Below are positions 1 to 64,000 of a stretch of DNA of 64,000 bases, one piece after another. The translations under genes and the position numbers were made by a program. This stretch comes from Banduia mediterranea (GTDB lineage Bacteria; Pseudomonadota; Gammaproteobacteria; Nevskiales; Nevskiaceae). Location of the stretch: contig NZ_JAVRIC010000014.1 of assembly GCF_031846245.1 (NCBI RefSeq), forward strand, positions 1 through 64,000, written 5' to 3'. Numbering within the stretch: the first letter of the stretch is position 1; each line of letters begins with the position of its first letter. The notes beneath the pieces were generated by a model that did not search any database, was not told the DNA's origin, and saw only the letters and a program-made list of their open reading frames with translations.

Positions 1-90
1 GTCATTGAGGAAGATTGCTTGACGGGCATTGCCGCGCGCCATCACATGATCGATCGCGCCGGGGAATTCGATACGCAGAGGGCGGGCCAT
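1..90 (-). CDS. REP-associated tyrosine transposase (RAYT), N-terminal part cut by window edge
   Basis: Read on the minus strand from ATG at 90, the frame gives MARPLRIEFPGAIDHVMARG and then NARQAIFLND, and is still open at base 1. MARPLRIEFPGA..HV..RGN..Q.IF is the start of the Y1/REP-associated transposase family (TnpA_REP), single-strand transposases that mobilise or maintain REP palindromes. A near-identical copy lies at 32173-32325. The catalytic HUH and Tyr region would lie outside the window, so whether this copy is intact cannot be judged. It sits 40 bp from a REP-like repeat, as expected for this family. Confidence 0.6.
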   Translation of the reverse strand, partial: MARPLRIEFPGAIDHVMARGNARQAIFLND

Positions 91-132
91 GCGGGGAACG
101 TAGCGAAGCCAAAGAAATTTGGCAAGGAACAA

Positions 133-180
133 GACCTGACCCCGACGTCTGTTCGAGACCTGACCCCGACGTCTGTTCGG
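133..180. repeat. Tandem pair of a 24-bp REP-like unit
   Basis: Two consecutive 24-bp units (133-156 and 157-180) share GACCTGACCCCGACGTCTG and differ only in the last base. The core GACCTGACCCC recurs at 31890, 31921 and 32368 and in inverse at 31790 and 32089. The preceding GGCAAGGAACAA is also found beside the copies at 31921 and 32368. The unit sits just upstream of the RAYT start codon, the usual place for such repeats. Confidence 0.75.
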
Positions 181-588
181 TCGCTTCTTCGGTACTACGG
201 GCGCATCCGACTTCTCGACGGCGTCGGTGGCGGGATTTCGGTTTCCCTTCCCCGCCACGCCCGACTCACTACCCTCGGGCACCGTTGAGACCTCCCAGCT
301 CCTGTGCAAGTGACTTCCCGGCATGCTCAGGGTCTCCGACCGCGCAGGATCACAGCGCGGCTCGCGTGTTGCGCCGCGCTGTATGTGGCCTTCCGCCTTG
401 GGGAACGGCGTCAGCATCCCGAATCGAAAATTTCGCGGCTCAATGGCTCGCCTGCCGGTGTCCCCTGTCAACGCTTCGTCGCTCACCTCGCGATGACCAA
501 CGCATGACTCGGGGGCCAAGACGGTTCGCTACTCCTTTCCTGTATTGGACTTTCACCAACTATCACTTGCCAGTTTGTGCTGGCGCAC
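177..588 (-). mobile_element. Group II intron, 5' fragment only (truncated)
   Basis: On the minus strand the segment starting at 588 begins GTGCGCC, matching the GUGYG 5' end of group II introns. It then carries GGTGAAAGTCC (around 550), CCGAGTCATGCGTTGG (around 505) and GAAGCGTTGACAGGGG (around 470), phrases typical of bacterial group II domain I. At 322-324 an ATG opens a frame ending in SDAPVVPKKRPNR, resembling the start of intron-encoded reverse transcriptases. The intron stops at the REP-like repeat near 177, so the reverse transcriptase, domain V and the 3' splice site are gone. It cannot splice or move by itself. Confidence 0.75.
181..324 (-). pseudogene. N-terminal stub of group II intron reverse transcriptase/maturase
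   Basis: The frame from ATG at 324 (minus strand) begins MPGSHLHRSWEVSTVPEG and reaches KSDAPVVPKKRPNR before running into the REP-like unit at 180. An N-terminal leader ending in VPKK.PN precedes the reverse-transcriptase domain in many bacterial intron-encoded proteins. Only about 48 codons remain; there is no RT palm (YADD), maturase or HNH region, so it is a dead fragment. Recognition rests on the leader style plus the intron RNA motifs upstream of it. Confidence 0.6.
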
Positions 589-676
589 TCCCCTTTTTTG
601 CGACTTGTCGCCGCCACAGAGCAGAATTCTGCGTCGGTGATCGACGAGGTGCGGCAGACCGGCCCGCAGGACTGAG

Positions 677-702
677 GCGGGAACGCCAGGGCGCGCTCCC
701 GC
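677..702 (-). terminator. Hairpin just after the nuclease stop codon
   Basis: GCGGGA (677-682) and TCCCGC (697-702) form a 6-bp GC-rich stem with a 14-nt loop, about 10 nt beyond the stop of the minus-strand nuclease gene. No U-run follows on the minus strand, so it may be a weak or factor-dependent terminator or an mRNA-end stabiliser. Confidence 0.3.
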
Positions 703-711
703 CGGTTCCGC

Positions 712-3576
<2,865 letters not shown>

Positions 3577-3614
3577 GGGGAACTCCACGGATTTTCGGGG
3601 GGCTGCGAGTCTAA

Positions 3615-3925
3615 GTCGAGCATGTTGCATGCCGACTTCGCGTGGATGTCACGACGATTAAGGCATCCAGGGCCGCCTTAATGCGCAAGCCGGCAGTGGT
3701 CGTGGTTGCGGCGATCAGATTGACGACGACCTCGTGGCTTACCAGGGGTCGGCCACGCCAGTTCTCGGTAATGTGGCAGAACAACCGGTGCTCGATCTTG
3801 TTCCACTGGCTGGTGCCTGGCGGAAAGTGGCAGACGGAGATCTTCAATCCGGTGTCGTCGGCCAGACTCTGCAGCGATACCTTCCACAGGCGGGCACGCG
3901 AGCTGCTGCCGCCGCCATCCTCTGA
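3615..3925 (-). pseudogene. ISAzo13-type transposase, C-terminal remnant
   Basis: The minus-strand frame from about 3925 reads EDGGGSSSRARLWKVSLQSL, then LADDTGLKISVCHFPPGTSQ followed by WNKIEHRLF, WRGRPLVSHEVVV and LIAATTTTAGL. These are the characteristic C-terminal blocks of ISAzo13-family DDE transposases; the Glu in KIEHR belongs to the catalytic region. The N-terminal two-thirds is missing, the tail diverges after KAALDA, and no terminal inverted repeats are recognisable. It is a decayed insertion lying between the nuclease and the sensor kinase. Confidence 0.75.
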
Positions 3926-4017
3926 AGCGCCTGCATCGGCGGACGATGCGGGAGCGGAGCTGAAGAAGGTGGACGGGCCGGCGCTGAATGCCCGGAGAAC
4001 GATTCGATCCGCGGCGG

Positions 4018-5985
<1,968 letters not shown>

Positions 5986-6093
5986 GGCACAGCGTCCTTG
6001 AAAACCTGGCGTATGGTCGAGCGAGTGTAGGCCAGACTTGGGGCGTGCCGATAGCGGCCGACGGCCGCTTCGGGGACAGGCCGGCGGCTGGGC

Positions 6094-7488
6094 TTATCCG
6101 GCGGCACGCGCCCGTGCGATGGCGGCGCGCACCTGTCCTGGGCTGGTGCCACCGATGTGGTCGCGCGCGGCGACGGAGCCTTCCACGGTCAGCACCGCGT
6201 ACACGTCCTCGCCGATCAGGGCCGAATAGCCGCGCAGGGTGTCGATCGGCAGCTCCGAAAGATCGCAGCCCTGTTCCACGGCGTGCCCCACGGCGGCGCC
6301 GACCACGTGATGCGCGTCGCGGAACGCCAGCCCCTTGCGCACCAGGTAGTCGGCCAGATCGGTGGCGGTGGAATAGCCCTTGAACGCGGCTTCGCGACAG
6401 GTTTCGCGGTTCACGCCGATATGCGGAAACATGTCCGCGTACAGGCGCACGCAGGCGGATACCGTATCGATCGCGTCGAACAGCGGCTCCTTGTCTTCCT
6501 GATTGTCGCGGTTGTAGGCCAGCGGCTGGCCCTTCATCAACACCAGCAAGGCCTGCAGATCACCGATTACACGACCGCTCTTGCCACGGATCAGTTCGGG
6601 CACGTCCGGGTTCTTCTTCTGCGGCATGATGCTGGAACCGGTGCAGTAGCGGTCCGGCAGGCGGATGAAGCCGAACATCGGCGTGACCCACAGAATCAGC
6701 TCCTCGCTCCAGCGCGACAGGTGCACCTGGGTGAGGCTGGCGGCGGCGCAGAACTCGATCGCGAAATCCCGATCCGAAACGGCGTCCAGCGAATTCTCGG
6801 TCACCCCGTCGAAACCCAGTTGCTCGGCGACATATTCGCGGTCGATCGGATAGACCGTGCCGGCCAGCGCGGCCGAACCCAGCGGCAGAATATTGGTGCG
6901 GCGGCGCGCATCGATGAAGCGCGCACGGTCGCGCAGTATCTGCTCGCGCCAGGCCAGCATGTGATGGCCGAAGGTCACCGGCTGCGCGATCTGCAGGTGG
7001 GTGAAGCCCGGCATGATCGAATCGGCCTCGCGTTCGGCCAGATCCAGCAGGGCGTCGGCGAGGCGCGTCATGTCCGCCACCAGTGCGTCGATAGCGTCGC
7101 GTACATAGAGGCGGATATCGGTGGCGACCTGATCATTGCGGCTGCGCCCGGTATGCAGTTTCTTGCCGAGTTCGCCGATGTTCTCGGTCAAGCGCGCCTC
7201 GATGTTCATGTGCACGTCTTCGAGCGCGGTCTTCCATTCGAAGCGACCGGCTTCGATGTCGGCAAGAATGGCGTCGAGCCCGTCGACGATGATCTGGGCC
7301 TCGCCGTTCGCCAGCACGCCGACGCGCTCGAGCATGCGCGCGTGCGCCTGCGAACCGCGAATGTCGTGACGGTACAGGCGTTGGTCGAAGCTCACCGATT
7401 CGGAGAACCGCTCGACCAGTGCGGACGTGGATTCGCTGAAGCGTCCGCCCCAGAGTTTGCGATTGCCGTCCTGTGAATCCTGGCTCAT
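6094..7488 (-). CDS. argH: Argininosuccinate lyase
   Basis: 464 residues, normal for the family. Cleaves argininosuccinate to arginine and fumarate, the last step of arginine synthesis, as a cytosolic homotetramer. The fumarase/aspartase-superfamily signature [12 protein letters not shown] is present, as are HTGRSRNDQ and the early LWGGRFSE. Start at ATG 7488 ([17 protein letters not shown]) fits homologue length and has AAGG upstream; a longer frame reaching 7647 would run across the divergent promoter region. It is transcribed away from the AlgZ/AlgR pair, as in Pseudomonas. Confidence 0.96.
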
Positions 7489-7658
7489 GCATCCAACCTT
7501 CAAATTTGGGGCCGTAGTATAGAGGGCGCGTGGGGACGGATAGACGGCAGAACGGAAGTGGTGGTTCGCGCACCCGGGCCGGCTCCAATATAGTCCGCGC
7601 AACCGGGAGCGACGCCGCGTCGCGTCGAAGCACGAGCCAAGAGTCAAATATCATCAAC
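7489..7658. promoter_or_regulatory. Divergent argH / algZ intergenic promoter region
   Basis: This 170-bp gap separates divergent genes. On the minus strand TATACT (7516-7521) is a good -10 for argH, 28 bp before its ATG, although no good -35 is seen. On the plus strand TATAGT (7589-7594) is a plausible -10 for algZ, 65 bp before the GTG at 7659. Both calls rest on hexamer resemblance only. Confidence 0.4.
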
Positions 7659-8732
7659 GTGAACACCAGCCAGCCGTCGATCGATCTGCAGGGCCTGATC
7701 CCGAACTTCTGTCAGTGGCGGTCGCTGCTCACGCTGATGGTGCTGATGGAACTGGTCGCCGTGGTGCTGACGCTGGCAGGTCCAGCCGACGCCTCGCTGT
7801 TTCCGGCGCGCTTCATGTTGATCTCGCTGTACCTGCAATGGCTCGCCATCAGCGTGGCCGGCGTCTTGTGCGTGGCGCGGCGCTGGCTGCTGGTGGCGCG
7901 GGCCAGGATCGTGTTCTTCGTGAGCTGGGGCCTGATCCTGGCGGTGACGACCATCGTCAGCGACCTGGGCTATCGGCTGGCGCAGCTCGTGATCGACCAA
8001 GTGTATCTCTCGGGTGAAACCCGCTACCAGTTCGTGCTGCGCAATCTGGCGATCAGCGCCATCGTGGGCCTGATGCTGTTGCGCTATTTCTGGGCGCGCG
8101 ACCAGTGGCGCAGCCAGGTCACGGCCGAGGGCGAGGCGCGCTACCAGGCGCTGCACGCGCGCATCCGGCCGCACTTCCTGTTCAACAGCCTCAACAGCCT
8201 GGCGGCGCTGATCCCGATCAAGCCGGCGGCGGCGGAAATGATGGTTGAGGATCTCGCCGACCTGTTCCGCGTGAGCCTGGACACGCGCCACCGGCTGGTG
8301 CCGCTGCACGAGGAGCTCGACCTGGTACGCAAATATCTGCGCATCGAACAGACGCGGCTCGGCGCGCGCCTCGGCGCCGACTGGGACGTACCGGAATCGC
8401 TGATGAACGCGCAGATCCCGCTGCTGACGATCCAGCCGCTGGTGGAGAATGCGGTCTATCACGGCGTGGCCAAGGTGGCCGGCGCCGCAACCATCGCGGT
8501 GCGCGCCCAGGACAACGGACACCACATGCTGATCGATGTTGAAAACCCCCTGCCGCCCGATGACGAACCGGGCCATACCGGTTCGCGCACGGCGGTCGAA
8601 AACATTGCCCAGCGCCTGCGCCTGATTTACGGTGAGGGCGCAACGTTGGCGCTGGATCGCAGCGAGGGTGTGTTTCGAGCCCGGCTGCGTTTACCGATAG
8701 TGGACGCAGGAAAGTCCGGATACCAAGCATGA
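7659..8732 (+). CDS. algZ: AlgZ/FimS-type sensor histidine kinase (LytS-like His_kinase domain)
   Basis: 357 residues from GTG 7659. This start gives a family-like length and N-terminus (PNFCQW before the first membrane helix); earlier in-frame starts lie in the argH promoter. Hydrophobic segments cover roughly residues 22-140. The kinase part has the His_kinase (LytS/AlgZ) motif RPHFLFNSLNSL with His172, then VENAVYHG and an ATPase end lacking classical G boxes. The partner response regulator overlaps its stop (ATGA). In Pseudomonas, AlgZ/FimS and AlgR govern alginate and type IV pili; the targets here are unknown. Confidence 0.88.
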   Translation: MNTSQPSIDLQGLIPNFCQWRSLLTLMVLMELVAVVLTLAGPADASLFPARFMLISLYLQWLAISVAGVLCVARRWLLVARARIVFFVSWGLILAVTTIVSDLGYRLAQLVIDQVYLSGETRYQFVLRNLAISAIVGLMLLRYFWARDQWRSQVTAEGEARYQALHARIRPHFLFNSLNSLAALIPIKPAAAEMMVEDLADLFRVSLDTRHRLVPLHEELDLVRKYLRIEQTRLGARLGADWDVPESLMNAQIPLLTIQPLVENAVYHGVAKVAGAATIAVRAQDNGHHMLIDVENPLPPDDEPGHTGSRTAVENIAQRLRLIYGEGATLALDRSEGVFRARLRLPIVDAGKSGYQA

Positions 8733-9481
8733 GAGTCGTAATCGTCGATGACGAACCCTTGGCGCGTGAACGCCTGCGCCGCCTCCTGACGGAGTTCCCG
8801 GGCTATGACGTGGTCGGCGAGGCCGGCGACGGCGAGGCCGCCCTGGAACTGATCGACGAGGAGCAGCCCGATCTGGTGTTTCTGGACATCCGCATGGGCG
8901 GCATGGACGGCCTGCAGGTCGCGCGGCAGCTATCGGAGGAGGACGTGCCGCCAGCCGTGATCTTCACCACGGCCTACGCCGAGCACGCGCTGTCGGCTTT
9001 CGACACCGCGGCGACCGCCTATCTGCTCAAACCGATTCGCAAGGAAAAACTGCTCGACGCGATGGTCAAGGTGCGGCGTCCCAGTCGCGCGCAACGCCCT
9101 GGCGGTGAAGCCAAGCCCGGCGACCGGCCCAAGCGCGAGTTCGTGCTGGCAACCACACGCGACGGCCTGATCCGCGTGCCGGCCGATGACATCGTCTACT
9201 TTCTGGCCGATCAGAAATACACCACCGTGCACCATCTGCATGGCGAGGTGCTGATCGAGGAGTCACTGAAAACCCTGGAGCATGACTTCGAGCCCTGGTT
9301 CCTGCGCGTGCACCGCAAGGCGCTGGTGGCCACGCGCTTCATCCAGGCACTGGAGCGCGGTCGTGGTGAGGACGAGCATCACTGGTTGCGACTGCGTCAC
9401 GCCCATAAACTGTTGCCGGTGTCGCGGCGCCGCCTGGCCGAGGTCCGTCGTTTCATCACCGAAAGTTCACACGGCGAATAG
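8729..9481 (+). CDS. algR: AlgR-type LytTR response regulator
   Basis: 250 residues. Receiver domain 1-120 with VDDEP, phospho-acceptor Asp53 ([10 protein letters not shown]), the conserved Thr ([10 protein letters not shown]) and Lys (LLKPI). A LytTR DNA-binding domain occupies about 137-245 ([36 protein letters not shown]). Its ATG overlaps the kinase stop codon, so the two are translationally coupled. Cognate regulator of the preceding kinase; the neighbouring hemC follows 50 bp later on the same strand, as in Pseudomonas. Confidence 0.92.
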
Positions 9482-9531
9482 ACGTCGTCCGGACTTCCTG
9501 CACGCCGCCCGTCGTTCAAGGTCGCCATTAC

Positions 9532-10464
9532 ATGAATTCGCGCAGCCTGCGCATCGCCACCCGCCGCAGTCCGCTCGCCCTCTGGCAGGCCGAGCATGTG
9601 AAAGCGCGCCTGTGCGCGGCGCACCCAGGACTTGGGGTCGAATTGCTGCCGATGAGCACCGCCGGCGATCGCCTGCTCGGCCAGTCCCTGGCCACGGCCG
9701 GCGGCAAGGGCCTGTTCGTCAAGGAACTCGAAGTGGCCATGCTGGAAGGCCGTGCCGATCTCGCCGTGCATTCGATGAAGGACGTGCCTGTGCAGCTTCC
9801 GGACGGCATGACGCTGGGCGCGCTGCTGGCCGGTGAGGATCCGCGAGACGCCTTCGTTTCGAATGCACATGAGAGCCTCGACCATCTGCCGCGCGGCGCC
9901 ATCGTCGGCACCGCCAGCCTGCGCCGCGCCTCGCAGCTGCGCGCGCTGCGTCCGGACCTGGCGGTGGAACCCTTGCGCGGCAACGTCAACACCCGTCTCG
10001 CCAAGCTCGACAACCGCGAGTACGACGCGATCATCCTGGCCTGCGCCGGCCTCGACCGCCTGGGTTTTTCGGAGCGGATACGCGAGCGTTTCGCAGTCAC
10101 GCGGATGCTGCCGGCGATCGCGCAGGGCGTGGTCGGCGTGGAATGTCGCGCAGACGACCAGCAACTGCACGACTGGCTGGCGCCGCTGCACGACGAACAC
10201 TCGGCGCTGCGTTTGCGTGCCGAACGCGCCTTCAACGCGCGTCTAGGCGGCGCCTGCCAGGTACCGGTGGCCGGCCACGCCACCGCGAGCGGCGAGCGCC
10301 TGCGGCTGGTCGGGCTGGTCGGCGCAGCCGATGGTACGCAGATCGTTCGGGGCGAGATCGGAGGTCCGGTCGACGAGGCGGCGCAGCTCGGGTTGAACCT
10401 TGCCGAGCGCCTGCTGGACGATGGCGCCGCTGCGATCCTGCGCAACCTCGGCATCGAGGTCTGA
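9532..10464 (+). CDS. hemC: Porphobilinogen deaminase (hydroxymethylbilane synthase)
   Basis: 310 residues, full length. Polymerises four porphobilinogens to hydroxymethylbilane in the cytosol. Visible family blocks: [21 protein letters not shown] (with the catalytic Asp), [19 protein letters not shown], and Cys242 in LGGACQVP, which holds the dipyrromethane cofactor. One base separates its stop from the next gene, which encodes the following enzyme of the pathway. Confidence 0.97.
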
Positions 10465-10465
10465 G

Positions 10466-12400
10466 ATGAACGAGCCGATTGATGGCAAAGCGACCGAGCC
10501 GGCGGATACGAGCCTGCTGGGCCGCCGTATCCTGGTGACGCGCCCGGCAGCGCAGGCCGAGGCCTTGTGCGCGGAAATCGAACGCCGAGGTGGAACCGCA
10601 CTGCGTCTGCCGCTGCTTTCGGTTGAAGCCGTCGGCGACACAGCCCTGCAACGACTGGCGGCGAATACCGAAGCCGACTGGTGGATCTTCACCAGCAGCA
10701 ACGCGGTGCGCTTTGCCGCGCAGGCAGAAGGTCTCGCATGGCCCGCGCAGATCGCCGCCGTGGGCGCGGCCACCGCGCATGCGCTGGAGTCCGCCGGCCA
10801 TCCGGTGCAGGCGGTTCCCAGCCACTCATATTCCAGCGCCGCGCTGCTGGAACTGCCGCCGATGCAGGCTGTTTCCGGCAGTCGCGTGGTCATCGTGACC
10901 GGCGAGGAGGGCCTGCCGACGCTGGCCGACAGCCTGCGCGCGCGCGGCGCCAAGGTCGAGGTGGTTCCGGTCTATCGGCGCGTCCGTGTGCCCTACGGTG
11001 AGGCCGAGATCGCGGCGGCGATCGAACGCAGCGACCTGTTGATTTTGACCAGTGGCGACGCTCTGCAACACCTGCTCGAATCGATTCAGAATGATGCCGT
11101 TCGTGCACGCCTGCTCAGGCTGCCGGTGGTGGTCCCGAGCGTGCGTGTGCTAGAACTGGCGACGGCCGCAGGCTTTGAACGGGAGCCGATACTCCCGAAT
11201 TCGATGTCCGACGCGGCGCTGGTGCAAGCCCTGGAACGTTGGGGGGCACCCACTGAGCCTGCCCCACAATCACCGATGACCGAACCGAATCCCATTCCAG
11301 AAAAGCCCATCACCTCACCGCCGCCGCCAGCTTCGCAGTCGCGCGCGCCGGCCCCGGCCGCACCGGCGGGGCGTCGCGGTGTTCTGGGCTTCTTCGTCGG
11401 TCTTGCCTGGCTAGTGCTGTTGCTGCTCACCGCCGTGGTCGCCTACGGCGGCTGGATGGCCTGGCAGTTTCGCGAACAGGCGCTGGACGCACTGGACGCG
11501 CAGCAGACGCTGCTGTCACGGACCTCGCGCGACGCGACCGGCGCCGGCGCGGAACTGCGCCAGCTGGAAACGCGCCAGGGCGACCTTGGACAAACTCAGC
11601 GCAAGTTCGGCAGCGAACTGGAGACCATGCGCCAGCGCTTCGATGACAGCGAGAAAATGCTCGCCGAGATTTCGGAATCCGTGCGTGGCGGCCGTACCGA
11701 CCTGCAACTGGTCGCGGTCGAGCAACTGCTGTTCATCGCCAACGAACGCCTGCAGCTCGCCCGTGATGTTCCCGGCGCAGCACGCGCGCTGGATCTGGCC
11801 GACCGCCGCCTCGCGGTGCTCGCCGATCCTCGCCTGTTCAAGGTGCGCGAGGCGATCGCCGCCGAAAAGCGGGCGCTGGCCTCGCTGCCGGCAGCCGATC
11901 GCGCCTCGGCGGCGCTGGCACTGTCGAGCCTGATCGTGCAGGTGCCGAACCTGCCGCTGGCCCGCAGCCGTCCCGACAACTATCAGGTTGGATCGCCGGC
12001 CGACGTCGGCACGGCGCAGGACATGCCCTGGTGGCGCGTCGCCTGGCATCGGATGGGCTTGGCCCTGTCCACGGTGTTCACCCTGCGCCGCAGCGATGCG
12101 CCGATCGAACCCCTGCTCGCGCCCGAACAACGCGAACTGGTCCAGACCATCTTGCTGCTCAAGCTGGAGGCGACGCGCGCGGCCCTGCTCGGTGGCAATA
12201 CCGGCCAATTCCGCGAGAGCCTGACCAGCGCGATCGATTGGCTGCGTGCGCGCTACGCGCTGTCCGACCCGGCGGTGGCCTCGGCCGTCGACGAACTCCA
12301 GGCGCAGCAACAACTCGAACTGGAACCGCCGCTGCCGGACCTCACGAGCAGCCTGACGGCGCTGCGCGGCGTCATGGAAGCACCGTCGCCGCGCCAATGA
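10466..12400 (+). CDS. hemDX: Fused uroporphyrinogen-III synthase (HemD) and HemX membrane protein
   Basis: 644-residue single reading frame. Residues 1-260 are a HemD domain (RRILVTRPAAQAEAL, WIFTSSNAV, VVIVTGEEGL, LILTSGDALQHLL) that cyclises hydroxymethylbilane. Residues 261-303 are a Pro/Ala-rich linker. Residues about 305-330 form one membrane helix (FFVGLAWLVLLLLTAVVAYG), followed by a coiled-coil and a periplasmic HemX-like domain (LVAVEQLLFIANERLQLARD). Met271 (MTEPNPIPEK) inside the linker could be the old HemX start. Such fusions are known in some proteobacteria. It overlaps hemY by ATGA. Confidence 0.93.
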   Translation: MNEPIDGKATEPADTSLLGRRILVTRPAAQAEALCAEIERRGGTALRLPLLSVEAVGDTALQRLAANTEADWWIFTSSNAVRFAAQAEGLAWPAQIAAVGAATAHALESAGHPVQAVPSHSYSSAALLELPPMQAVSGSRVVIVTGEEGLPTLADSLRARGAKVEVVPVYRRVRVPYGEAEIAAAIERSDLLILTSGDALQHLLESIQNDAVRARLLRLPVVVPSVRVLELATAAGFEREPILPNSMSDAALVQALERWGAPTEPAPQSPMTEPNPIPEKPITSPPPPASQSRAPAPAAPAGRRGVLGFFVGLAWLVLLLLTAVVAYGGWMAWQFREQALDALDAQQTLLSRTSRDATGAGAELRQLETRQGDLGQTQRKFGSELETMRQRFDDSEKMLAEISESVRGGRTDLQLVAVEQLLFIANERLQLARDVPGAARALDLADRRLAVLADPRLFKVREAIAAEKRALASLPAADRASAALALSSLIVQVPNLPLARSRPDNYQVGSPADVGTAQDMPWWRVAWHRMGLALSTVFTLRRSDAPIEPLLAPEQRELVQTILLLKLEATRAALLGGNTGQFRESLTSAIDWLRARYALSDPAVASAVDELQAQQQLELEPPLPDLTSSLTALRGVMEAPSPRQ

Positions 12401-13593
12401 TTCAAGTCCTGATCCTGCTTGCCCTCGTCTTCGCCGCCGGTGCCGCGGCCGCCGTACTGATGGGCGATCAAAACGGCTACGTCCTGCTGAGCTACGGCCA
12501 CTGGACGCTGGAAACCTCGGTCGTGATCTTCGTGCTGAGCCTGCTCATCGCGTTGTTGCTGCTGAACTACGGCCTGCGCCTGCTGCTGGGAACCTTGCGG
12601 CTGCCGACGCGGGTTCGTAGCGCCTACGACCAGCGCCGGCAGCGCCTGGCCCGCGAATCCTTCGAGACGGGCTTGCTGGACTGGCTGTCCGGGCGCTGGC
12701 ACCGCGCCGAGGTCGAATTGGTGCGCCGTGCCGCCGATCATGACGCCGGCGGACTCAACATGCTGCTCGCCGCTCAGGCCGCGCACCACAGCGGTGAAAC
12801 CGAACGTCGCGATCATTACCTGCGCCTGGCGCTGGAGCGCGAGGATCCGCAGCTGCGTTTCGCGGCACGGCTGCTACGCGCACGCATTGCGATCGATGAC
12901 GGCGATTACGCCTATGCGCAGGAACGCCTGCCGACACTGCGCGAAGAAGCGCCCAGGCACAGCGGCCTGGTGGAACTTTCGGCGCGGCTGTACCGCGAGA
13001 GCGGGGACTGGGAAGCGCTGCGAAAGCTGCTCATCGAGAGCGAACGCATGAAGGTGTTTGCGCCCGCGCAGTTCCGTGCCCTGCTGATCGAGGCCAGCCA
13101 TCGCGGATTGACGCAGGCTGCGGCAAGCGGGCGTCTGGACGCCGCCAAGGCGCTTTGGGCCCAAACGCCGACGGCGCTGCGTGGCGAGCGCGAGGTGCGC
13201 AACGCCTACATCCGGGCACTGGCGCAGCTGAATGCGCACGCCGAAGCGGCGGCGCTCATCGCCAATGTGCTGAAGACCGAGTGGGACGCCGAACTGGTGC
13301 AGGTGTTCAGCGCGCTGTCGCCGCCCGACGGCATCGGTGCGCTGGCCTCGGTCGAGCAATGGCTCAATCAGTACGGCGAGCGCCCGGAGTTGCTATATGC
13401 CGCGGCCCGCGCCTGTCTCGACAACAAACTGTGGGGCAAGGCGCGCGCCTATCTGGAGGCGGGCCTGCGCATACGGCCGGACGCGGCGACCTATCTCGAA
13501 CTGGCGCGGCTGATCGAACGCAGCCCCGAAGGCGGCGACGCCGACGCAATCTATCGCGAAGGCCTGGCGGCAGCCGTCAAACCCGCCGTCTGA
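12397..13593 (+). CDS. hemY: HemY, TPR-like membrane protein of the haem cluster
   Basis: 398 residues. Two N-terminal membrane helices (about 2-22 and 42-64) precede a helical-repeat domain rich in paired Ala/Leu helices with TPR-like repeats in the second half (ELLYAAARACLDNKLWGKAR; YLEAGLRIRPDAATYLELA). This is the HemY_N/TPR protein of gammaproteobacterial hemCDXY operons, thought to scaffold late haem-synthesis enzymes; it is unrelated to protoporphyrinogen oxidase HemY of Bacillus. Start ATG overlaps the hemDX stop. Confidence 0.92.
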   Translation: MIQVLILLALVFAAGAAAAVLMGDQNGYVLLSYGHWTLETSVVIFVLSLLIALLLLNYGLRLLLGTLRLPTRVRSAYDQRRQRLARESFETGLLDWLSGRWHRAEVELVRRAADHDAGGLNMLLAAQAAHHSGETERRDHYLRLALEREDPQLRFAARLLRARIAIDDGDYAYAQERLPTLREEAPRHSGLVELSARLYRESGDWEALRKLLIESERMKVFAPAQFRALLIEASHRGLTQAAASGRLDAAKALWAQTPTALRGEREVRNAYIRALAQLNAHAEAAALIANVLKTEWDAELVQVFSALSPPDGIGALASVEQWLNQYGERPELLYAAARACLDNKLWGKARAYLEAGLRIRPDAATYLELARLIERSPEGGDADAIYREGLAAAVKPAV

Positions 13594-13644
13594 GACACGA
13601 CGATGCACTTTCGGCGGCTCGCCATCCAAGGCTGCGAACAGAAG

Positions 13645-13673
13645 TTTCCAAGCCCATAGGCGCGGAGTATGCT
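13645..13673 (+). promoter_or_regulatory. Candidate sigma-70 promoter for the his operon
   Basis: TTTCCA (13645-13650), a 17-bp spacer and TATGCT (13668-13673) lie 39 bp before the hisB ATG. GGCGC and GCGCC flank the -10, and CCCTTTT follows, so the same bases could also act as a weak terminator for the hem operon. Confidence 0.45.
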
Positions 13674-13711
13674 AGCGCCCCTTTTCGCCAGCCGGGACCC
13701 TGCTTCCCTCG

Positions 13712-14302
13712 ATGTCCGCACGTAAGGCCAGCGTCGCCAGAGAAACCCGAGAAACCAAAATCCGCGTCGAACTCGACCTGGACGGCACCGGGCACGCCGA
13801 ACTCGATACCGGGATCGCCTTCCTCGATCACATGCTCGATCAGGTGGCCCGTCACGGCATGATCGACCTGCTGGTGGACTGCGTCGGCGATCGCCATATC
13901 GACGACCATCACAGCGTCGAGGACATCGGCATCACGGTCGGCCAGGCGCTGGCGCAGGCCTGGGGCGACAAGTCCGGCGTGCGTCGCTACGGTCATGCCT
14001 ATGTGCCGCTCGACGAAGCGCTGGCGCGCGTCGTGGTGGACCTGTCCGGCCGGCCCGGTCTGGAATGGTTCGTCGAATTCTCGCGCGCGCGCATCGGCAG
14101 TTTCGATGTGGACCTGTTCCGCGAATTCTTCCAGGGCCTCGTCAATCACGCGCAGATCACGCTGCACGTGGACAGCCTGCGCGGGCGCAACAGCCACCAC
14201 GTGGCGGAAACCATCTTCAAGGCATTCGGACGCGCGCTGCGCATGGCCGTGGAGCCCGATCCACGCGCGTCCGGCATCCCGTCGACCAAAGGCCGTCTGT
14301 AG
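13712..14302 (+). CDS. hisB: Imidazoleglycerol-phosphate dehydratase (monofunctional)
   Basis: 196 residues, the size of the single-domain enzyme; no N-terminal histidinol-phosphatase domain is fused, unlike in E. coli. Removes water from imidazoleglycerol phosphate. Metal-binding His motifs are visible: [26 protein letters not shown] and [10 protein letters not shown]. First gene of hisBHAF, with hisH starting 5 bp after its stop. Start ATG 13712 gives [17 protein letters not shown]. Confidence 0.97.
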
Positions 14303-14307
14303 AGAAT

Positions 14308-14961
14308 ATGGCTGCGATCGGTGTTGTCGACTACGGCATGGGCAACCTGCATTCGCTGGCCAAGGCGCTGCAGCGGGTGTCAGGTACGGAGCGCGTGGAA
14401 GTCAGCTATGACCCGGACAAGCTCGCCAAGTGCGATCGGCTCGTGTTGCCGGGCGTCGGCGGCGTGCGTGCCTGCACGGCCGAGCTCAAACGTCTGGAAC
14501 TCGACGAGTTCGTGCGTGAACAGGCCCGGCAGAAGCCGATCCTCGGTGTGTGTCTCGGCATGCAGGTGATGCTGGATTTCTCGCATGAAAACCAGGGTGT
14601 CGAAGCACTGGGCCTGATTCCCGGCGAAGTGCTGCGCTTTCCCGATCCGCCGCCCGAGGGCATCGACGGCGAACGACTCAAGGTACCGCACATGGGCTGG
14701 AACCGCGTGCACTGGGAGCAGCCGCACCCGATCTGCGCCGGCGTGCCGAACGACGCCTGGTTCTACTTCGTGCACAGCTATTACGCCAAGCCCAGGCATG
14801 AGCAGCATGTGATCGGCCGGACCACCTATACGCATCCGTTCGTGTCGGTGGTCGGGCATGAAAATGTCGTGGCCGTGCAGTTCCATCCCGAAAAGAGCCA
14901 GGGGCCCGGCATGGCGCTGCTGACCAACTTCGTGCAATGGGACGGGCAAAGTCCGGTATAG
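14308..14961 (+). CDS. hisH: Imidazole glycerol phosphate synthase, glutamine amidotransferase subunit
   Basis: 217 residues. Class I glutaminase supplying ammonia to HisF. VVDYGMGNLHS at the N-terminus, PGVGGVRA forming the oxyanion strand, nucleophile Cys in LGVCLGMQ, and the His/Glu pair in VAVQFHPEKSQGPG complete the triad. A 186-bp gap then separates it from hisA; I see no gene in that gap. Confidence 0.97.
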   Translation: MAAIGVVDYGMGNLHSLAKALQRVSGTERVEVSYDPDKLAKCDRLVLPGVGGVRACTAELKRLELDEFVREQARQKPILGVCLGMQVMLDFSHENQGVEALGLIPGEVLRFPDPPPEGIDGERLKVPHMGWNRVHWEQPHPICAGVPNDAWFYFVHSYYAKPRHEQHVIGRTTYTHPFVSVVGHENVVAVQFHPEKSQGPGMALLTNFVQWDGQSPV

Positions 14962-15147
14962 GACCGGCGCCGCGCCTTGCGCAGCCCCCACGATTCGTGC
15001 ACATTGACCGCAACGACGTTCCGACTGCCTGTTTCTCCAAACCGAAGCCAGCCAGAAGCCCACTCCAAGCCCTTGCGCCGGACGACTGTGTCGCCTGGCC
15101 TCTGGGCCTGCCGCCGCGAACCGCTCTCGTGTCCTGCCGCCTGTGTC

Positions 15148-15879
15148 ATGCTCCTGATCCCCGCGATTGACCTCAAGAATGGCCAGTGCGTGCGCCTGCG
15201 CCAAGGCAAGATGGACGATGTCACCGTGTTTTCCGACGATCCCGTCGCCGTGGCGCGGCGCTGGGTCGACGAAGGCGCGCAACGACTGCATGTCGTCGAC
15301 CTGGACGGCGCGCTCAAGGGCGAACCGGTCAACACCGATGTCATCCACCGTATCTGCGATGCCTGCCCCGAGATCGAGATTCAGGTCGGTGGCGGCGTTC
15401 GCGACGAAGGCGCGGTCCTGCGCTACCTCGACGCCGGCGTGCAGTACGTGATCGTCGGCACCAAGGCCGTGCACGCACCGCATTTCCTGCGCGATCTGTG
15501 TCTGGAATATCCGCGCCACATCATCGTTGGCCTCGATGCCAAGGACGGACGCATCGCCATCGACGGCTGGAGCAAACTGTCGCATCACACCGCGATGGAA
15601 ATGGCGCAGCAGTTCGAGAAGGACGGCGTCGAGGCGATCATCTACACCGACATCGGCCGCGACGGCATGATGACCGGCTTCAACGCCGAGACCACGCGCG
15701 AACTCGCCGATTCGGTCAACACGCCGGTGTTCGCGTCCGGCGGCGTATCCAGCCTCGACGACATCCGCAAGTTGATCGAACTCGAAGAAGACGGCGTCGC
15801 CGGCTGCATCATCGGTCGCGCACTCTACGAAGGCAGCTTCAAGCTGGCCGACGCGATGAAGATCGTCGCCGGCGAATAG
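15148..15879 (+). CDS. hisA: ProFAR isomerase (phosphoribosylformimino-AICAR-P isomerase)
   Basis: 243 residues, a (beta/alpha)8 barrel. Carries the general acid/base Asp in [11 protein letters not shown] and the partner Asp in [14 protein letters not shown], plus the two phosphate-binding repeats ([14 protein letters not shown]). Start ATG 15148 (MLLIPAIDL) is the family start; upstream in-frame codons would add unrelated sequence. Confidence 0.97.
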
Positions 15880-15902
15880 CGCCTCAGCGCTTACACCAAG
15901 TC

Positions 15903-16673
15903 ATGCTCGCCAAACGCATCATCCCCTGCCTGGACATCGACCGCGGCCGCGTGGTCAAAGGCGTCAAGTTCCAGGACATCCAGGACGCCGGCGATCCGGT
16001 CGAAGTGGCCTATCGCTACGATCAGCAGGGTGCGGACGAACTGGTGTTTCTCGACATCACCGCCAGCAGCGACGAGCGGCCCACACTGTTTCAGACCGTC
16101 GAGCAGGTCGCGCGCACGATCTACGTGCCACTGACGGTCGGTGGCGGCGTACGCAGCTGCGCCGACGTGCGTGCCCTGCTGTCGGCCGGCGCCGACAAGG
16201 TCTCGATCAATACTGCCGCCGTGCACAACCCCGATCTCGTCACCGAATCGGCCGAGCGTTACGGCGTGCAGTGCATCGTAGTGGCGATCGACGTCAAGCG
16301 CGTCAACAAGAAGGGGCAGCCGGTGCGCTGGGAAGTCTTCACCCATGGTGGCCGCAAGCCGACCGGTCTCGACGCGATCGAATGGTCCGAGAAAATGGTG
16401 GCCAAGGGCGCGGGCGAACTGCTGGTGACCAGCATGGACAAGGACGGAACCAAGTCCGGCTATGACGTGGAACTGCTACAGGCGATCTCGGATGCGGTGC
16501 CGGTGCCGCTGATCGCCTCCGGTGGCGTCGGCAAGCTCGAACACCTTTACGAAGGACTGGTGACGGGTGGCGCCGATGCGGTGCTCGCCGCCAGCATCTT
16601 TCACCACGGCACGCATACCGTTCCGGAAGCCAAGCAATATCTGGCCGAACGCGGAGTCCGCGTCCGCCTGTAG
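15903..16673 (+). CDS. hisF: Imidazole glycerol phosphate synthase, cyclase subunit
   Basis: 256 residues, a barrel homologous to hisA. Catalytic Asp residues sit in [15 protein letters not shown] and [15 protein letters not shown]; phosphate loops are VGGGVRS and ASGGVGK. Forms the synthase with HisH. Start ATG 15903 lies 23 bp after the hisA stop. Confidence 0.97.
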
Positions 16674-16747
16674 TCGAAACGAGGCGCTGCGGCGCGTGTC
16701 CTGACTGACTCGTGCGCGCCTTGTTAGAAGCGTACGATTGCACCCCA

Positions 16748-17080
16748 ATGTCCGAAACTCCCGAAAACGTGCTTCAGCGCCTGTTCGAGACGCTGGAATC
16801 CCGCAAGCAGGCCGATCCGTCGAGCTCCTACGTCGCCAGGCTGTATGACGGCGGAATCGATCTGATTCTGAAGAAGCTCGGCGAAGAAGCGGCGGAAACG
16901 CTGATCGCCGCCAAGAATCCGGATCGTGCGGCTCTGACCTACGAGCTCGCCGACCTGTGGTTCCACAGCCTGGTACTGGCGGCACAGACGGGCATTTCGC
17001 TCAACGACATCACCAAGGAGTTGGCACGGCGCATGGGCCGTTCCGGACTCGACGAGAAAGCCGCCCGGGGCGGCCAATAG
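16748..17080 (+). CDS. hisE: Phosphoribosyl-ATP pyrophosphohydrolase
   Basis: 110 residues, a MazG-like all-alpha pyrophosphatase for the second step of histidine synthesis. Conserved [26 protein letters not shown] and [11 protein letters not shown] with the metal-binding Glu/Asp residues. Start ATG 16748 ([13 protein letters not shown]) is preferred; an in-frame ATG at 16712 is not supported by a ribosome site. The hisI gene, usually between hisF and hisE, is absent from the 74-bp gap. The gene is followed closely by tatABC. Confidence 0.95.
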
Positions 17081-17089
17081 GAGACCACC

Positions 17090-17311
17090 ATGGCCCCAAG
17101 TCTGACTCAATTGCTGATCGTGCTCGCGATCGTCGTCCTGCTGTTCGGCACCAAGAAGCTGCGCAACATCGGCGGCGATCTCGGTTCGGCGATCAAGAAC
17201 TTCAAGTCGTCCGTCAAGGATGGCGAGGAAGAGGCCGAGCGCAATGTCGAACACCTCAAGGCCGAGACCCAGACCGAAGACAGCAAGCAGCACAGCAAGA
17301 CCTCCAGCTAG
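17090..17311 (+). CDS. tatA: Sec-independent translocase subunit TatA
   Basis: 73 residues. One N-terminal membrane helix ([20 protein letters not shown]), the conserved [21 protein letters not shown] hinge and amphipathic helix, then a charged tail. AGGAG lies just before the ATG. Forms the protein-conducting pore of the twin-arginine pathway. Confidence 0.96.
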
Positions 17312-17334
17312 GCGTTCACGCTCGGATTCGGCGC

Positions 17335-17715
17335 ATGTTCGATATCGGATTTTCTGAACTGTTCCTGTGCGCGGTGATCGCGCTGGTGGTGCTCGGCCCG
17401 GAGCGCCTGCCGGGTCTGGCACGCACCTTCGGTCGCTGGAGCGGACAGGCGCGCGCCTACATGCGCAATCTCACCGCAGAACTCGAGCGTGAGGTCAAGG
17501 TGCAGGAGCTGCGGGAACAGGTCGAAAGCGCCAATCGCGCCGTGCGCGAACAGGCCACGATCGCAAAGACGCAGGTGCGCCAGCTGGCCGACGAGGCCGA
17601 GCGGTCGATCCGACCGAAGGCCGACGAGGAATCCCTCAAACCGGGCAATGTCGACGCCGCGATCGAATCCGCGCCCAAGCCTGACGCTACGCCGCCGAAG
17701 CCGCCCGCGGCATGA
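17335..17715 (+). CDS. tatB: Sec-independent translocase subunit TatB
   Basis: 126 residues. Short N-terminal helix with MFDIGFSELFLCAVIALVVL, then GPERLPGLAR, the TatB hallmark (Glu-Arg-Leu-Pro after the helix). A long amphipathic/coiled helix and a Pro/Ala-rich tail follow. Part of the TatBC receptor that binds twin-arginine signal peptides. Its stop overlaps the tatC ATG. Confidence 0.96.
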   Translation: MFDIGFSELFLCAVIALVVLGPERLPGLARTFGRWSGQARAYMRNLTAELEREVKVQELREQVESANRAVREQATIAKTQVRQLADEAERSIRPKADEESLKPGNVDAAIESAPKPDATPPKPPAA

Positions 17716-18476
17716 GCAAGGACGCTTCCAGCAGCGGCGAGCAGCCGCTGATCGCGCACTTGCTCGAGCTGCGTACACGCCTGCTGCGGGCACTGATCGG
17801 CGTGTTGATCGTGTTCATTCCGCTGGCCTATTTCGCCAAGGATTTCTACCGCATCGTCGCCGCACCGCTGATGCAGCTGATGCCGGCCGGCACCGGCATG
17901 ATCGCCACCGAGGTGGCCTCGCCGTTCTTCGCCCCGTTCAAGCTCGCCGGCCTGGCGGCGCTGGTCATTGCGCTGCCGTGGGTGCTGTACCAGACATGGG
18001 CATTCATCGCGCCGGGGCTCTACAAGAACGAGCAACGCCTCGTGGTGCCGCTGCTGGCCACCAGCAGCGCGCTGTTCTATGTCGGCATGCTGTTCGCCTA
18101 TTTCGTGGTGTTCCCGATCGTGTTCGGTTTTTTCGTCAAGGTTGCGCCTGAAGGCGTCACCGTGATGACGGACATCTCGCGCTACCTCGACTTCGTGATC
18201 ACGATGTTCCTGGCCTTCGGCGCCGCGTTTGAAACCCCTGTGGCCATCGTGCTGCTGGTCAAGACCGGTTTCGTCACGCCCGCCGATCTCGCGGCCAAGC
18301 GCGCCTATGTGCTGGTGGGCACCTTCCTGCTCAGCGCGTTCCTGACGCCGCCGGACATCTTCTCGCAGTTGCTGCTGGCCGGACCGGCGTATCTGCTGTT
18401 CGAGATCGGCATCGTGTGGGCTCGCATCCTCGTGCCGGGCGCTCGCGAAGTCGAAGCGCAACGCCGCGGCGAATGA
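17712..18476 (+). CDS. tatC: Sec-independent translocase subunit TatC
   Basis: 254 residues with six predicted membrane helices. Conserved HLLELRTRLLRALIGV near the N-terminus (Glu of the signal-peptide site), FAPFKLAGLAALVIALPW, PGLYKNE and FLLSAFLTPPDIFSQ. Recognises the twin-arginine motif. Last gene of the his-tat run; a convergent gene ends 34 bp downstream. Confidence 0.97.
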   Translation: MSKDASSSGEQPLIAHLLELRTRLLRALIGVLIVFIPLAYFAKDFYRIVAAPLMQLMPAGTGMIATEVASPFFAPFKLAGLAALVIALPWVLYQTWAFIAPGLYKNEQRLVVPLLATSSALFYVGMLFAYFVVFPIVFGFFVKVAPEGVTVMTDISRYLDFVITMFLAFGAAFETPVAIVLLVKTGFVTPADLAAKRAYVLVGTFLLSAFLTPPDIFSQLLLAGPAYLLFEIGIVWARILVPGAREVEAQRRGE

Positions 18477-18485
18477 ATCCCACCA

Positions 18486-18507
18486 CGGGCCGCCGGTTCC
18501 AGGCCCG
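18486..18507. terminator. Hairpin between convergent tatC and PGPGW gene
   Basis: CGGGCC (18486-18491) pairs with GGCCCG (18502-18507) around a 10-nt loop in the 33-bp space between two convergent stop codons. There is no U-run on either side, so this is a weak call based mainly on position. Confidence 0.35.
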
Positions 18508-18509
18508 GC

Positions 18510-18944
18510 TCATTGCCGATAGAGCATCAGCCCAAGCACCGCGGCACCGACCATGAGCCCGGTCAGCAACAAGCCCGCGAAGCAGATCAGCAGGCGCGAC
18601 AGCGCCGATGTCTGCCAGTGGCGACGCAGCCATGCACCCCATTGACGCAAGCGCAGCTCGGCGCGGTCGAGCGCGCTCGAAACCCACAGCGAGTGGTGCG
18701 CCAGCAGGCTCAGGCCCAGCAACAGCATGACGATGCCCGGTCCGGGCGTGACCAGCATCGTCAGCCCCACCACCAGCAGGGCGATGCCGATCAGGATCTC
18801 GAACAGGCTGCCCAGCGTACTGCTGCGGACGCGGCGCCGCCGATGGTATTGCTCCACAAACCGATGGCCCGGCCTTGCGTCCGCAAACGAACGCCAGCGC
18901 GAACGCAGCCGCGTCGACAGGTTTGGAGACTCCGGTTCGCTCAT
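18510..18944 (-). CDS. PGPGW-family small membrane protein
   Basis: 144 residues. Basic N-terminus, two close membrane helices (about 48-66 and 70-84) with the motif VTPGPGIVMLLLGLSLLA between them, an amphipathic stretch with Arg/Trp, and a last helix pair near the end (LLICFAGLLLTGLMVGAAVL). The PGPG turn flanked by helices fits the PGPGW transmembrane family, here with Ile in place of the final Trp. Function unknown. Convergent with tatC. Confidence 0.7.
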   Translation of the reverse strand: MSEPESPNLSTRLRSRWRSFADARPGHRFVEQYHRRRRVRSSTLGSLFEILIGIALLVVGLTMLVTPGPGIVMLLLGLSLLAHHSLWVSSALDRAELRLRQWGAWLRRHWQTSALSRLLICFAGLLLTGLMVGAAVLGLMLYRQ

Positions 18945-19062
18945 CGGCCCATGCTGACGGGCGCAGCTTTCGCCCAGATGAGCGCGAGCGTGGCCGTGGG
19001 CTTCAGTGCCGGCTCAGATGAAAAGGCGCATGGTGGCGGTCCACTTGAGCACCGGTTATTCC

Positions 19063-19221
19063 ATGGACCTGATCCGCATCATCGTTGCGATTCTGCTGCC
19101 GCCGCTCGGCGTGTTCCTGCAAGTGGGTTTCGCTGGCGCATTCTGGCTGAACATCCTGCTGACGCTGCTGGGCTACATTCCAGGCATCGTTCACGCCGTG
19201 TGGATCATCGCCAAGCGTTGA
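19063..19221 (+). CDS. YqaE/Pmp3-family membrane peptide
   Basis: 52 residues. MDLIRIIVAILLPPLGVFLQ opens a two-helix protein with the family motif LPPLGVF and GYIPGIVHAVWII in the second helix. Small Pmp3/UPF0057 proteins sit in the inner membrane and are linked to membrane potential and stress in other organisms. Start ATG 19063 is the family start; longer frames upstream look non-coding. Confidence 0.9.
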   Translation: MDLIRIIVAILLPPLGVFLQVGFAGAFWLNILLTLLGYIPGIVHAVWIIAKR

Positions 19222-19353
19222 AAGCCACAGCGCTTGTGTGGGAACAGGGCGCGGAACCGGGCCGTTCCATGCAAGCCTGACGGCCATGCCACAAGCGGCC
19301 GCCGCGGCGTTCCGGGGCAAAACACCGGCCGCGCACGCGGCGCGTGATTCACG

Positions 19354-19788
19354 TTAGTCCTCGCGCCGGAACTTCCCTTCGATGGTTTCGGAGGATCGGT
19401 CGGCGCCTGCGTCAAATCCGGCGGCACCACGCATCACGAACACCCGGGACAGCAATGCGCGTGCAAGTCGCGTACGCAACCGCGGCACCAGCAGCAGAAA
19501 ACCCAGGGTATCGCTGATGAAACCGGGCGTGATCAACAACGCTCCGGCGATCAGGAGAGCCACGCCCTCCAGCATCGGTCCGGCCGGGATTTCGCCGCGC
19601 TGCTGGCGGCGCTGGATTTCGCGCAGGGTTTCCATGCCCTGTCGGCGTATCAGCTGACTGCCGATCACGGCGGTCGTGATCACCGCGAGGATCGTGGGCA
19701 ATGCGCCAATACGGCTGCCGACCTCGATCAGCAACCAAGTCTCTGCCAGCGGCAGCGCAATGAACAGCAACAGCAGTCTTCCGGCCAT
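19354..19788 (-). CDS. fxsA: FxsA-family membrane protein
   Basis: 144 residues. LLLLFIALPLAETWLLIEVG at the N-terminus, then GALPTILAVITTAVIGSQLI, the conserved RRQGMETLREIQRR cytoplasmic loop and a third/fourth helix region with LLIAGALLITPGFISDTLG, the family signature. FxsA is a cytoplasmic-membrane protein known for suppressing F exclusion of phage T7 when overexpressed in E. coli. It is divergent from the lipoprotein gene to its right. Confidence 0.9.
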   Translation of the reverse strand: MAGRLLLLFIALPLAETWLLIEVGSRIGALPTILAVITTAVIGSQLIRRQGMETLREIQRRQQRGEIPAGPMLEGVALLIAGALLITPGFISDTLGFLLLVPRLRTRLARALLSRVFVMRGAAGFDAGADRSSETIEGKFRRED

Positions 19789-20167
19789 GTCCCCAATATG
19801 GGTGCAGTGGCCACGGAATGCCAGTCGGCCGGCATTGGAACCGCCCCGAAAGAGTGCGATCCGCGCGCCGCATCAGGGTCTGACGAAATGCCGCCCGCCG
19901 CGAAAGTGGGCGGCGTGCGAATTTGTTACGAAACCTTTCGACAGTGGCGGCGGGCGGTGTCGCAATTTCCTCGCCGATGCTAGTGTCCACGGCCATAGGC
20001 GCGGAATTTCGGGGTCAAGGTCGACAAATATTGACTTGCAGGACGCGACGCCAGCTTGTGCGGTTCCGGTTTTGGCCGGACTTGTGCAAGGAAATATCGA
20101 GAGTTCAGTCGCAGTGACAGACTGCAGAAATTCGGCAAAAACCAAGTTTCCGGGGAGGGCGGGGGTC
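19789..20167. other. 379-bp divergent intergenic region, no gene seen
   Basis: Lies between fxsA (minus) and the large lipoprotein gene (plus). It contains GC-rich inverted pieces (CCGCCCGCCG near 19890 against CGGCGGGCGG near 19950) and a TTGACT near 20031 without a convincing -10. No small ORF or recognised riboswitch was found. The last 20 bp hold the purine-rich ribosome site of the lipoprotein gene. Confidence 0.4.
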
Positions 20168-23059
20168 ATGGGGTGCAGCGCAGGCAGCGTGCAGAGCGTT
20201 TTTCGTTGGGTATCGGTGGCGCTGGTCGCCGTCGCTCTACTCGCGTGCGAGTCACCGGACGATGACGACGATATCCAGGAGATCGAGGATCTCAGCGGCA
20301 CCGTCACCGGCACCATCCTCGACAGCGACAGCGACCCGATCCCCGGGGTCACGGTTCACTACACCGGCAACACCAGCTCGGACGGCGTCGCCGAGGTCTC
20401 GGCGGTCACCAATGCCCAGGGTCAGTTCGCCCTCGCGGGCGTGGTCGTCAGCGGCACGCAGAACTCGATGTCGTCGCCGCTTACCCTGTTCCTGGAACCG
20501 CCTGCCGGCTATCTGTCCGGCACCGTGGCTGTGTCCCCTTCGGCACAGCCAATCAGCGGCATCGGCAGCAGCAATGACGTATTCCTCGACGAGTTCAACG
20601 TGGATACCGGTCCGGTCAAGCTACCGGCCACGGCGACCACCATCAGCGGTGTGCTGCGTGACACCGGTACCGGTTCCGCGGTCGTCGGCAGCATCGTCAG
20701 CGCCGAATTCATCATCACGGCCTTTGAGCAGGCCGACACCACCGGCATCGCCCTGACCTACGGCGCGGCGGCCACCATCAGCACCGACAGCGAGGCCGGC
20801 GGCAGCTTCACCCTCAGCGGCGTGGCGGACGACTCCTGCGTGCGTGTGCTGGTGGCCGGCTACAGCATCGACGGCCTCAGCGGCAGCGCGCCGCCGTGCC
20901 TGATCGCCGAGGTCGATGACGACCCCAATGCGCTAGAACTCAAGACCAATACGGCCAGCATCACGCTCGCCAATGTGTTCCTGACGCCGTATGCGACGGA
21001 AGACGGCGTCTCGCCGTTCGTGACCTCGGTGGTCGGCGTCGTCAATCCCGACAGCGACCCGGCGCCGCTGGATTCCTCGGTTACCGGCGTTCCCCCGAAC
21101 GAACTCAGGATCAAATTCAGCGAAGCAATGGCCGCGACGATCACCGCCGCCGATGTGACGGTCCTGCTCGGCACCGCACCGGACATCAGCTCGGCGCCGC
21201 TGGACAGCGTCACGCTCAGTGGCGGAGACACCCTGTCGATCGCAACCGCCGCACCGCTGCCGAGCGGCACCGCGGTGACCGTGCAGATCGTGCGCGGCAT
21301 GCTCAAGGACACCGCCGGAAACCCGATCGTACTGAACGATGCCATCGCCTACGACGAGTTTTCCGGCAGCTCGGCGACTTTGTTCGAGTTGGACCTGCTG
21401 ACGTTCGAGCCGTCCGACGCGACTGCCGACGCGGCCTTGCCGAGCCAGGTCGTGAGCACCAGCGTCCCGGAGGATGCGGCGTTCGTGACCACCTCGGCCC
21501 TGATCGACACGGCCGTCGTCGGTGGCGAAAGCATTGGTCAGGCGGCCACGCCCAGCGGCGGCAGCGTGCTGTACAGCAACATCATCGGAACCGACAGTGA
21601 CGACGTTGAGCAACTCAACAGCGCCGACGCCGAAGACGGCCTGCAGGATCTGCTCGATGCACTGGAAGGCGACGGCAGCCGTGGGCTGTTCACGGACATC
21701 GCCCGCGTGCGCGTGTTGGCCAGCGCAGAAGCCGCCGACTATCTGGTGACCGTGGAGCGCAACGGAACCCCGCTGGACGCCCTGTTCTTCCCGGTGGCCA
21801 CGCTGGATGGCGCCCCCGAGAACGACGGGCCGGTGACGGCCGGCACCTCACGCTATGTGATTGATCCCAATGGCGCCACCGAATTCGATCTGATCGTGAC
21901 CGGACGCACCGCTGCAACGCGGCTGCAGGACGGCGACACCTTCAAGATCGTGTCGCGCAACGCCAGCGCCATTTTGGGCGGCACCGCGACCCTGGCGCTG
22001 CATGACATCGCGCCACCGACCGTCGGCGTGCAGCTGCTGACCGAAGTCCTGGCGGCCACGGCCGGAACCAGCGGCCAGGGCGGCGGTGGCGGTGTGATCG
22101 TCGACGGCACCGACCCCGAGCCGGGCTTCGTGATCTATCCAATTACGCCGCAGGCCGCAGACGTGGACGACAGCGAGGCCGGATTTGACGCCGATGATTT
22201 CCAGGGCGACAACGAACTGCTGGGCTTGTCCGATGAAATGTTGCAGGCCTCGGCCTTCGTCGACAGCCTCGGCACCACGGAAACGGCCGCGGACGCGACC
22301 GGCAGCATGGCTTTCCTGTCTTCGATCGGCCCGCGTCTGGGTGTCGTCGTCACCGAACCGATTTCGCTGGTCGAAGGCGCCGAGCCCGACACCACCGACA
22401 TCGAGGCCGCGCTCAGCAACTTCGGCGTCCTCAACAGCGCGGTGACCGAAGATGGCGAGCCGACGATTCTGTTCACCTACCGCGTCGACAGCCTGTTCCA
22501 GCTGGAGGCCGACGCCAATGCCTCGGATGAAGCGACGATCGATCTGGGCGGCGTGATCCGCGATCTCAATGGCCTGCTGGCCGACGACGCGGCCCGTGCT
22601 CTGGTACGGGTGAGAGACTACTTCCCGCCGCTGATGACGCTGGCGTTCTACGACGGCAGCAACTTCGTCTTCCGGTTCCACGAAGCCATCAACAAAGCCG
22701 GCAGCATCACCCTTGAAACCTGCGCAGAGACGATCGATGTCGCTGCGCCCGAGGTGGCGCTGTCGTCCGACGGCACCACGCTGACGGCCCCAGCCACACT
22801 CGTAGCCGATCCGGAAAGCTGCTTCGATCCGACGCTGGCCTACGAGGAAGACGCCTACGCCCTGAGCGAGATCGGCGATCTGACCGACCTGACATCGGTT
22901 GCGCTCGTACAGACGCACGGCTTGGTCTCTTACGACAGCATCAGCGATACCACCGACAACCTCGGCGACGGTGTCGGCAATTCCTGGGCATCGTGGGCAA
23001 GCAACGGGCTTGGCATCACCACCCCGTACTTCGCGGCGGCGGACGTCACCGCGCCCTGA
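20168..23059 (+). CDS. Large secreted lipoprotein with Ig-like and CarboxypepD_reg-like domains
   Basis: 963 residues. ATG 20168 follows GGGGAGGGCGG and yields a lipoprotein signal peptide ending VALVAVALLAC, with Cys as the lipidation site, then an acidic spacer (ESPDDDDDIQEIEDL). Residues about 40-130 look like a carboxypeptidase-regulatory/Cna-B-type beta fold (GTILDSDSDPIPGVTVHYTG). A bacterial Ig-like stretch follows (LRIKFSEAMAATITAADVTV; SGTAVTVQIVRGMLKDTAGN). The whole protein is rich in Asp, Thr, Ala and Gly and poor in Lys, typical of secreted surface proteins. Function unknown. A strong terminator follows directly. Confidence 0.8.
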   Translation: MGCSAGSVQSVFRWVSVALVAVALLACESPDDDDDIQEIEDLSGTVTGTILDSDSDPIPGVTVHYTGNTSSDGVAEVSAVTNAQGQFALAGVVVSGTQNSMSSPLTLFLEPPAGYLSGTVAVSPSAQPISGIGSSNDVFLDEFNVDTGPVKLPATATTISGVLRDTGTGSAVVGSIVSAEFIITAFEQADTTGIALTYGAAATISTDSEAGGSFTLSGVADDSCVRVLVAGYSIDGLSGSAPPCLIAEVDDDPNALELKTNTASITLANVFLTPYATEDGVSPFVTSVVGVVNPDSDPAPLDSSVTGVPPNELRIKFSEAMAATITAADVTVLLGTAPDISSAPLDSVTLSGGDTLSIATAAPLPSGTAVTVQIVRGMLKDTAGNPIVLNDAIAYDEFSGSSATLFELDLLTFEPSDATADAALPSQVVSTSVPEDAAFVTTSALIDTAVVGGESIGQAATPSGGSVLYSNIIGTDSDDVEQLNSADAEDGLQDLLDALEGDGSRGLFTDIARVRVLASAEAADYLVTVERNGTPLDALFFPVATLDGAPENDGPVTAGTSRYVIDPNGATEFDLIVTGRTAATRLQDGDTFKIVSRNASAILGGTATLALHDIAPPTVGVQLLTEVLAATAGTSGQGGGGGVIVDGTDPEPGFVIYPITPQAADVDDSEAGFDADDFQGDNELLGLSDEMLQASAFVDSLGTTETAADATGSMAFLSSIGPRLGVVVTEPISLVEGAEPDTTDIEAALSNFGVLNSAVTEDGEPTILFTYRVDSLFQLEADANASDEATIDLGGVIRDLNGLLADDAARALVRVRDYFPPLMTLAFYDGSNFVFRFHEAINKAGSITLETCAETIDVAAPEVALSSDGTTLTAPATLVADPESCFDPTLAYEEDAYALSEIGDLTDLTSVALVQTHGLVSYDSISDTTDNLGDGVGNSWASWASNGLGITTPYFAAADVTAP

Positions 23060-23084
23060 ACGTCGGCGGGTCGCGGCTCCGGGA

Positions 23085-23118
23085 GGCCGCCGCTATCATG
23101 CGGCGGCCTTTTTCTTTC
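23085..23118 (+). terminator. Rho-independent terminator of the lipoprotein gene
   Basis: GGCCGCCGC (23085-23093), loop TATCAT, GCGGCGGCC (23100-23108), then TTTTTCTTT. Perfect 9-bp stem with a U-tract, 26 bp after the stop codon. An in-frame ATG of the next gene at 23098 falls inside its loop, which argues for the later start at 23134. Confidence 0.93.
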
Positions 23119-23133
23119 TCCGCCTTGACTCGC

Positions 23134-23814
23134 ATGCGAATCCGTCGCCGTCCGCTGCTGTGCGCCCTGCTGTTGGGGGCTCTGGCAAGTCCGTTCGCCT
23201 CCGCCGAGGCCATCGAGCCGCTGCCGGGCGTGCCTGCGGCCATCGATCCGACGCAGCACTATCTGATCTATCTGCACGGGCGAATCTTCGAAGGGCGCAA
23301 CGCCAAGGCCAGCGATCCGCGCTTCGGAAGCTATGAATTCGAGGACATCGTCCACGCGCTGGCGGCGCAGGGCGCCGTGGTGATCGCGGAGCATCGACCG
23401 ATGGATACCGATATCGGCGAGTTCGCGACGCATGTCGCCGCGCAGGTGCGCCAGCTACTCGCAGCCGGTGTACCGGCGACGAATATCGGCGTGGTCGGAT
23501 TCTCCAAAGGCGGCTACATCGCGGTGCTGACCGCGGCGCGTCTGCACGACCCGGCCATCAACTACGTATTCCTCGCCACCTGCGGCGAAGCGCTGTTCCA
23601 ACGTGAGGATGTCGATGTCGCCGGGCGCATGTTGTCGATTCGAGAATCGACCGATTCCCTGGGGCGTTCATGTGAGCCGCTGTTCGAAGCCGCGAGCACG
23701 CCCGGTGAGTACGAGGAGATCGAGATTCATACCGGTCACGCTCATGGGACGTTCTATCGCCCCAATCCGCAGTGGGTGCATCCGAGCCTGCGCTGGCTCA
23801 GGCCCGCTCAGTGA
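23134..23814 (+). CDS. Secreted alpha/beta-hydrolase-fold protein
   Basis: 226 residues from ATG 23134 (MRIRRRPLLCALLLGALASP, cleavable after FASA). YLIYLHGRIFEG carries the oxyanion-side HG, VGFSKGGYIAVL is a nucleophile elbow (G-F-S-K-G), and the late HTGHAHGTFY supplies the likely catalytic His. This fits a small dienelactone-hydrolase or esterase-like enzyme exported to the periplasm. An alternative start at 23098 lies inside the terminator loop of the preceding gene. The substrate cannot be predicted. Convergent with the efflux operon, 21 bp away. Confidence 0.75.
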   Translation: MRIRRRPLLCALLLGALASPFASAEAIEPLPGVPAAIDPTQHYLIYLHGRIFEGRNAKASDPRFGSYEFEDIVHALAAQGAVVIAEHRPMDTDIGEFATHVAAQVRQLLAAGVPATNIGVVGFSKGGYIAVLTAARLHDPAINYVFLATCGEALFQREDVDVAGRMLSIRESTDSLGRSCEPLFEAASTPGEYEEIEIHTGHAHGTFYRPNPQWVHPSLRWLRPAQ

Positions 23815-23835
23815 AGTCTTGCGCCGAGGACCGGC

Positions 23836-26800
23836 TCAGGCGGCCGTTTCCTCGGACTCATCGTCCACTGCTGGAGCATCGACCCAGACCAGGCTGACCA
23901 GTACCGGCAGCAGAAACAGGCAGATCACGGTCGTGACCAGCACGGCGAAGGACAGCGCAACCGCCATCGGAATCAGCACCTGAGCCTGCGCCGCCTGTTC
24001 GGTCAGCAGCGGTGAAAGACCGAGGAAGGTGGTGACCGTGGTCAGGACGATCGGACGGAAACGCTGCACGCCGGCGGTGCGAATCGCCTCGTCGCGGCTC
24101 ATGCCCTCGCGCCGGCGTTCGTTGATATAGGTGATCAGCACGATCGAATCGTTCACGCAGACGCCCAAGGCAGCCACGATGCCCGCCATCGACAGCATCG
24201 ACAATGTGATGCCGAACACCATGTGCGCGAAGATCGCGCCGATCACGGCGAACGGCAGCACGGTGAATACCAGCAGCGTCTGCACATAGGACTGGAACAG
24301 GATCGAAATTGCGGCGAATACCAGGGCGATACCGATCAAGGCCGCGGCATAGAGCGCACCGGTGACCTCAGCTTCCTCCCGCTTGGTTCCGGAGTAAGCC
24401 CATTGAAGGCCGGGGTACTGCGCCATCAGTTGCGGCAAATAGTTGGTCTCAAGGTCTTCAAGGACGCGATTGGCGTCGTTCTTGTTGCGATCGATCATCG
24501 CGCTGACAACCGTGGTGCGGCGCCGGTCCACACGGGTGATCAGCGTATCGCTCTGCTCGCGCACGATGTCGGTCACGTTCGCCAATGGCACCGCCGCGCC
24601 GTCCGAGGTACGGATATTGATGCCGGACAGCGAGTTCTCCGATTCGCGACTCTGCTCGTCGTAGCGCACCACCACCCGCACTTCCTCGCGACCGCGCAGC
24701 AGGCGCTGCACTTCCTCGCCGAAGAAGCCCTGCCGGATCTGGCGGCCGACGTCGGCCACGGTCAGGCCCAGCGCCTCGGCTTCGGGGCGCAGGTCGAAGT
24801 TGAGTTCGTCTCGCGGCGCACGCGAGCTGTCGCTGACTTCCGTAGCGCCCGGGTAACGCCTCAGGCGTTCCTGCAGCGCAGTACTTGCCGCCGCCACGAT
24901 CGCCTTGTCGCGCGCCATCAGATTGATCTCGATATCCGCACCCGGGAAGTTGAGCGAAAAGTTCATCTTCAGCTCTTTGAGGTAGGGCACGGCACCGATG
25001 CGCTCACGCCAGCGGTCGGCCAGATCCTGCACATCGAGCGAGCGTTCCTCAGCCGGTGACAGCTCCACGAACATCTGCGCAGTATTGGCGCCGGTCTCGG
25101 TGGTGATGCCGAGACCGCCGCCGGCCTGACCGATGGATCGCATCACGTGCTGGATCGAGGCTTCACTGCCCTCGGCTTCGGTGACCACCTCGCGCAGCGC
25201 CTGCTCGATGCGATCGACGGCCGCCTCCGTATAGCTGCGCGGCGAACCGGATTCGAGCGTGATATCCACGACCACCGAATCGGCGGTCACCGCCGGAAAG
25301 AAGTTCACACGAATCTTGCCACCCGCCAACAGCCCCAGCGTCAGCAACAGCACACCGACGAAGATCGACAGCGTCACCCAGCGCCAGGCCAGCGCCCGAT
25401 CCAGGGCGGGCCGGTAACGCTCGATCGCAAAGCGTTCCATGCTGCTGGCGATGCGCCGCTGCATGCGCGTCAGTCGGTTACGGTGCTGCACCGTTTCATC
25501 GATCGGCTTGAGCGGCGCCAGATGCGCCGGCAGCACGAACAGCGATTCCACCAGCGAAACCAGGTAGGCGATGATCACCACCGCCGGCACGTAGGCCCAG
25601 AGCTGCGCCTGCACGCCGGGCAGGAACAGGATCGGCGTGAAGGTCATGATGTTGGTGAACACTGAAACCAGCACCGGCCAACCGACCAGACTGGCGCCGA
25701 TGATCGAGGCCTGCACGCCCTTGCGGTTGACGCGCTGCTCGCTGTAGATCGCCTCGCCCACGACCACGCCATCGTCCACCAGCGTGCCAAGTACCAGCAC
25801 GAAGCCGAACAGCGTCACCATGTTCAGCGAAATGCCGAGCAGCCACATCACCAGCAGCGTGCCGAGAAACGAGAACACGATGCCGTGAGTGACCCAGAAA
25901 GCGACCGAGGGTCGCATGAACAACAGCAAGGAAACGAACACCAGTACCATCGACTGCAGACCGTTCTTGGTCAGCGTGTCCATGCGGCTTTCGAACAGCT
26001 TCGACGAATCGCGCCACAGCGCCACGCTCACACCTTCCGGCAGCCGTGGTTTCAGCTGATCGGCGTAGCGCTTGATCACGCCGGTGATGTCGAGCACGTC
26101 CTGGCCGGACACGCGTGACACCTGGATCGTGACCGCCGGCTTGTCGTCGAAGCTGACCTCCTGATCGCCGTCGGCCAGGCCGTCCTTGACGGTCGCGATA
26201 TCGGCCAGACGCACCAGCGTACCGTCCGGCGCACGCAGCAACTCCATATCCTCGAATTCGTCGCCGGTACGGCGCTTGGCGTTGGTGCGCAACAGCACGC
26301 CGCCGGTCTCGGTCTGAATCTCGCCGGCCGGCATATCCACCGAGCTGGCCCTGATCAGCTTGGATACCAGATCAAACGACAAACCGTATTTCTGCAGCGC
26401 AGATTCGGACAGTTCGATCGCGATCTCGTCGTGCCGCACATTGATGAGTTCGGCGCGCGTCACGTTCGGCAGCGTGAGAATCTCGTCGAGCGCATTGTTG
26501 GCCAAGGCCTTGAGCGTGCGCGGATCGACGTCGCCATAGAGCGTGAGGTTCATCACCGGCTGCGAGAACACCAGCTCGCTGATGATCGGCCGTTCCGCAT
26601 CCTGCGGCAGGTTGCGCAGTCCGGAGACGCGCGTGTCGATCAGGTTCATGACCTGATGCAGGTCGTAGTTCGGTTCGATCTCGGCGACCACCGTGCCGAG
26701 ATTCTCGACCGACACCGAGACCAGTTGCTTGATGCCTTCGAGATCGGCGATCGCATCCTCGATCGGCGCGACCACGCCATCCTCGACTTCCGAAGGGCCG

Positions 26801-26964
26801 GCGCCGGGATACGCGGTGATGACCTGAATGCGCTGCAGCTTGAGTTCCGGGATGACCTCGCGCTGCAGGTGCGGTACCGCATAGACGCCACCCAGCAGCA
26901 CCAGCGCCATCAACAGGTTCGGCGCGACGCGATTGCGCGCGAACCAGGCAATCGCCGCTTTCAT
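23836..26964 (-). CDS. RND efflux transporter, inner-membrane permease
   Basis: 1042 residues, normal for the AcrB/HAE-1-like family, with twelve predicted membrane helices and two large periplasmic loops. N-terminus MKAAIAWFARNRVAPNLLMA; proton-relay Asp pair in GTLVDDGVVVGEAI (TM4); second-half counterpart in GVCVNDSIVLITYINERRREG; porter motifs such as ITAYPGAGPSEVEDGVVAPI. Exports compounds by proton antiport together with the adaptor whose stop overlaps its ATG and the outer-membrane factor upstream. Substrate unknown; the closest type appears to be a drug/lipophile exporter rather than a metal exporter, because no Met clusters or CusA-like signatures are seen. Confidence 0.93.
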   Translation of the reverse strand: MKAAIAWFARNRVAPNLLMALVLLGGVYAVPHLQREVIPELKLQRIQVITAYPGAGPSEVEDGVVAPIEDAIADLEGIKQLVSVSVENLGTVVAEIEPNYDLHQVMNLIDTRVSGLRNLPQDAERPIISELVFSQPVMNLTLYGDVDPRTLKALANNALDEILTLPNVTRAELINVRHDEIAIELSESALQKYGLSFDLVSKLIRASSVDMPAGEIQTETGGVLLRTNAKRRTGDEFEDMELLRAPDGTLVRLADIATVKDGLADGDQEVSFDDKPAVTIQVSRVSGQDVLDITGVIKRYADQLKPRLPEGVSVALWRDSSKLFESRMDTLTKNGLQSMVLVFVSLLLFMRPSVAFWVTHGIVFSFLGTLLVMWLLGISLNMVTLFGFVLVLGTLVDDGVVVGEAIYSEQRVNRKGVQASIIGASLVGWPVLVSVFTNIMTFTPILFLPGVQAQLWAYVPAVVIIAYLVSLVESLFVLPAHLAPLKPIDETVQHRNRLTRMQRRIASSMERFAIERYRPALDRALAWRWVTLSIFVGVLLLTLGLLAGGKIRVNFFPAVTADSVVVDITLESGSPRSYTEAAVDRIEQALREVVTEAEGSEASIQHVMRSIGQAGGGLGITTETGANTAQMFVELSPAEERSLDVQDLADRWRERIGAVPYLKELKMNFSLNFPGADIEINLMARDKAIVAAASTALQERLRRYPGATEVSDSSRAPRDELNFDLRPEAEALGLTVADVGRQIRQGFFGEEVQRLLRGREEVRVVVRYDEQSRESENSLSGINIRTSDGAAVPLANVTDIVREQSDTLITRVDRRRTTVVSAMIDRNKNDANRVLEDLETNYLPQLMAQYPGLQWAYSGTKREEAEVTGALYAAALIGIALVFAAISILFQSYVQTLLVFTVLPFAVIGAIFAHMVFGITLSMLSMAGIVAALGVCVNDSIVLITYINERRREGMSRDEAIRTAGVQRFRPIVLTTVTTFLGLSPLLTEQAAQAQVLIPMAVALSFAVLVTTVICLFLLPVLVSLVWVDAPAVDDESEETAA

Positions 26965-28106
26965 GAAGGCTTCCGGATCGTCACCGCCATGCCGTCGACC
27001 GGAAACTCGATCGGCGACACCACGACCTTGTCGCCATCATCCAGCCCGGAGGACACGACGACACGTTCGCCACTCTTGTTGACCACGCCGACCTGGCGAA
27101 AACGCAACTTGGACTGCGCATCGACGATCATCACCTGATCGTCGCCGCGCAAGGCCGAACGCGGCAAGGAGTAGACGTCCGCGCGCGGCGAGCCGGTGAC
27201 GGTGGCCTGCACGAACTGGCCGACGCTGAGTCCGAAGCCCATGCTCTCGGCCGCATCATCCGGCATCTCGGCGATGCCGAACACCACGCGTGTCCGCGGG
27301 TCCAGCGCCGCCTCGGTGCGCGTCATGCGTGCCTTCCAGACCTGCTGCTTGCCACCGACCAAGGTGGACAGCTCCACCTCCGGCGGAGTCTCGATCGGAC
27401 GCCCCGGCGGCGGCAGTCCGATCAGGCCCACCTGCGGATCGGTCAGCGGCAGGCGCACTTCCAGCGAATCGATGTTGAACACCTTGGCGATCGGCCGGCC
27501 CGGCGCCACAACCTGGCCCAGGCCGGTCATCACGCCCAGTACGCGGCCGCTATACGGTGGCGCGCGCACGGAGGTCTTGGACAGTGCAAGCTGCGTGCGT
27601 TCGAGGTCGGCACGGGCGGCGGCAGCGGTGGATTCAGCCTCCTCGATCTGCGGTATGCGCACCGCCAGCGGCGGCGGCGGCTGATCCGAGTACGCGGCCC
27701 ATTCGGCACGAGCCTGCTCGGCTTCGGCCTTGATCTGCGACAGCCTCAGCTCGGCCTGCGCGACGCGCGAACGGGCCTGTTCCACGCCCAGTTCGTAGTC
27801 GCGCGAATCGATGCGCAACAACACCTCGGACGGCTTGAAGCTGCCGCCGGCCACGAAATTCGGCGCCATCCACTCCACACGGCCCGCCACTTCGGGCGTA
27901 ATCTCGGATTCGGCGCGCGCCACCACCGTGCCCTGCGTCTGTACCGGCAGGCTCAGCGATTCCGCCTTGGCCACTACGATCTCGACCGTCGGTGCCACGA
28001 ACACCGGTTCGGTCGGCTGCGCAGGCTCGCGGCTCTTCCAGATCAGAAATCCGGCGCCGCCGAACACCACCAGCACCAGAACGGAAATGATCGCTTGTTT
28101 ACTCAT
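26961..28106 (-). CDS. RND periplasmic adaptor (membrane fusion protein)
   Basis: 381 residues. N-terminal membrane anchor (AIISVLVLVVFGGAGFLIW), then a lipoyl/barrel-sandwich domain split by a coiled-coil hairpin (about 110-185), and beta-barrel plus membrane-proximal domains at the C-terminus (VYSLPRSALRGDDQVMIVDA; GLDDGDKVVVSPIEFPVDGM). Bridges the permease and the TolC-like factor. It overlaps the permease ATG by 4 bp and follows the outer-membrane gene by 18 bp, so the three form one operon. Confidence 0.93.
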   Translation of the reverse strand: MSKQAIISVLVLVVFGGAGFLIWKSREPAQPTEPVFVAPTVEIVVAKAESLSLPVQTQGTVVARAESEITPEVAGRVEWMAPNFVAGGSFKPSEVLLRIDSRDYELGVEQARSRVAQAELRLSQIKAEAEQARAEWAAYSDQPPPPLAVRIPQIEEAESTAAAARADLERTQLALSKTSVRAPPYSGRVLGVMTGLGQVVAPGRPIAKVFNIDSLEVRLPLTDPQVGLIGLPPPGRPIETPPEVELSTLVGGKQQVWKARMTRTEAALDPRTRVVFGIAEMPDDAAESMGFGLSVGQFVQATVTGSPRADVYSLPRSALRGDDQVMIVDAQSKLRFRQVGVVNKSGERVVVSSGLDDGDKVVVSPIEFPVDGMAVTIRKPS

Positions 28107-28124
28107 GGCGCTTTGCTGATTCCT

Positions 28125-30110
28125 TTATTGCTGAACCGGGTCGGTGGCCAGCAACGATTCGAGATTGCGCTGACGCGCGGCTTCCAGTTCAGCGTCCTCG
28201 CTGGCGCTTGGCGGATCGTCGGTCACCGGCTCGCCCAACATTGGTACCGCCCCCATGGGTTCGACCACCGGTTCTTCGGGCACGCTGAGCGCCGCATCGG
28301 CGGCCGGCATCCCGGTCACCGCCTCGGTCGGAACAGGATCGAGCGCCGGCTCGGGCTCCGGCTCGATGACCGACGCGGGAACATCGACCGGCACCTCCAC
28401 GGATTCATCCACAGGCACCACGGGTTCGGTCGGCTCCATGATGGAATTGTCCATCGGATCCATGGACTCCATGGGCGCCTCGGGGGCGGCGGCAGGTTCC
28501 TTTTCCGGCACGGTTTCCCATGCCGGCGCCGGGTCCGAGGGCAGCTCTTCGTCGGTCACGGGCCTGATCGGGAGCATTTCGATGGCCGCTTCCGCGCCAT
28601 CCTCGGCCTGATCGTCGGCCACATCAGGTTCGGCATCCGTGGTGTCCGTATCCTCATCGCCCGGTTCCGCGATACCGCCGCCCAGGGCGAGATACAGCCC
28701 GATGCGGTTGTTCAGCGCCAGCAACTCGGTTTCCAGCACGCGCTGTTCGGCCTGCCAGCGGCTGCGCCGTGCCGCCAGCACCGCGCGCAAATCGACCAGC
28801 CCCAGCTCGAAGCGGCGTGAAATCGAATCTTCCACAGCGAGCGTCTGCTCGACGGCATTGCGTGAGCGCTGCACCTGATCGCGGATCAGCAGCTCGGCCG
28901 CCAGCGCGTCCTCGACCTCCAGGCAGGCCGACAGCACCTTGTCCTGGAACTGCGCCACGGAGTCTTCCATCAAGGAACGCTGCGCCTGAATGCCGGCGCG
29001 CGTCGCGCCGCCGTCGAACAGCGGCATCACGGCGTTGCCGCCGATCGACCAGATTTCCGAATCGTCCGTAAACAACAGGTCACGATACTTGGCCTGCGTG
29101 CCGGCGCCGAGGCTGATACTGAATCGCGGCAGCAGATTCTTCTTGGCCCCCAGCAGACGCTGGTCGGACGCGCGCAGGCGCAATTCGGCGGCGGCAACAT
29201 CGGGTCGGCGCTCGATCAGCTGGCCCGGCACACCGGCCGCGACGGCCGGCGGCAAGGCCGGGAGGCTGCCCGCCACCTCCAGTTCATTGCTCGGGTAGCG
29301 CCCCAGCAGCACCTCGAGGGCACGCCGCGTGCGGCCGAGCTCGATCTGCCGCCCGAGCAGTTCGCCCTGAGCACCTTCAGACTCGGCCATCGCCTGACGC
29401 AGGTCCACCACCGTGACCAGACCGCGCTCATAGCGTTCCTCGCTGCGCTTGACGGTCTCGCCATAGGAGTCCGCCACCCGCTGCGCCAGGGCCAGACGCT
29501 GCTGAGCGGCCACCAGCGCGAACCACTGCGTTGCCGTCTGCGCGGCCAGCGAAAAGCTGGCGGCCTGAACATCGAGAATCGCCGCAGCGGCCTCCTCGCG
29601 TGCCGCGTTGGCCTGATTGGCGACACGGCCCCACAGGTCCAATTCCCAGTTGACGCCCGCGCCCAATATCAAGCGCGTCGGATACACCACTGGCTCGATA
29701 TCCACGCTGCTGCTGCGCACGATGTCGTTGATGAACTTCTGACGCTGCGCCTGCGCCTGCAGGTCCAGCCGTGGCAGGCGTCCGGCGAACGCAGCTGCAT
29801 ACTGGGCCGAGGCTGCATCGCGCTTGGACAGGGCGGAGAGGAACTTGTTGTTGTGATTCAACGCCTCCTCGACCAGGGCTTCGAGCTGCGGATCGTCGAA
29901 ATCATCGACCCAGTCGCCGACCGCGAGCGACGCCCCCTCAAGGTGCGTATTGAAATCGGTCGGCAATTCGGGCGCGGGCGACTCAGGGGCTTCGGACTGG
30001 AAGATCGAACAGCCGCACAGCAGGGCCAGCAGCAGCCCCTGCGCGACCGCGCGAACACCAGAATGACCGCCGCGACACCCTCCCGGCGTCGGCGAAAACC
30101 GTTGCGGCAC
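28125..30110 (-). CDS. TolC/NodT-family outer-membrane lipoprotein with long acidic C-terminal extension
   Basis: 661 residues from GTG 30110, preceded by AAGGGGG. Lipoprotein signal ending LLLALLCGC with the lipid-accepting Cys. Two tandem outer-membrane-efflux repeats (about 50-470) show family blocks ELDLWGRVANQANAAREEA, VPGQLIERRPDVAAAELRL and NNRIGLYLALGGG. After this the family normally ends, but here a further 180 or so residues follow, dominated by Pro, Glu, Asp, Val and Ser (PEDEP-type, e.g. VIEPEPEPALDPVPTEAV). The tail would lie on the periplasmic side of the channel. An alternative ATG start at 30155 is possible. First gene of the efflux operon. Confidence 0.88.
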   Translation of the reverse strand: MPQRFSPTPGGCRGGHSGVRAVAQGLLLALLCGCSIFQSEAPESPAPELPTDFNTHLEGASLAVGDWVDDFDDPQLEALVEEALNHNNKFLSALSKRDAASAQYAAAFAGRLPRLDLQAQAQRQKFINDIVRSSSVDIEPVVYPTRLILGAGVNWELDLWGRVANQANAAREEAAAAILDVQAASFSLAAQTATQWFALVAAQQRLALAQRVADSYGETVKRSEERYERGLVTVVDLRQAMAESEGAQGELLGRQIELGRTRRALEVLLGRYPSNELEVAGSLPALPPAVAAGVPGQLIERRPDVAAAELRLRASDQRLLGAKKNLLPRFSISLGAGTQAKYRDLLFTDDSEIWSIGGNAVMPLFDGGATRAGIQAQRSLMEDSVAQFQDKVLSACLEVEDALAAELLIRDQVQRSRNAVEQTLAVEDSISRRFELGLVDLRAVLAARRSRWQAEQRVLETELLALNNRIGLYLALGGGIAEPGDEDTDTTDAEPDVADDQAEDGAEAAIEMLPIRPVTDEELPSDPAPAWETVPEKEPAAAPEAPMESMDPMDNSIMEPTEPVVPVDESVEVPVDVPASVIEPEPEPALDPVPTEAVTGMPAADAALSVPEEPVVEPMGAVPMLGEPVTDDPPSASEDAELEAARQRNLESLLATDPVQQ

Positions 30111-30128
30111 TGAATACCCCCTTCTTAT

Positions 30129-30164
30129 TCGAATTCGGAGCGCCCAACTCCGCATTCGAGTATA
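30129..30164 (-). promoter_or_regulatory. Promoter -10 and inverted-repeat operator before the efflux operon
   Basis: On the minus strand TATACT (30159-30164) is a good -10, about 45 bp before the GTG start. Directly downstream, TCGAATTCGGAG (30129-30140) and CTCCGCATTCGA (30148-30159) form a 12-bp inverted repeat with one mismatch and a 7-bp centre, placed where a repressor such as a TetR-type protein would block transcription. No regulator gene is adjacent. The -35 is weak. Confidence 0.45.
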
Positions 30165-31160
30165 CGGACCCTTCCCGGACGTCCCAGGCTGGCGCACCCA
30201 AGCCCTTGCAAGAAAATTTCAGGCCAGTTTGCCCGGCGCCACGAAAGTATGGGCGCTATCGAACCGCACACCGGCGTCGCCGCATCCGCAGACCGGAAAC
30301 CGTTCGGCTTGGAAGCGCTTGGCCGCGCCCCTTGTCGGGCTTGGTTCGCGGCGTCGCGCCATGCTCGAATCCGGAACCGGGGGCGGGACTTTGCACGATG
30401 AATCACGCCCGACGGACTTAACACTTTGTTACGAAAAACCACCGCCCACTGCGCATGCGTTCGGGATTGCGGGATTCCGCCTGGACTCTCGCGGACTTCA
30501 CCGACTTGTTTTCCGGCCAATGCGTGGCATTTCCGGGGCGATGCATCATGTCGAAGCAGCCCATGCGCCAAGGACTGCGCGATCGGCAGCGGGCACAGGC
30601 CCGCGCCGCCACCAACCGCACAGCGTGATGCGACCTCGATCCCCGGATCAAGCCGGTGGCGGATCCGGAAAGACAGGGCTTGAGGCCGCCTCGACTCGGC
30701 CGCAGCGGCCCCGAACCATCCGGTACAGCCCGGCGGTCGCGTCCCGGCGTCTGCTGCCCACACTGCGCCTGGCCCATGCGAATCGTCGCCGTGCGCGTCG
30801 GCCGCAGACCCGACAGCTGACGCCTCAGGCGCGGATCGCGTCCGATCCGCAGACCCGCAGCGCCATCGCGCTCCGGCCATGCACCCGCACAGGAGAACAG
30901 CGACTACCGATGACATCCGCTGACCGTTGCCCGCTCCGCACGGGGCGCGACCGCGCTCGCCTTGCGATCATCATTGCGCTCGATCCGGCGTCGTCTCTAC
31001 CGTACGCCTGAAAAGCTTTCCCCTCTGAGGGTCTTGCGAAATTCCCGCTGAAGTTGGGTTGAGAGCTTGCGCCAGCGGCGCGCTGGTCAAGTTGTGGCCA
31101 ATCCGGAAGCCTTTGACTGAAATCCGGATATCGATGGGGTCAAGAAGTGTCCATGTCTCG
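30165..31160. other. About 1 kb without a convincing gene
   Basis: Long frames are open on both strands here (30229-31011 plus; 30125-30916 minus), but their translations are Arg/Pro/Ala/His-rich with no domain, no ribosome site and no periodic codon bias, as expected of GC-rich non-coding DNA. The right end (30990-31160) is less GC-rich and approaches a truncated insertion sequence. I see no terminator, tRNA or repeat within it. An uncharacterised small RNA cannot be excluded. Confidence 0.4.
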
Positions 31161-31228
31161 GTTTGGCGGGCACGGTGAACCCGGCGCCATCGCGCGCGGA
31201 GGGTGTGGATGGGGTCCGACGCCGGGGG

Positions 31229-31775
31229 CTACGTGACCCATCGCAGCAATTGATCGGCGGCGAGGACCAGCACGCCGAACATCAGGTGGGTCATCACCTT
31301 GGCGGGGCCCCGCACGTTGACACGTGCGGCACCGAAGTCATCCTTGAGACGCGCATTGACGCGCTCGACGGTGCTGCGTTCTTTGTAGCGCTGGGCTTCA
31401 TGGGGCGCGAACTCGATCTTCTCGCCACGGCGCGGGTTGTGATCGATCAACGGCACATGGCCCATGCCTTGACTGTGCGCGCGGATGATCGGGCTGCAGT
31501 AGGCGGCATCCATCAGGTCGTAGAGGTGGGTCACGCGCTGCGCACTGATCGTCGCCAACGGGATCGCCACCTGCGAGTCGTGCACGCTGGCCGAGGTGAG
31601 CACCGCCGAGATCGGGATCATGCCGTCGGCCACGTCCAGGTGCAGCTTGTAGCCGATCCAGGTGGTCTTGAAGCCGTGGCTGTTGCGCTTGGTGCCGACA
31701 TCGCAAACCGTCGGCAGATCGGCCAGCATCGCCGGCAGCGGCATGCCCGCTGCCTGACGTTCAATGCGGGTCGGG
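31229..31775 (-). pseudogene. DDE transposase (IS1182/IS5-like), 5'-truncated
   Basis: The C-terminal 180 or so residues of a DDE transposase are intact: HGFKTTWIGYKLHLDVADG, SASVHDSQVAIPLA (second catalytic Asp), LYDLMDAAYCSPIIRAHS, then the DE-region YKERSTVERVNARLKDDFGA with the catalytic Glu, up to a stop at 31229. Upstream the frame runs into a REP-like unit at 31785-31811, whose translation (GTRPDPKVCK) replaces the native N-terminus including the first catalytic Asp. Therefore inactive. The exact IS family is uncertain. Confidence 0.72.
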
Positions 31776-31784
31776 GGCTTGCAA

Positions 31785-32388
31785 ACTTTGGGGTCAGGTC
31801 TTGTTCCTTGCCGCACCTTTTCTCAGATCGGCGCGCTCTCCGGTCTGCACTATTCAAGGTATTGATCGGCGACCCTCGTCAAAGCGCAAGACCTGACCCC
31901 ACTCGCTTGGCAAGGAACAAGACCTGACCCCAACGCCCTCCAAGAAACGCGAGAAGACGCCTGCTCCTGGAAGGCTTGCAACCAAGTCATCGATTCGTAG
32001 TTGAGGCTTCGCAATGTAAGCGACGTTATTGGGATCATGGCCTCGATTGAAGTGCGGGTGGTATTCTGCCCAATCGGGGTCACCAATTGGGGTCAGGTCT
32101 TGCGCCTTGACGCAGCCCGCCGATCCACACCTCGCGCGATCCGGCTTACCGGCGAGTAGTCGAGTAGTGCTACCCGAAGTGCACACCGATCTGCGGAAGT
32201 TGTCGGTGTCCGCTCTCGTAGGCGTCGCGATCTTCGTCATTGAGGAAGATAGCTTGACGGGCATTGCCGCGCGCCATCACATGATGGATCGCGCCGGGGA
32301 ATTCGATACGCAGAGGGCGGGCCATGCCGGGAACGTAGCGAAGCCAAAGAAATTTGGCAAGGAACAAGACCTGACCCCGACGTCCGTT
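31785..32388. repeat. Cluster of REP-like GGGGTCAGGTCTTG units in both orientations
   Basis: The core GACCTGACCCC occurs at 31890, 31921 and 32368, and its complement at 31790 and 32089. Several copies carry the extension CAAGACCTGACCCC preceded by GGCAAGGAA. Together with the RAYT fragment at 32173-32325 this is a REP/RAYT island. The 150 bp at 32238-32388 nearly repeat 1-150 of the window. The unit directly abuts two truncated genes, the transposase on its left and the dynamin-like gene on its right. Confidence 0.8.
32173..32325 (-). pseudogene. RAYT transposase, N-terminal fragment
   Basis: From ATG 32325 (minus) the frame reads MARPLRIEFPGAIHHVMARG, then NARQAIFLNDEDRDAYESGH, and stops 50 codons in, long before the HUH and catalytic Tyr motifs of the family. 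Nearly identical to the stub at 1-90, with a few substitutions. Non-functional, but it marks the REP cluster around it as RAYT-derived. Confidence 0.7.
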
Positions 32389-32391
32389 GCT

Positions 32392-34113
32392 CTACCCAAG
32401 GACCAATCTATCGCGCAGATTGTTTAATTCAGATATCGCCTTTTCAATTTGTTGCCGCTGTTCAATATTTGCTTCTGATGTGCTCTGTAAGTCTTGCAAT
32501 GCTTCAGAAACATGGCGAATTTCAGTCGTATAGAAAGATGTTGATAACTCATCCATACGTTTGACAAACTCAATTTTCAACTCAAGAAATATTTCCCGAT
32601 AATTCTTCCTAATATCGCGTCTAGCAGCTATTAGGTCTGCAGCGCGCTTCTCTTGTTGAATGTCGTCATTGATTTGTACGATTACGCCGATTAACGCCAT
32701 AACCGGCCCGACAAACTTCGCAGCTGAGCCAATTATTTCAGTAATATTAACAGCTTGATGAGGTTTAAATTTGGCGCCAAAAAAGTGTCCTATCTCCAAA
32801 ACTGCTTTGTGGAGGTTGCTGCCCGATGCTGCTTTCGTCCCTTCTTTAGCAGTCTTATTGATCGCCTGATTTGATAACCATGAGAATCCTTTCTCTGCAG
32901 ACTTAAGAGTCTTCTGTGTTTTTACCGAACCCTCATATTTATCGCCGACATTATGCGTTTTAATATCAATATCTGCATTAGCATTAAGTTGATCTGTAGC
33001 TTGAAAATGATCGCTCAAAGCGGCTTTGAGTGACTCTGCTAGCGGGCTTGTATCCAGCTCTTGCAGATCAGATTCAAGAGTACTTAAAGCTGAATCGACG
33101 ATTTTCTCAAGTTTCAGCTGGGTTTGCTTAACTTGAGCAAGAACATCATCTGCAGAGCGCAGCTGTACTTGCTTAAAATCCGCCTCGTTGAGGCCATCAT
33201 CCACTGACTCCGCCAGCTCATCACCAATAAGTAGAATATTTTGCTCCATTTCAGCTAAATTGCCATCAAACTGCTCTTGAAGCTGCTTTTGACTAGTCTT
33301 TAAAATCCTCATCTTTTGCTGAAGCAGTTCAACCAGCGCTTCCTGCGTCGGATCTTCAGCGGCCAATTTGCCTAGTAACTCTTCTAACTGAGTGTGTATA
33401 GCGGCTAACGGTGTAGTCACCTTGCCTAGCAAACCTCGCTCTTGGGAAAATTTGTCAATAGCTTCGATAAAGCCACTAAAGTTGGATAGAGCCATTAACT
33501 CTGCTCTATCTTCTTCATCCTCTTCTTCCAATGACTCGAAATATGACTCTGCATCAACAAATACAATAGGAAAGTCTTCCGGTATTCTGGGTTCTAAAAC
33601 CTCAGCAATCCCATTTAATTTGGTCTCCACAGTACCTGAATCGCGTTGAGATTTATTTACTGCCAGAAGAATTTCTTTTTCTCTTCCTTTTGTAAAACAT
33701 AGATCTCTAAATGCAGCCCCAACAACATCGTCAAACAGTTCATTTGTAATCACGTAAACCAACAAATCCGCTTGATCCATCGCTGTAAATGATGCTTCAT
33801 CATGCTGCTCTCTTTCACCAGCAAGTATGCCAGGGGTATCCCATACAACCAGATCTTTGTAGTCATACTTAGTCACTTGATCAGTTGTCACGCCTGAGCC
33901 AATGGGAATGTCATCAAGTCCTGTTAATCCTTTAATTAGAGAGGATTTCCCAGAGCTATATTGGCCAACAAAAGCGATATTTAGCTTTGAATTTTGATAC
34001 TCGTCTTGATTCGGAAAACTGAGGCCCAGTTCAGTTAACTCATTTCTCTTAGACAAATCAGCGATAAATGCCGACACCATTTGTTTAGCCTGATTAAACT
34101 TCAACTCTTCCAT
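32392..34113 (-). CDS. Dynamin-like GTPase (LeoA-like, smaller partner)
   Basis: 573 residues from ATG 34113, which overlaps the TAA of the upstream gene (TAATG) and has GAGG 10 nt upstream; an earlier TTG at 34122 is less likely. Dynamin_N GTPase: P-loop GQYSSGKSS (50-58), switch Thr region GVTTDQ, DTPG (92-95) and NKSQ in place of NKxD. Long helical stalk follows, with one hydrophobic segment (FVGPVMALIGVIVQI, about 490-505) suited to membrane contact, then a coiled-coil end. Size and pairing resemble LeoA of the LeoA/LeoBC (Eleos) systems. Strongly AT-rich compared with its surroundings, so probably acquired. It ends 4 bp from a REP unit, so the native downstream flank is lost. Confidence 0.82.
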   Translation of the reverse strand: MEELKFNQAKQMVSAFIADLSKRNELTELGLSFPNQDEYQNSKLNIAFVGQYSSGKSSLIKGLTGLDDIPIGSGVTTDQVTKYDYKDLVVWDTPGILAGEREQHDEASFTAMDQADLLVYVITNELFDDVVGAAFRDLCFTKGREKEILLAVNKSQRDSGTVETKLNGIAEVLEPRIPEDFPIVFVDAESYFESLEEEDEEDRAELMALSNFSGFIEAIDKFSQERGLLGKVTTPLAAIHTQLEELLGKLAAEDPTQEALVELLQQKMRILKTSQKQLQEQFDGNLAEMEQNILLIGDELAESVDDGLNEADFKQVQLRSADDVLAQVKQTQLKLEKIVDSALSTLESDLQELDTSPLAESLKAALSDHFQATDQLNANADIDIKTHNVGDKYEGSVKTQKTLKSAEKGFSWLSNQAINKTAKEGTKAASGSNLHKAVLEIGHFFGAKFKPHQAVNITEIIGSAAKFVGPVMALIGVIVQINDDIQQEKRAADLIAARRDIRKNYREIFLELKIEFVKRMDELSTSFYTTEIRHVSEALQDLQSTSEANIEQRQQIEKAISELNNLRDRLVLG

Positions 34114-36239
34114 TAATGACAAACCTCACTCATTTCATGCATTGGTTTTGCAGATAACTTGATATTACAAATAGCAGCAGCCAACATAATATTGCGTCCC
34201 TGCTTTCCAATAATCCGGCCAAGATCTTCTTCTTTAGCAAAAATGAAATACTCTCCATTTTCACCTTCGACTCGAGCCCTATTTTTTCTAAGACCCAACA
34301 TATGAGAAAGCATCTTTTCTACCGAGCTTTCGTATACCACTCTAACCCGCTCACCCAAAAGTGTCTGCAACGATGAGAGCAGCTCAGGCTCTTTAAAATG
34401 ATTGGTGACGGTGAAATAGCAAGCGTAACCGGGTTGGCGGACTATGCGTTTAAACTTTGGTTTTTGATATTTATCTGAAGCCACGATATCCATAGACCGC
34501 AGCAAGTACCTTTCGTTTATGTCATGTTCTAATTGATCAAGCTGGAGAAACGCTTTTTCGAGAGACTGAATAAACATCTCAAGCCCCATGCAGACCTCAT
34601 TTAAGTCCGATTTAATCTGAAGTATCTGCTTTCGTTCGATATCCTTGTGAAACCATTTTGTGATTTCTTTAATCGAATTATCCCGTTGCACTGCAATTTC
34701 ATCACGAATCTCTTTAGTTCGACTACGCTTTTCCATTTGTAGCTTCTTGGTTTTTGAATCCGAGAACATTTGAAACAAACCAAACACGAAGCCTGCCGCT
34801 GCTAGTCCCCAACCAATGGGATTCCAGCTATTTGCAAAAGCAATGACAGAAAGAACACCCAGCCCGGCTGCTGTCCAACCATTCATGCGTTTATAATCAA
34901 AAGGATCAAATGACATTTTACTTCCCTCTATATTGAGCTTGCCACCAAGCTCAATATTCTTAGCCATATCCCGATTGAATTGTTCAAGATCAGAAGCAAG
35001 TTCTTCAGCTATATTATTTGCCACATTTTTGCAGCGTTCTTCTAAATCAAAAGAAGCAATGTGATCTTCAAGTCTATTGCCAAAATACTTAGACTGAATA
35101 TTGTCATCAACAAAACTTGATATTGACTTCATTAACGGAGCAAAAGCGCGTCCGACATCTTTTTCAATCTTATCCGGCACCCGTTTTGACTGGCGTTCGT
35201 GCCATTTATAAACACGCTTCTGGGTATTAGCATATTCCTTGAGCAGCCCTTTCACTGATTCTTTCTGGGAACGAATCAATGTCTCAAGATCATCCGTATG
35301 GGTTAATGTCGATCCTAATAGCGTTTGAACTCGTCTAGCACGGCCTTTATGCGTAATTTCATCTATTAATAGCGTCAGAAGATTATCCATTCGACTGACT
35401 CGATAAAGATCTTCTTTTTGATCGCTATAGGCTTCCTGAGTCGACAAAAAAGCTGCTTGAGCGTGTATAGGGACAATATGGATGTATCTTGGGTTCATCC
35501 CCAGCTTTGCAGCTTCATTTCGCAACCTTTCCTTGTGCCCTTCGAGGTCTGAAGCATTGTAGATATAGCTATCGGTATCTTTTATCGCCTTTTTTCTATG
35601 AACATTCTTCTCCAGGTTTTTCTTCACGTTCACAACAAATATTAAAGGCTTGTTCAACTGATAGGCGTATTTCAGCTCGGTAAATGTAGACTCCTGAATA
35701 CTGTCATCGCTGAGTAAAAAGAGAATCACATCTGATTGTTCAAGAATGCTGCGTGCTATCTCTGTATCTTCCTCACCGTTATAAGCACCAAACCCTGGTG
35801 TATCTATAATACGAAGATGATTCCAGTCATACTGACGCACGTCTCGGGTCGTTCTTTGCGCCCCCATCCCTATAGTTGATCCATCTCCTCCAGTGATGGC
35901 TTCACGTATAGTGCTTTTACCCGCCATAGTGCGACCAAACAACATAACACTAAAGCTTTTTAGTGACTCTTTCTGCTGTTCTAAAGCCTTTGCTTGCTTA
36001 GCCCTGAGCAACTCATAACCGGCACCCAAGCTGCTTTGAATATCAGTCAATCCCTTTGCCGCAACCTGATCCTTGGCGGTAACTTGTTCTGCCTTCCATG
36101 CAATATCGTTAAATTCATTTTTTAGGTTGTTAACAATTTGATCGCAACGCTTACTAAACTTTACTGCCGCTTTGAATTCTTCCTGAGCAATCTTTTCGCA
36201 ATCCTTCAGTGCTTTGCGATAAGCATCCAGCTTCTTCAT
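34113..36239 (-). CDS. Dynamin-like GTPase with C-terminal NusA-like KH domain (LeoBC-like partner)
   Basis: 708 residues. Helical N-terminus; GTPase with GRTMAGKST (102-110), RTTRD switch, DTPGFG (146-151) and a divergent G4 NVKKN (204-208); helical stalk 300-450; hydrophobic hairpin 454-492 (GWTAAGLGVLSVIAFANSWN then PIGWGLAAAGFVFGLF), likely the membrane paddle; second helical part. Residues about 605-700 look like paired KH modules of the NusA type: LLGERVRVVYESSVEKML, then EYFIFAKEEDLGRIIGKQGR with the GxxG loop at 678-681 and NIMLAAAICNIKLSAK. First gene of the pair, translationally coupled to the second. AT-rich. A KH end on a dynamin is the unexpected part. Confidence 0.82.
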   Translation of the reverse strand: MKKLDAYRKALKDCEKIAQEEFKAAVKFSKRCDQIVNNLKNEFNDIAWKAEQVTAKDQVAAKGLTDIQSSLGAGYELLRAKQAKALEQQKESLKSFSVMLFGRTMAGKSTIREAITGGDGSTIGMGAQRTTRDVRQYDWNHLRIIDTPGFGAYNGEEDTEIARSILEQSDVILFLLSDDSIQESTFTELKYAYQLNKPLIFVVNVKKNLEKNVHRKKAIKDTDSYIYNASDLEGHKERLRNEAAKLGMNPRYIHIVPIHAQAAFLSTQEAYSDQKEDLYRVSRMDNLLTLLIDEITHKGRARRVQTLLGSTLTHTDDLETLIRSQKESVKGLLKEYANTQKRVYKWHERQSKRVPDKIEKDVGRAFAPLMKSISSFVDDNIQSKYFGNRLEDHIASFDLEERCKNVANNIAEELASDLEQFNRDMAKNIELGGKLNIEGSKMSFDPFDYKRMNGWTAAGLGVLSVIAFANSWNPIGWGLAAAGFVFGLFQMFSDSKTKKLQMEKRSRTKEIRDEIAVQRDNSIKEITKWFHKDIERKQILQIKSDLNEVCMGLEMFIQSLEKAFLQLDQLEHDINERYLLRSMDIVASDKYQKPKFKRIVRQPGYACYFTVTNHFKEPELLSSLQTLLGERVRVVYESSVEKMLSHMLGLRKNRARVEGENGEYFIFAKEEDLGRIIGKQGRNIMLAAAICNIKLSAKPMHEMSEVCH

Positions 36240-36418
36240 ATATCTATTCTCACAATGAATAATTCACTCAATTTCTACACCTATTCCCTTTCCGTCTGAA
36301 TCACATTGACTGTTTCGTGATTATTCATACGTGACAAAATGAATTTTTCCGCCCTATCTGATAGAGGTTTAATTCACTCATTTTTGTATGCTTAACGCTT
36401 ATTAGACCTCAGGATGAC
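36240..36418. promoter_or_regulatory. AT-rich upstream region of the dynamin pair
   Basis: About 180 bp, clearly AT-rich, presumably holding the promoter. On the minus strand there are TTGTCA (near 36337) and TATGAA-type hexamers but no clean -35/-10 pair. TAATTCACTCA occurs twice in direct orientation at 36260-36270 and 36370-36380, 110 bp apart, a possible regulator or recombination site. No ORF is seen. Confidence 0.35.
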
Positions 36419-36613
36419 GCCTAACCTGCCAATCAGACGTATAATCTGTACAGAATTTTGGCTCTATGTCGTTTCGGGTGGAAGACAAGGCCCAGTTTCT
36501 CGAGCTGCTGTTGAGCGTCAAGGTCGGCCGCAGGCCGCCCGAAGGGCTTGGCCTTGACGCTCGGCGGCAGCGTGAAATGCTCGGAAAAGGCTTGTCGGGC
36601 AAGCAGTTAGGCC
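36419..36613. repeat. attC-like symmetrical site of a decayed integron
   Basis: The segment begins GCCTAACCTGCC (36419-36430) and ends GGCAAGCAGTTAGGC (36599-36613): R''-like RYYYAAC and R'-like GTTRRRY with inner L-type CTGCC/GGCA. Inside is a strong hairpin: GAGCGTCAAGG (36513-36523) with CCTTGACGCTC (36552-36562), extended by wobble pairs. At 195 bp it is longer than usual attC sites. An integrase fragment lies 150 bp to the right, in the orientation expected if cassettes lie to the left on the minus strand. Confidence 0.45.
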
Positions 36614-36763
36614 GACAAGCCTTGACCACGGAGCATTCGTCCTCACCATGATCGACGCAACACACTGAGAAGGGTGTCCAGCACATCAACGGTAACTGCA
36701 CGCGATGAGGGCACGATTGTTCCACCTGAAACGTCATGGACCCAGAATTTTTGTAAGTAACTG

Positions 36764-36991
36764 ATGAGAACGGGTATGTCATCAGAAAATACGTCTGTTC
36801 AAAGCATAACCGCATTGGATTCAAGGCCTCCCAAGCTCTTGGAGCAGGTCCGCCACCGTATGCGCGCCAAGCACTACAGCCTGCGAACGGAGGAAACCTA
36901 TGTCCACTGGATTAAACGCTTCATCGTGTTTCACGGCAAGCGGCACCCGGCGGACATGGGTGCGGGGGTGGTGGAGGCGTTTCTGAGCCGT
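36764..36991 (+). pseudogene. intI: Integron integrase (IntI), N-terminal fragment
   Basis: From ATG 36764 or 36776 the frame contains [20 protein letters not shown], then [20 protein letters not shown] and [14 protein letters not shown]. This matches the SAM-like core-binding domain of integron tyrosine recombinases (HYS.RTE..YV.W...FI.FH..RHP..MG..EVEAFL). After VEAFLS the sequence changes to unrelated residues; the catalytic R-H-R-Y domain is missing. Dead integrase, but good evidence that an integron once stood here. Confidence 0.8.
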
Positions 36992-37305
36992 GTGCTCCCC
37001 ACTCTTCATGAACGCCTCAATCAGGCAACACGAAGATTACAGGCCGATTCCACTCGATTCAGCATGGACCCAATTTTCGGCACGCGCGACCGATCCGGTG
37101 GCCTTGCTTGGAGTTTTCAAGAGCTATGCGAGCGTGGAGTCTGTGACGACGCGCATCGGTCAATCAAGGCAGGCAACGCAAGACGCATGCACATGAGATC
37201 GGCTCTCGACAGACGGAATCCGGCGACGTAACACCGCCATCGCCACCGCGGCAATCATTGCCGGCGAAACAATGGACCCGCCGCGGTTTTGAGATCGAAA
37301 CCCGA
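36992..37305. other. 314-bp junction region, no gene
   Basis: Frame continues open from the intI fragment to 37231 but without recognisable protein similarity. ATGGACCCAATTTTCGG near 37064 resembles ATGGACCCAGAATTTTTG near 36736, a small imperfect repeat flanking the integrase fragment. ACCGCGGC (about 37247) and GCCGCGG followed by TTTT (about 37280) are inverted and could terminate plus-strand transcription. Confidence 0.35.
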
Positions 37306-39405
37306 TCAGAACGCATAGCGCAGCGACAGAATCAGCAAACGCTCGTGATCGGTCGGCGTGCCGGTCGCGGTCGCCAGCAGGTTCGACACGGTGTCGGGCT
37401 CGAGCCCGTCGAGCGACCAGTCGCTGTAGCGCAGCGACTGCCAGGCGTAGCTGAGCATCGTCGTCATCCGCGCATTGACGGGATAACGCGCATAGAACCG
37501 CAGGCTGCGGAAGCGGGTGTCGTTGTCGGGAAAACCGGCGGCCGACGCACCGGCGTCGATCCCGACCGATTCGCTGGCGCGGGAGTCGCTGTAGTTGAGA
37601 CCGAGGTCGGCCTTGTTGATCGCCTGCTTCCACTGGCCGTCGAAACCGATCGTGCGGATTGTGTCGTCGCTGCTGCCGTACCAGTCCGGCGTCGAGTAGC
37701 GGCGGCTGCCGGCCTGTTGCGACTCGATGCGCTCGAGGCTGGTATAGGCGTGGAGACTGACATCGGCGACCGGCGTCCAGCCTGCGTCGATCGTGCCGAT
37801 CCTGTCCTCGGCACGCGTCAGGCCGATCTGCGTGTCGTCGTAACGGTCTTCGCGCCACTGGAAATCGGCCGCCAGCATGACGCCGCGATGCGGTGAGAAC
37901 GAGCCCGACACCGACACCGCGTTGCGCGTGCGCGCGGCGAGGTTGAAGCGGCGCAGCAGCGGGTTTTCGAGCGGGCGGCCGTCGACATCAAGCTCATGCC
38001 AGGACGACACCGAGCGCGACGAGTGGGTATAGCGCAGGTCGAGATCGATGCGCTGGAGCAGGCTCGTGCGCAGCCCGGCCCAGGCCTTGGTGGTCTGCGT
38101 GCGCGCGACCTCCTGGTAGCTGCGGTCGTAGCGCTGCTTCTCGCCACCGAGCAGGAACTGCAGGTCCGGGCGCAGGCGGTAGCGCGCCTCGACCTCGGCC
38201 GCCTGGCGCTTGTAGCTGTAAGGCAGGTTGACGCGGTATTCGCCGACGTAGGCGTCGCTCGGCACCTGTTGGTACTCGGCCATGTCCGTGTGGTTCTTGC
38301 GCTGGTCGAGCGTGTACTGCGCCGTCAGCGACAGTCCGCGTGCCGGCCGCGCGCTGAGACGGAGCAGGTGATTGACGGTGTCGACGCGGCCATCGAGGCT
38401 GGACTGTGGCAGCGCGGCGACGCCGAGCGTGTCGTTGATCGTCGGCTCGATGTAATCCTGGTCCTGGCGCCCGCGTCCGTAGGACAGATTGGCCGTGAGC
38501 CGCGTCGACGGCAGCAACTGCCAGGCGCCGCTCAGCGAAAGCTGGTTGAAGCTGTTGTCGGGCGCGGTGCTGGCGCGGCCTTCGGTCGCGCCGCTGTAAG
38601 CGGTGTACGGATTGCTCCATTCGAGTGCGTCGACATCCTGCTCGAAGTACGATCCGTAGAAGCCGAGCGCGAGCTGCCAGTTGTCACCGCGCCGCGCGAC
38701 CGAGGCGTCGAGCTGATGCGTGAGCTGGTCGACCGGCAGCGGCAGCTGGGACGCCGCCGTCAGCACGCTGCCGGCCAGCATCGAGGCGCCGGCAACGCGG
38801 TCCTCGCGCAGGTCGAAGGCGAAGTTCCAGGCCGAGGCGCGCGGCGTGAAGCTGCCGCCGAGCGCGAAGCGGCTGCGCCGGGTATCGAGGCTCAGGGAAT
38901 GCAGCGAGGCATCGAGCGCGCTCATCTGGTCGGTCGCGCCGGCAGCGACCCAGTCCTCCGGCAGGTTCAGCCGCTCGCCATCGCGGACAAACGGCGTGAC
39001 CGCGTTGCCGTAACGGAACTGCGGAATCTGCTGCCAGCTGCCGTGCAATTCGTAGAGTCCCTGGCGGCCGCCGCGGGCGTCGATCCGCCGCGACAACAGG
39101 CCCAGTTCGTCGGCGACGGCGTCGAACCAGGCGCCGTGCTCGTTGCGGTACGAGGCCTCGCCGCCGGCCAGCAGGTAGGCGCCGTCGTCACGCAGGCCGG
39201 TGTATTCGCCAAGGCGGTAGCTTGCCGCGTCGGCGTACTCGAACCCCAGGTCGGCGAATCCGCGCCAGCCATAATCGAACTGGCAGAAGCGGCAATCCCA
39301 ATGCGAGGTGTCGGGTCCGTCCTCGGCCGCGACGGCCTCGCCGCTGCCGAAGCCGAGCAGCAATCCGAGCGGGATGGCGATCGATCGAAGCGGATGCGGG
39401 CTCAT
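37306..39405 (-). CDS. mtrB: MtrB/PioB-family outer-membrane beta-barrel of an electron conduit
   Basis: 699 residues from ATG 39405. Signal peptide (SIAIPLGLLLGFGSGEAVA) followed after a few residues by the CxxC pair WDCRFCQFDYGW, a conserved N-terminal feature of MtrB proteins. The rest alternates aromatic/polar beta strands (LRYTHSSRSVSSWHELDVDG, YDDTQIGLTRAEDRIGTIDA) and ends with the outer-membrane signal ILSLRYAF (terminal Phe). It sheathes the decahaem MtrA so electrons cross the outer membrane. Third gene of mtrCAB, 11 bp after mtrA. Confidence 0.92.
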   Translation of the reverse strand: MSPHPLRSIAIPLGLLLGFGSGEAVAAEDGPDTSHWDCRFCQFDYGWRGFADLGFEYADAASYRLGEYTGLRDDGAYLLAGGEASYRNEHGAWFDAVADELGLLSRRIDARGGRQGLYELHGSWQQIPQFRYGNAVTPFVRDGERLNLPEDWVAAGATDQMSALDASLHSLSLDTRRSRFALGGSFTPRASAWNFAFDLREDRVAGASMLAGSVLTAASQLPLPVDQLTHQLDASVARRGDNWQLALGFYGSYFEQDVDALEWSNPYTAYSGATEGRASTAPDNSFNQLSLSGAWQLLPSTRLTANLSYGRGRQDQDYIEPTINDTLGVAALPQSSLDGRVDTVNHLLRLSARPARGLSLTAQYTLDQRKNHTDMAEYQQVPSDAYVGEYRVNLPYSYKRQAAEVEARYRLRPDLQFLLGGEKQRYDRSYQEVARTQTTKAWAGLRTSLLQRIDLDLRYTHSSRSVSSWHELDVDGRPLENPLLRRFNLAARTRNAVSVSGSFSPHRGVMLAADFQWREDRYDDTQIGLTRAEDRIGTIDAGWTPVADVSLHAYTSLERIESQQAGSRRYSTPDWYGSSDDTIRTIGFDGQWKQAINKADLGLNYSDSRASESVGIDAGASAAGFPDNDTRFRSLRFYARYPVNARMTTMLSYAWQSLRYSDWSLDGLEPDTVSNLLATATGTPTDHERLLILSLRYAF

Positions 39406-39416
39406 CGCGGCACCCG

Positions 39417-40400
39417 TCAGCGGCTCAGGTCCGCGCCGGACGGCGCATTGGAGCCGTGCACGTGGGAATGGCAGTTGGTACAGCTTCCGCCAAGCACGAA
39501 AGCCGAAGGGCTGGAGCCGCCAGCGAGCCCGCGCCCCGTAAACGGCAGACCCGGATGGTCCTCCGCGGAGTGGCATTGCTGGCACAACTGCGGCGGACGG
39601 CGTGTCAGCAACGCCGGCCGCGGCGAACCGTGCGGCACATGGCAGTTGGCGCAGTCCTCGGCCACCGGCGGGTGCTCCCACAGGAACGGGCCGCGCAGAT
39701 CGGCGTGGCAGGTGTAGCAGGTCTGGTTGACGGTCGGCTTGTGCAGCATCGCCGCGAACATCGAGTCGTGCGCGGCGTGACAGGAGGTGCACTGCATCAC
39801 CCCTTCGCGCACCGGATGCGCCGAGAATTTCTCGAAGTCGGCGCGCACCTCGCGGTGGCACTTCTCGCAGACCTGCGGCTGCTCGTGCGCACTCATGACC
39901 GGATCGTGGTCGGCGTGCACGGTGTGGCAGCTCGCGCAGGCCACGTCCTCGCGCTCGTGCACGCTGCCCTGCCAATCGACGCGATGGCCGCCCTGGTGAC
40001 AGGCCAGGCAGGCACCGTTTTCCTCGGCGACGCTGGCCGCGGAGTGCTTGCCGAACAGCGGAATCGGCGGCCGCGGATCGCCGGGATGCAGGCGTCTGGC
40101 ATGCTCGCCGCCGGGACCGTGGCAACTTTCGCACTGCGCCTGCGCGAACGGCGTGCGCGAATCGGCGCGGCGGCCGTGCGGCGAGTCGAAGATGCTTTTC
40201 ACGTGCGCATCGTCATGACACTTGATGCAGGTGTCCGCGCCGCGCGGCGAGAACGAGGGCGCCGCTTCGGCGGATTCATCGGATGCCGACGTCACCGCAG
40301 CCGCTGACGGCACGGCGGCGCCGACCGCAGCCAGCGCCAGCACGAGACAGGCCAGCGCACGCCCGCTCCGCCGGCCCGGCTTCGCCGCGCGTGGCGTCAT
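39417..40400 (-). CDS. mtrA: MtrA-family periplasmic decahaem cytochrome c
   Basis: 327 residues from ATG 40400, overlapping the mtrC stop by 4 bp. Sec signal (ALACLVLALAAVGAAVPSAA). Ten CXXCH haem sites: CIKCH, CESCH, CLACH, CASCH, CEKCH, CTSCH, CYTCH, CANCH, CQQCH and CTNCH. Size and haem count match MtrA/PioA/DmsE, which pass electrons from the periplasm into the MtrB barrel. The N-terminal half repeats the haem spacing of the C-terminal half, as in family members derived from pentahaem duplication. Confidence 0.95.
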   Translation of the reverse strand: MTPRAAKPGRRSGRALACLVLALAAVGAAVPSAAAVTSASDESAEAAPSFSPRGADTCIKCHDDAHVKSIFDSPHGRRADSRTPFAQAQCESCHGPGGEHARRLHPGDPRPPIPLFGKHSAASVAEENGACLACHQGGHRVDWQGSVHEREDVACASCHTVHADHDPVMSAHEQPQVCEKCHREVRADFEKFSAHPVREGVMQCTSCHAAHDSMFAAMLHKPTVNQTCYTCHADLRGPFLWEHPPVAEDCANCHVPHGSPRPALLTRRPPQLCQQCHSAEDHPGLPFTGRGLAGGSSPSAFVLGGSCTNCHSHVHGSNAPSGADLSR

Positions 40401-42655
40401 GGCAGACCGTGCACGACCGCGACGTCGGCAATCGAGCCCGAGCCGTGGCAAACCGCGCAGCTTTCGGTCGTCGCCGCGCTGCTGCCGATCTCGGCCGCGG
40501 TGATGCCGAAGCCGCCGCCGTTCTGCTGCATGTGCGTGACGGCCGCCTGATCGTCATGGCAGGACGAGCACACCGCGCTGGCCGGCGAGATGCGTCCATA
40601 GGACGCAAGGTCCTCGACCGCGCCCGGCGGCGAGAAGTCGCCGGCCAGCCTGGTCGCATGCGTGTCGATCGTCGTGCCGAGCACCGTGCTCTGCAGCGGC
40701 AGCGCATAGCTCGACGATTCGTGGCATTGCGTGCAGTTGGCGACCACGCCGGGATAGCCGATGCCGGAGAAGTCGTTGACCGAGCTGCGGTAGCCGTAGA
40801 CCACGAAGTTGCTGCTGCGCACCGAAGCGCCGTGAATCGCGTGAATCATGAGCTTGAAGTCGATCGGACGCTGTTCGAGACCATCGACGGCCGCGGTGTT
40901 GACGCCGTTGGCGCTTGCGTCGGGATCGTCCGGACGCACCGCCAGATCGGTCGCGTTCGGCGTATGGCACATCGTGCAGAGCTGCACGTTGTCGGTGCGG
41001 TTGTTGCCGTGGAACGACAGGCCATCGTTGACGCCGTGGCAGGCCTGGCATTTGTCGAGGCTGACGACGCTGCGGCGCGCCGCGGGTACCGTGTCGGTGA
41101 TCGCGAAATTCTCGGTCACCCCGGTCACCGGAATGCGGTCGGAATAGATCCCGTCACCGTCGTAGTCGCCGGCCGGATGGCCTTCGATCGCGACCGTGCC
41201 CGAGCCGGTCACGTCGTACGGCACCGGCACCGATGACGTCACGGTAAAGGTGCCGTCGCCGTTGGACGTGGCCGCACTCAACGCGGAGATCGCGACCGGC
41301 CCACCCGGATAGTCGCCGCTGCCGACATTGCCGTAATCGGCGGTGCTCCAGGCGATGTCGATGCTCAGCGAGGAATTGCCGCCGGCCGTGAACGGCGCGT
41401 CGGCGAGGATGTCGTAGGGCGCGTTGCCGTCCTCGGGGTTGGTCACCGAGAAGCTCACGCTCGGGTACTGGCCCTGCCCGGTGTCGTCGATACTGAGAAT
41501 GTTGTACTGGAAGCGGGCCGCCCACAGCTTGCCGGGAATCTGGTGCGATTCCGGCACGCTGCCGGCGACTCGGTTCTCGGCGTGGCAGACCGTGCACTGG
41601 GTGTTGTCGGTGACGACGCCGCCGGGATGACCGCCGGCCGCGCCGGCCGCGAAATCGACGTCGTCATGGCAGCTTCCGCAGGCCTGCAGCGTCGGCTTGT
41701 TGATGAAATGGGCGGCCTGCGGTGTGCTGCTGTCGTCCGGATTGTGGCAGCCGGTGCAGTTGCGCAAGTCCTTCGGGAATTCGACCTCGGAGTAGTCGTG
41801 CACGCTGTTGCCGTAGCCGTAGATCAGATACGGCGTGCCGGCGACGACGCTCGGCAGTTCGGCGCCGGCGTGGATCCTGTGGATCATCACCATGAAGTCG
41901 ATCGACTGCCCGCTGCTCGCCTCGACGCTGCCGGGGTTGTGGCAGGTCACGCACAGCTTGACGTCGCGCCGCGCGCCGCCGTGCGCGGACAGATCACCAT
42001 GGCAGGCATTGCAACTGGCCTGCGCAACCATGTCGCGACCGTCCTCCGGCTCGGTGCTGCCGGTGGACGGCTGCCAGGTGTAGACGGCGTTGTTGACCGT
42101 TGGCAGCGTCCCCGAGCGCACGGCGATGGCGACGCGGTGCGTCAGCGTCGCATCGTACTCGACCGCGCGCGGCTCGGTGACGTGCGTGACGTCGGCGCCG
42201 AAGGTATAGGAATAGCTGCCGTCGTTGTGGTCTTCGAGACTGCCGCCCGAGTCGCGGGCGGCGATGATCGTTTCCTCGGTGCCTGCTCCGCTGCCGCTCG
42301 GCTCTTCAGTCTGGTTGATGTAGCTCTGCCAGCTGTCGGCGTCGCCATCGGTGCCCGGCAGGAGCCTCGCCAGCATGACTTCGAGCGTACTCGCGGGCAG
42401 GCCGACGTAGGGCAGGCCGGATTCGTCGATGAGCGTGAAGTCGACCGTCGAGCTGTCGCCGAGGCTCGCGCCGGTGATCGTCAGCGTCAAATCGCTTTGC
42501 CCGTTGCTGACCGGAATCGTCGTGCCGGGCGTGCCGGGCTCGCCTGCGGGCCCTTGCTCGCCGTCGTCGCCATCACATCCGGCCAAGGCCCCGAACAACA
42601 GCAGCGAAAACACGAACAAGCACGCGTTGCCACGCCGACGGCTATGAAGATACAT
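40397..42655 (-). CDS. mtrC: OmcA/MtrC-family surface decahaem lipoprotein cytochrome
   Basis: 752 residues from ATG 42655 with GGGAG upstream. Lipobox LFGALAGC, then a short collagen-like GEQGPAGEPGTPG stretch seen in this family. Ten CXXCH sites in two groups of five (CNACH, CVTCH, CTGCH, CGSCH, CTVCH; CQACH, CTMCH, CTQCH, CSSCH, CAVCH), separated by a beta-rich domain, and an N-terminal beta domain, giving the four-domain plan of MtrC/OmcA. Terminal reductase of the conduit, handing electrons to minerals, electrodes or other extracellular acceptors. First gene of the mtrCAB operon. Confidence 0.95.
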   Translation of the reverse strand: MYLHSRRRGNACLFVFSLLLFGALAGCDGDDGEQGPAGEPGTPGTTIPVSNGQSDLTLTITGASLGDSSTVDFTLIDESGLPYVGLPASTLEVMLARLLPGTDGDADSWQSYINQTEEPSGSGAGTEETIIAARDSGGSLEDHNDGSYSYTFGADVTHVTEPRAVEYDATLTHRVAIAVRSGTLPTVNNAVYTWQPSTGSTEPEDGRDMVAQASCNACHGDLSAHGGARRDVKLCVTCHNPGSVEASSGQSIDFMVMIHRIHAGAELPSVVAGTPYLIYGYGNSVHDYSEVEFPKDLRNCTGCHNPDDSSTPQAAHFINKPTLQACGSCHDDVDFAAGAAGGHPGGVVTDNTQCTVCHAENRVAGSVPESHQIPGKLWAARFQYNILSIDDTGQGQYPSVSFSVTNPEDGNAPYDILADAPFTAGGNSSLSIDIAWSTADYGNVGSGDYPGGPVAISALSAATSNGDGTFTVTSSVPVPYDVTGSGTVAIEGHPAGDYDGDGIYSDRIPVTGVTENFAITDTVPAARRSVVSLDKCQACHGVNDGLSFHGNNRTDNVQLCTMCHTPNATDLAVRPDDPDASANGVNTAAVDGLEQRPIDFKLMIHAIHGASVRSSNFVVYGYRSSVNDFSGIGYPGVVANCTQCHESSSYALPLQSTVLGTTIDTHATRLAGDFSPPGAVEDLASYGRISPASAVCSSCHDDQAAVTHMQQNGGGFGITAAEIGSSAATTESCAVCHGSGSIADVAVVHGLP

Positions 42656-42743
42656 GCTCCCGACCCCTTGACTGGCAGCGGCGGCAGGAATCCGTTGACG
42701 GCACGTCCGATCCCGCCCCCGCATCTGCTTGCTGGTTCTTTCG

Positions 42744-42813
42744 ATTACAGCACGCGTCGATCGCAGCGATATTGACCACGATCAATTTCGCGGATGCCCG
42801 CTTGCCGTAGTCT
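42744..42813. promoter_or_regulatory. FNR-type box shared by divergent promoters of mtrCAB and the cytochrome/cymA arm
   Basis: TTGACCACGATCAA (42772-42785) matches the FNR consensus TTGAT-N4-ATCAA at 9 of 10 positions. On the minus strand TGTAAT (42744-42749) and on the plus strand TAGTCT (42808-42813) resemble -10 hexamers. Each hexamer centre is 32 bp from the box centre, the geometry of a class II activator site at -41.5. Both operons would then be induced by low oxygen from one site. Confidence 0.65.
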
Positions 42814-42882
42814 GCGATCACGTAGACGCCGATGCGGCCAATCACCCAGAAGCGGTTCGCCCGCTCAGGTCCGGAGACAAGA

Positions 42883-43485
42883 ATGCGCATCAAATCTTTC
42901 GCGACACTGCTCGTGCTGTCGTTCGCGCTCGGCGGTACCGCCGCCGCCGCGGCGCCGGATTCGGCGGCCGGCTGCGCCGCCTGCCACGGCGAAGGTGGCG
43001 TCAGCCAGCGTTCCGACATCCCGACGATCGCCGGCCTCTCGGAGTTCTATCTCGAAGGACAGATGCAGGCGTATCAGAAAGGCGATCGCCCCTGTGAAAA
43101 GGTCAAGGGCGATGACGGCCAGACGGCCGACATGTGCGACATCGCCAAGGCGCTGACGGCCGATCAGATCGCCGAGATCGACGCCTATTTCTCCAGCCAG
43201 GACTTCGTCGCGGCGGACCAGACCGCCGACGCGGCGCTGGCCGCCAAGGGCAAGGCGCTGCACGAGCGGCGTTGCGAGATCTGCCATTCCGACGGTGGCA
43301 GCTTCGCCGACGACGACGCCGGCCTGCTCGCCGGACAGTGGAAGCCCTATCTGCAGTCGATGCTCGTCGAATACCGCAGCGGCAAGCGCGTCGAGCCGGA
43401 GAAGATGAAGCCGCAGACTTCGGCCCTGTCCGACGACGACATCAAGGCCCTGGTCGAGTTCTACGCCAGCGAAACCACCGAATAA
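42883..43485 (+). CDS. Periplasmic dihaem cytochrome c (c4-like)
   Basis: 200 residues from ATG 42883, preceded by GGAGA. Sec signal (FATLLVLSFALGGTAAAAA). Two class I cytochrome domains, each with one CXXCH: CAACHGEGG near residue 38 and CEICHSDGG near residue 130, each followed by the G-L.G/AGQW-type region (IAGLSEFYLEGQM; LLAGQWKPYLQSMLVEYRSG) and an axial Met candidate (QTADM; PEKMKP). Tandem duplication typical of c4. Likely shuttles electrons in the periplasm, for example between CymA and MtrA or to an oxidase. Transcribed away from mtrCAB and followed 28 bp later by the tetrahaem gene. Confidence 0.9.
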   Translation: MRIKSFATLLVLSFALGGTAAAAAPDSAAGCAACHGEGGVSQRSDIPTIAGLSEFYLEGQMQAYQKGDRPCEKVKGDDGQTADMCDIAKALTADQIAEIDAYFSSQDFVAADQTADAALAAKGKALHERRCEICHSDGGSFADDDAGLLAGQWKPYLQSMLVEYRSGKRVEPEKMKPQTSALSDDDIKALVEFYASETTE

Positions 43486-43513
43486 GATCGGCGACGTCCC
43501 AGGGGAAACGACT

Positions 43514-44113
43514 GTGAACCCGGAACAGGGAGAAGACACGCAGCATCGCGGAATCGGCGCGCGCCTGTGGAAACGGCCGCGACGCTGGTTCCTGTTCGGA
43601 ATTCCGCTCGGCGGCCTGCTCACCTTCGTACTTGGAATCGGCGTCGCCGGCGGATTCGTCGGCGGGCTGAAATACACCGAAACCGATGCGTTCTGCACCT
43701 CCTGCCATGAGATGAAGCAACCGCTCGCCGAGCTTCAGCAGAGCATTCACCATTCCAACGCCTACGGCATTCAGGCCGGCTGCGCCGACTGCCACGTCCC
43801 GCCGACCCTCTTCGGCGGCCTGATGCGACACGTCCGCGCGAGCACCGAGGTCTGGGGACACTTGACCGGCAAGCTCAACACGCCCGAAAAGTACGAGGCC
43901 CTGCGGGCCCAGCTCGCGCAGAAGATCTGGGCGGAATTAAAGGCGAACGACTCGGCGGAATGTCGCAGTTGTCACAATCAGGCCGCAATGGACCTGAGCA
44001 AACAGGACCGTATCGCCGCCAAACGGCATTCGGCCGAATACATGGCCAAGAGCGGCAAGACCTGCATCGATTGCCACAAGGGCGTTGCCCACGTACTGCC
44101 CGAAGGCGTCTGA
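43514..44113 (+). CDS. NapC/NirT-family tetrahaem quinol dehydrogenase (CymA-like)
   Basis: 199 residues from GTG 43514, preceded by AGGGGAA. One N-terminal membrane helix (FGIPLGGLLTFVLGIGVAGG), then four CXXCH sites: CTSCH, CADCH, CRSCH and CIDCH. The pattern TDAFCTSCHEMKQPLAELQQ and the C-terminal CIDCHKGVAH are those of NapC/NirT/CymA proteins, which oxidise menaquinol or ubiquinol and pass electrons to periplasmic cytochromes. Beside mtrCAB it most likely plays the CymA role. Confidence 0.93.
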   Translation: MNPEQGEDTQHRGIGARLWKRPRRWFLFGIPLGGLLTFVLGIGVAGGFVGGLKYTETDAFCTSCHEMKQPLAELQQSIHHSNAYGIQAGCADCHVPPTLFGGLMRHVRASTEVWGHLTGKLNTPEKYEALRAQLAQKIWAELKANDSAECRSCHNQAAMDLSKQDRIAAKRHSAEYMAKSGKTCIDCHKGVAHVLPEGV

Positions 44114-44159
44114 GCCGCGACCCGGTTTGGCGAGCCTGCCCGAAGGCGTGACTGATTCA

Positions 44160-44503
44160 GTGCACCGGCCGGCTCTGATGCAGCCGATCCCTGCCATACC
44201 GCCAGATGATGCGCAGCCCCTCACCGAAACGGAAATTGACGACATGGCGCCGCCAGAACAGCCCGCGTTTGTCGCAGACCGTGGAGATCGAGAAACGCGA
44301 AATCTCGCCGAGCAGCGCCGGATTTCAGGCTGTCGCGTCGCGACCTTCGGCAGGAGCCAGGCCGGCGGCACGGTGAAGAACTCCAAGCGAGGTTGACGAT
44401 GCCACACCTGCAGGCCGCACGCGTGCGGATAGCTCGCGATCGTCAGAAAGCCCAGCGGATACATCTCGAACACCGCCTGAACGGCGGACCTTGCGACACG
44501 GCA
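44160..44503 (-). pseudogene. Possible frameshifted ORF downstream of the prenyltransferase
   Basis: Right after the prenyltransferase stop, one minus-strand frame reads VFEMYPLGFLTIASYPHACG, then LQVWHRQPRLEFFTVPPAWL, and loses protein character near 44340. A second frame then reads LLGEISRFSISTVCDKRGLF, then WRRHVVNFRFGEGLRIIWRY, ending in a stop near 44160. Both pieces look coding and together could be one gene of about 110 codons broken by an indel. I do not recognise the family. A sequencing error would have the same appearance. Confidence 0.35.
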
Positions 44504-45403
44504 TCAGCCGAGCAGCAGGCCGACCGCGAGCAGCAGTAGCGTGAGGTGGATCGTCGCGACGTTGATTCCGAGATAGCGCAGCAGGCGCTTCGTGTCGTCG
44601 GCATGGGTGTGTACGCGCACCGCCAGCAGCAGGCCCGCGGGCAGCGTCAGCAGCGCCAGCAAAGCGGGCAGCGGCAGTATCGAGGCCAGAACGCCGCCAA
44701 TGATCGTGAGATAGGTCGCGATCAGCAGCGCGCCGAACAGCACGGCGGCGCGACGCCGGCCCAGCACGATCGGCAGGTGACGCCGCCCGACCTGGCGATC
44801 GGCTTCGACGTCGGGAAACTGGTTGATCAGCAACAGCTCGCTGACCAGCAGCAGCGGCGGCAATGCCGCCACCGCACCGACCCAGCTGTAATGGCCGCTC
44901 AATACGAAGGCGCTGCCGCCGACCATCACCGGGCCGAATCCGAGACCCGGTGCCAGCAGGCACAGCAGCGGCTGGCGCGTGATCAGCGGCGTATACGCGA
45001 CCACGACGAGCGCCCCGACCAGACCCAGCGGTAACAATGCCCAGCCCTTTTCAGCGATGAAATAAAGGCCGATCGCGACGCTGCCGGCCAGGGCCACGGC
45101 ACCGGCCGCGCCGGCCGCGGCGGCAGCCTCGGGGTGCGCCGGCAACGAGCCGCTGCCACCCGAAAACGGGGTTCGCACCGTCAGGTGGTCTAGTCCCGAC
45201 CGGAAATCGTGATATTCGTTGAGCAGGTTGACGCTGATGTGTCCGAGCAGGGCCGCGAGCAGCACCAGCAGGCTCTCGCCGATATCGACACGGCCGGCCG
45301 AATGCAGCGCCGCCGCGATGCCGAGCAACACGCACAGCGGCGTCAGGCTCAGGAAATTGGGCCGGGCGGCATGAAACACCGGGCCGATGATTGTGCGTTC
45401 CAT
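44504..45403 (-). CDS. UbiA-superfamily prenyltransferase (MenA-like)
   Basis: 299 residues, eight to nine predicted membrane helices. First Asp-rich prenyl-diphosphate motif NLLNEYHDFRSGLD (NxxxD) and second motif QFPDVEADRQVGRRHL, both of the MenA/UbiA type. MenA attaches the polyprenyl chain to dihydroxynaphthoate in menaquinone synthesis, and the second motif here is close to that group. It could supply the quinone used by the CymA-like dehydrogenase just upstream, but no other men genes are in view, so the acceptor is not certain. Confidence 0.75.
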   Translation of the reverse strand: MERTIIGPVFHAARPNFLSLTPLCVLLGIAAALHSAGRVDIGESLLVLLAALLGHISVNLLNEYHDFRSGLDHLTVRTPFSGGSGSLPAHPEAAAAAGAAGAVALAGSVAIGLYFIAEKGWALLPLGLVGALVVVAYTPLITRQPLLCLLAPGLGFGPVMVGGSAFVLSGHYSWVGAVAALPPLLLVSELLLINQFPDVEADRQVGRRHLPIVLGRRRAAVLFGALLIATYLTIIGGVLASILPLPALLALLTLPAGLLLAVRVHTHADDTKRLLRYLGINVATIHLTLLLLAVGLLLG

Positions 45404-45675
45404 CCGTCAACATTCCCCGTCAGGGTCCAGTGAAAGCGGGCGTCCCCCAACCAAGCCAGCGTACCGGGCGCCAGCAGGCCCACGGTCGAGCTGTCGACCG
45501 TCGTCAGCGGCAACGATGCCGCAAGCGGCGCCTGCTGGCTATGCAGGTGAATCCACGCGGCAGGGCCAAGCCAGCGCGAGACGGACCGACAGGCTCGTCA
45601 CCAGCGTGTTGAGCCACAGCATCGCAGGCTCTCCAGCGTCGCCGTGTCCCGACCGTGAACAGCGGCGACCGCCGC
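45404..45675. other. 272-bp gap with a possible coding remnant
   Basis: On the minus strand one frame reads RWLGPAAWIHLHSQQAPLAA, then SLPLTTVDSSTVGLLAPGTL and AWLGDARFHWTLTGNVDG, ending just before the prenyltransferase ATG. A second frame upstream begins MLWLNTLVTSLSV. A one-base indel near 45590 would join them into a protein of about 75 residues. There is no recognisable family and no intact start, so this is a possible pseudogene only. Confidence 0.3.
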
Positions 45676-47070
45676 TCAGGGCAGCTTCAGCGCGCGGCAC
45701 AGGCGCTCTCTGCCGTCCAGTTCGGCGTCGAGCGCCGCCAGCATCATGAACATGCCGGTCAACCGCCGGTGCAGGAACACGATCTCGCGCGGCGGCAGGC
45801 GGAAGTGCACCGTCACCGTGCTCGCCGCGGTGGCGAGCGCGGCACGTTCCGGCAGGTCCGAACGTCCCCATCGGTATTCGCCGCGCGCGTTCCAGAGATG
45901 CGCCTGCGGACCGCCCCTGGGCGGCTCGGCAAACGGTTCGACCAGTGCCTCGCACATGCGCGAAAAGCCGTCGAGCACGGACTGCGGAAAATCCTCGCGC
46001 AGGATGCCGATCGCCGCCGCGCCACGGATGATGCGCGGGCGCTCGTGCAGCAACGCGCCGCGCACGATCTCCGCGTAGGCTTCGACGAACGCCGGCCTGA
46101 AACGACGCACCGCGCCGAAATCGAGCAGCAGGAGGGCGTCGCCTTCGGGGGTCCCCGGGCGGAACAGATAGTTGCCGAAGTTCGGGTCGCTCTGCACCAT
46201 GCCCCAGCCGAACAGCTCGGTCAGGAACAGGTCCAGCAGTGCATCGGCGTAGCGGTTGCGGCGTGCCTGTGACAGCGCCCGAATTTGTGGATCGCTCACC
46301 GGACGCCCGCTCTCGTACGTCATCGTCAGTACGCGAAGTCCGCAGTATTCGGGCAGCATCCGCGGTACGGCGAAACGCGCATCGCCCTGCAGACGCTCAG
46401 CGTAGAGCTGCGTGTAGCGCCGCTCGCGGCGGTAGTCGACCTCCTGGCGCAGCATCTGCCTGAGCTCGTCGAACATCGGCCGCAGGTCCAGGCCCCTGGG
46501 CGTGATCCGGCTCAGAATCAGCAGGCGCGACAAGGTGCGGATATCGCTGTCGATCGCGTCGGCGACACCCGGATACTGTACCTTGAGGCAAAGCTCCAGA
46601 CCGTCGGATTTGCGGCGGGCGCGGTGTACCTGCCCGAGCGAAGCGGCACCGATCGCGGTTTCGTCGATGTCGAGCTGCGCCATTTGCGCGGTGCCGAGGC
46701 CACGCCGCACGATCGGTTCGAGCGTGCGCCACGGCACCGGCTGCGACAGGTCCTGAAGCTGCCCGAGTATGCCCACGGCGTCCTCGGGCAGGAAATAGGC
46801 GCCATAGAGCGCGAGCAGCTGGCCGGCCTTCATCACGCTGCCCTTGAGCTGGCCGAGCTGTTCGACCAGCTGCTGCGCCTGCTCGCGGTAGAAGGTCTGA
46901 TTCGCCGCGCTGCGGCCATCCGCGTCACGAAACAGATTGCGCGCGCTGTGTGCGACGAAGCGCGCGCCCATGCCCGCCCCCATGCGTGCGAGCGCGGCAT
47001 TGCGCTGCAGCGGGGTGACCTTGAGCCCGATGAATGCCTCGTCCTGCTGCGGGTCCACGGCGCTGTTCAT
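45676..47070 (-). CDS. ABC1/UbiB/ADCK-family kinase-like protein
   Basis: 464 residues. Conserved KxGQ helix LKGSVMKAGQLLALYG, the Ala-rich loop GAASLGQVHRA, ion-pair Lys in LCLKVQYPG, catalytic-type QSDPNFGNYLF and metal-binding LLDFGAVRRF. These identify the atypical kinase family that includes UbiB and ADCK3, needed for ubiquinone synthesis or quinone extraction. Unlike UbiB it lacks the long C-terminal membrane helix pair, so it is nearer to the soluble ABC1 type. Its neighbourhood (prenyltransferase, Nqr, CymA) fits quinone metabolism. Confidence 0.85.
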   Translation of the reverse strand: MNSAVDPQQDEAFIGLKVTPLQRNAALARMGAGMGARFVAHSARNLFRDADGRSAANQTFYREQAQQLVEQLGQLKGSVMKAGQLLALYGAYFLPEDAVGILGQLQDLSQPVPWRTLEPIVRRGLGTAQMAQLDIDETAIGAASLGQVHRARRKSDGLELCLKVQYPGVADAIDSDIRTLSRLLILSRITPRGLDLRPMFDELRQMLRQEVDYRRERRYTQLYAERLQGDARFAVPRMLPEYCGLRVLTMTYESGRPVSDPQIRALSQARRNRYADALLDLFLTELFGWGMVQSDPNFGNYLFRPGTPEGDALLLLDFGAVRRFRPAFVEAYAEIVRGALLHERPRIIRGAAAIGILREDFPQSVLDGFSRMCEALVEPFAEPPRGGPQAHLWNARGEYRWGRSDLPERAALATAASTVTVHFRLPPREIVFLHRRLTGMFMMLAALDAELDGRERLCRALKLP

Positions 47071-47128
47071 GCGTGATACTGCCTTTGCAGCGATCGAAGA
47101 ACCGCTGCAGGTCGTCGATGAACGATCG

Positions 47129-47160
47129 AAAAAAGGCCGCGTCGAACGCGGCCTTTTTTT
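47129..47160. terminator. Bidirectional rho-independent terminator after nqrF
   Basis: A-run 47129-47134, GGCCGCG (47135-47141), loop TCGAA, CGCGGCC (47147-47153), T-run 47154-47160. On the minus strand it lies 26 bp after the nqrF stop and gives a stem followed by UUUUUU. It separates nqr from the ABC1-family gene. Confidence 0.93.
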
Positions 47161-47185
47161 CCGGTGCTCACCGACGCATTCCCGA

Positions 47186-48406
47186 TCAGCCGCCGAAATC
47201 GTCGAGCATGATGTCGTCGCGCTCCACGCCGAGATCGGTGAGCATCTTGATCACGGCGGCGTTCATCATCGGCGGGCCGCACATGTAGTACTCACAGTCT
47301 TCCGGTGCCTTGTGGTCCTTGAGATAGTTCTCGTAGAGCACGTTGTGGATGAAGCCGGTATAGCCGGTCCAGTTGTCCTCCGGCGTCGCGTCGGACAGGG
47401 CCACATGCCATTCGAAGTTGTCGTTGTCGGCGGCGAGCCCGTCGAAATCCTCGACGTAGAACATCTCGCGGCGGGAGCGCGCGCCGTACCAGAAGCTTAT
47501 CTTGCGCTGGGTCTTGATGCGCAGCAACTGGTCGAGGATATGGCTGCGCATCGGCGCCATGCCGGCGCCGCCGCCGACGAAGACCATTTCCTTGTCGGTG
47601 TCGCGCGCAAAGAATTCGCCGAACGGCCCCGAAATGGTGACCTTGTCGCCCGGCTTGAGGCCGAAGATGTAGCTCGACATCGCACCTGGCGGCACGTCCG
47701 GCTGACGCGGCGGCGGACTGGCGATGCGCACGTTGAGCATGATGATGCCCAGTTCGTCGGGATAGTTCGCCATCGAATAGGCGCGCATCACCGGCTCGTC
47801 CACCTTGGAGACGTAGCGCCACAGATTGAACTTGTCCCAGTCCTCGCGGAAGCGATCGTCGACCTGGAAGTTCTTGTATTCGACCGTATGCGGTGGGCAC
47901 TCGATCTGGATGTAACCACCGGCGCGGAAGTGGACCTGCTGTCCCACTGGCAGTTCCAGCACCAGTTCCTTGATGAAGGTGGCGACATTGTCGTTGGAGC
48001 GTACGGTGCACTCCCATTTCTTGACGCCGAACACCTCTTCCGGCACGTCGACCTTCATGTCCTGCTTGACTTTCACTTGGCAGGACAGGCGCTCGCCTTC
48101 GCGGGCTTCGCGCTTGGTGATGTGATTGAGTTCGGTGGGGCCGATCGAACCGCCGCCTTCGGGAATCTTGACGCGGCACTGCGCGCAGGAACCGCCGCCG
48201 CCGCAGGCCGAGGGCACGAACAGGCCGTTGGCGGCCAGGGTCTGCAGCAGCATGCCGCCGGTAGGTACCGAGATGCACTTTTCGCCGTTGATCTCGATGC
48301 TGACATTGCCTTCGGGCACCAGCATCGACTTGGCGAACAGGATGATCGCGACCAGCACCAGGATGATGGTGACGAAGAATCCGACGCCGAGAATGATTTC
48401 TGTCAT
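47186..48406 (-). CDS. nqrF: Na+-translocating NADH:quinone reductase subunit F
   Basis: 406 residues. N-terminal membrane helix, plant-type 2Fe-2S ferredoxin domain ([10 protein letters not shown] and the later LSCQ), then an FAD/NADH ferredoxin-reductase domain ([40 protein letters not shown]). Entry point of electrons from NADH. Last gene of nqrABCDEF, followed by a clear terminator. Confidence 0.97.
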
Positions 48407-48436
48407 CGTGCTAACCGTGGTTGAGGGGGGCGCCGA

Positions 48437-49042
<606 letters not shown>

Positions 49043-49045
49043 GAC

Positions 49046-49708
49046 TTAAACCGATTCGGTGCGGTGGACGATGTGAATCTGGTAGTCGGGCTTCTCGACC
49101 TGCGTCGGCTTCCAGGTGCGCACGCCCCAGATCAGCATGCCGATGATGAAGAACGCGGACGGCGGCAACAGCAACAGGCCGTTCGGAACGTACCAGCCAC
49201 CATCGGTCACCAGCGGAAGAATCTCGACGCCGAACAGCTTGCCGCTGCCGAACAGTTCGCGGACCACGGCGACGCTCATGAGGATGAAGCTGTAGCCCAG
49301 GCCGTTGCCGACGCCGTCCATGAACGAGGCCACCGGTTTGTTCTTCATCGCAAAGGCTTCGGCGCGGCCGAGCACGATGCAGTTGGTGATGATCAGGCCG
49401 ACGAATACCGAGAGCTGCTTGGACACGTCATAGGCGTAGGCGCGCAGCAGCTGATCGACCACGATCACCAGCGAGGCGATGATCGTCATCTGCACGATGA
49501 TGCGGATCGAGCCCGGAATCACATTGCGCACCATGCTGATGAACAGGCTGGAACAGGCCGTCACCGCGGTCAGCGACAGCGACATGATGAAGGCCGTTTC
49601 CATCTTCGAGGTCACCGCCAGCGCCGAACAGATGCCCAGCACCTGCAGGATGATCGGGTTGTTGTCGAAGACCGGTTCGGTGACCAGGGTTGTGGTTTCG
49701 CTCGCCAT
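49046..49708 (-). CDS. nqrD: Na+-translocating NADH:quinone reductase subunit D
   Basis: 220 residues, six membrane helices. [20 protein letters not shown] and [20 protein letters not shown] contain the conserved Cys residues matching NqrE. Homologous to RnfE. Lies 15 bp after nqrC. Confidence 0.96.
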
Positions 49709-49723
49709 TGCTTGCTAGCTCCC

Positions 49724-50491
49724 TCAGCTCTTCGCGACGCGGTCAAGATACGGCTTGAATCCGCGATCCGACAGCCAGAAGTGGATCAAATTGGTGACAC
49801 CGCGCGAGGTCAGCGTGGCACCGGCCAGCGCGTCGACCTGGTACTCGGCATCCGCTGCGTTGGGGTTGACGCCGCCCTTCACCAGATGCAGTTCGACCTC
49901 GTCGTCCTTGTAGACCTTCTTGCCGGGCCAGAGTGCCGTCCAGTTCGGATTCTCGACCTCGCCACCGAGGCCAGGCGTCTCCGCCTGCTGGTAGAAGGTG
50001 ATGCCGCGCACCGTGTTGCCGTCGGCCTCCAGCGCCAGATAACCGTACATGGTCGACCACAGGCCGTAGCCCTGTACCGGCAGCACGATGGTCTTGAGCG
50101 TGCCGGCCTCGTCACGTTGCAGATAGACGATGGCGTGCTTGGGCACGGCACCGATACCGGCAATGTCCTCGGCCGAGGACAGCGTGAAATTGCTGCTTGC
50201 GTCCTTCTGCTCCTTGTACATGTCGAAGGTCGCCGGATCGATGCCTTCGACGTAGTCGCCGCTTTCGATCTCGATGATGCGCGATTCGACCTTGTCGTCG
50301 AACACCGCGGCCACGTCGATGCCCGGTTGCCACAGGCCCAGAACCTTGAGGATGTTGGTCTGGCGGTCGGCGACACGATTGACCGTCTGAACCGGCTTGA
50401 GAATGACGGCCGCAGCCGACACGAACACCGAGCACACCAGGCACAGGATGAACGCGACGAGAACGGTGTAGCTCTTGCTGTCCTTTTTCAT
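49724..50491 (-). CDS. nqrC: Na+-translocating NADH:quinone reductase subunit C
   Basis: 255 residues. One N-terminal membrane helix and a periplasmic FMN domain. The flavin-attachment motif reads LAGATLTSRGV; the acceptor Thr is kept although the usual first Ser of S(G/A)AT is Ala. GLGGEVENPNW is also typical. Requires ApbE for covalent FMN, and apbE is not in the window. Confidence 0.95.
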   Translation of the reverse strand: MKKDSKSYTVLVAFILCLVCSVFVSAAAVILKPVQTVNRVADRQTNILKVLGLWQPGIDVAAVFDDKVESRIIEIESGDYVEGIDPATFDMYKEQKDASSNFTLSSAEDIAGIGAVPKHAIVYLQRDEAGTLKTIVLPVQGYGLWSTMYGYLALEADGNTVRGITFYQQAETPGLGGEVENPNWTALWPGKKVYKDDEVELHLVKGGVNPNAADAEYQVDALAGATLTSRGVTNLIHFWLSDRGFKPYLDRVAKS

Positions 50492-50498
50492 GTCGCCC

Positions 50499-51713
50499 TC
50501 AGACCGCCGCCAGCCGCGACTTGCGACGGCGGATGTTCGCCTTGATCACACAGTAGTCGATCAGCGGCGCAAAAATGTTGCTGAACAGAATCGCCAGCAT
50601 CACGCCTTCCGGGAAGGCCGGGTTGACGACGCGCACCAGCACGGTCATGAAACCGCAGAGTCCGCCAAATATCCAGCGCCCGGCATTGGTATGCGCGGCG
50701 CTGACCGGATCGGTGGCCATGAACACCGCGCCGAAGGCAAAGCTGCCGAGCGTCAGATGCCAGTACCACGGCACCTGGAAGTACGGATTGTCCGCCGGCC
50801 CCAACCACTGGAACACGTACACCGAAACAAGCATGCCAATGAACATGCCTAGGATGATGCGGTAGCTGGCAATACGGGTGTACACCAGGAAGGCGCCACC
50901 GAGCAGGATCGCCGCCGTGGAGACCTCGCCGACCGAACCCGGGATGTTGCCGAGGAAGGTTTGCATCCAGGTGAACCCGCCGGCCTGCACCGCATCGACG
51001 CCGCCCTGCGCGGCCAAGGCCAGCGGGGTCGCGCCGGTGAAACCGTCCACGGCCGTCCATACCGCATCGCCTGAGTGCTGCGCTGGATAGGCAAAGTACA
51101 GAAAGGCGCGTCCGACCAGGGCCGGGTTCAGGAAGTTCTTGCCGGTACCGCCGAAGATCTCCTTGCCGATCACCACGCCGAAGCTCACACCGAGCGCGAC
51201 CTGCCACAAGGGCACGGTGGGCGGCAGGATCAGAGAGAACAGGATCGAGGTGACGAAGAAGCCCTCGTTGATCTCGTGATTGCGCACGCCGGCGAACAAC
51301 ACTTCCCACAGTCCGCCGACCAGGAAGGTGACGAAATAGATCGGCGCCCAATAAGTGAAGCCATGCACGAAGCAGGCGAACCAGTTGTCCGGGCTGTAGC
51401 CGACGTAGTGCAGGAACACCTGGCGCCAGTCGTCGAGCTGCGCGATATCCAGCGCCTGCATGCCGAGATTGGCCTGATAGCCCACGTTCCAGCAGCCGAC
51501 GGCGATCGCCGGGAACGTCGCCAGCCACACATAGATCATCGTGCGCTTGAGGTCGATGCCATCGCGCACATGTGGCGCCCCGCGTGTCACGTCCGGCGGG
51601 CTGTAGAAGAAGGTATCCACCATCTCGTAGACGGCGTAGTACTTCTCCAGCTTGCCGCCCTTGGCGAACAGCGGATGCAGCCGATCCAGAACCCCCCGTA
51701 AACCGGTAGCCAT
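50499..51713 (-). CDS. nqrB: Na+-translocating NADH:quinone reductase subunit B
   Basis: 404 residues from ATG 51713, overlapping the nqrA stop (TAATG); a longer frame upstream is nqrA in another reading. Ten predicted membrane helices. LHPLFAKGGKLEKYYAVYEM at the N-terminus, covalent-FMN motif VDGFTGATPLAL with the acceptor Thr, and GKEIFGGTGKNFLNPALVGR. Holds the Na+ path with NqrD/E. Homologous to RnfD. Confidence 0.96.
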   Translation of the reverse strand: MATGLRGVLDRLHPLFAKGGKLEKYYAVYEMVDTFFYSPPDVTRGAPHVRDGIDLKRTMIYVWLATFPAIAVGCWNVGYQANLGMQALDIAQLDDWRQVFLHYVGYSPDNWFACFVHGFTYWAPIYFVTFLVGGLWEVLFAGVRNHEINEGFFVTSILFSLILPPTVPLWQVALGVSFGVVIGKEIFGGTGKNFLNPALVGRAFLYFAYPAQHSGDAVWTAVDGFTGATPLALAAQGGVDAVQAGGFTWMQTFLGNIPGSVGEVSTAAILLGGAFLVYTRIASYRIILGMFIGMLVSVYVFQWLGPADNPYFQVPWYWHLTLGSFAFGAVFMATDPVSAAHTNAGRWIFGGLCGFMTVLVRVVNPAFPEGVMLAILFSNIFAPLIDYCVIKANIRRRKSRLAAV

Positions 51714-53071
51714 TATCCTTCCTTCTCGATCTGGTCGAGATTCGCGCGCAGCATCGGCGCGTAGTCGTACTTGCCGACGCACACATAGGTGCACAGCGAC
51801 AAATCCTCTTCAGCCAACTCCAGCGCACCGAGGCTTTGCGCCATGTCGGTATCCCGCACCAACAGTGCACGCAGCAGCTGCGTCGGCAGAATGTCCAGCG
51901 GCACCACGCGCTCATAGCTGCCGATCGGCACCATCGCACGCGGGCTGCCATTGGTGGAGGTCGAGAACGAGAACCGGCGGCTCGCCTTCGACAGCGCCGA
52001 GAAAAACACATTGGTCACGGAATACTTGTCGCCGGCCGGGTTGAGCCAGCCGAACAGCTCGCGATCGCGGTTTTCGACGATCACCGAAACCTGCACATCG
52101 AAGCGGCCGAGGTAGGCGGCCCATCCCGCAGCTCGGCGTCCGCCGAGCACCGAACCCGAGATCGCGCGCGCATCGATGTCTTCCAGTTCACCCTTGAGCA
52201 ACTGGTCGACCGACGCACCGACGCGCGTGCGCAGCAGGCGCGGTTTGCGCACCACCGGCCCCGCCAGAGAGATCACGCGTTCCACCGAAAGCCGGCCCGT
52301 CGTAAACAGCTGGCCGATCGCGACCACGTCCTGCGGGCCGATATGCCAGTTGCTGCGCGTGGCGCCGACCGGCTTGAGGAAATGCATGTGCGTGCCGACC
52401 AGACCGGCCGGGTGCGGCCCTTCGAATTCGGCGACGCGCAGCGACGGCAGCTCCGGTAGCGGAATCGAGCTGCCTGGCGCCTTGCACACGAACAGTTCGC
52501 CTTCGGTCAGGCGCGACAGCACCGCAAGTCCGTTCTTGAAGTCCTCGGCGCGTTCGGCCAGGACCACGGCCGGGTCGGCGGCCAGAGGATTGGTATCAAG
52601 CGCACTGACGAAAATCGCGGCCGGCACTGCGTCGATCGCTGGCGTCTTGTTGTAGGGCCGCGTGCGCAGCGCCGTCCACAGGCCGGACTGGACCAGCTGG
52701 TCGCGCACGGTCTCCCGCGCAAGTTGCGGCAGCGCCGACACCGCGTGGCTTCCGAAATCGATCGCCTCATCGCCGTCGACCTCGATCACCACGGACTGCA
52801 GCACGCGACGCGCGCCGCGATTGATCGCGGAAACGATGCCAGCGGCAGGCGCGGTGAACAGCACGCCCGGGTTGCGCTTGTCCTCGAACAGCGGCTGACC
52901 GAGCTTTACCCGGTCGCCCTGCTCGACCAGCATCGACGGTTTCATGTCGATGTAGTCGGCGCCGATCAGCGCAACACAGCTGACCGGTACCGCGGCTTCG
53001 ATGATTTGCTGGGGCGCGCCGGCCAAGGGCACGTCCAGACCTTTCTTGATCTTGATACGCGTGACATCCAC
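51713..53071 (-). CDS. nqrA: Na+-translocating NADH:quinone reductase subunit A
   Basis: 452 residues, a soluble subunit bound on the cytoplasmic side and involved in quinone binding. [58 protein letters not shown] and the later [20 protein letters not shown] are standard NqrA blocks. First gene of the operon. The upstream 260 bp contain no clear gene. Confidence 0.96.
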
Positions 53072-53335
53072 GGTTTTAGGCTGCCCGGGAAAGAGGGAAC
53101 GATGGGGTCGCGAGGGATACCGCCGCCGAAGTTTACGGGCTGGCCCCGATCAAATCTAGCAACCGGACCTTTACCCAAGCTCGACGTGCGCAATATAGCT
53201 GCCTAGGCACCAACCTTGCCAGTGGCAGCAAGGCCTCAAGCCGCGGCGTGCTCTGCGTCTGTTCGCCTATCGCGATCAGGCGTCGACATGGGCTGACGGC
53301 AGCAGTGCGCGCCAGCCACCCTGAATCCCCTTGAA
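53072..53335. other. Upstream region of nqrA, no gene seen
   Basis: 264 bp. It should hold the nqr promoter reading leftward; no clean -35/-10 pair was found. AACCTTGCCAGTGGCAGCAAGG near 53212 contains a short inverted repeat (CCTTGC/GCAAGG). Confidence 0.3.
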
Positions 53336-53494
53336 TCAGCGCGGCTGACCCTGACGCTGCAGGCGCGCGAACAGGCGCTGCATTTCGGTACCGGACGGCC
53401 GTGCCGGCTCTGCGCCCGAGCGATGGGCCGGCAGCGGCTGGGCGTGCTGGCCCAGGCGGGATCGAAGGTCGAACTCTAGCGTCGTTGGATTCAT
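53336..53494 (-). CDS. Small hypothetical protein (52 residues)
   Basis: ATG 53494 to TGA 53336 gives [20 protein letters not shown], a short Pro/His/Arg middle and [16 protein letters not shown]. Codon third positions are GC-rich as in neighbouring genes and the C-terminus looks like an amphipathic helix. There is no strong ribosome site and no known family. The reading is modest evidence only. Confidence 0.3.
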
Positions 53495-53703
53495 TTCAGG
53501 CAGCCCCGGTTGTTCTGATCATCTTCCATGAATTTAAAGCCTTTAAAAACAATACGCAATACCGACTTCTTAAAGTCGATCCGAATACTTGGGGATCAAC
53601 ACTGGAAAGTCCCGCGAAATTCCGCCGACCCAGCCCCTGTGCCGGCTTGACAGAGGCCGTAGAATCCTCGGCCAGCGCTGAACCCGGAAAGAGCTTCATT
53701 GAC

Positions 53704-55635
53704 ATGGACCTAGACAAGCCCGCCCCACACTTCGACAAGCCCGGCCAAGAAAAGCGTTTCGGCGTGATCGTCATCGGCGGAGGCCACGCCGGAACCGAAG
53801 CCGCGCTGGCGGCGGCCCGCGCCGGCGCGCGTACCTTGTTGTTGACGCAGAACATCGAGACAGTGGGTCAAATGTCCTGCAACCCCGCGATCGGCGGCAT
53901 CGGCAAGGGGCACCTGGTCAAGGAAATCGACGCCATGGGCGGCGCCATCGCGCTGGCGGCGGATCGCGCCGGCATCCAGTTCCGCATGCTCAACGCCTCC
54001 AAGGGTCCGGCCGTGCGTGCCACCCGGGCGCAGTGCGACCGCGCGCTGTACCGTCTTGCCATTCGGGAAATGCTCGAAGCGCAGCCGAACCTCGAACTGT
54101 TCCAGCAGGAAGCCGCCGATCTGGTGATCGAAGGTGCCCGCGTGCGCGCTGTCATCACCCGCAGCGGGCTGCGCTTCGATGCCGAAGCGGTGGTGCTGAC
54201 CGTGGGTACATTCCTCGGCGGCCGCATCCATGTGGGCCTCAACCACCAGCCCGGCGGCCGTGCCGGCGATGCGCCGTCGCTGCCGCTGGCGGAGCGCCTG
54301 CGTGAACTGATGCCGCGCGTGGGGCGCCTCAAGACCGGCACGCCGCCGCGTCTGGATGGTCGCTCCATCGACTTTTCACGGCTCACGGCCCAGCCCGGCG
54401 ACGAACCGACGCCGGTGTTTTCGCTGCTCGGTACGCGCGAACTGCACCCGCGCCAGGTGTCCTGCCACATCACCCACACCAACGAAACCACGCACGCGAT
54501 CATTCGCGAGGGCTTCGAACGCTCGCCGATGTTCACCGGCCTGATCGAAGGTGTGGGCCCGCGCTACTGCCCGAGCGTGGAAGACAAGGTCGCGCGCTTC
54601 GCCGAACGCACGGCGCATCAGATCTTCCTGGAGCCGGAAGGGCTCTATACCCGCGAGATTTATCCGAACGGTATCTCCACCAGCCTGCCATTCGACATCC
54701 AGGAACGCTTCGTGCGCTCGATCGCGGGCCTGGAGCAGGCGCGGATCACGCGGCCCGGCTACGCGATCGAATACGACTATTTCGACCCACGCGACCTCAG
54801 GCGCACGCTGGAAACCAAGACCGTGTCCGGCCTGTATTTCGCCGGCCAGATCAACGGCACCACCGGCTACGAGGAAGCGGCGGCGCAAGGTCTGCTCGCC
54901 GGCATCAATGCGGCGCGTGGCGCGGCCGGCGAGGAACCCTGGACACCGCTGCGCGATCAGGCCTACATCGGCGTGCTGGTGGACGACCTGATCACGCTCG
55001 GCACCACCGAACCCTACCGCATGTTCACCTCGCGTGCCGAACACCGCCTGCATCTGCGTGAGGACAACGCCGACCTGCGGCTGACGCCGCTGGCGCGCGA
55101 ACTCGGGCTTGTCGACAGCATGCGCTGGATGCGTTTCGAACAAAAGCGCGAGGCGATCGACAAGGAGAACACGCGTCTGGCAGCGCTGTGGCTCAAACCG
55201 GCGCAACTCGCCCAGACCGAGCATGTGGCCGTGTTCGGTGAGGCACGCGAATCCACGGGTGCCAAGGCCCTTGATCTGCTGCGCCGGCCGCAGGTGCGTT
55301 ACGCCCACTTGCAGGCCTTGAATCTCGCGCCCCGGGAAATCGACGCGGCCGTGGCCGAACAGGTGGAGATTCAGGCCAAGTACGCCGGCTACATCGAGCG
55401 CAGCCGGCTGGAGATCGAACGCGGCCGCCGCCAGGAATCGACGGTACTGCCGCTGGATTTCGACTACGACGGCGTCGGCGGCCTGTCCAACGAAGTGCGG
55501 CAGAAACTCAAGAGCCACCGCCCCGAGACACTGGCTCAGGCGGCACGGATCTCGGGCATCACGCCGGCCGCAGTGTCGCTGCTGCGAGTACACCTGAAGG
55601 CACGCGAGACAAGCGCCACTCGCCGAGCATCTTGA
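53704..55635 (+). CDS. mnmG: tRNA uridine-5-carboxymethylaminomethyl synthase, MnmG (GidA)
   Basis: 643 residues from ATG 53704. With MnmE it modifies the wobble U34 of certain tRNAs. FAD-binding [83 protein letters not shown], and the C-terminal MnmE-binding helices ([19 protein letters not shown]). The usual partner rsmG (gidB) does not follow. Upstream 53533-53578 is AT-rich with small palindromes (TTTAAAGCCTTTAAA; CGACTT/AAGTCG), which may mark its promoter. Confidence 0.97.
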
Positions 55636-55654
55636 CAGCTGCCGGTTTCCGCGC

Positions 55655-55697
55655 AAGGCGTGAGGCGGAACGGGCTACGGGCCTCTGCGGCTTTTTT
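55655..55697 (+). terminator. Putative terminator after mnmG
   Basis: AAGGCGTGAGGC (55655-55666) and GCCTCTGCGGCTT (55681-55693) form an imperfect stem around a 14-nt loop, followed by TTTTTT. It lies 20 bp after the mnmG stop. Confidence 0.55.
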
Positions 55698-55730
55698 CGC
55701 TGTTACGCCTGACGCCTTCCCCCTCACGCC

Positions 55731-56489
55731 TCACGGGCTGCGCCCCAGCGCGGCCTGCAACTGCCCGCCGTGCTCACGCAACCACTGTCGGTGCTGCTCG
55801 TATTCGGGCATCTGACGGGCGACCAGCCCCCAGAAACGCGGCCCGTGTGCTCGCCAGCGCAGGTGGCACAGCTCATGGATCACCACGTAGCGAAACGTCT
55901 CGCCCGGCGCCATCAGCAGGCGCCAGTTGAGACTGATCCGTCCGTCCCAGGTGCAGCTGCCCCACAAGGTCTTCTGATCCGCAATACGCAGGCCAGAATA
56001 CGGCAGGCCGAGACGCGTCGATTCCTCGTCCAGCATGTCGCGCGCGGCGTCTCGCGCGCGCTCGCGCAGCGCGTGAATCAGAAAGGCACGCAGCTTGTCG
56101 CCCTGCGTCTTCCAGGCGCCGGGCACGTACAGCGCGATGCAGTCATCGGCGATCCGCATCTGCGGCCGCTTCAGGCGCGCCGGATGGACCTCGACGCGAC
56201 GCGGGCGGCCGAGCAGCGGCAGTTCGTCCTGGCCGTCCCAGCGCATCGGCGCAGCGCCGGCCTCGGGCACGACGCTGCTCAGCTCGGCGAGTTTGCGCGC
56301 AATCCACTCGCGGCGACTCTGGAGAAATGCGTAGGCCTCGCGGCGCGGCGCGTGACGGGGGATCACCAGCCGGACCTCGCGTGGCGCGCGCAGTTCGATG
56401 CGGATCTGGCGCGCACGCGCGCTGATCCGTTCGTCCACGTCCCAGTCCTCCTGCAGCAGCCATGCACCGGGCTCAGTCGCCATGCCCAC
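55731..56489 (-). CDS. YgjP-like metal-dependent hydrolase (M48/SprT-type)
   Basis: 252 residues. The zinc motif HELCH lies in YVVIHELCHLRWRAHGPRFW, with a downstream HGPRFW His as the likely third ligand. LWGSCTWDGRISLNWRLLMA precedes it, the YgjP/DUF45 signature. N-terminal half is a beta-rich domain (VRLVIPRHAPRREAYAFLQS then RREWIARKLAEL). Members act as UTP pyrophosphatase or peptidase-like hydrolases; the substrate here is open. Overlaps the end of the WYL gene by 17 bp, so probably co-transcribed with it. Confidence 0.85.
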   Translation of the reverse strand: MGMATEPGAWLLQEDWDVDERISARARQIRIELRAPREVRLVIPRHAPRREAYAFLQSRREWIARKLAELSSVVPEAGAAPMRWDGQDELPLLGRPRRVEVHPARLKRPQMRIADDCIALYVPGAWKTQGDKLRAFLIHALRERARDAARDMLDEESTRLGLPYSGLRIADQKTLWGSCTWDGRISLNWRLLMAPGETFRYVVIHELCHLRWRAHGPRFWGLVARQMPEYEQHRQWLREHGGQLQAALGRSP

Positions 56490-57351
56490 CCCCGCCGGAC
56501 AGGCGATCGTAGCTCGCCAGCTCGCTACCGTTGAGCAGCATGATCTGCTGCTCGGCAGCGGGTTGCAGATGGTCGTCCCGGCCGACGCCCATCATCCTCA
56601 GGTAGTACGGCACCAGCGCCAGACGCAGCGTGGCCTCCAGCATGCCGTGGCGCATTCCGTAGTCCTGCTCGACCACGCGCTGCTGAGCCGGACTGAGCCC
56701 GGCATGCGGGCCGATCCGCACACTGACGAGATTGCTCCATTCCCAATCGTCGGTCCGGTCCGGCACCTCGTTGCCGAGCTGCGGAATGCCGCTGATGCGC
56801 GAGAGCAGGAAGTCTCGATAGGCCTGATGTGTCTCCGACCATGCACGGGCATGCCAGCGGCCGGCGTGTGCCAGGGCGTGCGGCGCGATGCGCAGGCGGC
56901 GCGGCTCGGGATAACTCATCGACTGATACTCGACCACGAGCCAGCGCCGGTTTCGGATCGCGGTACTCATGCGCTGCAGAATCCGGACATCAAAGGCACG
57001 TTCCGGCAGTTGCAGCAGCTCGATCGGCGCCACCTGCGCCGCGACCACGGACAAGGGCGTTGCCGCGACGTCGCCGACGTTGCGCAGAACCTGCAGGAAT
57101 TCCTGCACCGTACCGCGCAGGTAGCTGGGTTCGAACTGGTCGCTGGCGCGGTAGGTTCCGGTGTCGCCGATCAGGCATCCCGGATGCAGTGCCCGATAGC
57201 GGGCAAGGTCCTGTTCGGCCCGATCAATGCCGCAGTCGAGGCAATCGCCGAGATCCTCGGCGCTGACGGCGCCGTTCCAGATCAACAGCGCTTCGAGCAA
57301 CATCGCGCGGTGGCGCTCATCCCAGTTCAGACGATTGGCAGGCGGTGGCAT
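56473..57351 (-). CDS. WYL-domain transcriptional regulator of BrxR/CapW type
   Basis: 292 residues. N-terminal winged helix (HRAMLLEALLIWNGAVSAED then LGDCLDCGIDRAEQDLARYR) followed by TGTYRASDQFEPSYL, the join typical of BrxR/CapW regulators. A WYL domain (RRWLVVEYQSMSYPEPRRLR; WHARAWSETHQAYRDFLLSR) and a C-terminal WCX-like part (YYLRMMGVGRDDHLQPAAEQ) complete it. These proteins bind nucleic-acid signals and usually repress phage-defence operons such as BREX or CBASS. No such operon is next to this one; its neighbours are YgjP-like and parB genes. Confidence 0.75.
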   Translation of the reverse strand: MPPPANRLNWDERHRAMLLEALLIWNGAVSAEDLGDCLDCGIDRAEQDLARYRALHPGCLIGDTGTYRASDQFEPSYLRGTVQEFLQVLRNVGDVAATPLSVVAAQVAPIELLQLPERAFDVRILQRMSTAIRNRRWLVVEYQSMSYPEPRRLRIAPHALAHAGRWHARAWSETHQAYRDFLLSRISGIPQLGNEVPDRTDDWEWSNLVSVRIGPHAGLSPAQQRVVEQDYGMRHGMLEATLRLALVPYYLRMMGVGRDDHLQPAAEQQIMLLNGSELASYDRLSGGGGHGD

Positions 57352-57409
57352 AGGCGATCAAACAGGGCGGACCGGCCCACTATACCGGCGCGACGGAGCC
57401 GCGCATGCC

Positions 57410-58207
57410 TCAGCCATTCGATGCGTCATAGCCGATACGCTGAAGCACGCCGTCGAGCTCTTCGAGACTGTGGAAGCGGACCCGCAACTCGCCACGGCCA
57501 TCGTCGGCGGCCTCGATACTGACCGGATAGCCGAGATGCTCGGCCACGGCGCGTTCCAGGCGGCGCCAGTCCCCGTCCTTGGCGGGCGATGTCGCGGGGG
57601 CGCGACGATCCGAGCTGAGCTGCCGCTCCAGGGCGCGCACATTGAGCTTGCGGCGAACGGCGTCGCGCGCCCATTGCAGTTGCGTCTCCGGGGCAACCGA
57701 GGCCAGCACCTTGGCGTGCCCCGAACTCAGGCTGCCTTCGTCCACCATCGTCTGCACGGCCGGCACCAGATTCAACAGGCGCAGGAAATTGGTGATGTAG
57801 ACGCGTGACTTGCCGACGCGAACGGCGAGCTGCTCGTGGGTCATGCCGGTGCGCTGCGCCAATTGGCGCAGCCCCTGCGCCGTTTCGATCGGGGTCAGCG
57901 ATTCGCGCTGCAGGTTCTCGATCAAGCCGAGAACCTGGGCTTCGTCGTCGGCCAGATCATCGCGAACAATCGCTGGAATCTCGTGCACGCCGACCAGCTG
58001 CGCAGCGCGCCAACGGCGCTCGCCGGCCAGCAGCTCGAAACCGCCATCGATGCTGCGCACGACCACTGGCTGTATCAATCCCGATTCACGGATCGATTCG
58101 GCCAGTTCGCGTAACCGGTCGGAATCGAAACGGCGCCGCGCCTGCGTCGAGCCGGAACGGATCAGGTCGACCGGAATCTGGCGTATCGATTCGGAGGCTG
58201 CGGACAT
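57410..58207 (-). CDS. parB: ParB/Spo0J-family partition protein without adjacent parA
   Basis: 265 residues from ATG 58207 (MSAASESIRQIPVDLIRSGS); longer frames add a non-family leader. ParB N-terminal CTPase domain with ESGLIQPVVVR and FELLAGERRWRAAQLVG (CTP-binding GERR), DEAQVLGLIENLQRESLTPI, HTH region GMTHEQLAVRVGKSRVYITN and a C-terminal dimerisation segment. ParB loads at parS to organise the chromosome origin region. Usually next to parA and rsmG/mnmG; here parA and rsmG are absent and parB points toward mnmG. No parS-like palindrome was noticed. Confidence 0.88.
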   Translation of the reverse strand: MSAASESIRQIPVDLIRSGSTQARRRFDSDRLRELAESIRESGLIQPVVVRSIDGGFELLAGERRWRAAQLVGVHEIPAIVRDDLADDEAQVLGLIENLQRESLTPIETAQGLRQLAQRTGMTHEQLAVRVGKSRVYITNFLRLLNLVPAVQTMVDEGSLSSGHAKVLASVAPETQLQWARDAVRRKLNVRALERQLSSDRRAPATSPAKDGDWRRLERAVAEHLGYPVSIEAADDGRGELRVRFHSLEELDGVLQRIGYDASNG

Positions 58208-58335
58208 CGTTGCGCGGTAGGACCAGAAGGGAATGACAAGGTGCAGCATTTCGCGTTTGACGGCGTGGGCCGGGCAAATCAGCGCCTGTGCCATAATTTG
58301 CGGCCGAGAACTCGTGCCAACCGAGAAATCAATCC

Positions 58336-58893
58336 GTGGATATCAGCGCCGTCACCCAGCATTACCGGGGCATCATAGATGAGATCGGCGAGGACGCCGA
58401 TCGCGAAGGCCTGCTGCGGACCCCACAACGCGCGGCCAAGGCCATGCAGTTCCTGACGCAGGGCTACCAGCAAAGCGTGGAGGAGATCGTCAACGGCGCC
58501 ATTTTCGCATCGGCGAACAGCGAAATGGTGATCGTACGCGATGTGGAGCTGTATTCGATGTGCGAGCACCACATGCTGCCGTTCATCGGACGGGCGCACG
58601 TGGCGTATATTCCGGACGGCCGCGTCATCGGCCTGTCGAAGATTCCACGCATCGTCGACATGTACGCGCGGCGCCTGCAGATTCAGGAAAACCTCACCCA
58701 GGAAATCGGCGAGACGATCCAGCAGGTCACCGGCGCCGTGGGTGTTGCCGTGGTCATCGATGCGAAACATTTGTGCGCAATGATGCGAGGTGTCGAAAAG
58801 CAGAATTCATCCATGACCACCTCATGGATGAACGGACGGTTTCGTGACGATCCTCGGACGCGCAGCGAATTTCTGACCCTGATCCGTTCGTAG
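58336..58893 (+). CDS. folE: GTP cyclohydrolase I
   Basis: 185 residues from GTG 58336. Converts GTP to dihydroneopterin triphosphate for folate synthesis. [14 protein letters not shown], zinc-site [40 protein letters not shown], and the second zinc Cys in [12 protein letters not shown], with STMTTS replaced by [10 protein letters not shown]. Normal length and zinc ligands. Ribosome site weak. Confidence 0.96.
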
Positions 58894-59050
58894 CGGGCAG
58901 CGGCTGGCCCCGCGCCAAACAAATGGGCGGCATTGCCCCTGAAACGGGCCGTTCATCGAAAAGTGACCAGCGTGCGTATACACTCAAAAGGCTCGGCGGA
59001 TCGAATTCCCCGGTTTTGGATACACGCACTGCCCTTGGAGAACTCCTGAC

Positions 59051-60037
59051 ATGGCCGGCACCGCCCCCAGCGCCCCCTTCGGCACCCCCGACCAGACCGA
59101 AGTTCTGGTCGCGATGGAACCGTTCGTCCGCGAGCAGATCAGCCTGCATCTGGCGCGGCGCAACCTGTGGTTCCCGTCGGATCTGCTGACCGAGGGCGAA
59201 ACCGACCGGCGTGTCGGCGAACAGAGTCTGGCGCGGGTGCGCGAAGACGCGCGCGGCCTGCCGGACGCGATCCGCGTCGGCATCGCGCTCAACCTGTTGA
59301 CCGAAGAAGGCCTGCCGCACTTCCACCGCCTGATCGCGACGCATCTCGGCAACGAGTCGCCCTGGTCCACCTGGAACAATATGTGGACGGCCGAAGAAGA
59401 CCGCCACGGCTGTGCGCTGCGCGATTACGTGCGTGACGCCCGCATCTTCGACATGCGCGCGCTCGAACGCATGCAATACGACTACATCGAATCCGGGTTC
59501 AACCCGATGTGGGAGCAGGACCCCTACCGTCTGCTGGCCTACACCTCCCTGCAGGAAAAGGCGACCCAGGTCGCGCATGCCAACACCGGCCGCCAGTGCG
59601 CCGATTACGAGCCGCAGATCCAGCGTGTGCTGGCGCATATCTCCGGCGACGAATCACGCCATTACGCTTTCTACCGTGCCTGCTTCGCCGAAATCCTGGA
59701 CCGCGACCCGAACCGTGGCCTGCAGTCACTGCTCAAGGTGATGCCGGCGCTGGCAATGCCTGGGCACAGCATGCCGGGCTATGACCACATGTCCGATGTG
59801 GTCCGTCGCGCCGGCCTGTACGGGCCGCGGCACTACCAGAAAATCTGCGAAGAACTGCTCGACTACTGGCGCGTGGCCGAACTCCAGGATCTCAACGCGG
59901 ACGGACGCAGCGCACAGGAAAAGCTGATGAAAGTGCCCAAACGCCTGGCGAGAATGGGCGATTATCTGGAAGCCAAGGCCGGTCGTCGGACTTTCAGTTT
60001 CGACTTCATCTATTCGCGCATTCTGGAACTCGAATAG
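59051..60037 (+). CDS. Acyl-ACP desaturase (plant-type, di-iron)
   Basis: 328 residues. Soluble di-iron ferritin-like fold: first ligand region WTAEEDRHGCALRDYV (EExxH) and second SGDESRHYAFYRACFAEIL (DExxH), with preceding Glu ligands in LTEEGLPHFHRLI and SLQEKATQVAH. Family of stearoyl-ACP delta-9 desaturases, which introduce a double bond into acyl-ACP using ferredoxin and oxygen. Bacterial copies like this occur in actinobacteria and some gammaproteobacteria. The SDR gene follows 81 bp later on the same strand. Confidence 0.9.
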   Translation: MAGTAPSAPFGTPDQTEVLVAMEPFVREQISLHLARRNLWFPSDLLTEGETDRRVGEQSLARVREDARGLPDAIRVGIALNLLTEEGLPHFHRLIATHLGNESPWSTWNNMWTAEEDRHGCALRDYVRDARIFDMRALERMQYDYIESGFNPMWEQDPYRLLAYTSLQEKATQVAHANTGRQCADYEPQIQRVLAHISGDESRHYAFYRACFAEILDRDPNRGLQSLLKVMPALAMPGHSMPGYDHMSDVVRRAGLYGPRHYQKICEELLDYWRVAELQDLNADGRSAQEKLMKVPKRLARMGDYLEAKAGRRTFSFDFIYSRILELE

Positions 60038-60118
60038 CGAGGCAGACCCGCGCCGCCGCACCCCACTCCAGGGGCGGCGAGGCCAAGCCGCCTCGGACAT
60101 CCCGGTTCCGGAGGCGTT

Positions 60119-60793
60119 TTGCGTACATTCCCCCAGCAGCGTCTGGTCGTCATCGGCGGCGGCAATGGTCTCGGCCGCGCCTGCGCGCTGCACTTCGCGC
60201 GCGCCGGCTGGCGCGTGCTGGTCAGCGACCTGGATCCGGCCGATGCCCAGGACACTGCGGACCGCATCGTCAGCGCCGGCGGCTCCGCCGTGGCCTGTGT
60301 CTGCGACGTGCGCGACGAGCGCGCCCTGGCCGCGGTGGCGGAATCGGCGCAGCGCCATTGGGGCGGTTCGGATGTATGGATCAACAACGCCGGCGTCTCC
60401 CGCAGCAAGGCCGTCCCCGAGCTGAGCATCGACGAATGGCGCCACCAGCTCGATACCAATCTGCTTGGCTGCGCGCGCAGCACCCAGGTGGCGCTGGCGG
60501 CGCTGGATCGCGTCGGCGGCGGGCATATCGTCAATGTCGCCGGCCACATCAGCAGCGGCAGCAAACTCGAAACTGCGGCCGACAGCGCGACCCGTGCCGC
60601 CATCATCGAGTGGTCCCTGACCCTGCGTGCGTGCCTGCGGGGACGCGCCATCGGCCTCAGCGTCGCCTGCGGCCCCGCTTTCGCGGACCGGCTCGCCGCC
60701 GAGGTCTTTCATGCGGTCATGCGCAACCGCTTCCTCATCACCGCTGAGCGCGGCCATCGCTGGCAGAACTGGCGGCGGCACCTGCCCGCCTGA
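60119..60793 (+). CDS. SDR-family protein lacking the catalytic YxxxK
   Basis: 224 residues from TTG 60119, with GGAGG five to six bases upstream. Rossmann fold: cofactor loop VIGGGNGLGRACALHF, DLDPADA after strand 2 (NAD-type acidic), CDVRD, and WINNAGVSRSK with the structural Asn. Catalytic Ser is present in NVAGHISSGS, but at the expected YxxxK site the sequence reads ADSATRAAIIEW: Tyr and Lys are both missing. It may bind NAD without oxidoreductase activity, or use other residues. Shorter than usual at the C-terminus. Confidence 0.78.
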   Translation: MRTFPQQRLVVIGGGNGLGRACALHFARAGWRVLVSDLDPADAQDTADRIVSAGGSAVACVCDVRDERALAAVAESAQRHWGGSDVWINNAGVSRSKAVPELSIDEWRHQLDTNLLGCARSTQVALAALDRVGGGHIVNVAGHISSGSKLETAADSATRAAIIEWSLTLRACLRGRAIGLSVACGPAFADRLAAEVFHAVMRNRFLITAERGHRWQNWRRHLPA

Positions 60794-60835
60794 CCGGATC
60801 GTCGCCCGAATCCTGGGCCAGCAGGCGACTGGCTG

Positions 60836-61111
60836 CTAGGACCGAACCTCGAAGCCTGCCGAGTCCACTGCTTGAATGCCAGGCTGCCATTGCACCGAGT
60901 CCACGCGCGCTCGCGGCGGACCCTCCGCCAGCCAGATACGAAACGCCTCCAGCGCCTCGGCTTCACCGGCGACGAGGCCTTCGACCGAGCCGTCCAGGTC
61001 ATTGCGGACCCAGCCCTGCAGGCCGAGACGCTGCGCCGTCTGCTGCGTCGACTGGCGAAAAAACACGCCCTGTACCCGGCCGGTCACGATGAAGCGATAA
61101 GATGAAGCCAT
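60836..61111 (-). CDS. acyP: Acylphosphatase
   Basis: 91 residues, standard size. Catalytic Arg in VTGRVQGVFFRQSTQQTAQR and Asn in LQGWVRNDLDGSVEGLVAGE, with the usual beta-alpha-beta pattern. Hydrolyses acyl phosphates such as carbamoyl or acetyl phosphate in the cytosol. Convergent with the SDR gene; divergent from the next gene by 23 bp. Confidence 0.95.
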   Translation of the reverse strand: MASSYRFIVTGRVQGVFFRQSTQQTAQRLGLQGWVRNDLDGSVEGLVAGEAEALEAFRIWLAEGPPRARVDSVQWQPGIQAVDSAGFEVRS

Positions 61112-61134
61112 CTTCCTTCGTTGATTGAGGTCCG

Positions 61135-61734
61135 ATGTCGATCTTAGACCGATTCCGCGAAACTTCGACCGATCCTCGCCTCACGCGCGGCGAGTCCATG
61201 AAACTCAGCGGGCGCGTGCCCGGCCCCGATGGCCGCAGCTTCATGCAGATTCACCTGGAAATGGAGCAGGTGCCGGGCGCCAACGGCGAGGAAACCCGCT
61301 TGCGCATGCATGTGTCGGCAGACTTCTCGGCCCTGACCGCGCTGCCGCCGCCACGTTCCGACGAGCGCGCACTGGCGCCAGCCCGGCGCTGGGTGAACCA
61401 CGGCCTGTCCTCGGCCCCGGTGCAGAAAGTATTGGCACCCCTGGCCGACAAGACCTTCAGCACCTGGATTCAGGTGCGCTCCTCCACCGCGCCGCTGGAC
61501 GGCGGCAGCCGCGCGCTGGTGCCGGGCGGGATCGAACGACTCGGCCTGCAATTGCCGGACGACGGCGTGCCGCTGCATGCCTGGAGTCATGATTCCGGCG
61601 ACAGTCACGCGCAAATGGCCGTCATCAATCTGGACGCGAAGCAGTTGCCGCCGCTGCTGCGCCGCCTGCTGGGTTCGCGATTTCAGCTCGGCGGTACGAT
61701 CGTGAACGTTGTCGAACCCAAGCGCGGTGATTAG
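61135..61734 (+). CDS. Hypothetical protein (199 residues)
   Basis: Starts at ATG 61135 (MSILDRFRETSTDPRLTRGE). No signal peptide or membrane helix; about residues 20-60 and 110-185 look beta-rich (MQIHLEMEQVPGANGEETRL; TFSTWIQVRSSTAPLDGGSR), ending LGSRFQLGGTIVNVVEPKRG. GC-rich codon use matches neighbouring genes and the frame is clean, so it is probably real. I do not recognise the family. Head-to-head with acyP. Confidence 0.6.
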   Translation: MSILDRFRETSTDPRLTRGESMKLSGRVPGPDGRSFMQIHLEMEQVPGANGEETRLRMHVSADFSALTALPPPRSDERALAPARRWVNHGLSSAPVQKVLAPLADKTFSTWIQVRSSTAPLDGGSRALVPGGIERLGLQLPDDGVPLHAWSHDSGDSHAQMAVINLDAKQLPPLLRRLLGSRFQLGGTIVNVVEPKRGD

Positions 61735-61907
61735 AGTCTGCGAACCGCATTCCAGGCCGCCGACGCAAAGACGTCCACGTGATGCGTGATGTCGACCGAG
61801 ACCTGGCCACAGCCAGCGCCGCGCATAGTCATGCACCGACCCCACGACCAGGGGGCTCCAGCACTCGCGCGGTAGCTCGCGGAATTCCGCGACGTCGAGA
61901 ATTCGCG

Positions 61908-62094
61908 ATGCTGATCAAACTGCTCCGCAAGACGCTCATCTGCATGCCGGACCGCTGGGCTTTCCGAATTGCACGGGCGCTGGCCGGCTTACCGTCGCGC
62001 CCGCCGCTGCGGGAGGCGGACCGCCGGATTCTCGGCCAGGCGCAGCGGTTCGAGTTTCAGGCGTGTGGAACACGGGTCGCCTGGTCGCTTGCAA
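61908..62094 (+). pseudogene. Alpha/beta-hydrolase, N-terminal fragment
   Basis: From ATG 61908 the frame reads MLIKLLRKTLICMPDRWAFR, then LPSRPPLREADRRILGQAQR and FEFQACGTRVAWSLAKG. This resembles the leader and first strands of alpha/beta hydrolases in which VAWS.GEGP is followed by VLLVHGWGGR. The HGWGG oxyanion loop and everything after it are missing; the sequence then merges into the 3' flank of eutC. Probably truncated by the rearrangement that brought in eutBC. Confidence 0.5.
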
Positions 62095-62144
62095 AGGGCC
62101 GATACCCGTACGGGTACACGACTGGGGCGGACGCGCTGGGCAAA

Positions 62145-62918
62145 TCAGGACTCGGGGTCGGCAGCTTCGCGACGACCGTTTTCGAGCGATCGCTCCGTTT
62201 GACGATCGAGCTTGAGCGTCACGCCAGTGAGACGACGCCGACGTGCCTCGTGAATCAGCCATACCAGCGTGTCCGCGGCCTGCGCGTACGACAGTCCGTG
62301 ACCGTGAATATTGGAAACGCAGTTGCGCAGCGAGTCCGGGCAGCCGATACGCGGGCGCCAGCTGAGATAGACACCGAGACTGTCCGCCACCGACAGGCCG
62401 GGACGCTCGCCGATCAGTACGGCGACGAGCTCGGCACCCAGAGTCTCGCCAAGCTCGTCACCGATTGCGACGCGCGCCTGTTCGGCGAAGACCACAGGCG
62501 CCAGGCGCAGACCGCCCAGGCGCGATGTCAGCGCCTCGATCAGCGGCACCGCATGCGTCTGCACGGCCGCGGCCGACAGGCCATCGGCCACCACGATCAG
62601 CAGATCCCAGTCGCCGCGATGCGTCTCCAGCCGCGCCAGATCGCCGGGCAGCACGCGCCGGCCCCGATCCGGCCGGCGCAGATACGTCGTGCGATCGTCC
62701 GCCTGCGAACGCAGCCTGAGGCTGGCCCTGGGCGCAAGTTCGCGCTCCAGGGCATCGAAGTCCACCACGCCGTGGACGGCGTCACGCGCAGCACTGTGCG
62801 CGGCCTGAAAATCCAACAGCGCCGAAGTCGGCAAGGCATCACCGGCACGGCCGAGACCGATGCGCGCCCGGGTCGCGGCGCGCAACCGTGCGTACGGATC
62901 GGGGACCGGTTCGCTCAT
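62145..62918 (-). CDS. eutC: Ethanolamine ammonia-lyase small subunit
   Basis: 257 residues. Family blocks: PYARLRAATRARIGLGRAGD, LPTSALLDFQAAHSAARDAV, WDLLIVVADGLSAAAVQTHA, VAVLIGERPGLSVADSLGVY and NCVSNIHGHGLSYAQAADTL. With EutB forms the B12-dependent enzyme that splits ethanolamine to acetaldehyde and ammonia. Its ATG overlaps the eutB stop by 4 bp. No eutA, eut transporter or microcompartment gene is visible on this side. Confidence 0.95.
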   Translation of the reverse strand: MSEPVPDPYARLRAATRARIGLGRAGDALPTSALLDFQAAHSAARDAVHGVVDFDALERELAPRASLRLRSQADDRTTYLRRPDRGRRVLPGDLARLETHRGDWDLLIVVADGLSAAAVQTHAVPLIEALTSRLGGLRLAPVVFAEQARVAIGDELGETLGAELVAVLIGERPGLSVADSLGVYLSWRPRIGCPDSLRNCVSNIHGHGLSYAQAADTLVWLIHEARRRRLTGVTLKLDRQTERSLENGRREAADPES

Positions 62919-64000
62919 CGCCCGGGCTCCGGCGCCAGCAGCGCGCGGACCGCCATGGCGGACGCTGGCGGCGGTGCCAGCCGCCCCTGCGCATCCAGCA
63001 TGCCCATGCGCGCCAGCCAGGCTTCGAATTCCGGTGCCGGCCGCAGCTTCAGCAGATGACGCAGGCCCAGCACATCGTGGAACGACAGGCTTTGGTAGCC
63101 GAGCATGATGTCGTCAGCGCCCGGCACGGCGATCAGGAAGTTGACGCCGGCCGCGCCCAGCAGCACGGCCAGCGTATCCATGTCGTCCTGGTCGGCCTCG
63201 GCGTGATTGGTGTAGCAGACGTCCACGCCCATCGGCAGGCCCAGCAGCTTGCCGCAGCAGTGATCCTCCAGGCCGGCGCGAATGATCTGCTTGGCGTCAT
63301 AGAGATATTCCGGCCCGATGAAGCCGACCACGGTGTTGACCAGCAGCGGGCGGAACTCGCGCGCCACGGCATAGGCCCGCACCTCCAGGGTCTGCTGGTC
63401 GACACCGTGGTGCGCGTCGGCCGACAGCGCGCTGCCCTGGCCGGTTTCGAAGTACATGACATTGTCGCCGACCGTGCCGCGCGCCAGAGAGCGTGCCGCG
63501 TCCAGGCCTTCGCGCAACAGCGCGAGGTCGACACCGAATCCGCGATTGGCCTTTTCGCTGCCGGCGATCGACTGAAACGCCAGGTCCAGCGGCGCGCCGC
63601 GCTCGATCGCCTGTATCGAGGTGCTGAGGTGCGCGAGCACGCAGGACTGCATCGGGATCTCGAAGCGTTGCCGCAGCGCGTCCAGCATCTCCAGCAGGCG
63701 GATACATTCCGTCGGATCGTCGGACGCCGGATTGATCCCGATCACCGCGTCGCCCATGCCGAACAGCAGGCCGTCGAGCGTGGAGGCGGCGATGCCCATC
63801 GGATCGTCGGTCGGATGATTGGGCTGCAGTCTCGAACCGAGACGGCCCGGCAGACCGAGCGTGGTGCGCATGCCGGTGATGACGCGACACTTCGCGCCGA
63901 CCGCGATCAGATCCTGATTGCGCATCAGCTTGGACGCCGCTGCCACCATCTCGGGCGTCAGGCCCGGCGCCAGCGCTGTCAAGCTCGCGCTGTCCGCAGC
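62915..64000 (-). CDS. eutB: Ethanolamine ammonia-lyase large subunit, 5' end outside window
   Basis: At least 361 codons; the frame is open to base 64000 and the usual protein is longer, so the start lies beyond the window. VMYFETGQGSALSADAHHGV, LLVNTVVGFIGPEYLYDAKQ and IIRAGLEDHCCGKLLGLPMG are the standard TIM-barrel and cobalamin-interface motifs. VDVCYTNHAEADQDDMDTL carries the substrate-binding Glu/Asp region. Catabolism of ethanolamine as nitrogen or carbon source. Confidence 0.95.
   Translation of the reverse strand, partial: AADSASLTALAPGLTPEMVAAASKLMRNQDLIAVGAKCRVITGMRTTLGLPGRLGSRLQPNHPTDDPMGIAASTLDGLLFGMGDAVIGINPASDDPTECIRLLEMLDALRQRFEIPMQSCVLAHLSTSIQAIERGAPLDLAFQSIAGSEKANRGFGVDLALLREGLDAARSLARGTVGDNVMYFETGQGSALSADAHHGVDQQTLEVRAYAVAREFRPLLVNTVVGFIGPEYLYDAKQIIRAGLEDHCCGKLLGLPMGVDVCYTNHAEADQDDMDTLAVLLGAAGVNFLIAVPGADDIMLGYQSLSFHDVLGLRHLLKLRPAPEFEAWLARMGMLDAQGRLAPPPASAMAVRALLAPEPGR

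Follow-up and report, generated by a model that had tools for sequence, protein, structure and literature searches.

A PdsA-type MtrCAB gene cluster in Banduia mediterranea, a probable conduit for electron export under oxygen limitation

A cluster of five genes in the analysed stretch of Banduia mediterranea DNA (64 kb, here called the window) is, judged by its gene content and protein families, a PdsA-type MtrCAB locus, which quite probably serves to export electrons when oxygen is limiting. Such loci have already been described from Vibrio and Aeromonas and from the Gammaproteobacteria that Baker et al. (2022) call Group 3, and the layout is not that of Shewanella; since it has been described before, its novelty is lower than the preliminary description implied. 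The central claim of that description, a complete extracellular electron transfer conduit in a gammaproteobacterium other than Shewanella, is supported by the genes, the haem motifs and the families. Expression, localisation, activity, electron path, direction and acceptors of the conduit we infer from the DNA.

As described previously, mtrC, mtrA and mtrB on the minus strand stand head-to-head with the pdsA-like and cymA-like genes on the plus strand (37306-44113), all five being recovered as open reading frames with profile matches (Table 1). The cluster thus holds MtrA, an adjoining barrel of the MtrB/PioB kind and an OmcA/MtrC lipoprotein, which is the gene content of MtrCAB. The spacing is operon-like, mtrC and mtrA overlapping by 4 bp and mtrA being separated from mtrB by 8 bp. 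The family matches of the five genes (E-values from 1e-55 to 1e-167) exclude chance for these assignments. MtrA (TIGR03508, 294 bits, cut-off 192) and MtrC (TIGR03507, 559 bits, cut-off 209) were recounted and contain exactly ten CXXCH motifs each; the former matches chain A of the solved MtrCAB structure 6R2Q over its full length (E 2.8e-86), while the full-length matches of the latter in structure-sequence comparison are MtrF, OmcA and MtrC. MtrB (PF11854, 433 bits, E 2e-129; TIGR03509, 398 bits, cut-off 240) matches chain B of 6R2Q along its full length (E 1.5e-73), and the reported N-terminal CxxC is indeed present, the WDCRFC stretch aligning with the CxxC of the S. baltica protein; its start is likelier at 39408, that at 40134 in the list of reading frames being an over-extension. 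The dihaem and tetrahaem cytochromes were likewise confirmed. The top curated family of the former is PdsA (NF049874, 187 bits, under the cut-off of 330), so that by profile it is a PdsA homologue short of a certified Vibrio-type PdsA, and the latter combines a NapC/NirT match (PF03264, 209 bits) with a hydrophobic N-terminal helix.

Table 1. Coordinates of the conduit genes and of surrounding features in the window
Feature	Description	Position	Strand	Basis
Island	species-specific, 16.4 kb, contains the mtr locus	30734-47183		comparison with sister species
Integron-integrase fragment	N-terminal fragment, mobility remnant adjoining the mtrB end	36764-37231	+	profile match
mtrB	outer-membrane beta-barrel, 700 aa, N-terminal CxxC (CRFC)	37306-39408	-	profile and structure match
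mtrA	decahaem cytochrome, periplasmic/barrel, CXXCH n=10	39417-40400	-	profile and structure match
mtrC	OmcA/MtrC-family surface decahaem lipoprotein, CXXCH n=10, lipobox LAGC	40397-42655	-	profile match
mtrC-pdsA gap	divergent promoter gap	42656-42882		
FNR/ANR-type palindrome	TTGACCACGATCAA, predicted site in the mtrC-pdsA gap	42772-42785		motif scan
pdsA-like	dihaem c4-type cytochrome, periplasmic, CXXCH n=2	42883-43485	+	profile match
cymA-like	NapC/NirT tetrahaem membrane quinol dehydrogenase, CXXCH n=4	43514-44113	+	profile match
MenA-like	UbiA-superfamily prenyltransferase, possible accessory gene	44504-45403	-	profile match
nqrABCDEF	Na+-translocating NADH:quinone reductase, abuts the island	47186-53071	-	profile match

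Two peculiarities of MtrC have to be mentioned. The lipidated cysteine is followed by aspartate at position +2 (CDGDDG), as in loci L010, L060 and L085, and in E. coli an aspartate there signals that a lipoprotein is to be kept in the inner membrane. In addition, the domain-III CX8-15C disulfide, reported as conserved in all outer-membrane multihaem cytochromes of the MtrC/MtrF/OmcA/UndA kind (PMC4486940), is missing, the sole non-haem cysteine of the mature protein being the lipid anchor; the cysteine pair between haems 5 and 6 is also missing in MtrC of L007 and L060. Both traits count against the export reading.

Comparison with known systems places the cluster more precisely. Shewanella MtrCAB has homologous MtrA, MtrB and MtrC, matching nearly over their full length, but it proved an unsuitable template, since the window carries a PdsA-like shuttle in a cluster devoid of FccA or CctA, has the cymA gene inside the cluster, shows an FNR-type box where the Shewanella mtr genes are under CRP control, and encodes an MtrC without the CX8C pair in a host without MenD. 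A dihaem PdsA-like shuttle beside mtrCAB is shared with the MtrCAB-PdsA-CymA or NetBCD systems of Vibrio and Aeromonas (Group 2), genera in which metal reduction requires MtrCAB (PMC8805035), and a Photobacterium plasmid locus of this group, L063, has the same divergent layout; nevertheless, the PdsA-like protein scores under the PdsA cut-off, and identity to L063 is 25% for MtrC, 41% for MtrA and 21% for MtrB. Baker Group 3, which comprises Gammaproteobacteria including Thioalkalivibrio, Wenzhouxiangella and Marinobacter (Baker et al. 2022, PMC8805035), shares the C-A-B order, the adjoining pdsA and cymA-type genes and a patchy spread with mobility marks, the missing domain-III disulfide being a difference. 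The divergent arrangement of the five genes is shared by loci L007, L008, L009, L012, L017, L021, L044 and L063, and seven or more public contigs with names carry it. One Photobacterium replicon was retrieved when a plasmid collection was searched with proteins; the DNA search of that collection returned nqrF matches only.

The gap between both operons contains an FNR/ANR-type palindrome, the single copy in the whole 64 kb; its centre lies 123.5 bp away from the start of mtrC and 104.5 bp from that of pdsA. Boxes of this type were found in 11 of 14 divergent mtrC-pdsA gaps (11 matches over 5.9 kb, set against 2 over 252 kb of other sequence); the match in L063 reached just 9/10. Moreover, when 3,328 palindromes were enumerated without bias over 12 gaps, TTGA-N6-TCAA came out on top (ten gaps), followed by a shifted form of itself (four), every other palindrome occurring in two gaps at most. 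The host encodes two proteins of the FNR/ANR type, which carry CxxCx5C and have ETVSR in the recognition helix, and a regulator of this type probably binds the palindrome, coordinating both operons; the earlier view of an aerobic-looking host consequently needs to be qualified. Two points weigh on the other side: the box is equally compatible with FNR, ANR or DNR, and scans near it gave no sigma-70 promoter match (1.0 expected). Terminator matches in the region were at chance level only. Control of mtr clusters by FNR is unmentioned in the text of Baker et al. 2022 (PMC8805035).

As regards the electron donor, statements on the host genome as a whole derive from family searches. No match above the cut-off was obtained for MenD in the profile search of the host, and none for the MqnA family of the futalosine pathway; two MenD-like matches stayed at 75 and 53 bits (cut-off 244) and were set aside as ThDP enzymes of another kind. 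The host therefore seems to be without a menaquinone pathway, and the donor would probably be ubiquinol. Acceptors of higher potential would then be favoured, for instance Mn(IV), soluble Fe(III), humics or poised anodes. The CymA of Shewanella takes electrons from menaquinol, so that the lack of menaquinone genes also counts against the export reading. MenD is missing in 15 of the 16 non-Shewanella mtr-bearing genomes tested, the host counted among them, and a Shewanella genome used as control was positive. A MenA-like homologue adjoins cymA in L085 too. According to Baker et al. 2022 (PMC8805035), transfer of mtr systems is conditional on menaquinone genes of the recipient; quinone absence in mtr hosts is not discussed there.

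In the proposed mechanism, the NapC/CymA-type protein would oxidise quinol, probably ubiquinol, at the inner membrane, and the PdsA-like protein would shuttle electrons across the periplasm to MtrA within the MtrB barrel, from which the surface lipoprotein MtrC could deliver them to metal oxides, humics or an electrode. Low oxygen is expected to switch this chain on through the FNR/ANR-type regulator at the predicted site.

The reverse direction, in which Fe(II), a cathode or a partner cell would feed electrons into MtrCAB and ubiquinone would be reduced by CymA as in Pio/Mto systems, appears unlikely. Porin-cytochrome conduits are reversible in principle, and a host with ubiquinone only would thermodynamically ease the reduction of quinone by outside donors. 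Besides, RuBisCO is present in the genome with the closest cluster (L007, from MAG REEB218, 'Gammaproteobacteria bacterium', handle G021, the nearest named relative of the host), but the family search of the host itself gave no RuBisCO match. MtrA and MtrB are homologous to their PioAB/MtoAB counterparts; nevertheless, the MtrB of the window is shorter and carries the CxxC, a surface MtrC is present, and the phylogeny against Pio types suggested in the preliminary description, once run, set both proteins apart from the Pio-like entries without CxxC, among which there is no authenticated PioAB or MtoAB. Thus, the Pio-like uptake that had been considered is disfavoured. The MtrA of the window pairs with that of L007, an mtrCAB from the same family, with support of 100/99, and its MtrB does so with support of 100, this pairing being the sole part relied on in an MtrB tree built by a quick method with long branches. 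The window lies near gammaproteobacterial MAGs including Thiogranum in trees where the sequences of Baker et al. were not included and the deep forks stay open. The N-terminal CxxC occurs in all 38 mtrCAB-type MtrB sequences with the N-terminus present and is missing in the long Pio/Mto-like ones, serving as a marker of homology only and not as a criterion for metal reducers. Furthermore, FNR-type control suits low-oxygen respiration more than Fe(II) lithotrophy with oxygen, and the second, divergent mtrA2-mtrB2-c4 copy carried by the host is a likelier candidate for uptake.

Also improbable is that the cluster, recently acquired or decaying, is unexpressed or unwired to the host. The flanks of its island are 96-97% identical to the sister species, where the interior is missing, the island holds transposase-like and integrase remnants, and a convincing MtrC was found in just 2 of 61 genomes (host and near relatives). 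Against this, the five reading frames are intact with all haem motifs kept, a GC content of 63-70% is in line with that of the host (65%), and the promoter box is conserved, with a matching regulator in the host. The nqrABCDEF operon is kept in the sister species and represents context outside the conduit. Respiration of a soluble outside substrate instead of minerals (DMSO-like, as with the DmsEF conduit) is very hard to credit: TIGR03508 names MtrA 'DmsE family', but this family spans MtrA generally, and the cluster showed no recognisable gene for a terminal reductase, having a full OmcA/MtrC-family surface cytochrome instead.

Beyond electron export by this locus, the general pattern could matter, namely an FNR-type box in most mtrC-pdsA promoters together with the widespread absence of MenD. 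Tentatively, it may reflect a widespread branch of MtrCAB respiration, controlled by FNR and run on ubiquinol, in Gammaproteobacteria usually deemed aerobes, perhaps with the cluster-linked MenA-like prenyltransferase making or salvaging a special quinone in some hosts. Should ubiquinol be the donor in these hosts, they would differ from Shewanella in energetics and in the acceptors within reach, and possibly also in the direction of electron flow.

The preliminary description had claimed a complete mtr locus at 37306-44113, and this proved to be both real and complete, the open reading frames and families of its five genes being confirmed at their positions. The genes mtrC, mtrA and mtrB form a tight minus-strand operon, with a 4-bp overlap between the first two and 8 bp between mtrA and mtrB, and a gap of 227 bp separates them from the oppositely running dihaem and tetrahaem genes. 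MtrA and MtrB align almost end to end with the solved MtrCAB of Shewanella baltica (6R2Q), and MtrC matches the structures of MtrF, OmcA and MtrC. The direction, acceptors and activity of the cluster are what we infer.

Features of the mtr cluster, its surroundings and compared loci
Feature	Position	Strand	Remarks
mtrC	window, start most likely 42655	-	TIGR03507, 559 bits, above cut-off
mtrA	window 40400-39417	-	TIGR03508, 294 bits, above cut-off
mtrB	window 39408-37306	-	TIGR03509, 398 bits, above cut-off
FNR-type box	window 42772-42785		TTGACCACGATCAA
Dihaem c4-type protein gene	window 42883-43485	+	closest curated family PdsA (NF049874), 187 bits, below cut-off 330
Tetrahaem NapC/CymA-type protein gene	window 43514-44113	+	PF03264, 209 bits
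Transposase-like ORF (by eye) and short sequence	window 31229-32264		island left edge; repeated several times in sister species
Dynamin-like GTPase gene pair	window 32392-36239		within island; one LeoA-like; 41% GC (genome 65%)
Integron integrase N-terminal fragment	window 36764-37231		beside mtrB end
MenA-like gene	window 44504-45403		
MenA-like gene	L085 4057-5646		
Na+-NQR operon	window 47186-53071		beside island
Na+-NQR operon	L010 6135-11979		directly after mtrB
Na+-NQR operon	L085 5679-10299		beyond cymA and MenA-like gene
Second porin-cytochrome locus	L050 11200-15550 (G000:C10)		
Tandem perfect FNR boxes	L083 5297-5326		TTGATATTTATCAA

The divergent layout, cymA-pdsA one way and mtrC-mtrA-mtrB the other, also occurs in L007, L008, L009, L012, L017, L021 and L044, as well as on a Photobacterium plasmid (L063). 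It is already known, since Baker et al. 2022 (PMC8805035) report pdsA beside mtrCAB in every Group 2 cluster and in the majority of those of the gammaproteobacterial Group 3. Among 60 relatives of the host, a convincing MtrC (62%) was found only in G021, a family member to which L007 belongs (identical coordinates and cluster); a further family member (G081) carries a co-directional mtrC-A-B-pdsA-cymA cluster. The window proteins pair with L007 in the MtrA (support 100/99) and MtrB (100) trees. One N-terminal CxxC was present in all 38 mtrCAB-type MtrB sequences having an N-terminus, and absent from the long Pio/Mto-like ones. The host's second porin-cytochrome locus comprises mtrA2 (10 CXXCH), mtrB2 (848 aa, no N-terminal CxxC) and a dihaem c4-like protein, with no MtrC nearby; genes that by eye look like those of an F/N-type ATPase come next, and its mtrA2/mtrB2 are 96-98% identical in the sister species.

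The box in the divergent gap is the sole TTGAYN4RTCAA in the 64 kb (0.14 expected), and the pattern occurred in 10 of the 12 divergent gaps first examined. So that the motif was not picked visually, a count was made of every palindrome X-Ns-rc(X) with a four-base X (3,328 in total); TTGA-N6-TCAA ranked first (10/12 gaps), followed by its own shifted form (4), the rest reaching at most 2. With two divergent loci added from other genomes, one having the box (L085) and one lacking it (L089), the total was 11 of 14, a density of 11 matches per 5.9 kb of gaps vs 2 per 252 kb outside, for which Poisson values overstate independence because the loci are akin to each other; even so, with MtrC identities to the window of about 25-62%, a 14-bp site is unlikely to have been conserved without selection. 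The box also lies upstream of three mtrC genes in other contexts (L083, L087, L091), and the betaproteobacterial mtrC genes checked have none. In L083, the tandem boxes immediately precede an isolated mtrC/omcA-type gene with no recognisable mtrAB nearby. The host encodes two FNR/ANR-type regulators, each with CxxCx5C and an ETVSR helix, whereas in Shewanella the mtr genes are activated by CRP (PMC4417206). Baker et al. 2022 (PMC8805035) were not found to mention FNR.

The window MtrC lacks the CX8-15C disulfide that is reported for all such outer-membrane cytochromes (PMC4486940), since the 21 Cys of the mature protein are all used as haem ligands (20) or lipid anchor (1). Cys between haems 5 and 6 are likewise missing in L007 and L060, and a CX9C is kept there in L008, L009, L011, L012 and others. 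When S. oneidensis loses this Cys pair, more peroxide forms in air (PMC9973256). Speculatively, the missing disulfide might be made up for by transcription being tightly shut off in oxygen.

Over 21341-30733 (96.6% identity) and 47184-54046 (95.6%), the window has a counterpart in the sister species (G001), which lacks the 16.4 kb between. This island holds the transposase-like ORF, the integron-integrase fragment, two low-GC dynamin-like GTPases, which are probably foreign, the mtr genes, with host-like GC content, and two quinone-related genes. Part of the integrase region is 95% identical to a site in the sister species (C49). In the sister species, the place of the island after the nqr operon is taken by a gene that by eye encodes an M13-type peptidase and of which no close counterpart was found in the host. 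The flanks sit on separate contigs in G001, so rearrangement is possible besides simple insertion, and the difference may reflect gain in the host species or loss in its sister.

In the host genome (99.7% complete), neither MenD over cut-off (best 75 bits vs 244) nor any MqnA-family match was found, so ubiquinol is most simply taken as the electron donor. Among 16 mtr-bearing non-Shewanella genomes, host included, only a Thiogranum MAG (L008) had MenD, a consistent pattern in which single absences are soft, several being incomplete MAGs; a Shewanella control had it. Menaquinone genes have been regarded as a precondition for transfer of the pathway (Baker et al. 2022, PMC8805035). In two different families, neither with MenD, a MenA-like UbiA prenyltransferase gene lies downstream of cymA and convergent with it. 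The Na+-NQR operon adjoins mtr clusters in three genomes in differing arrangements.

A ubiquinol donor would also keep alive the rival reading that electrons are taken up. Nevertheless, no RuBisCO was found in the host (G021 has one), and the Pio-clade branching that the preliminary description linked to a reversed direction did not emerge: in both trees, where the Pio side consists of Pio-like rather than authenticated Pio or Mto sequences and the deeper placement is provisional, window MtrA and MtrB are separate from Pio-like alphaproteobacterial rows and from the host's second copy. The two parts worth following are the FNR box common to related loci and the missing menaquinone pathway; a ubiquinol donor, if true, would favour high-potential acceptors.
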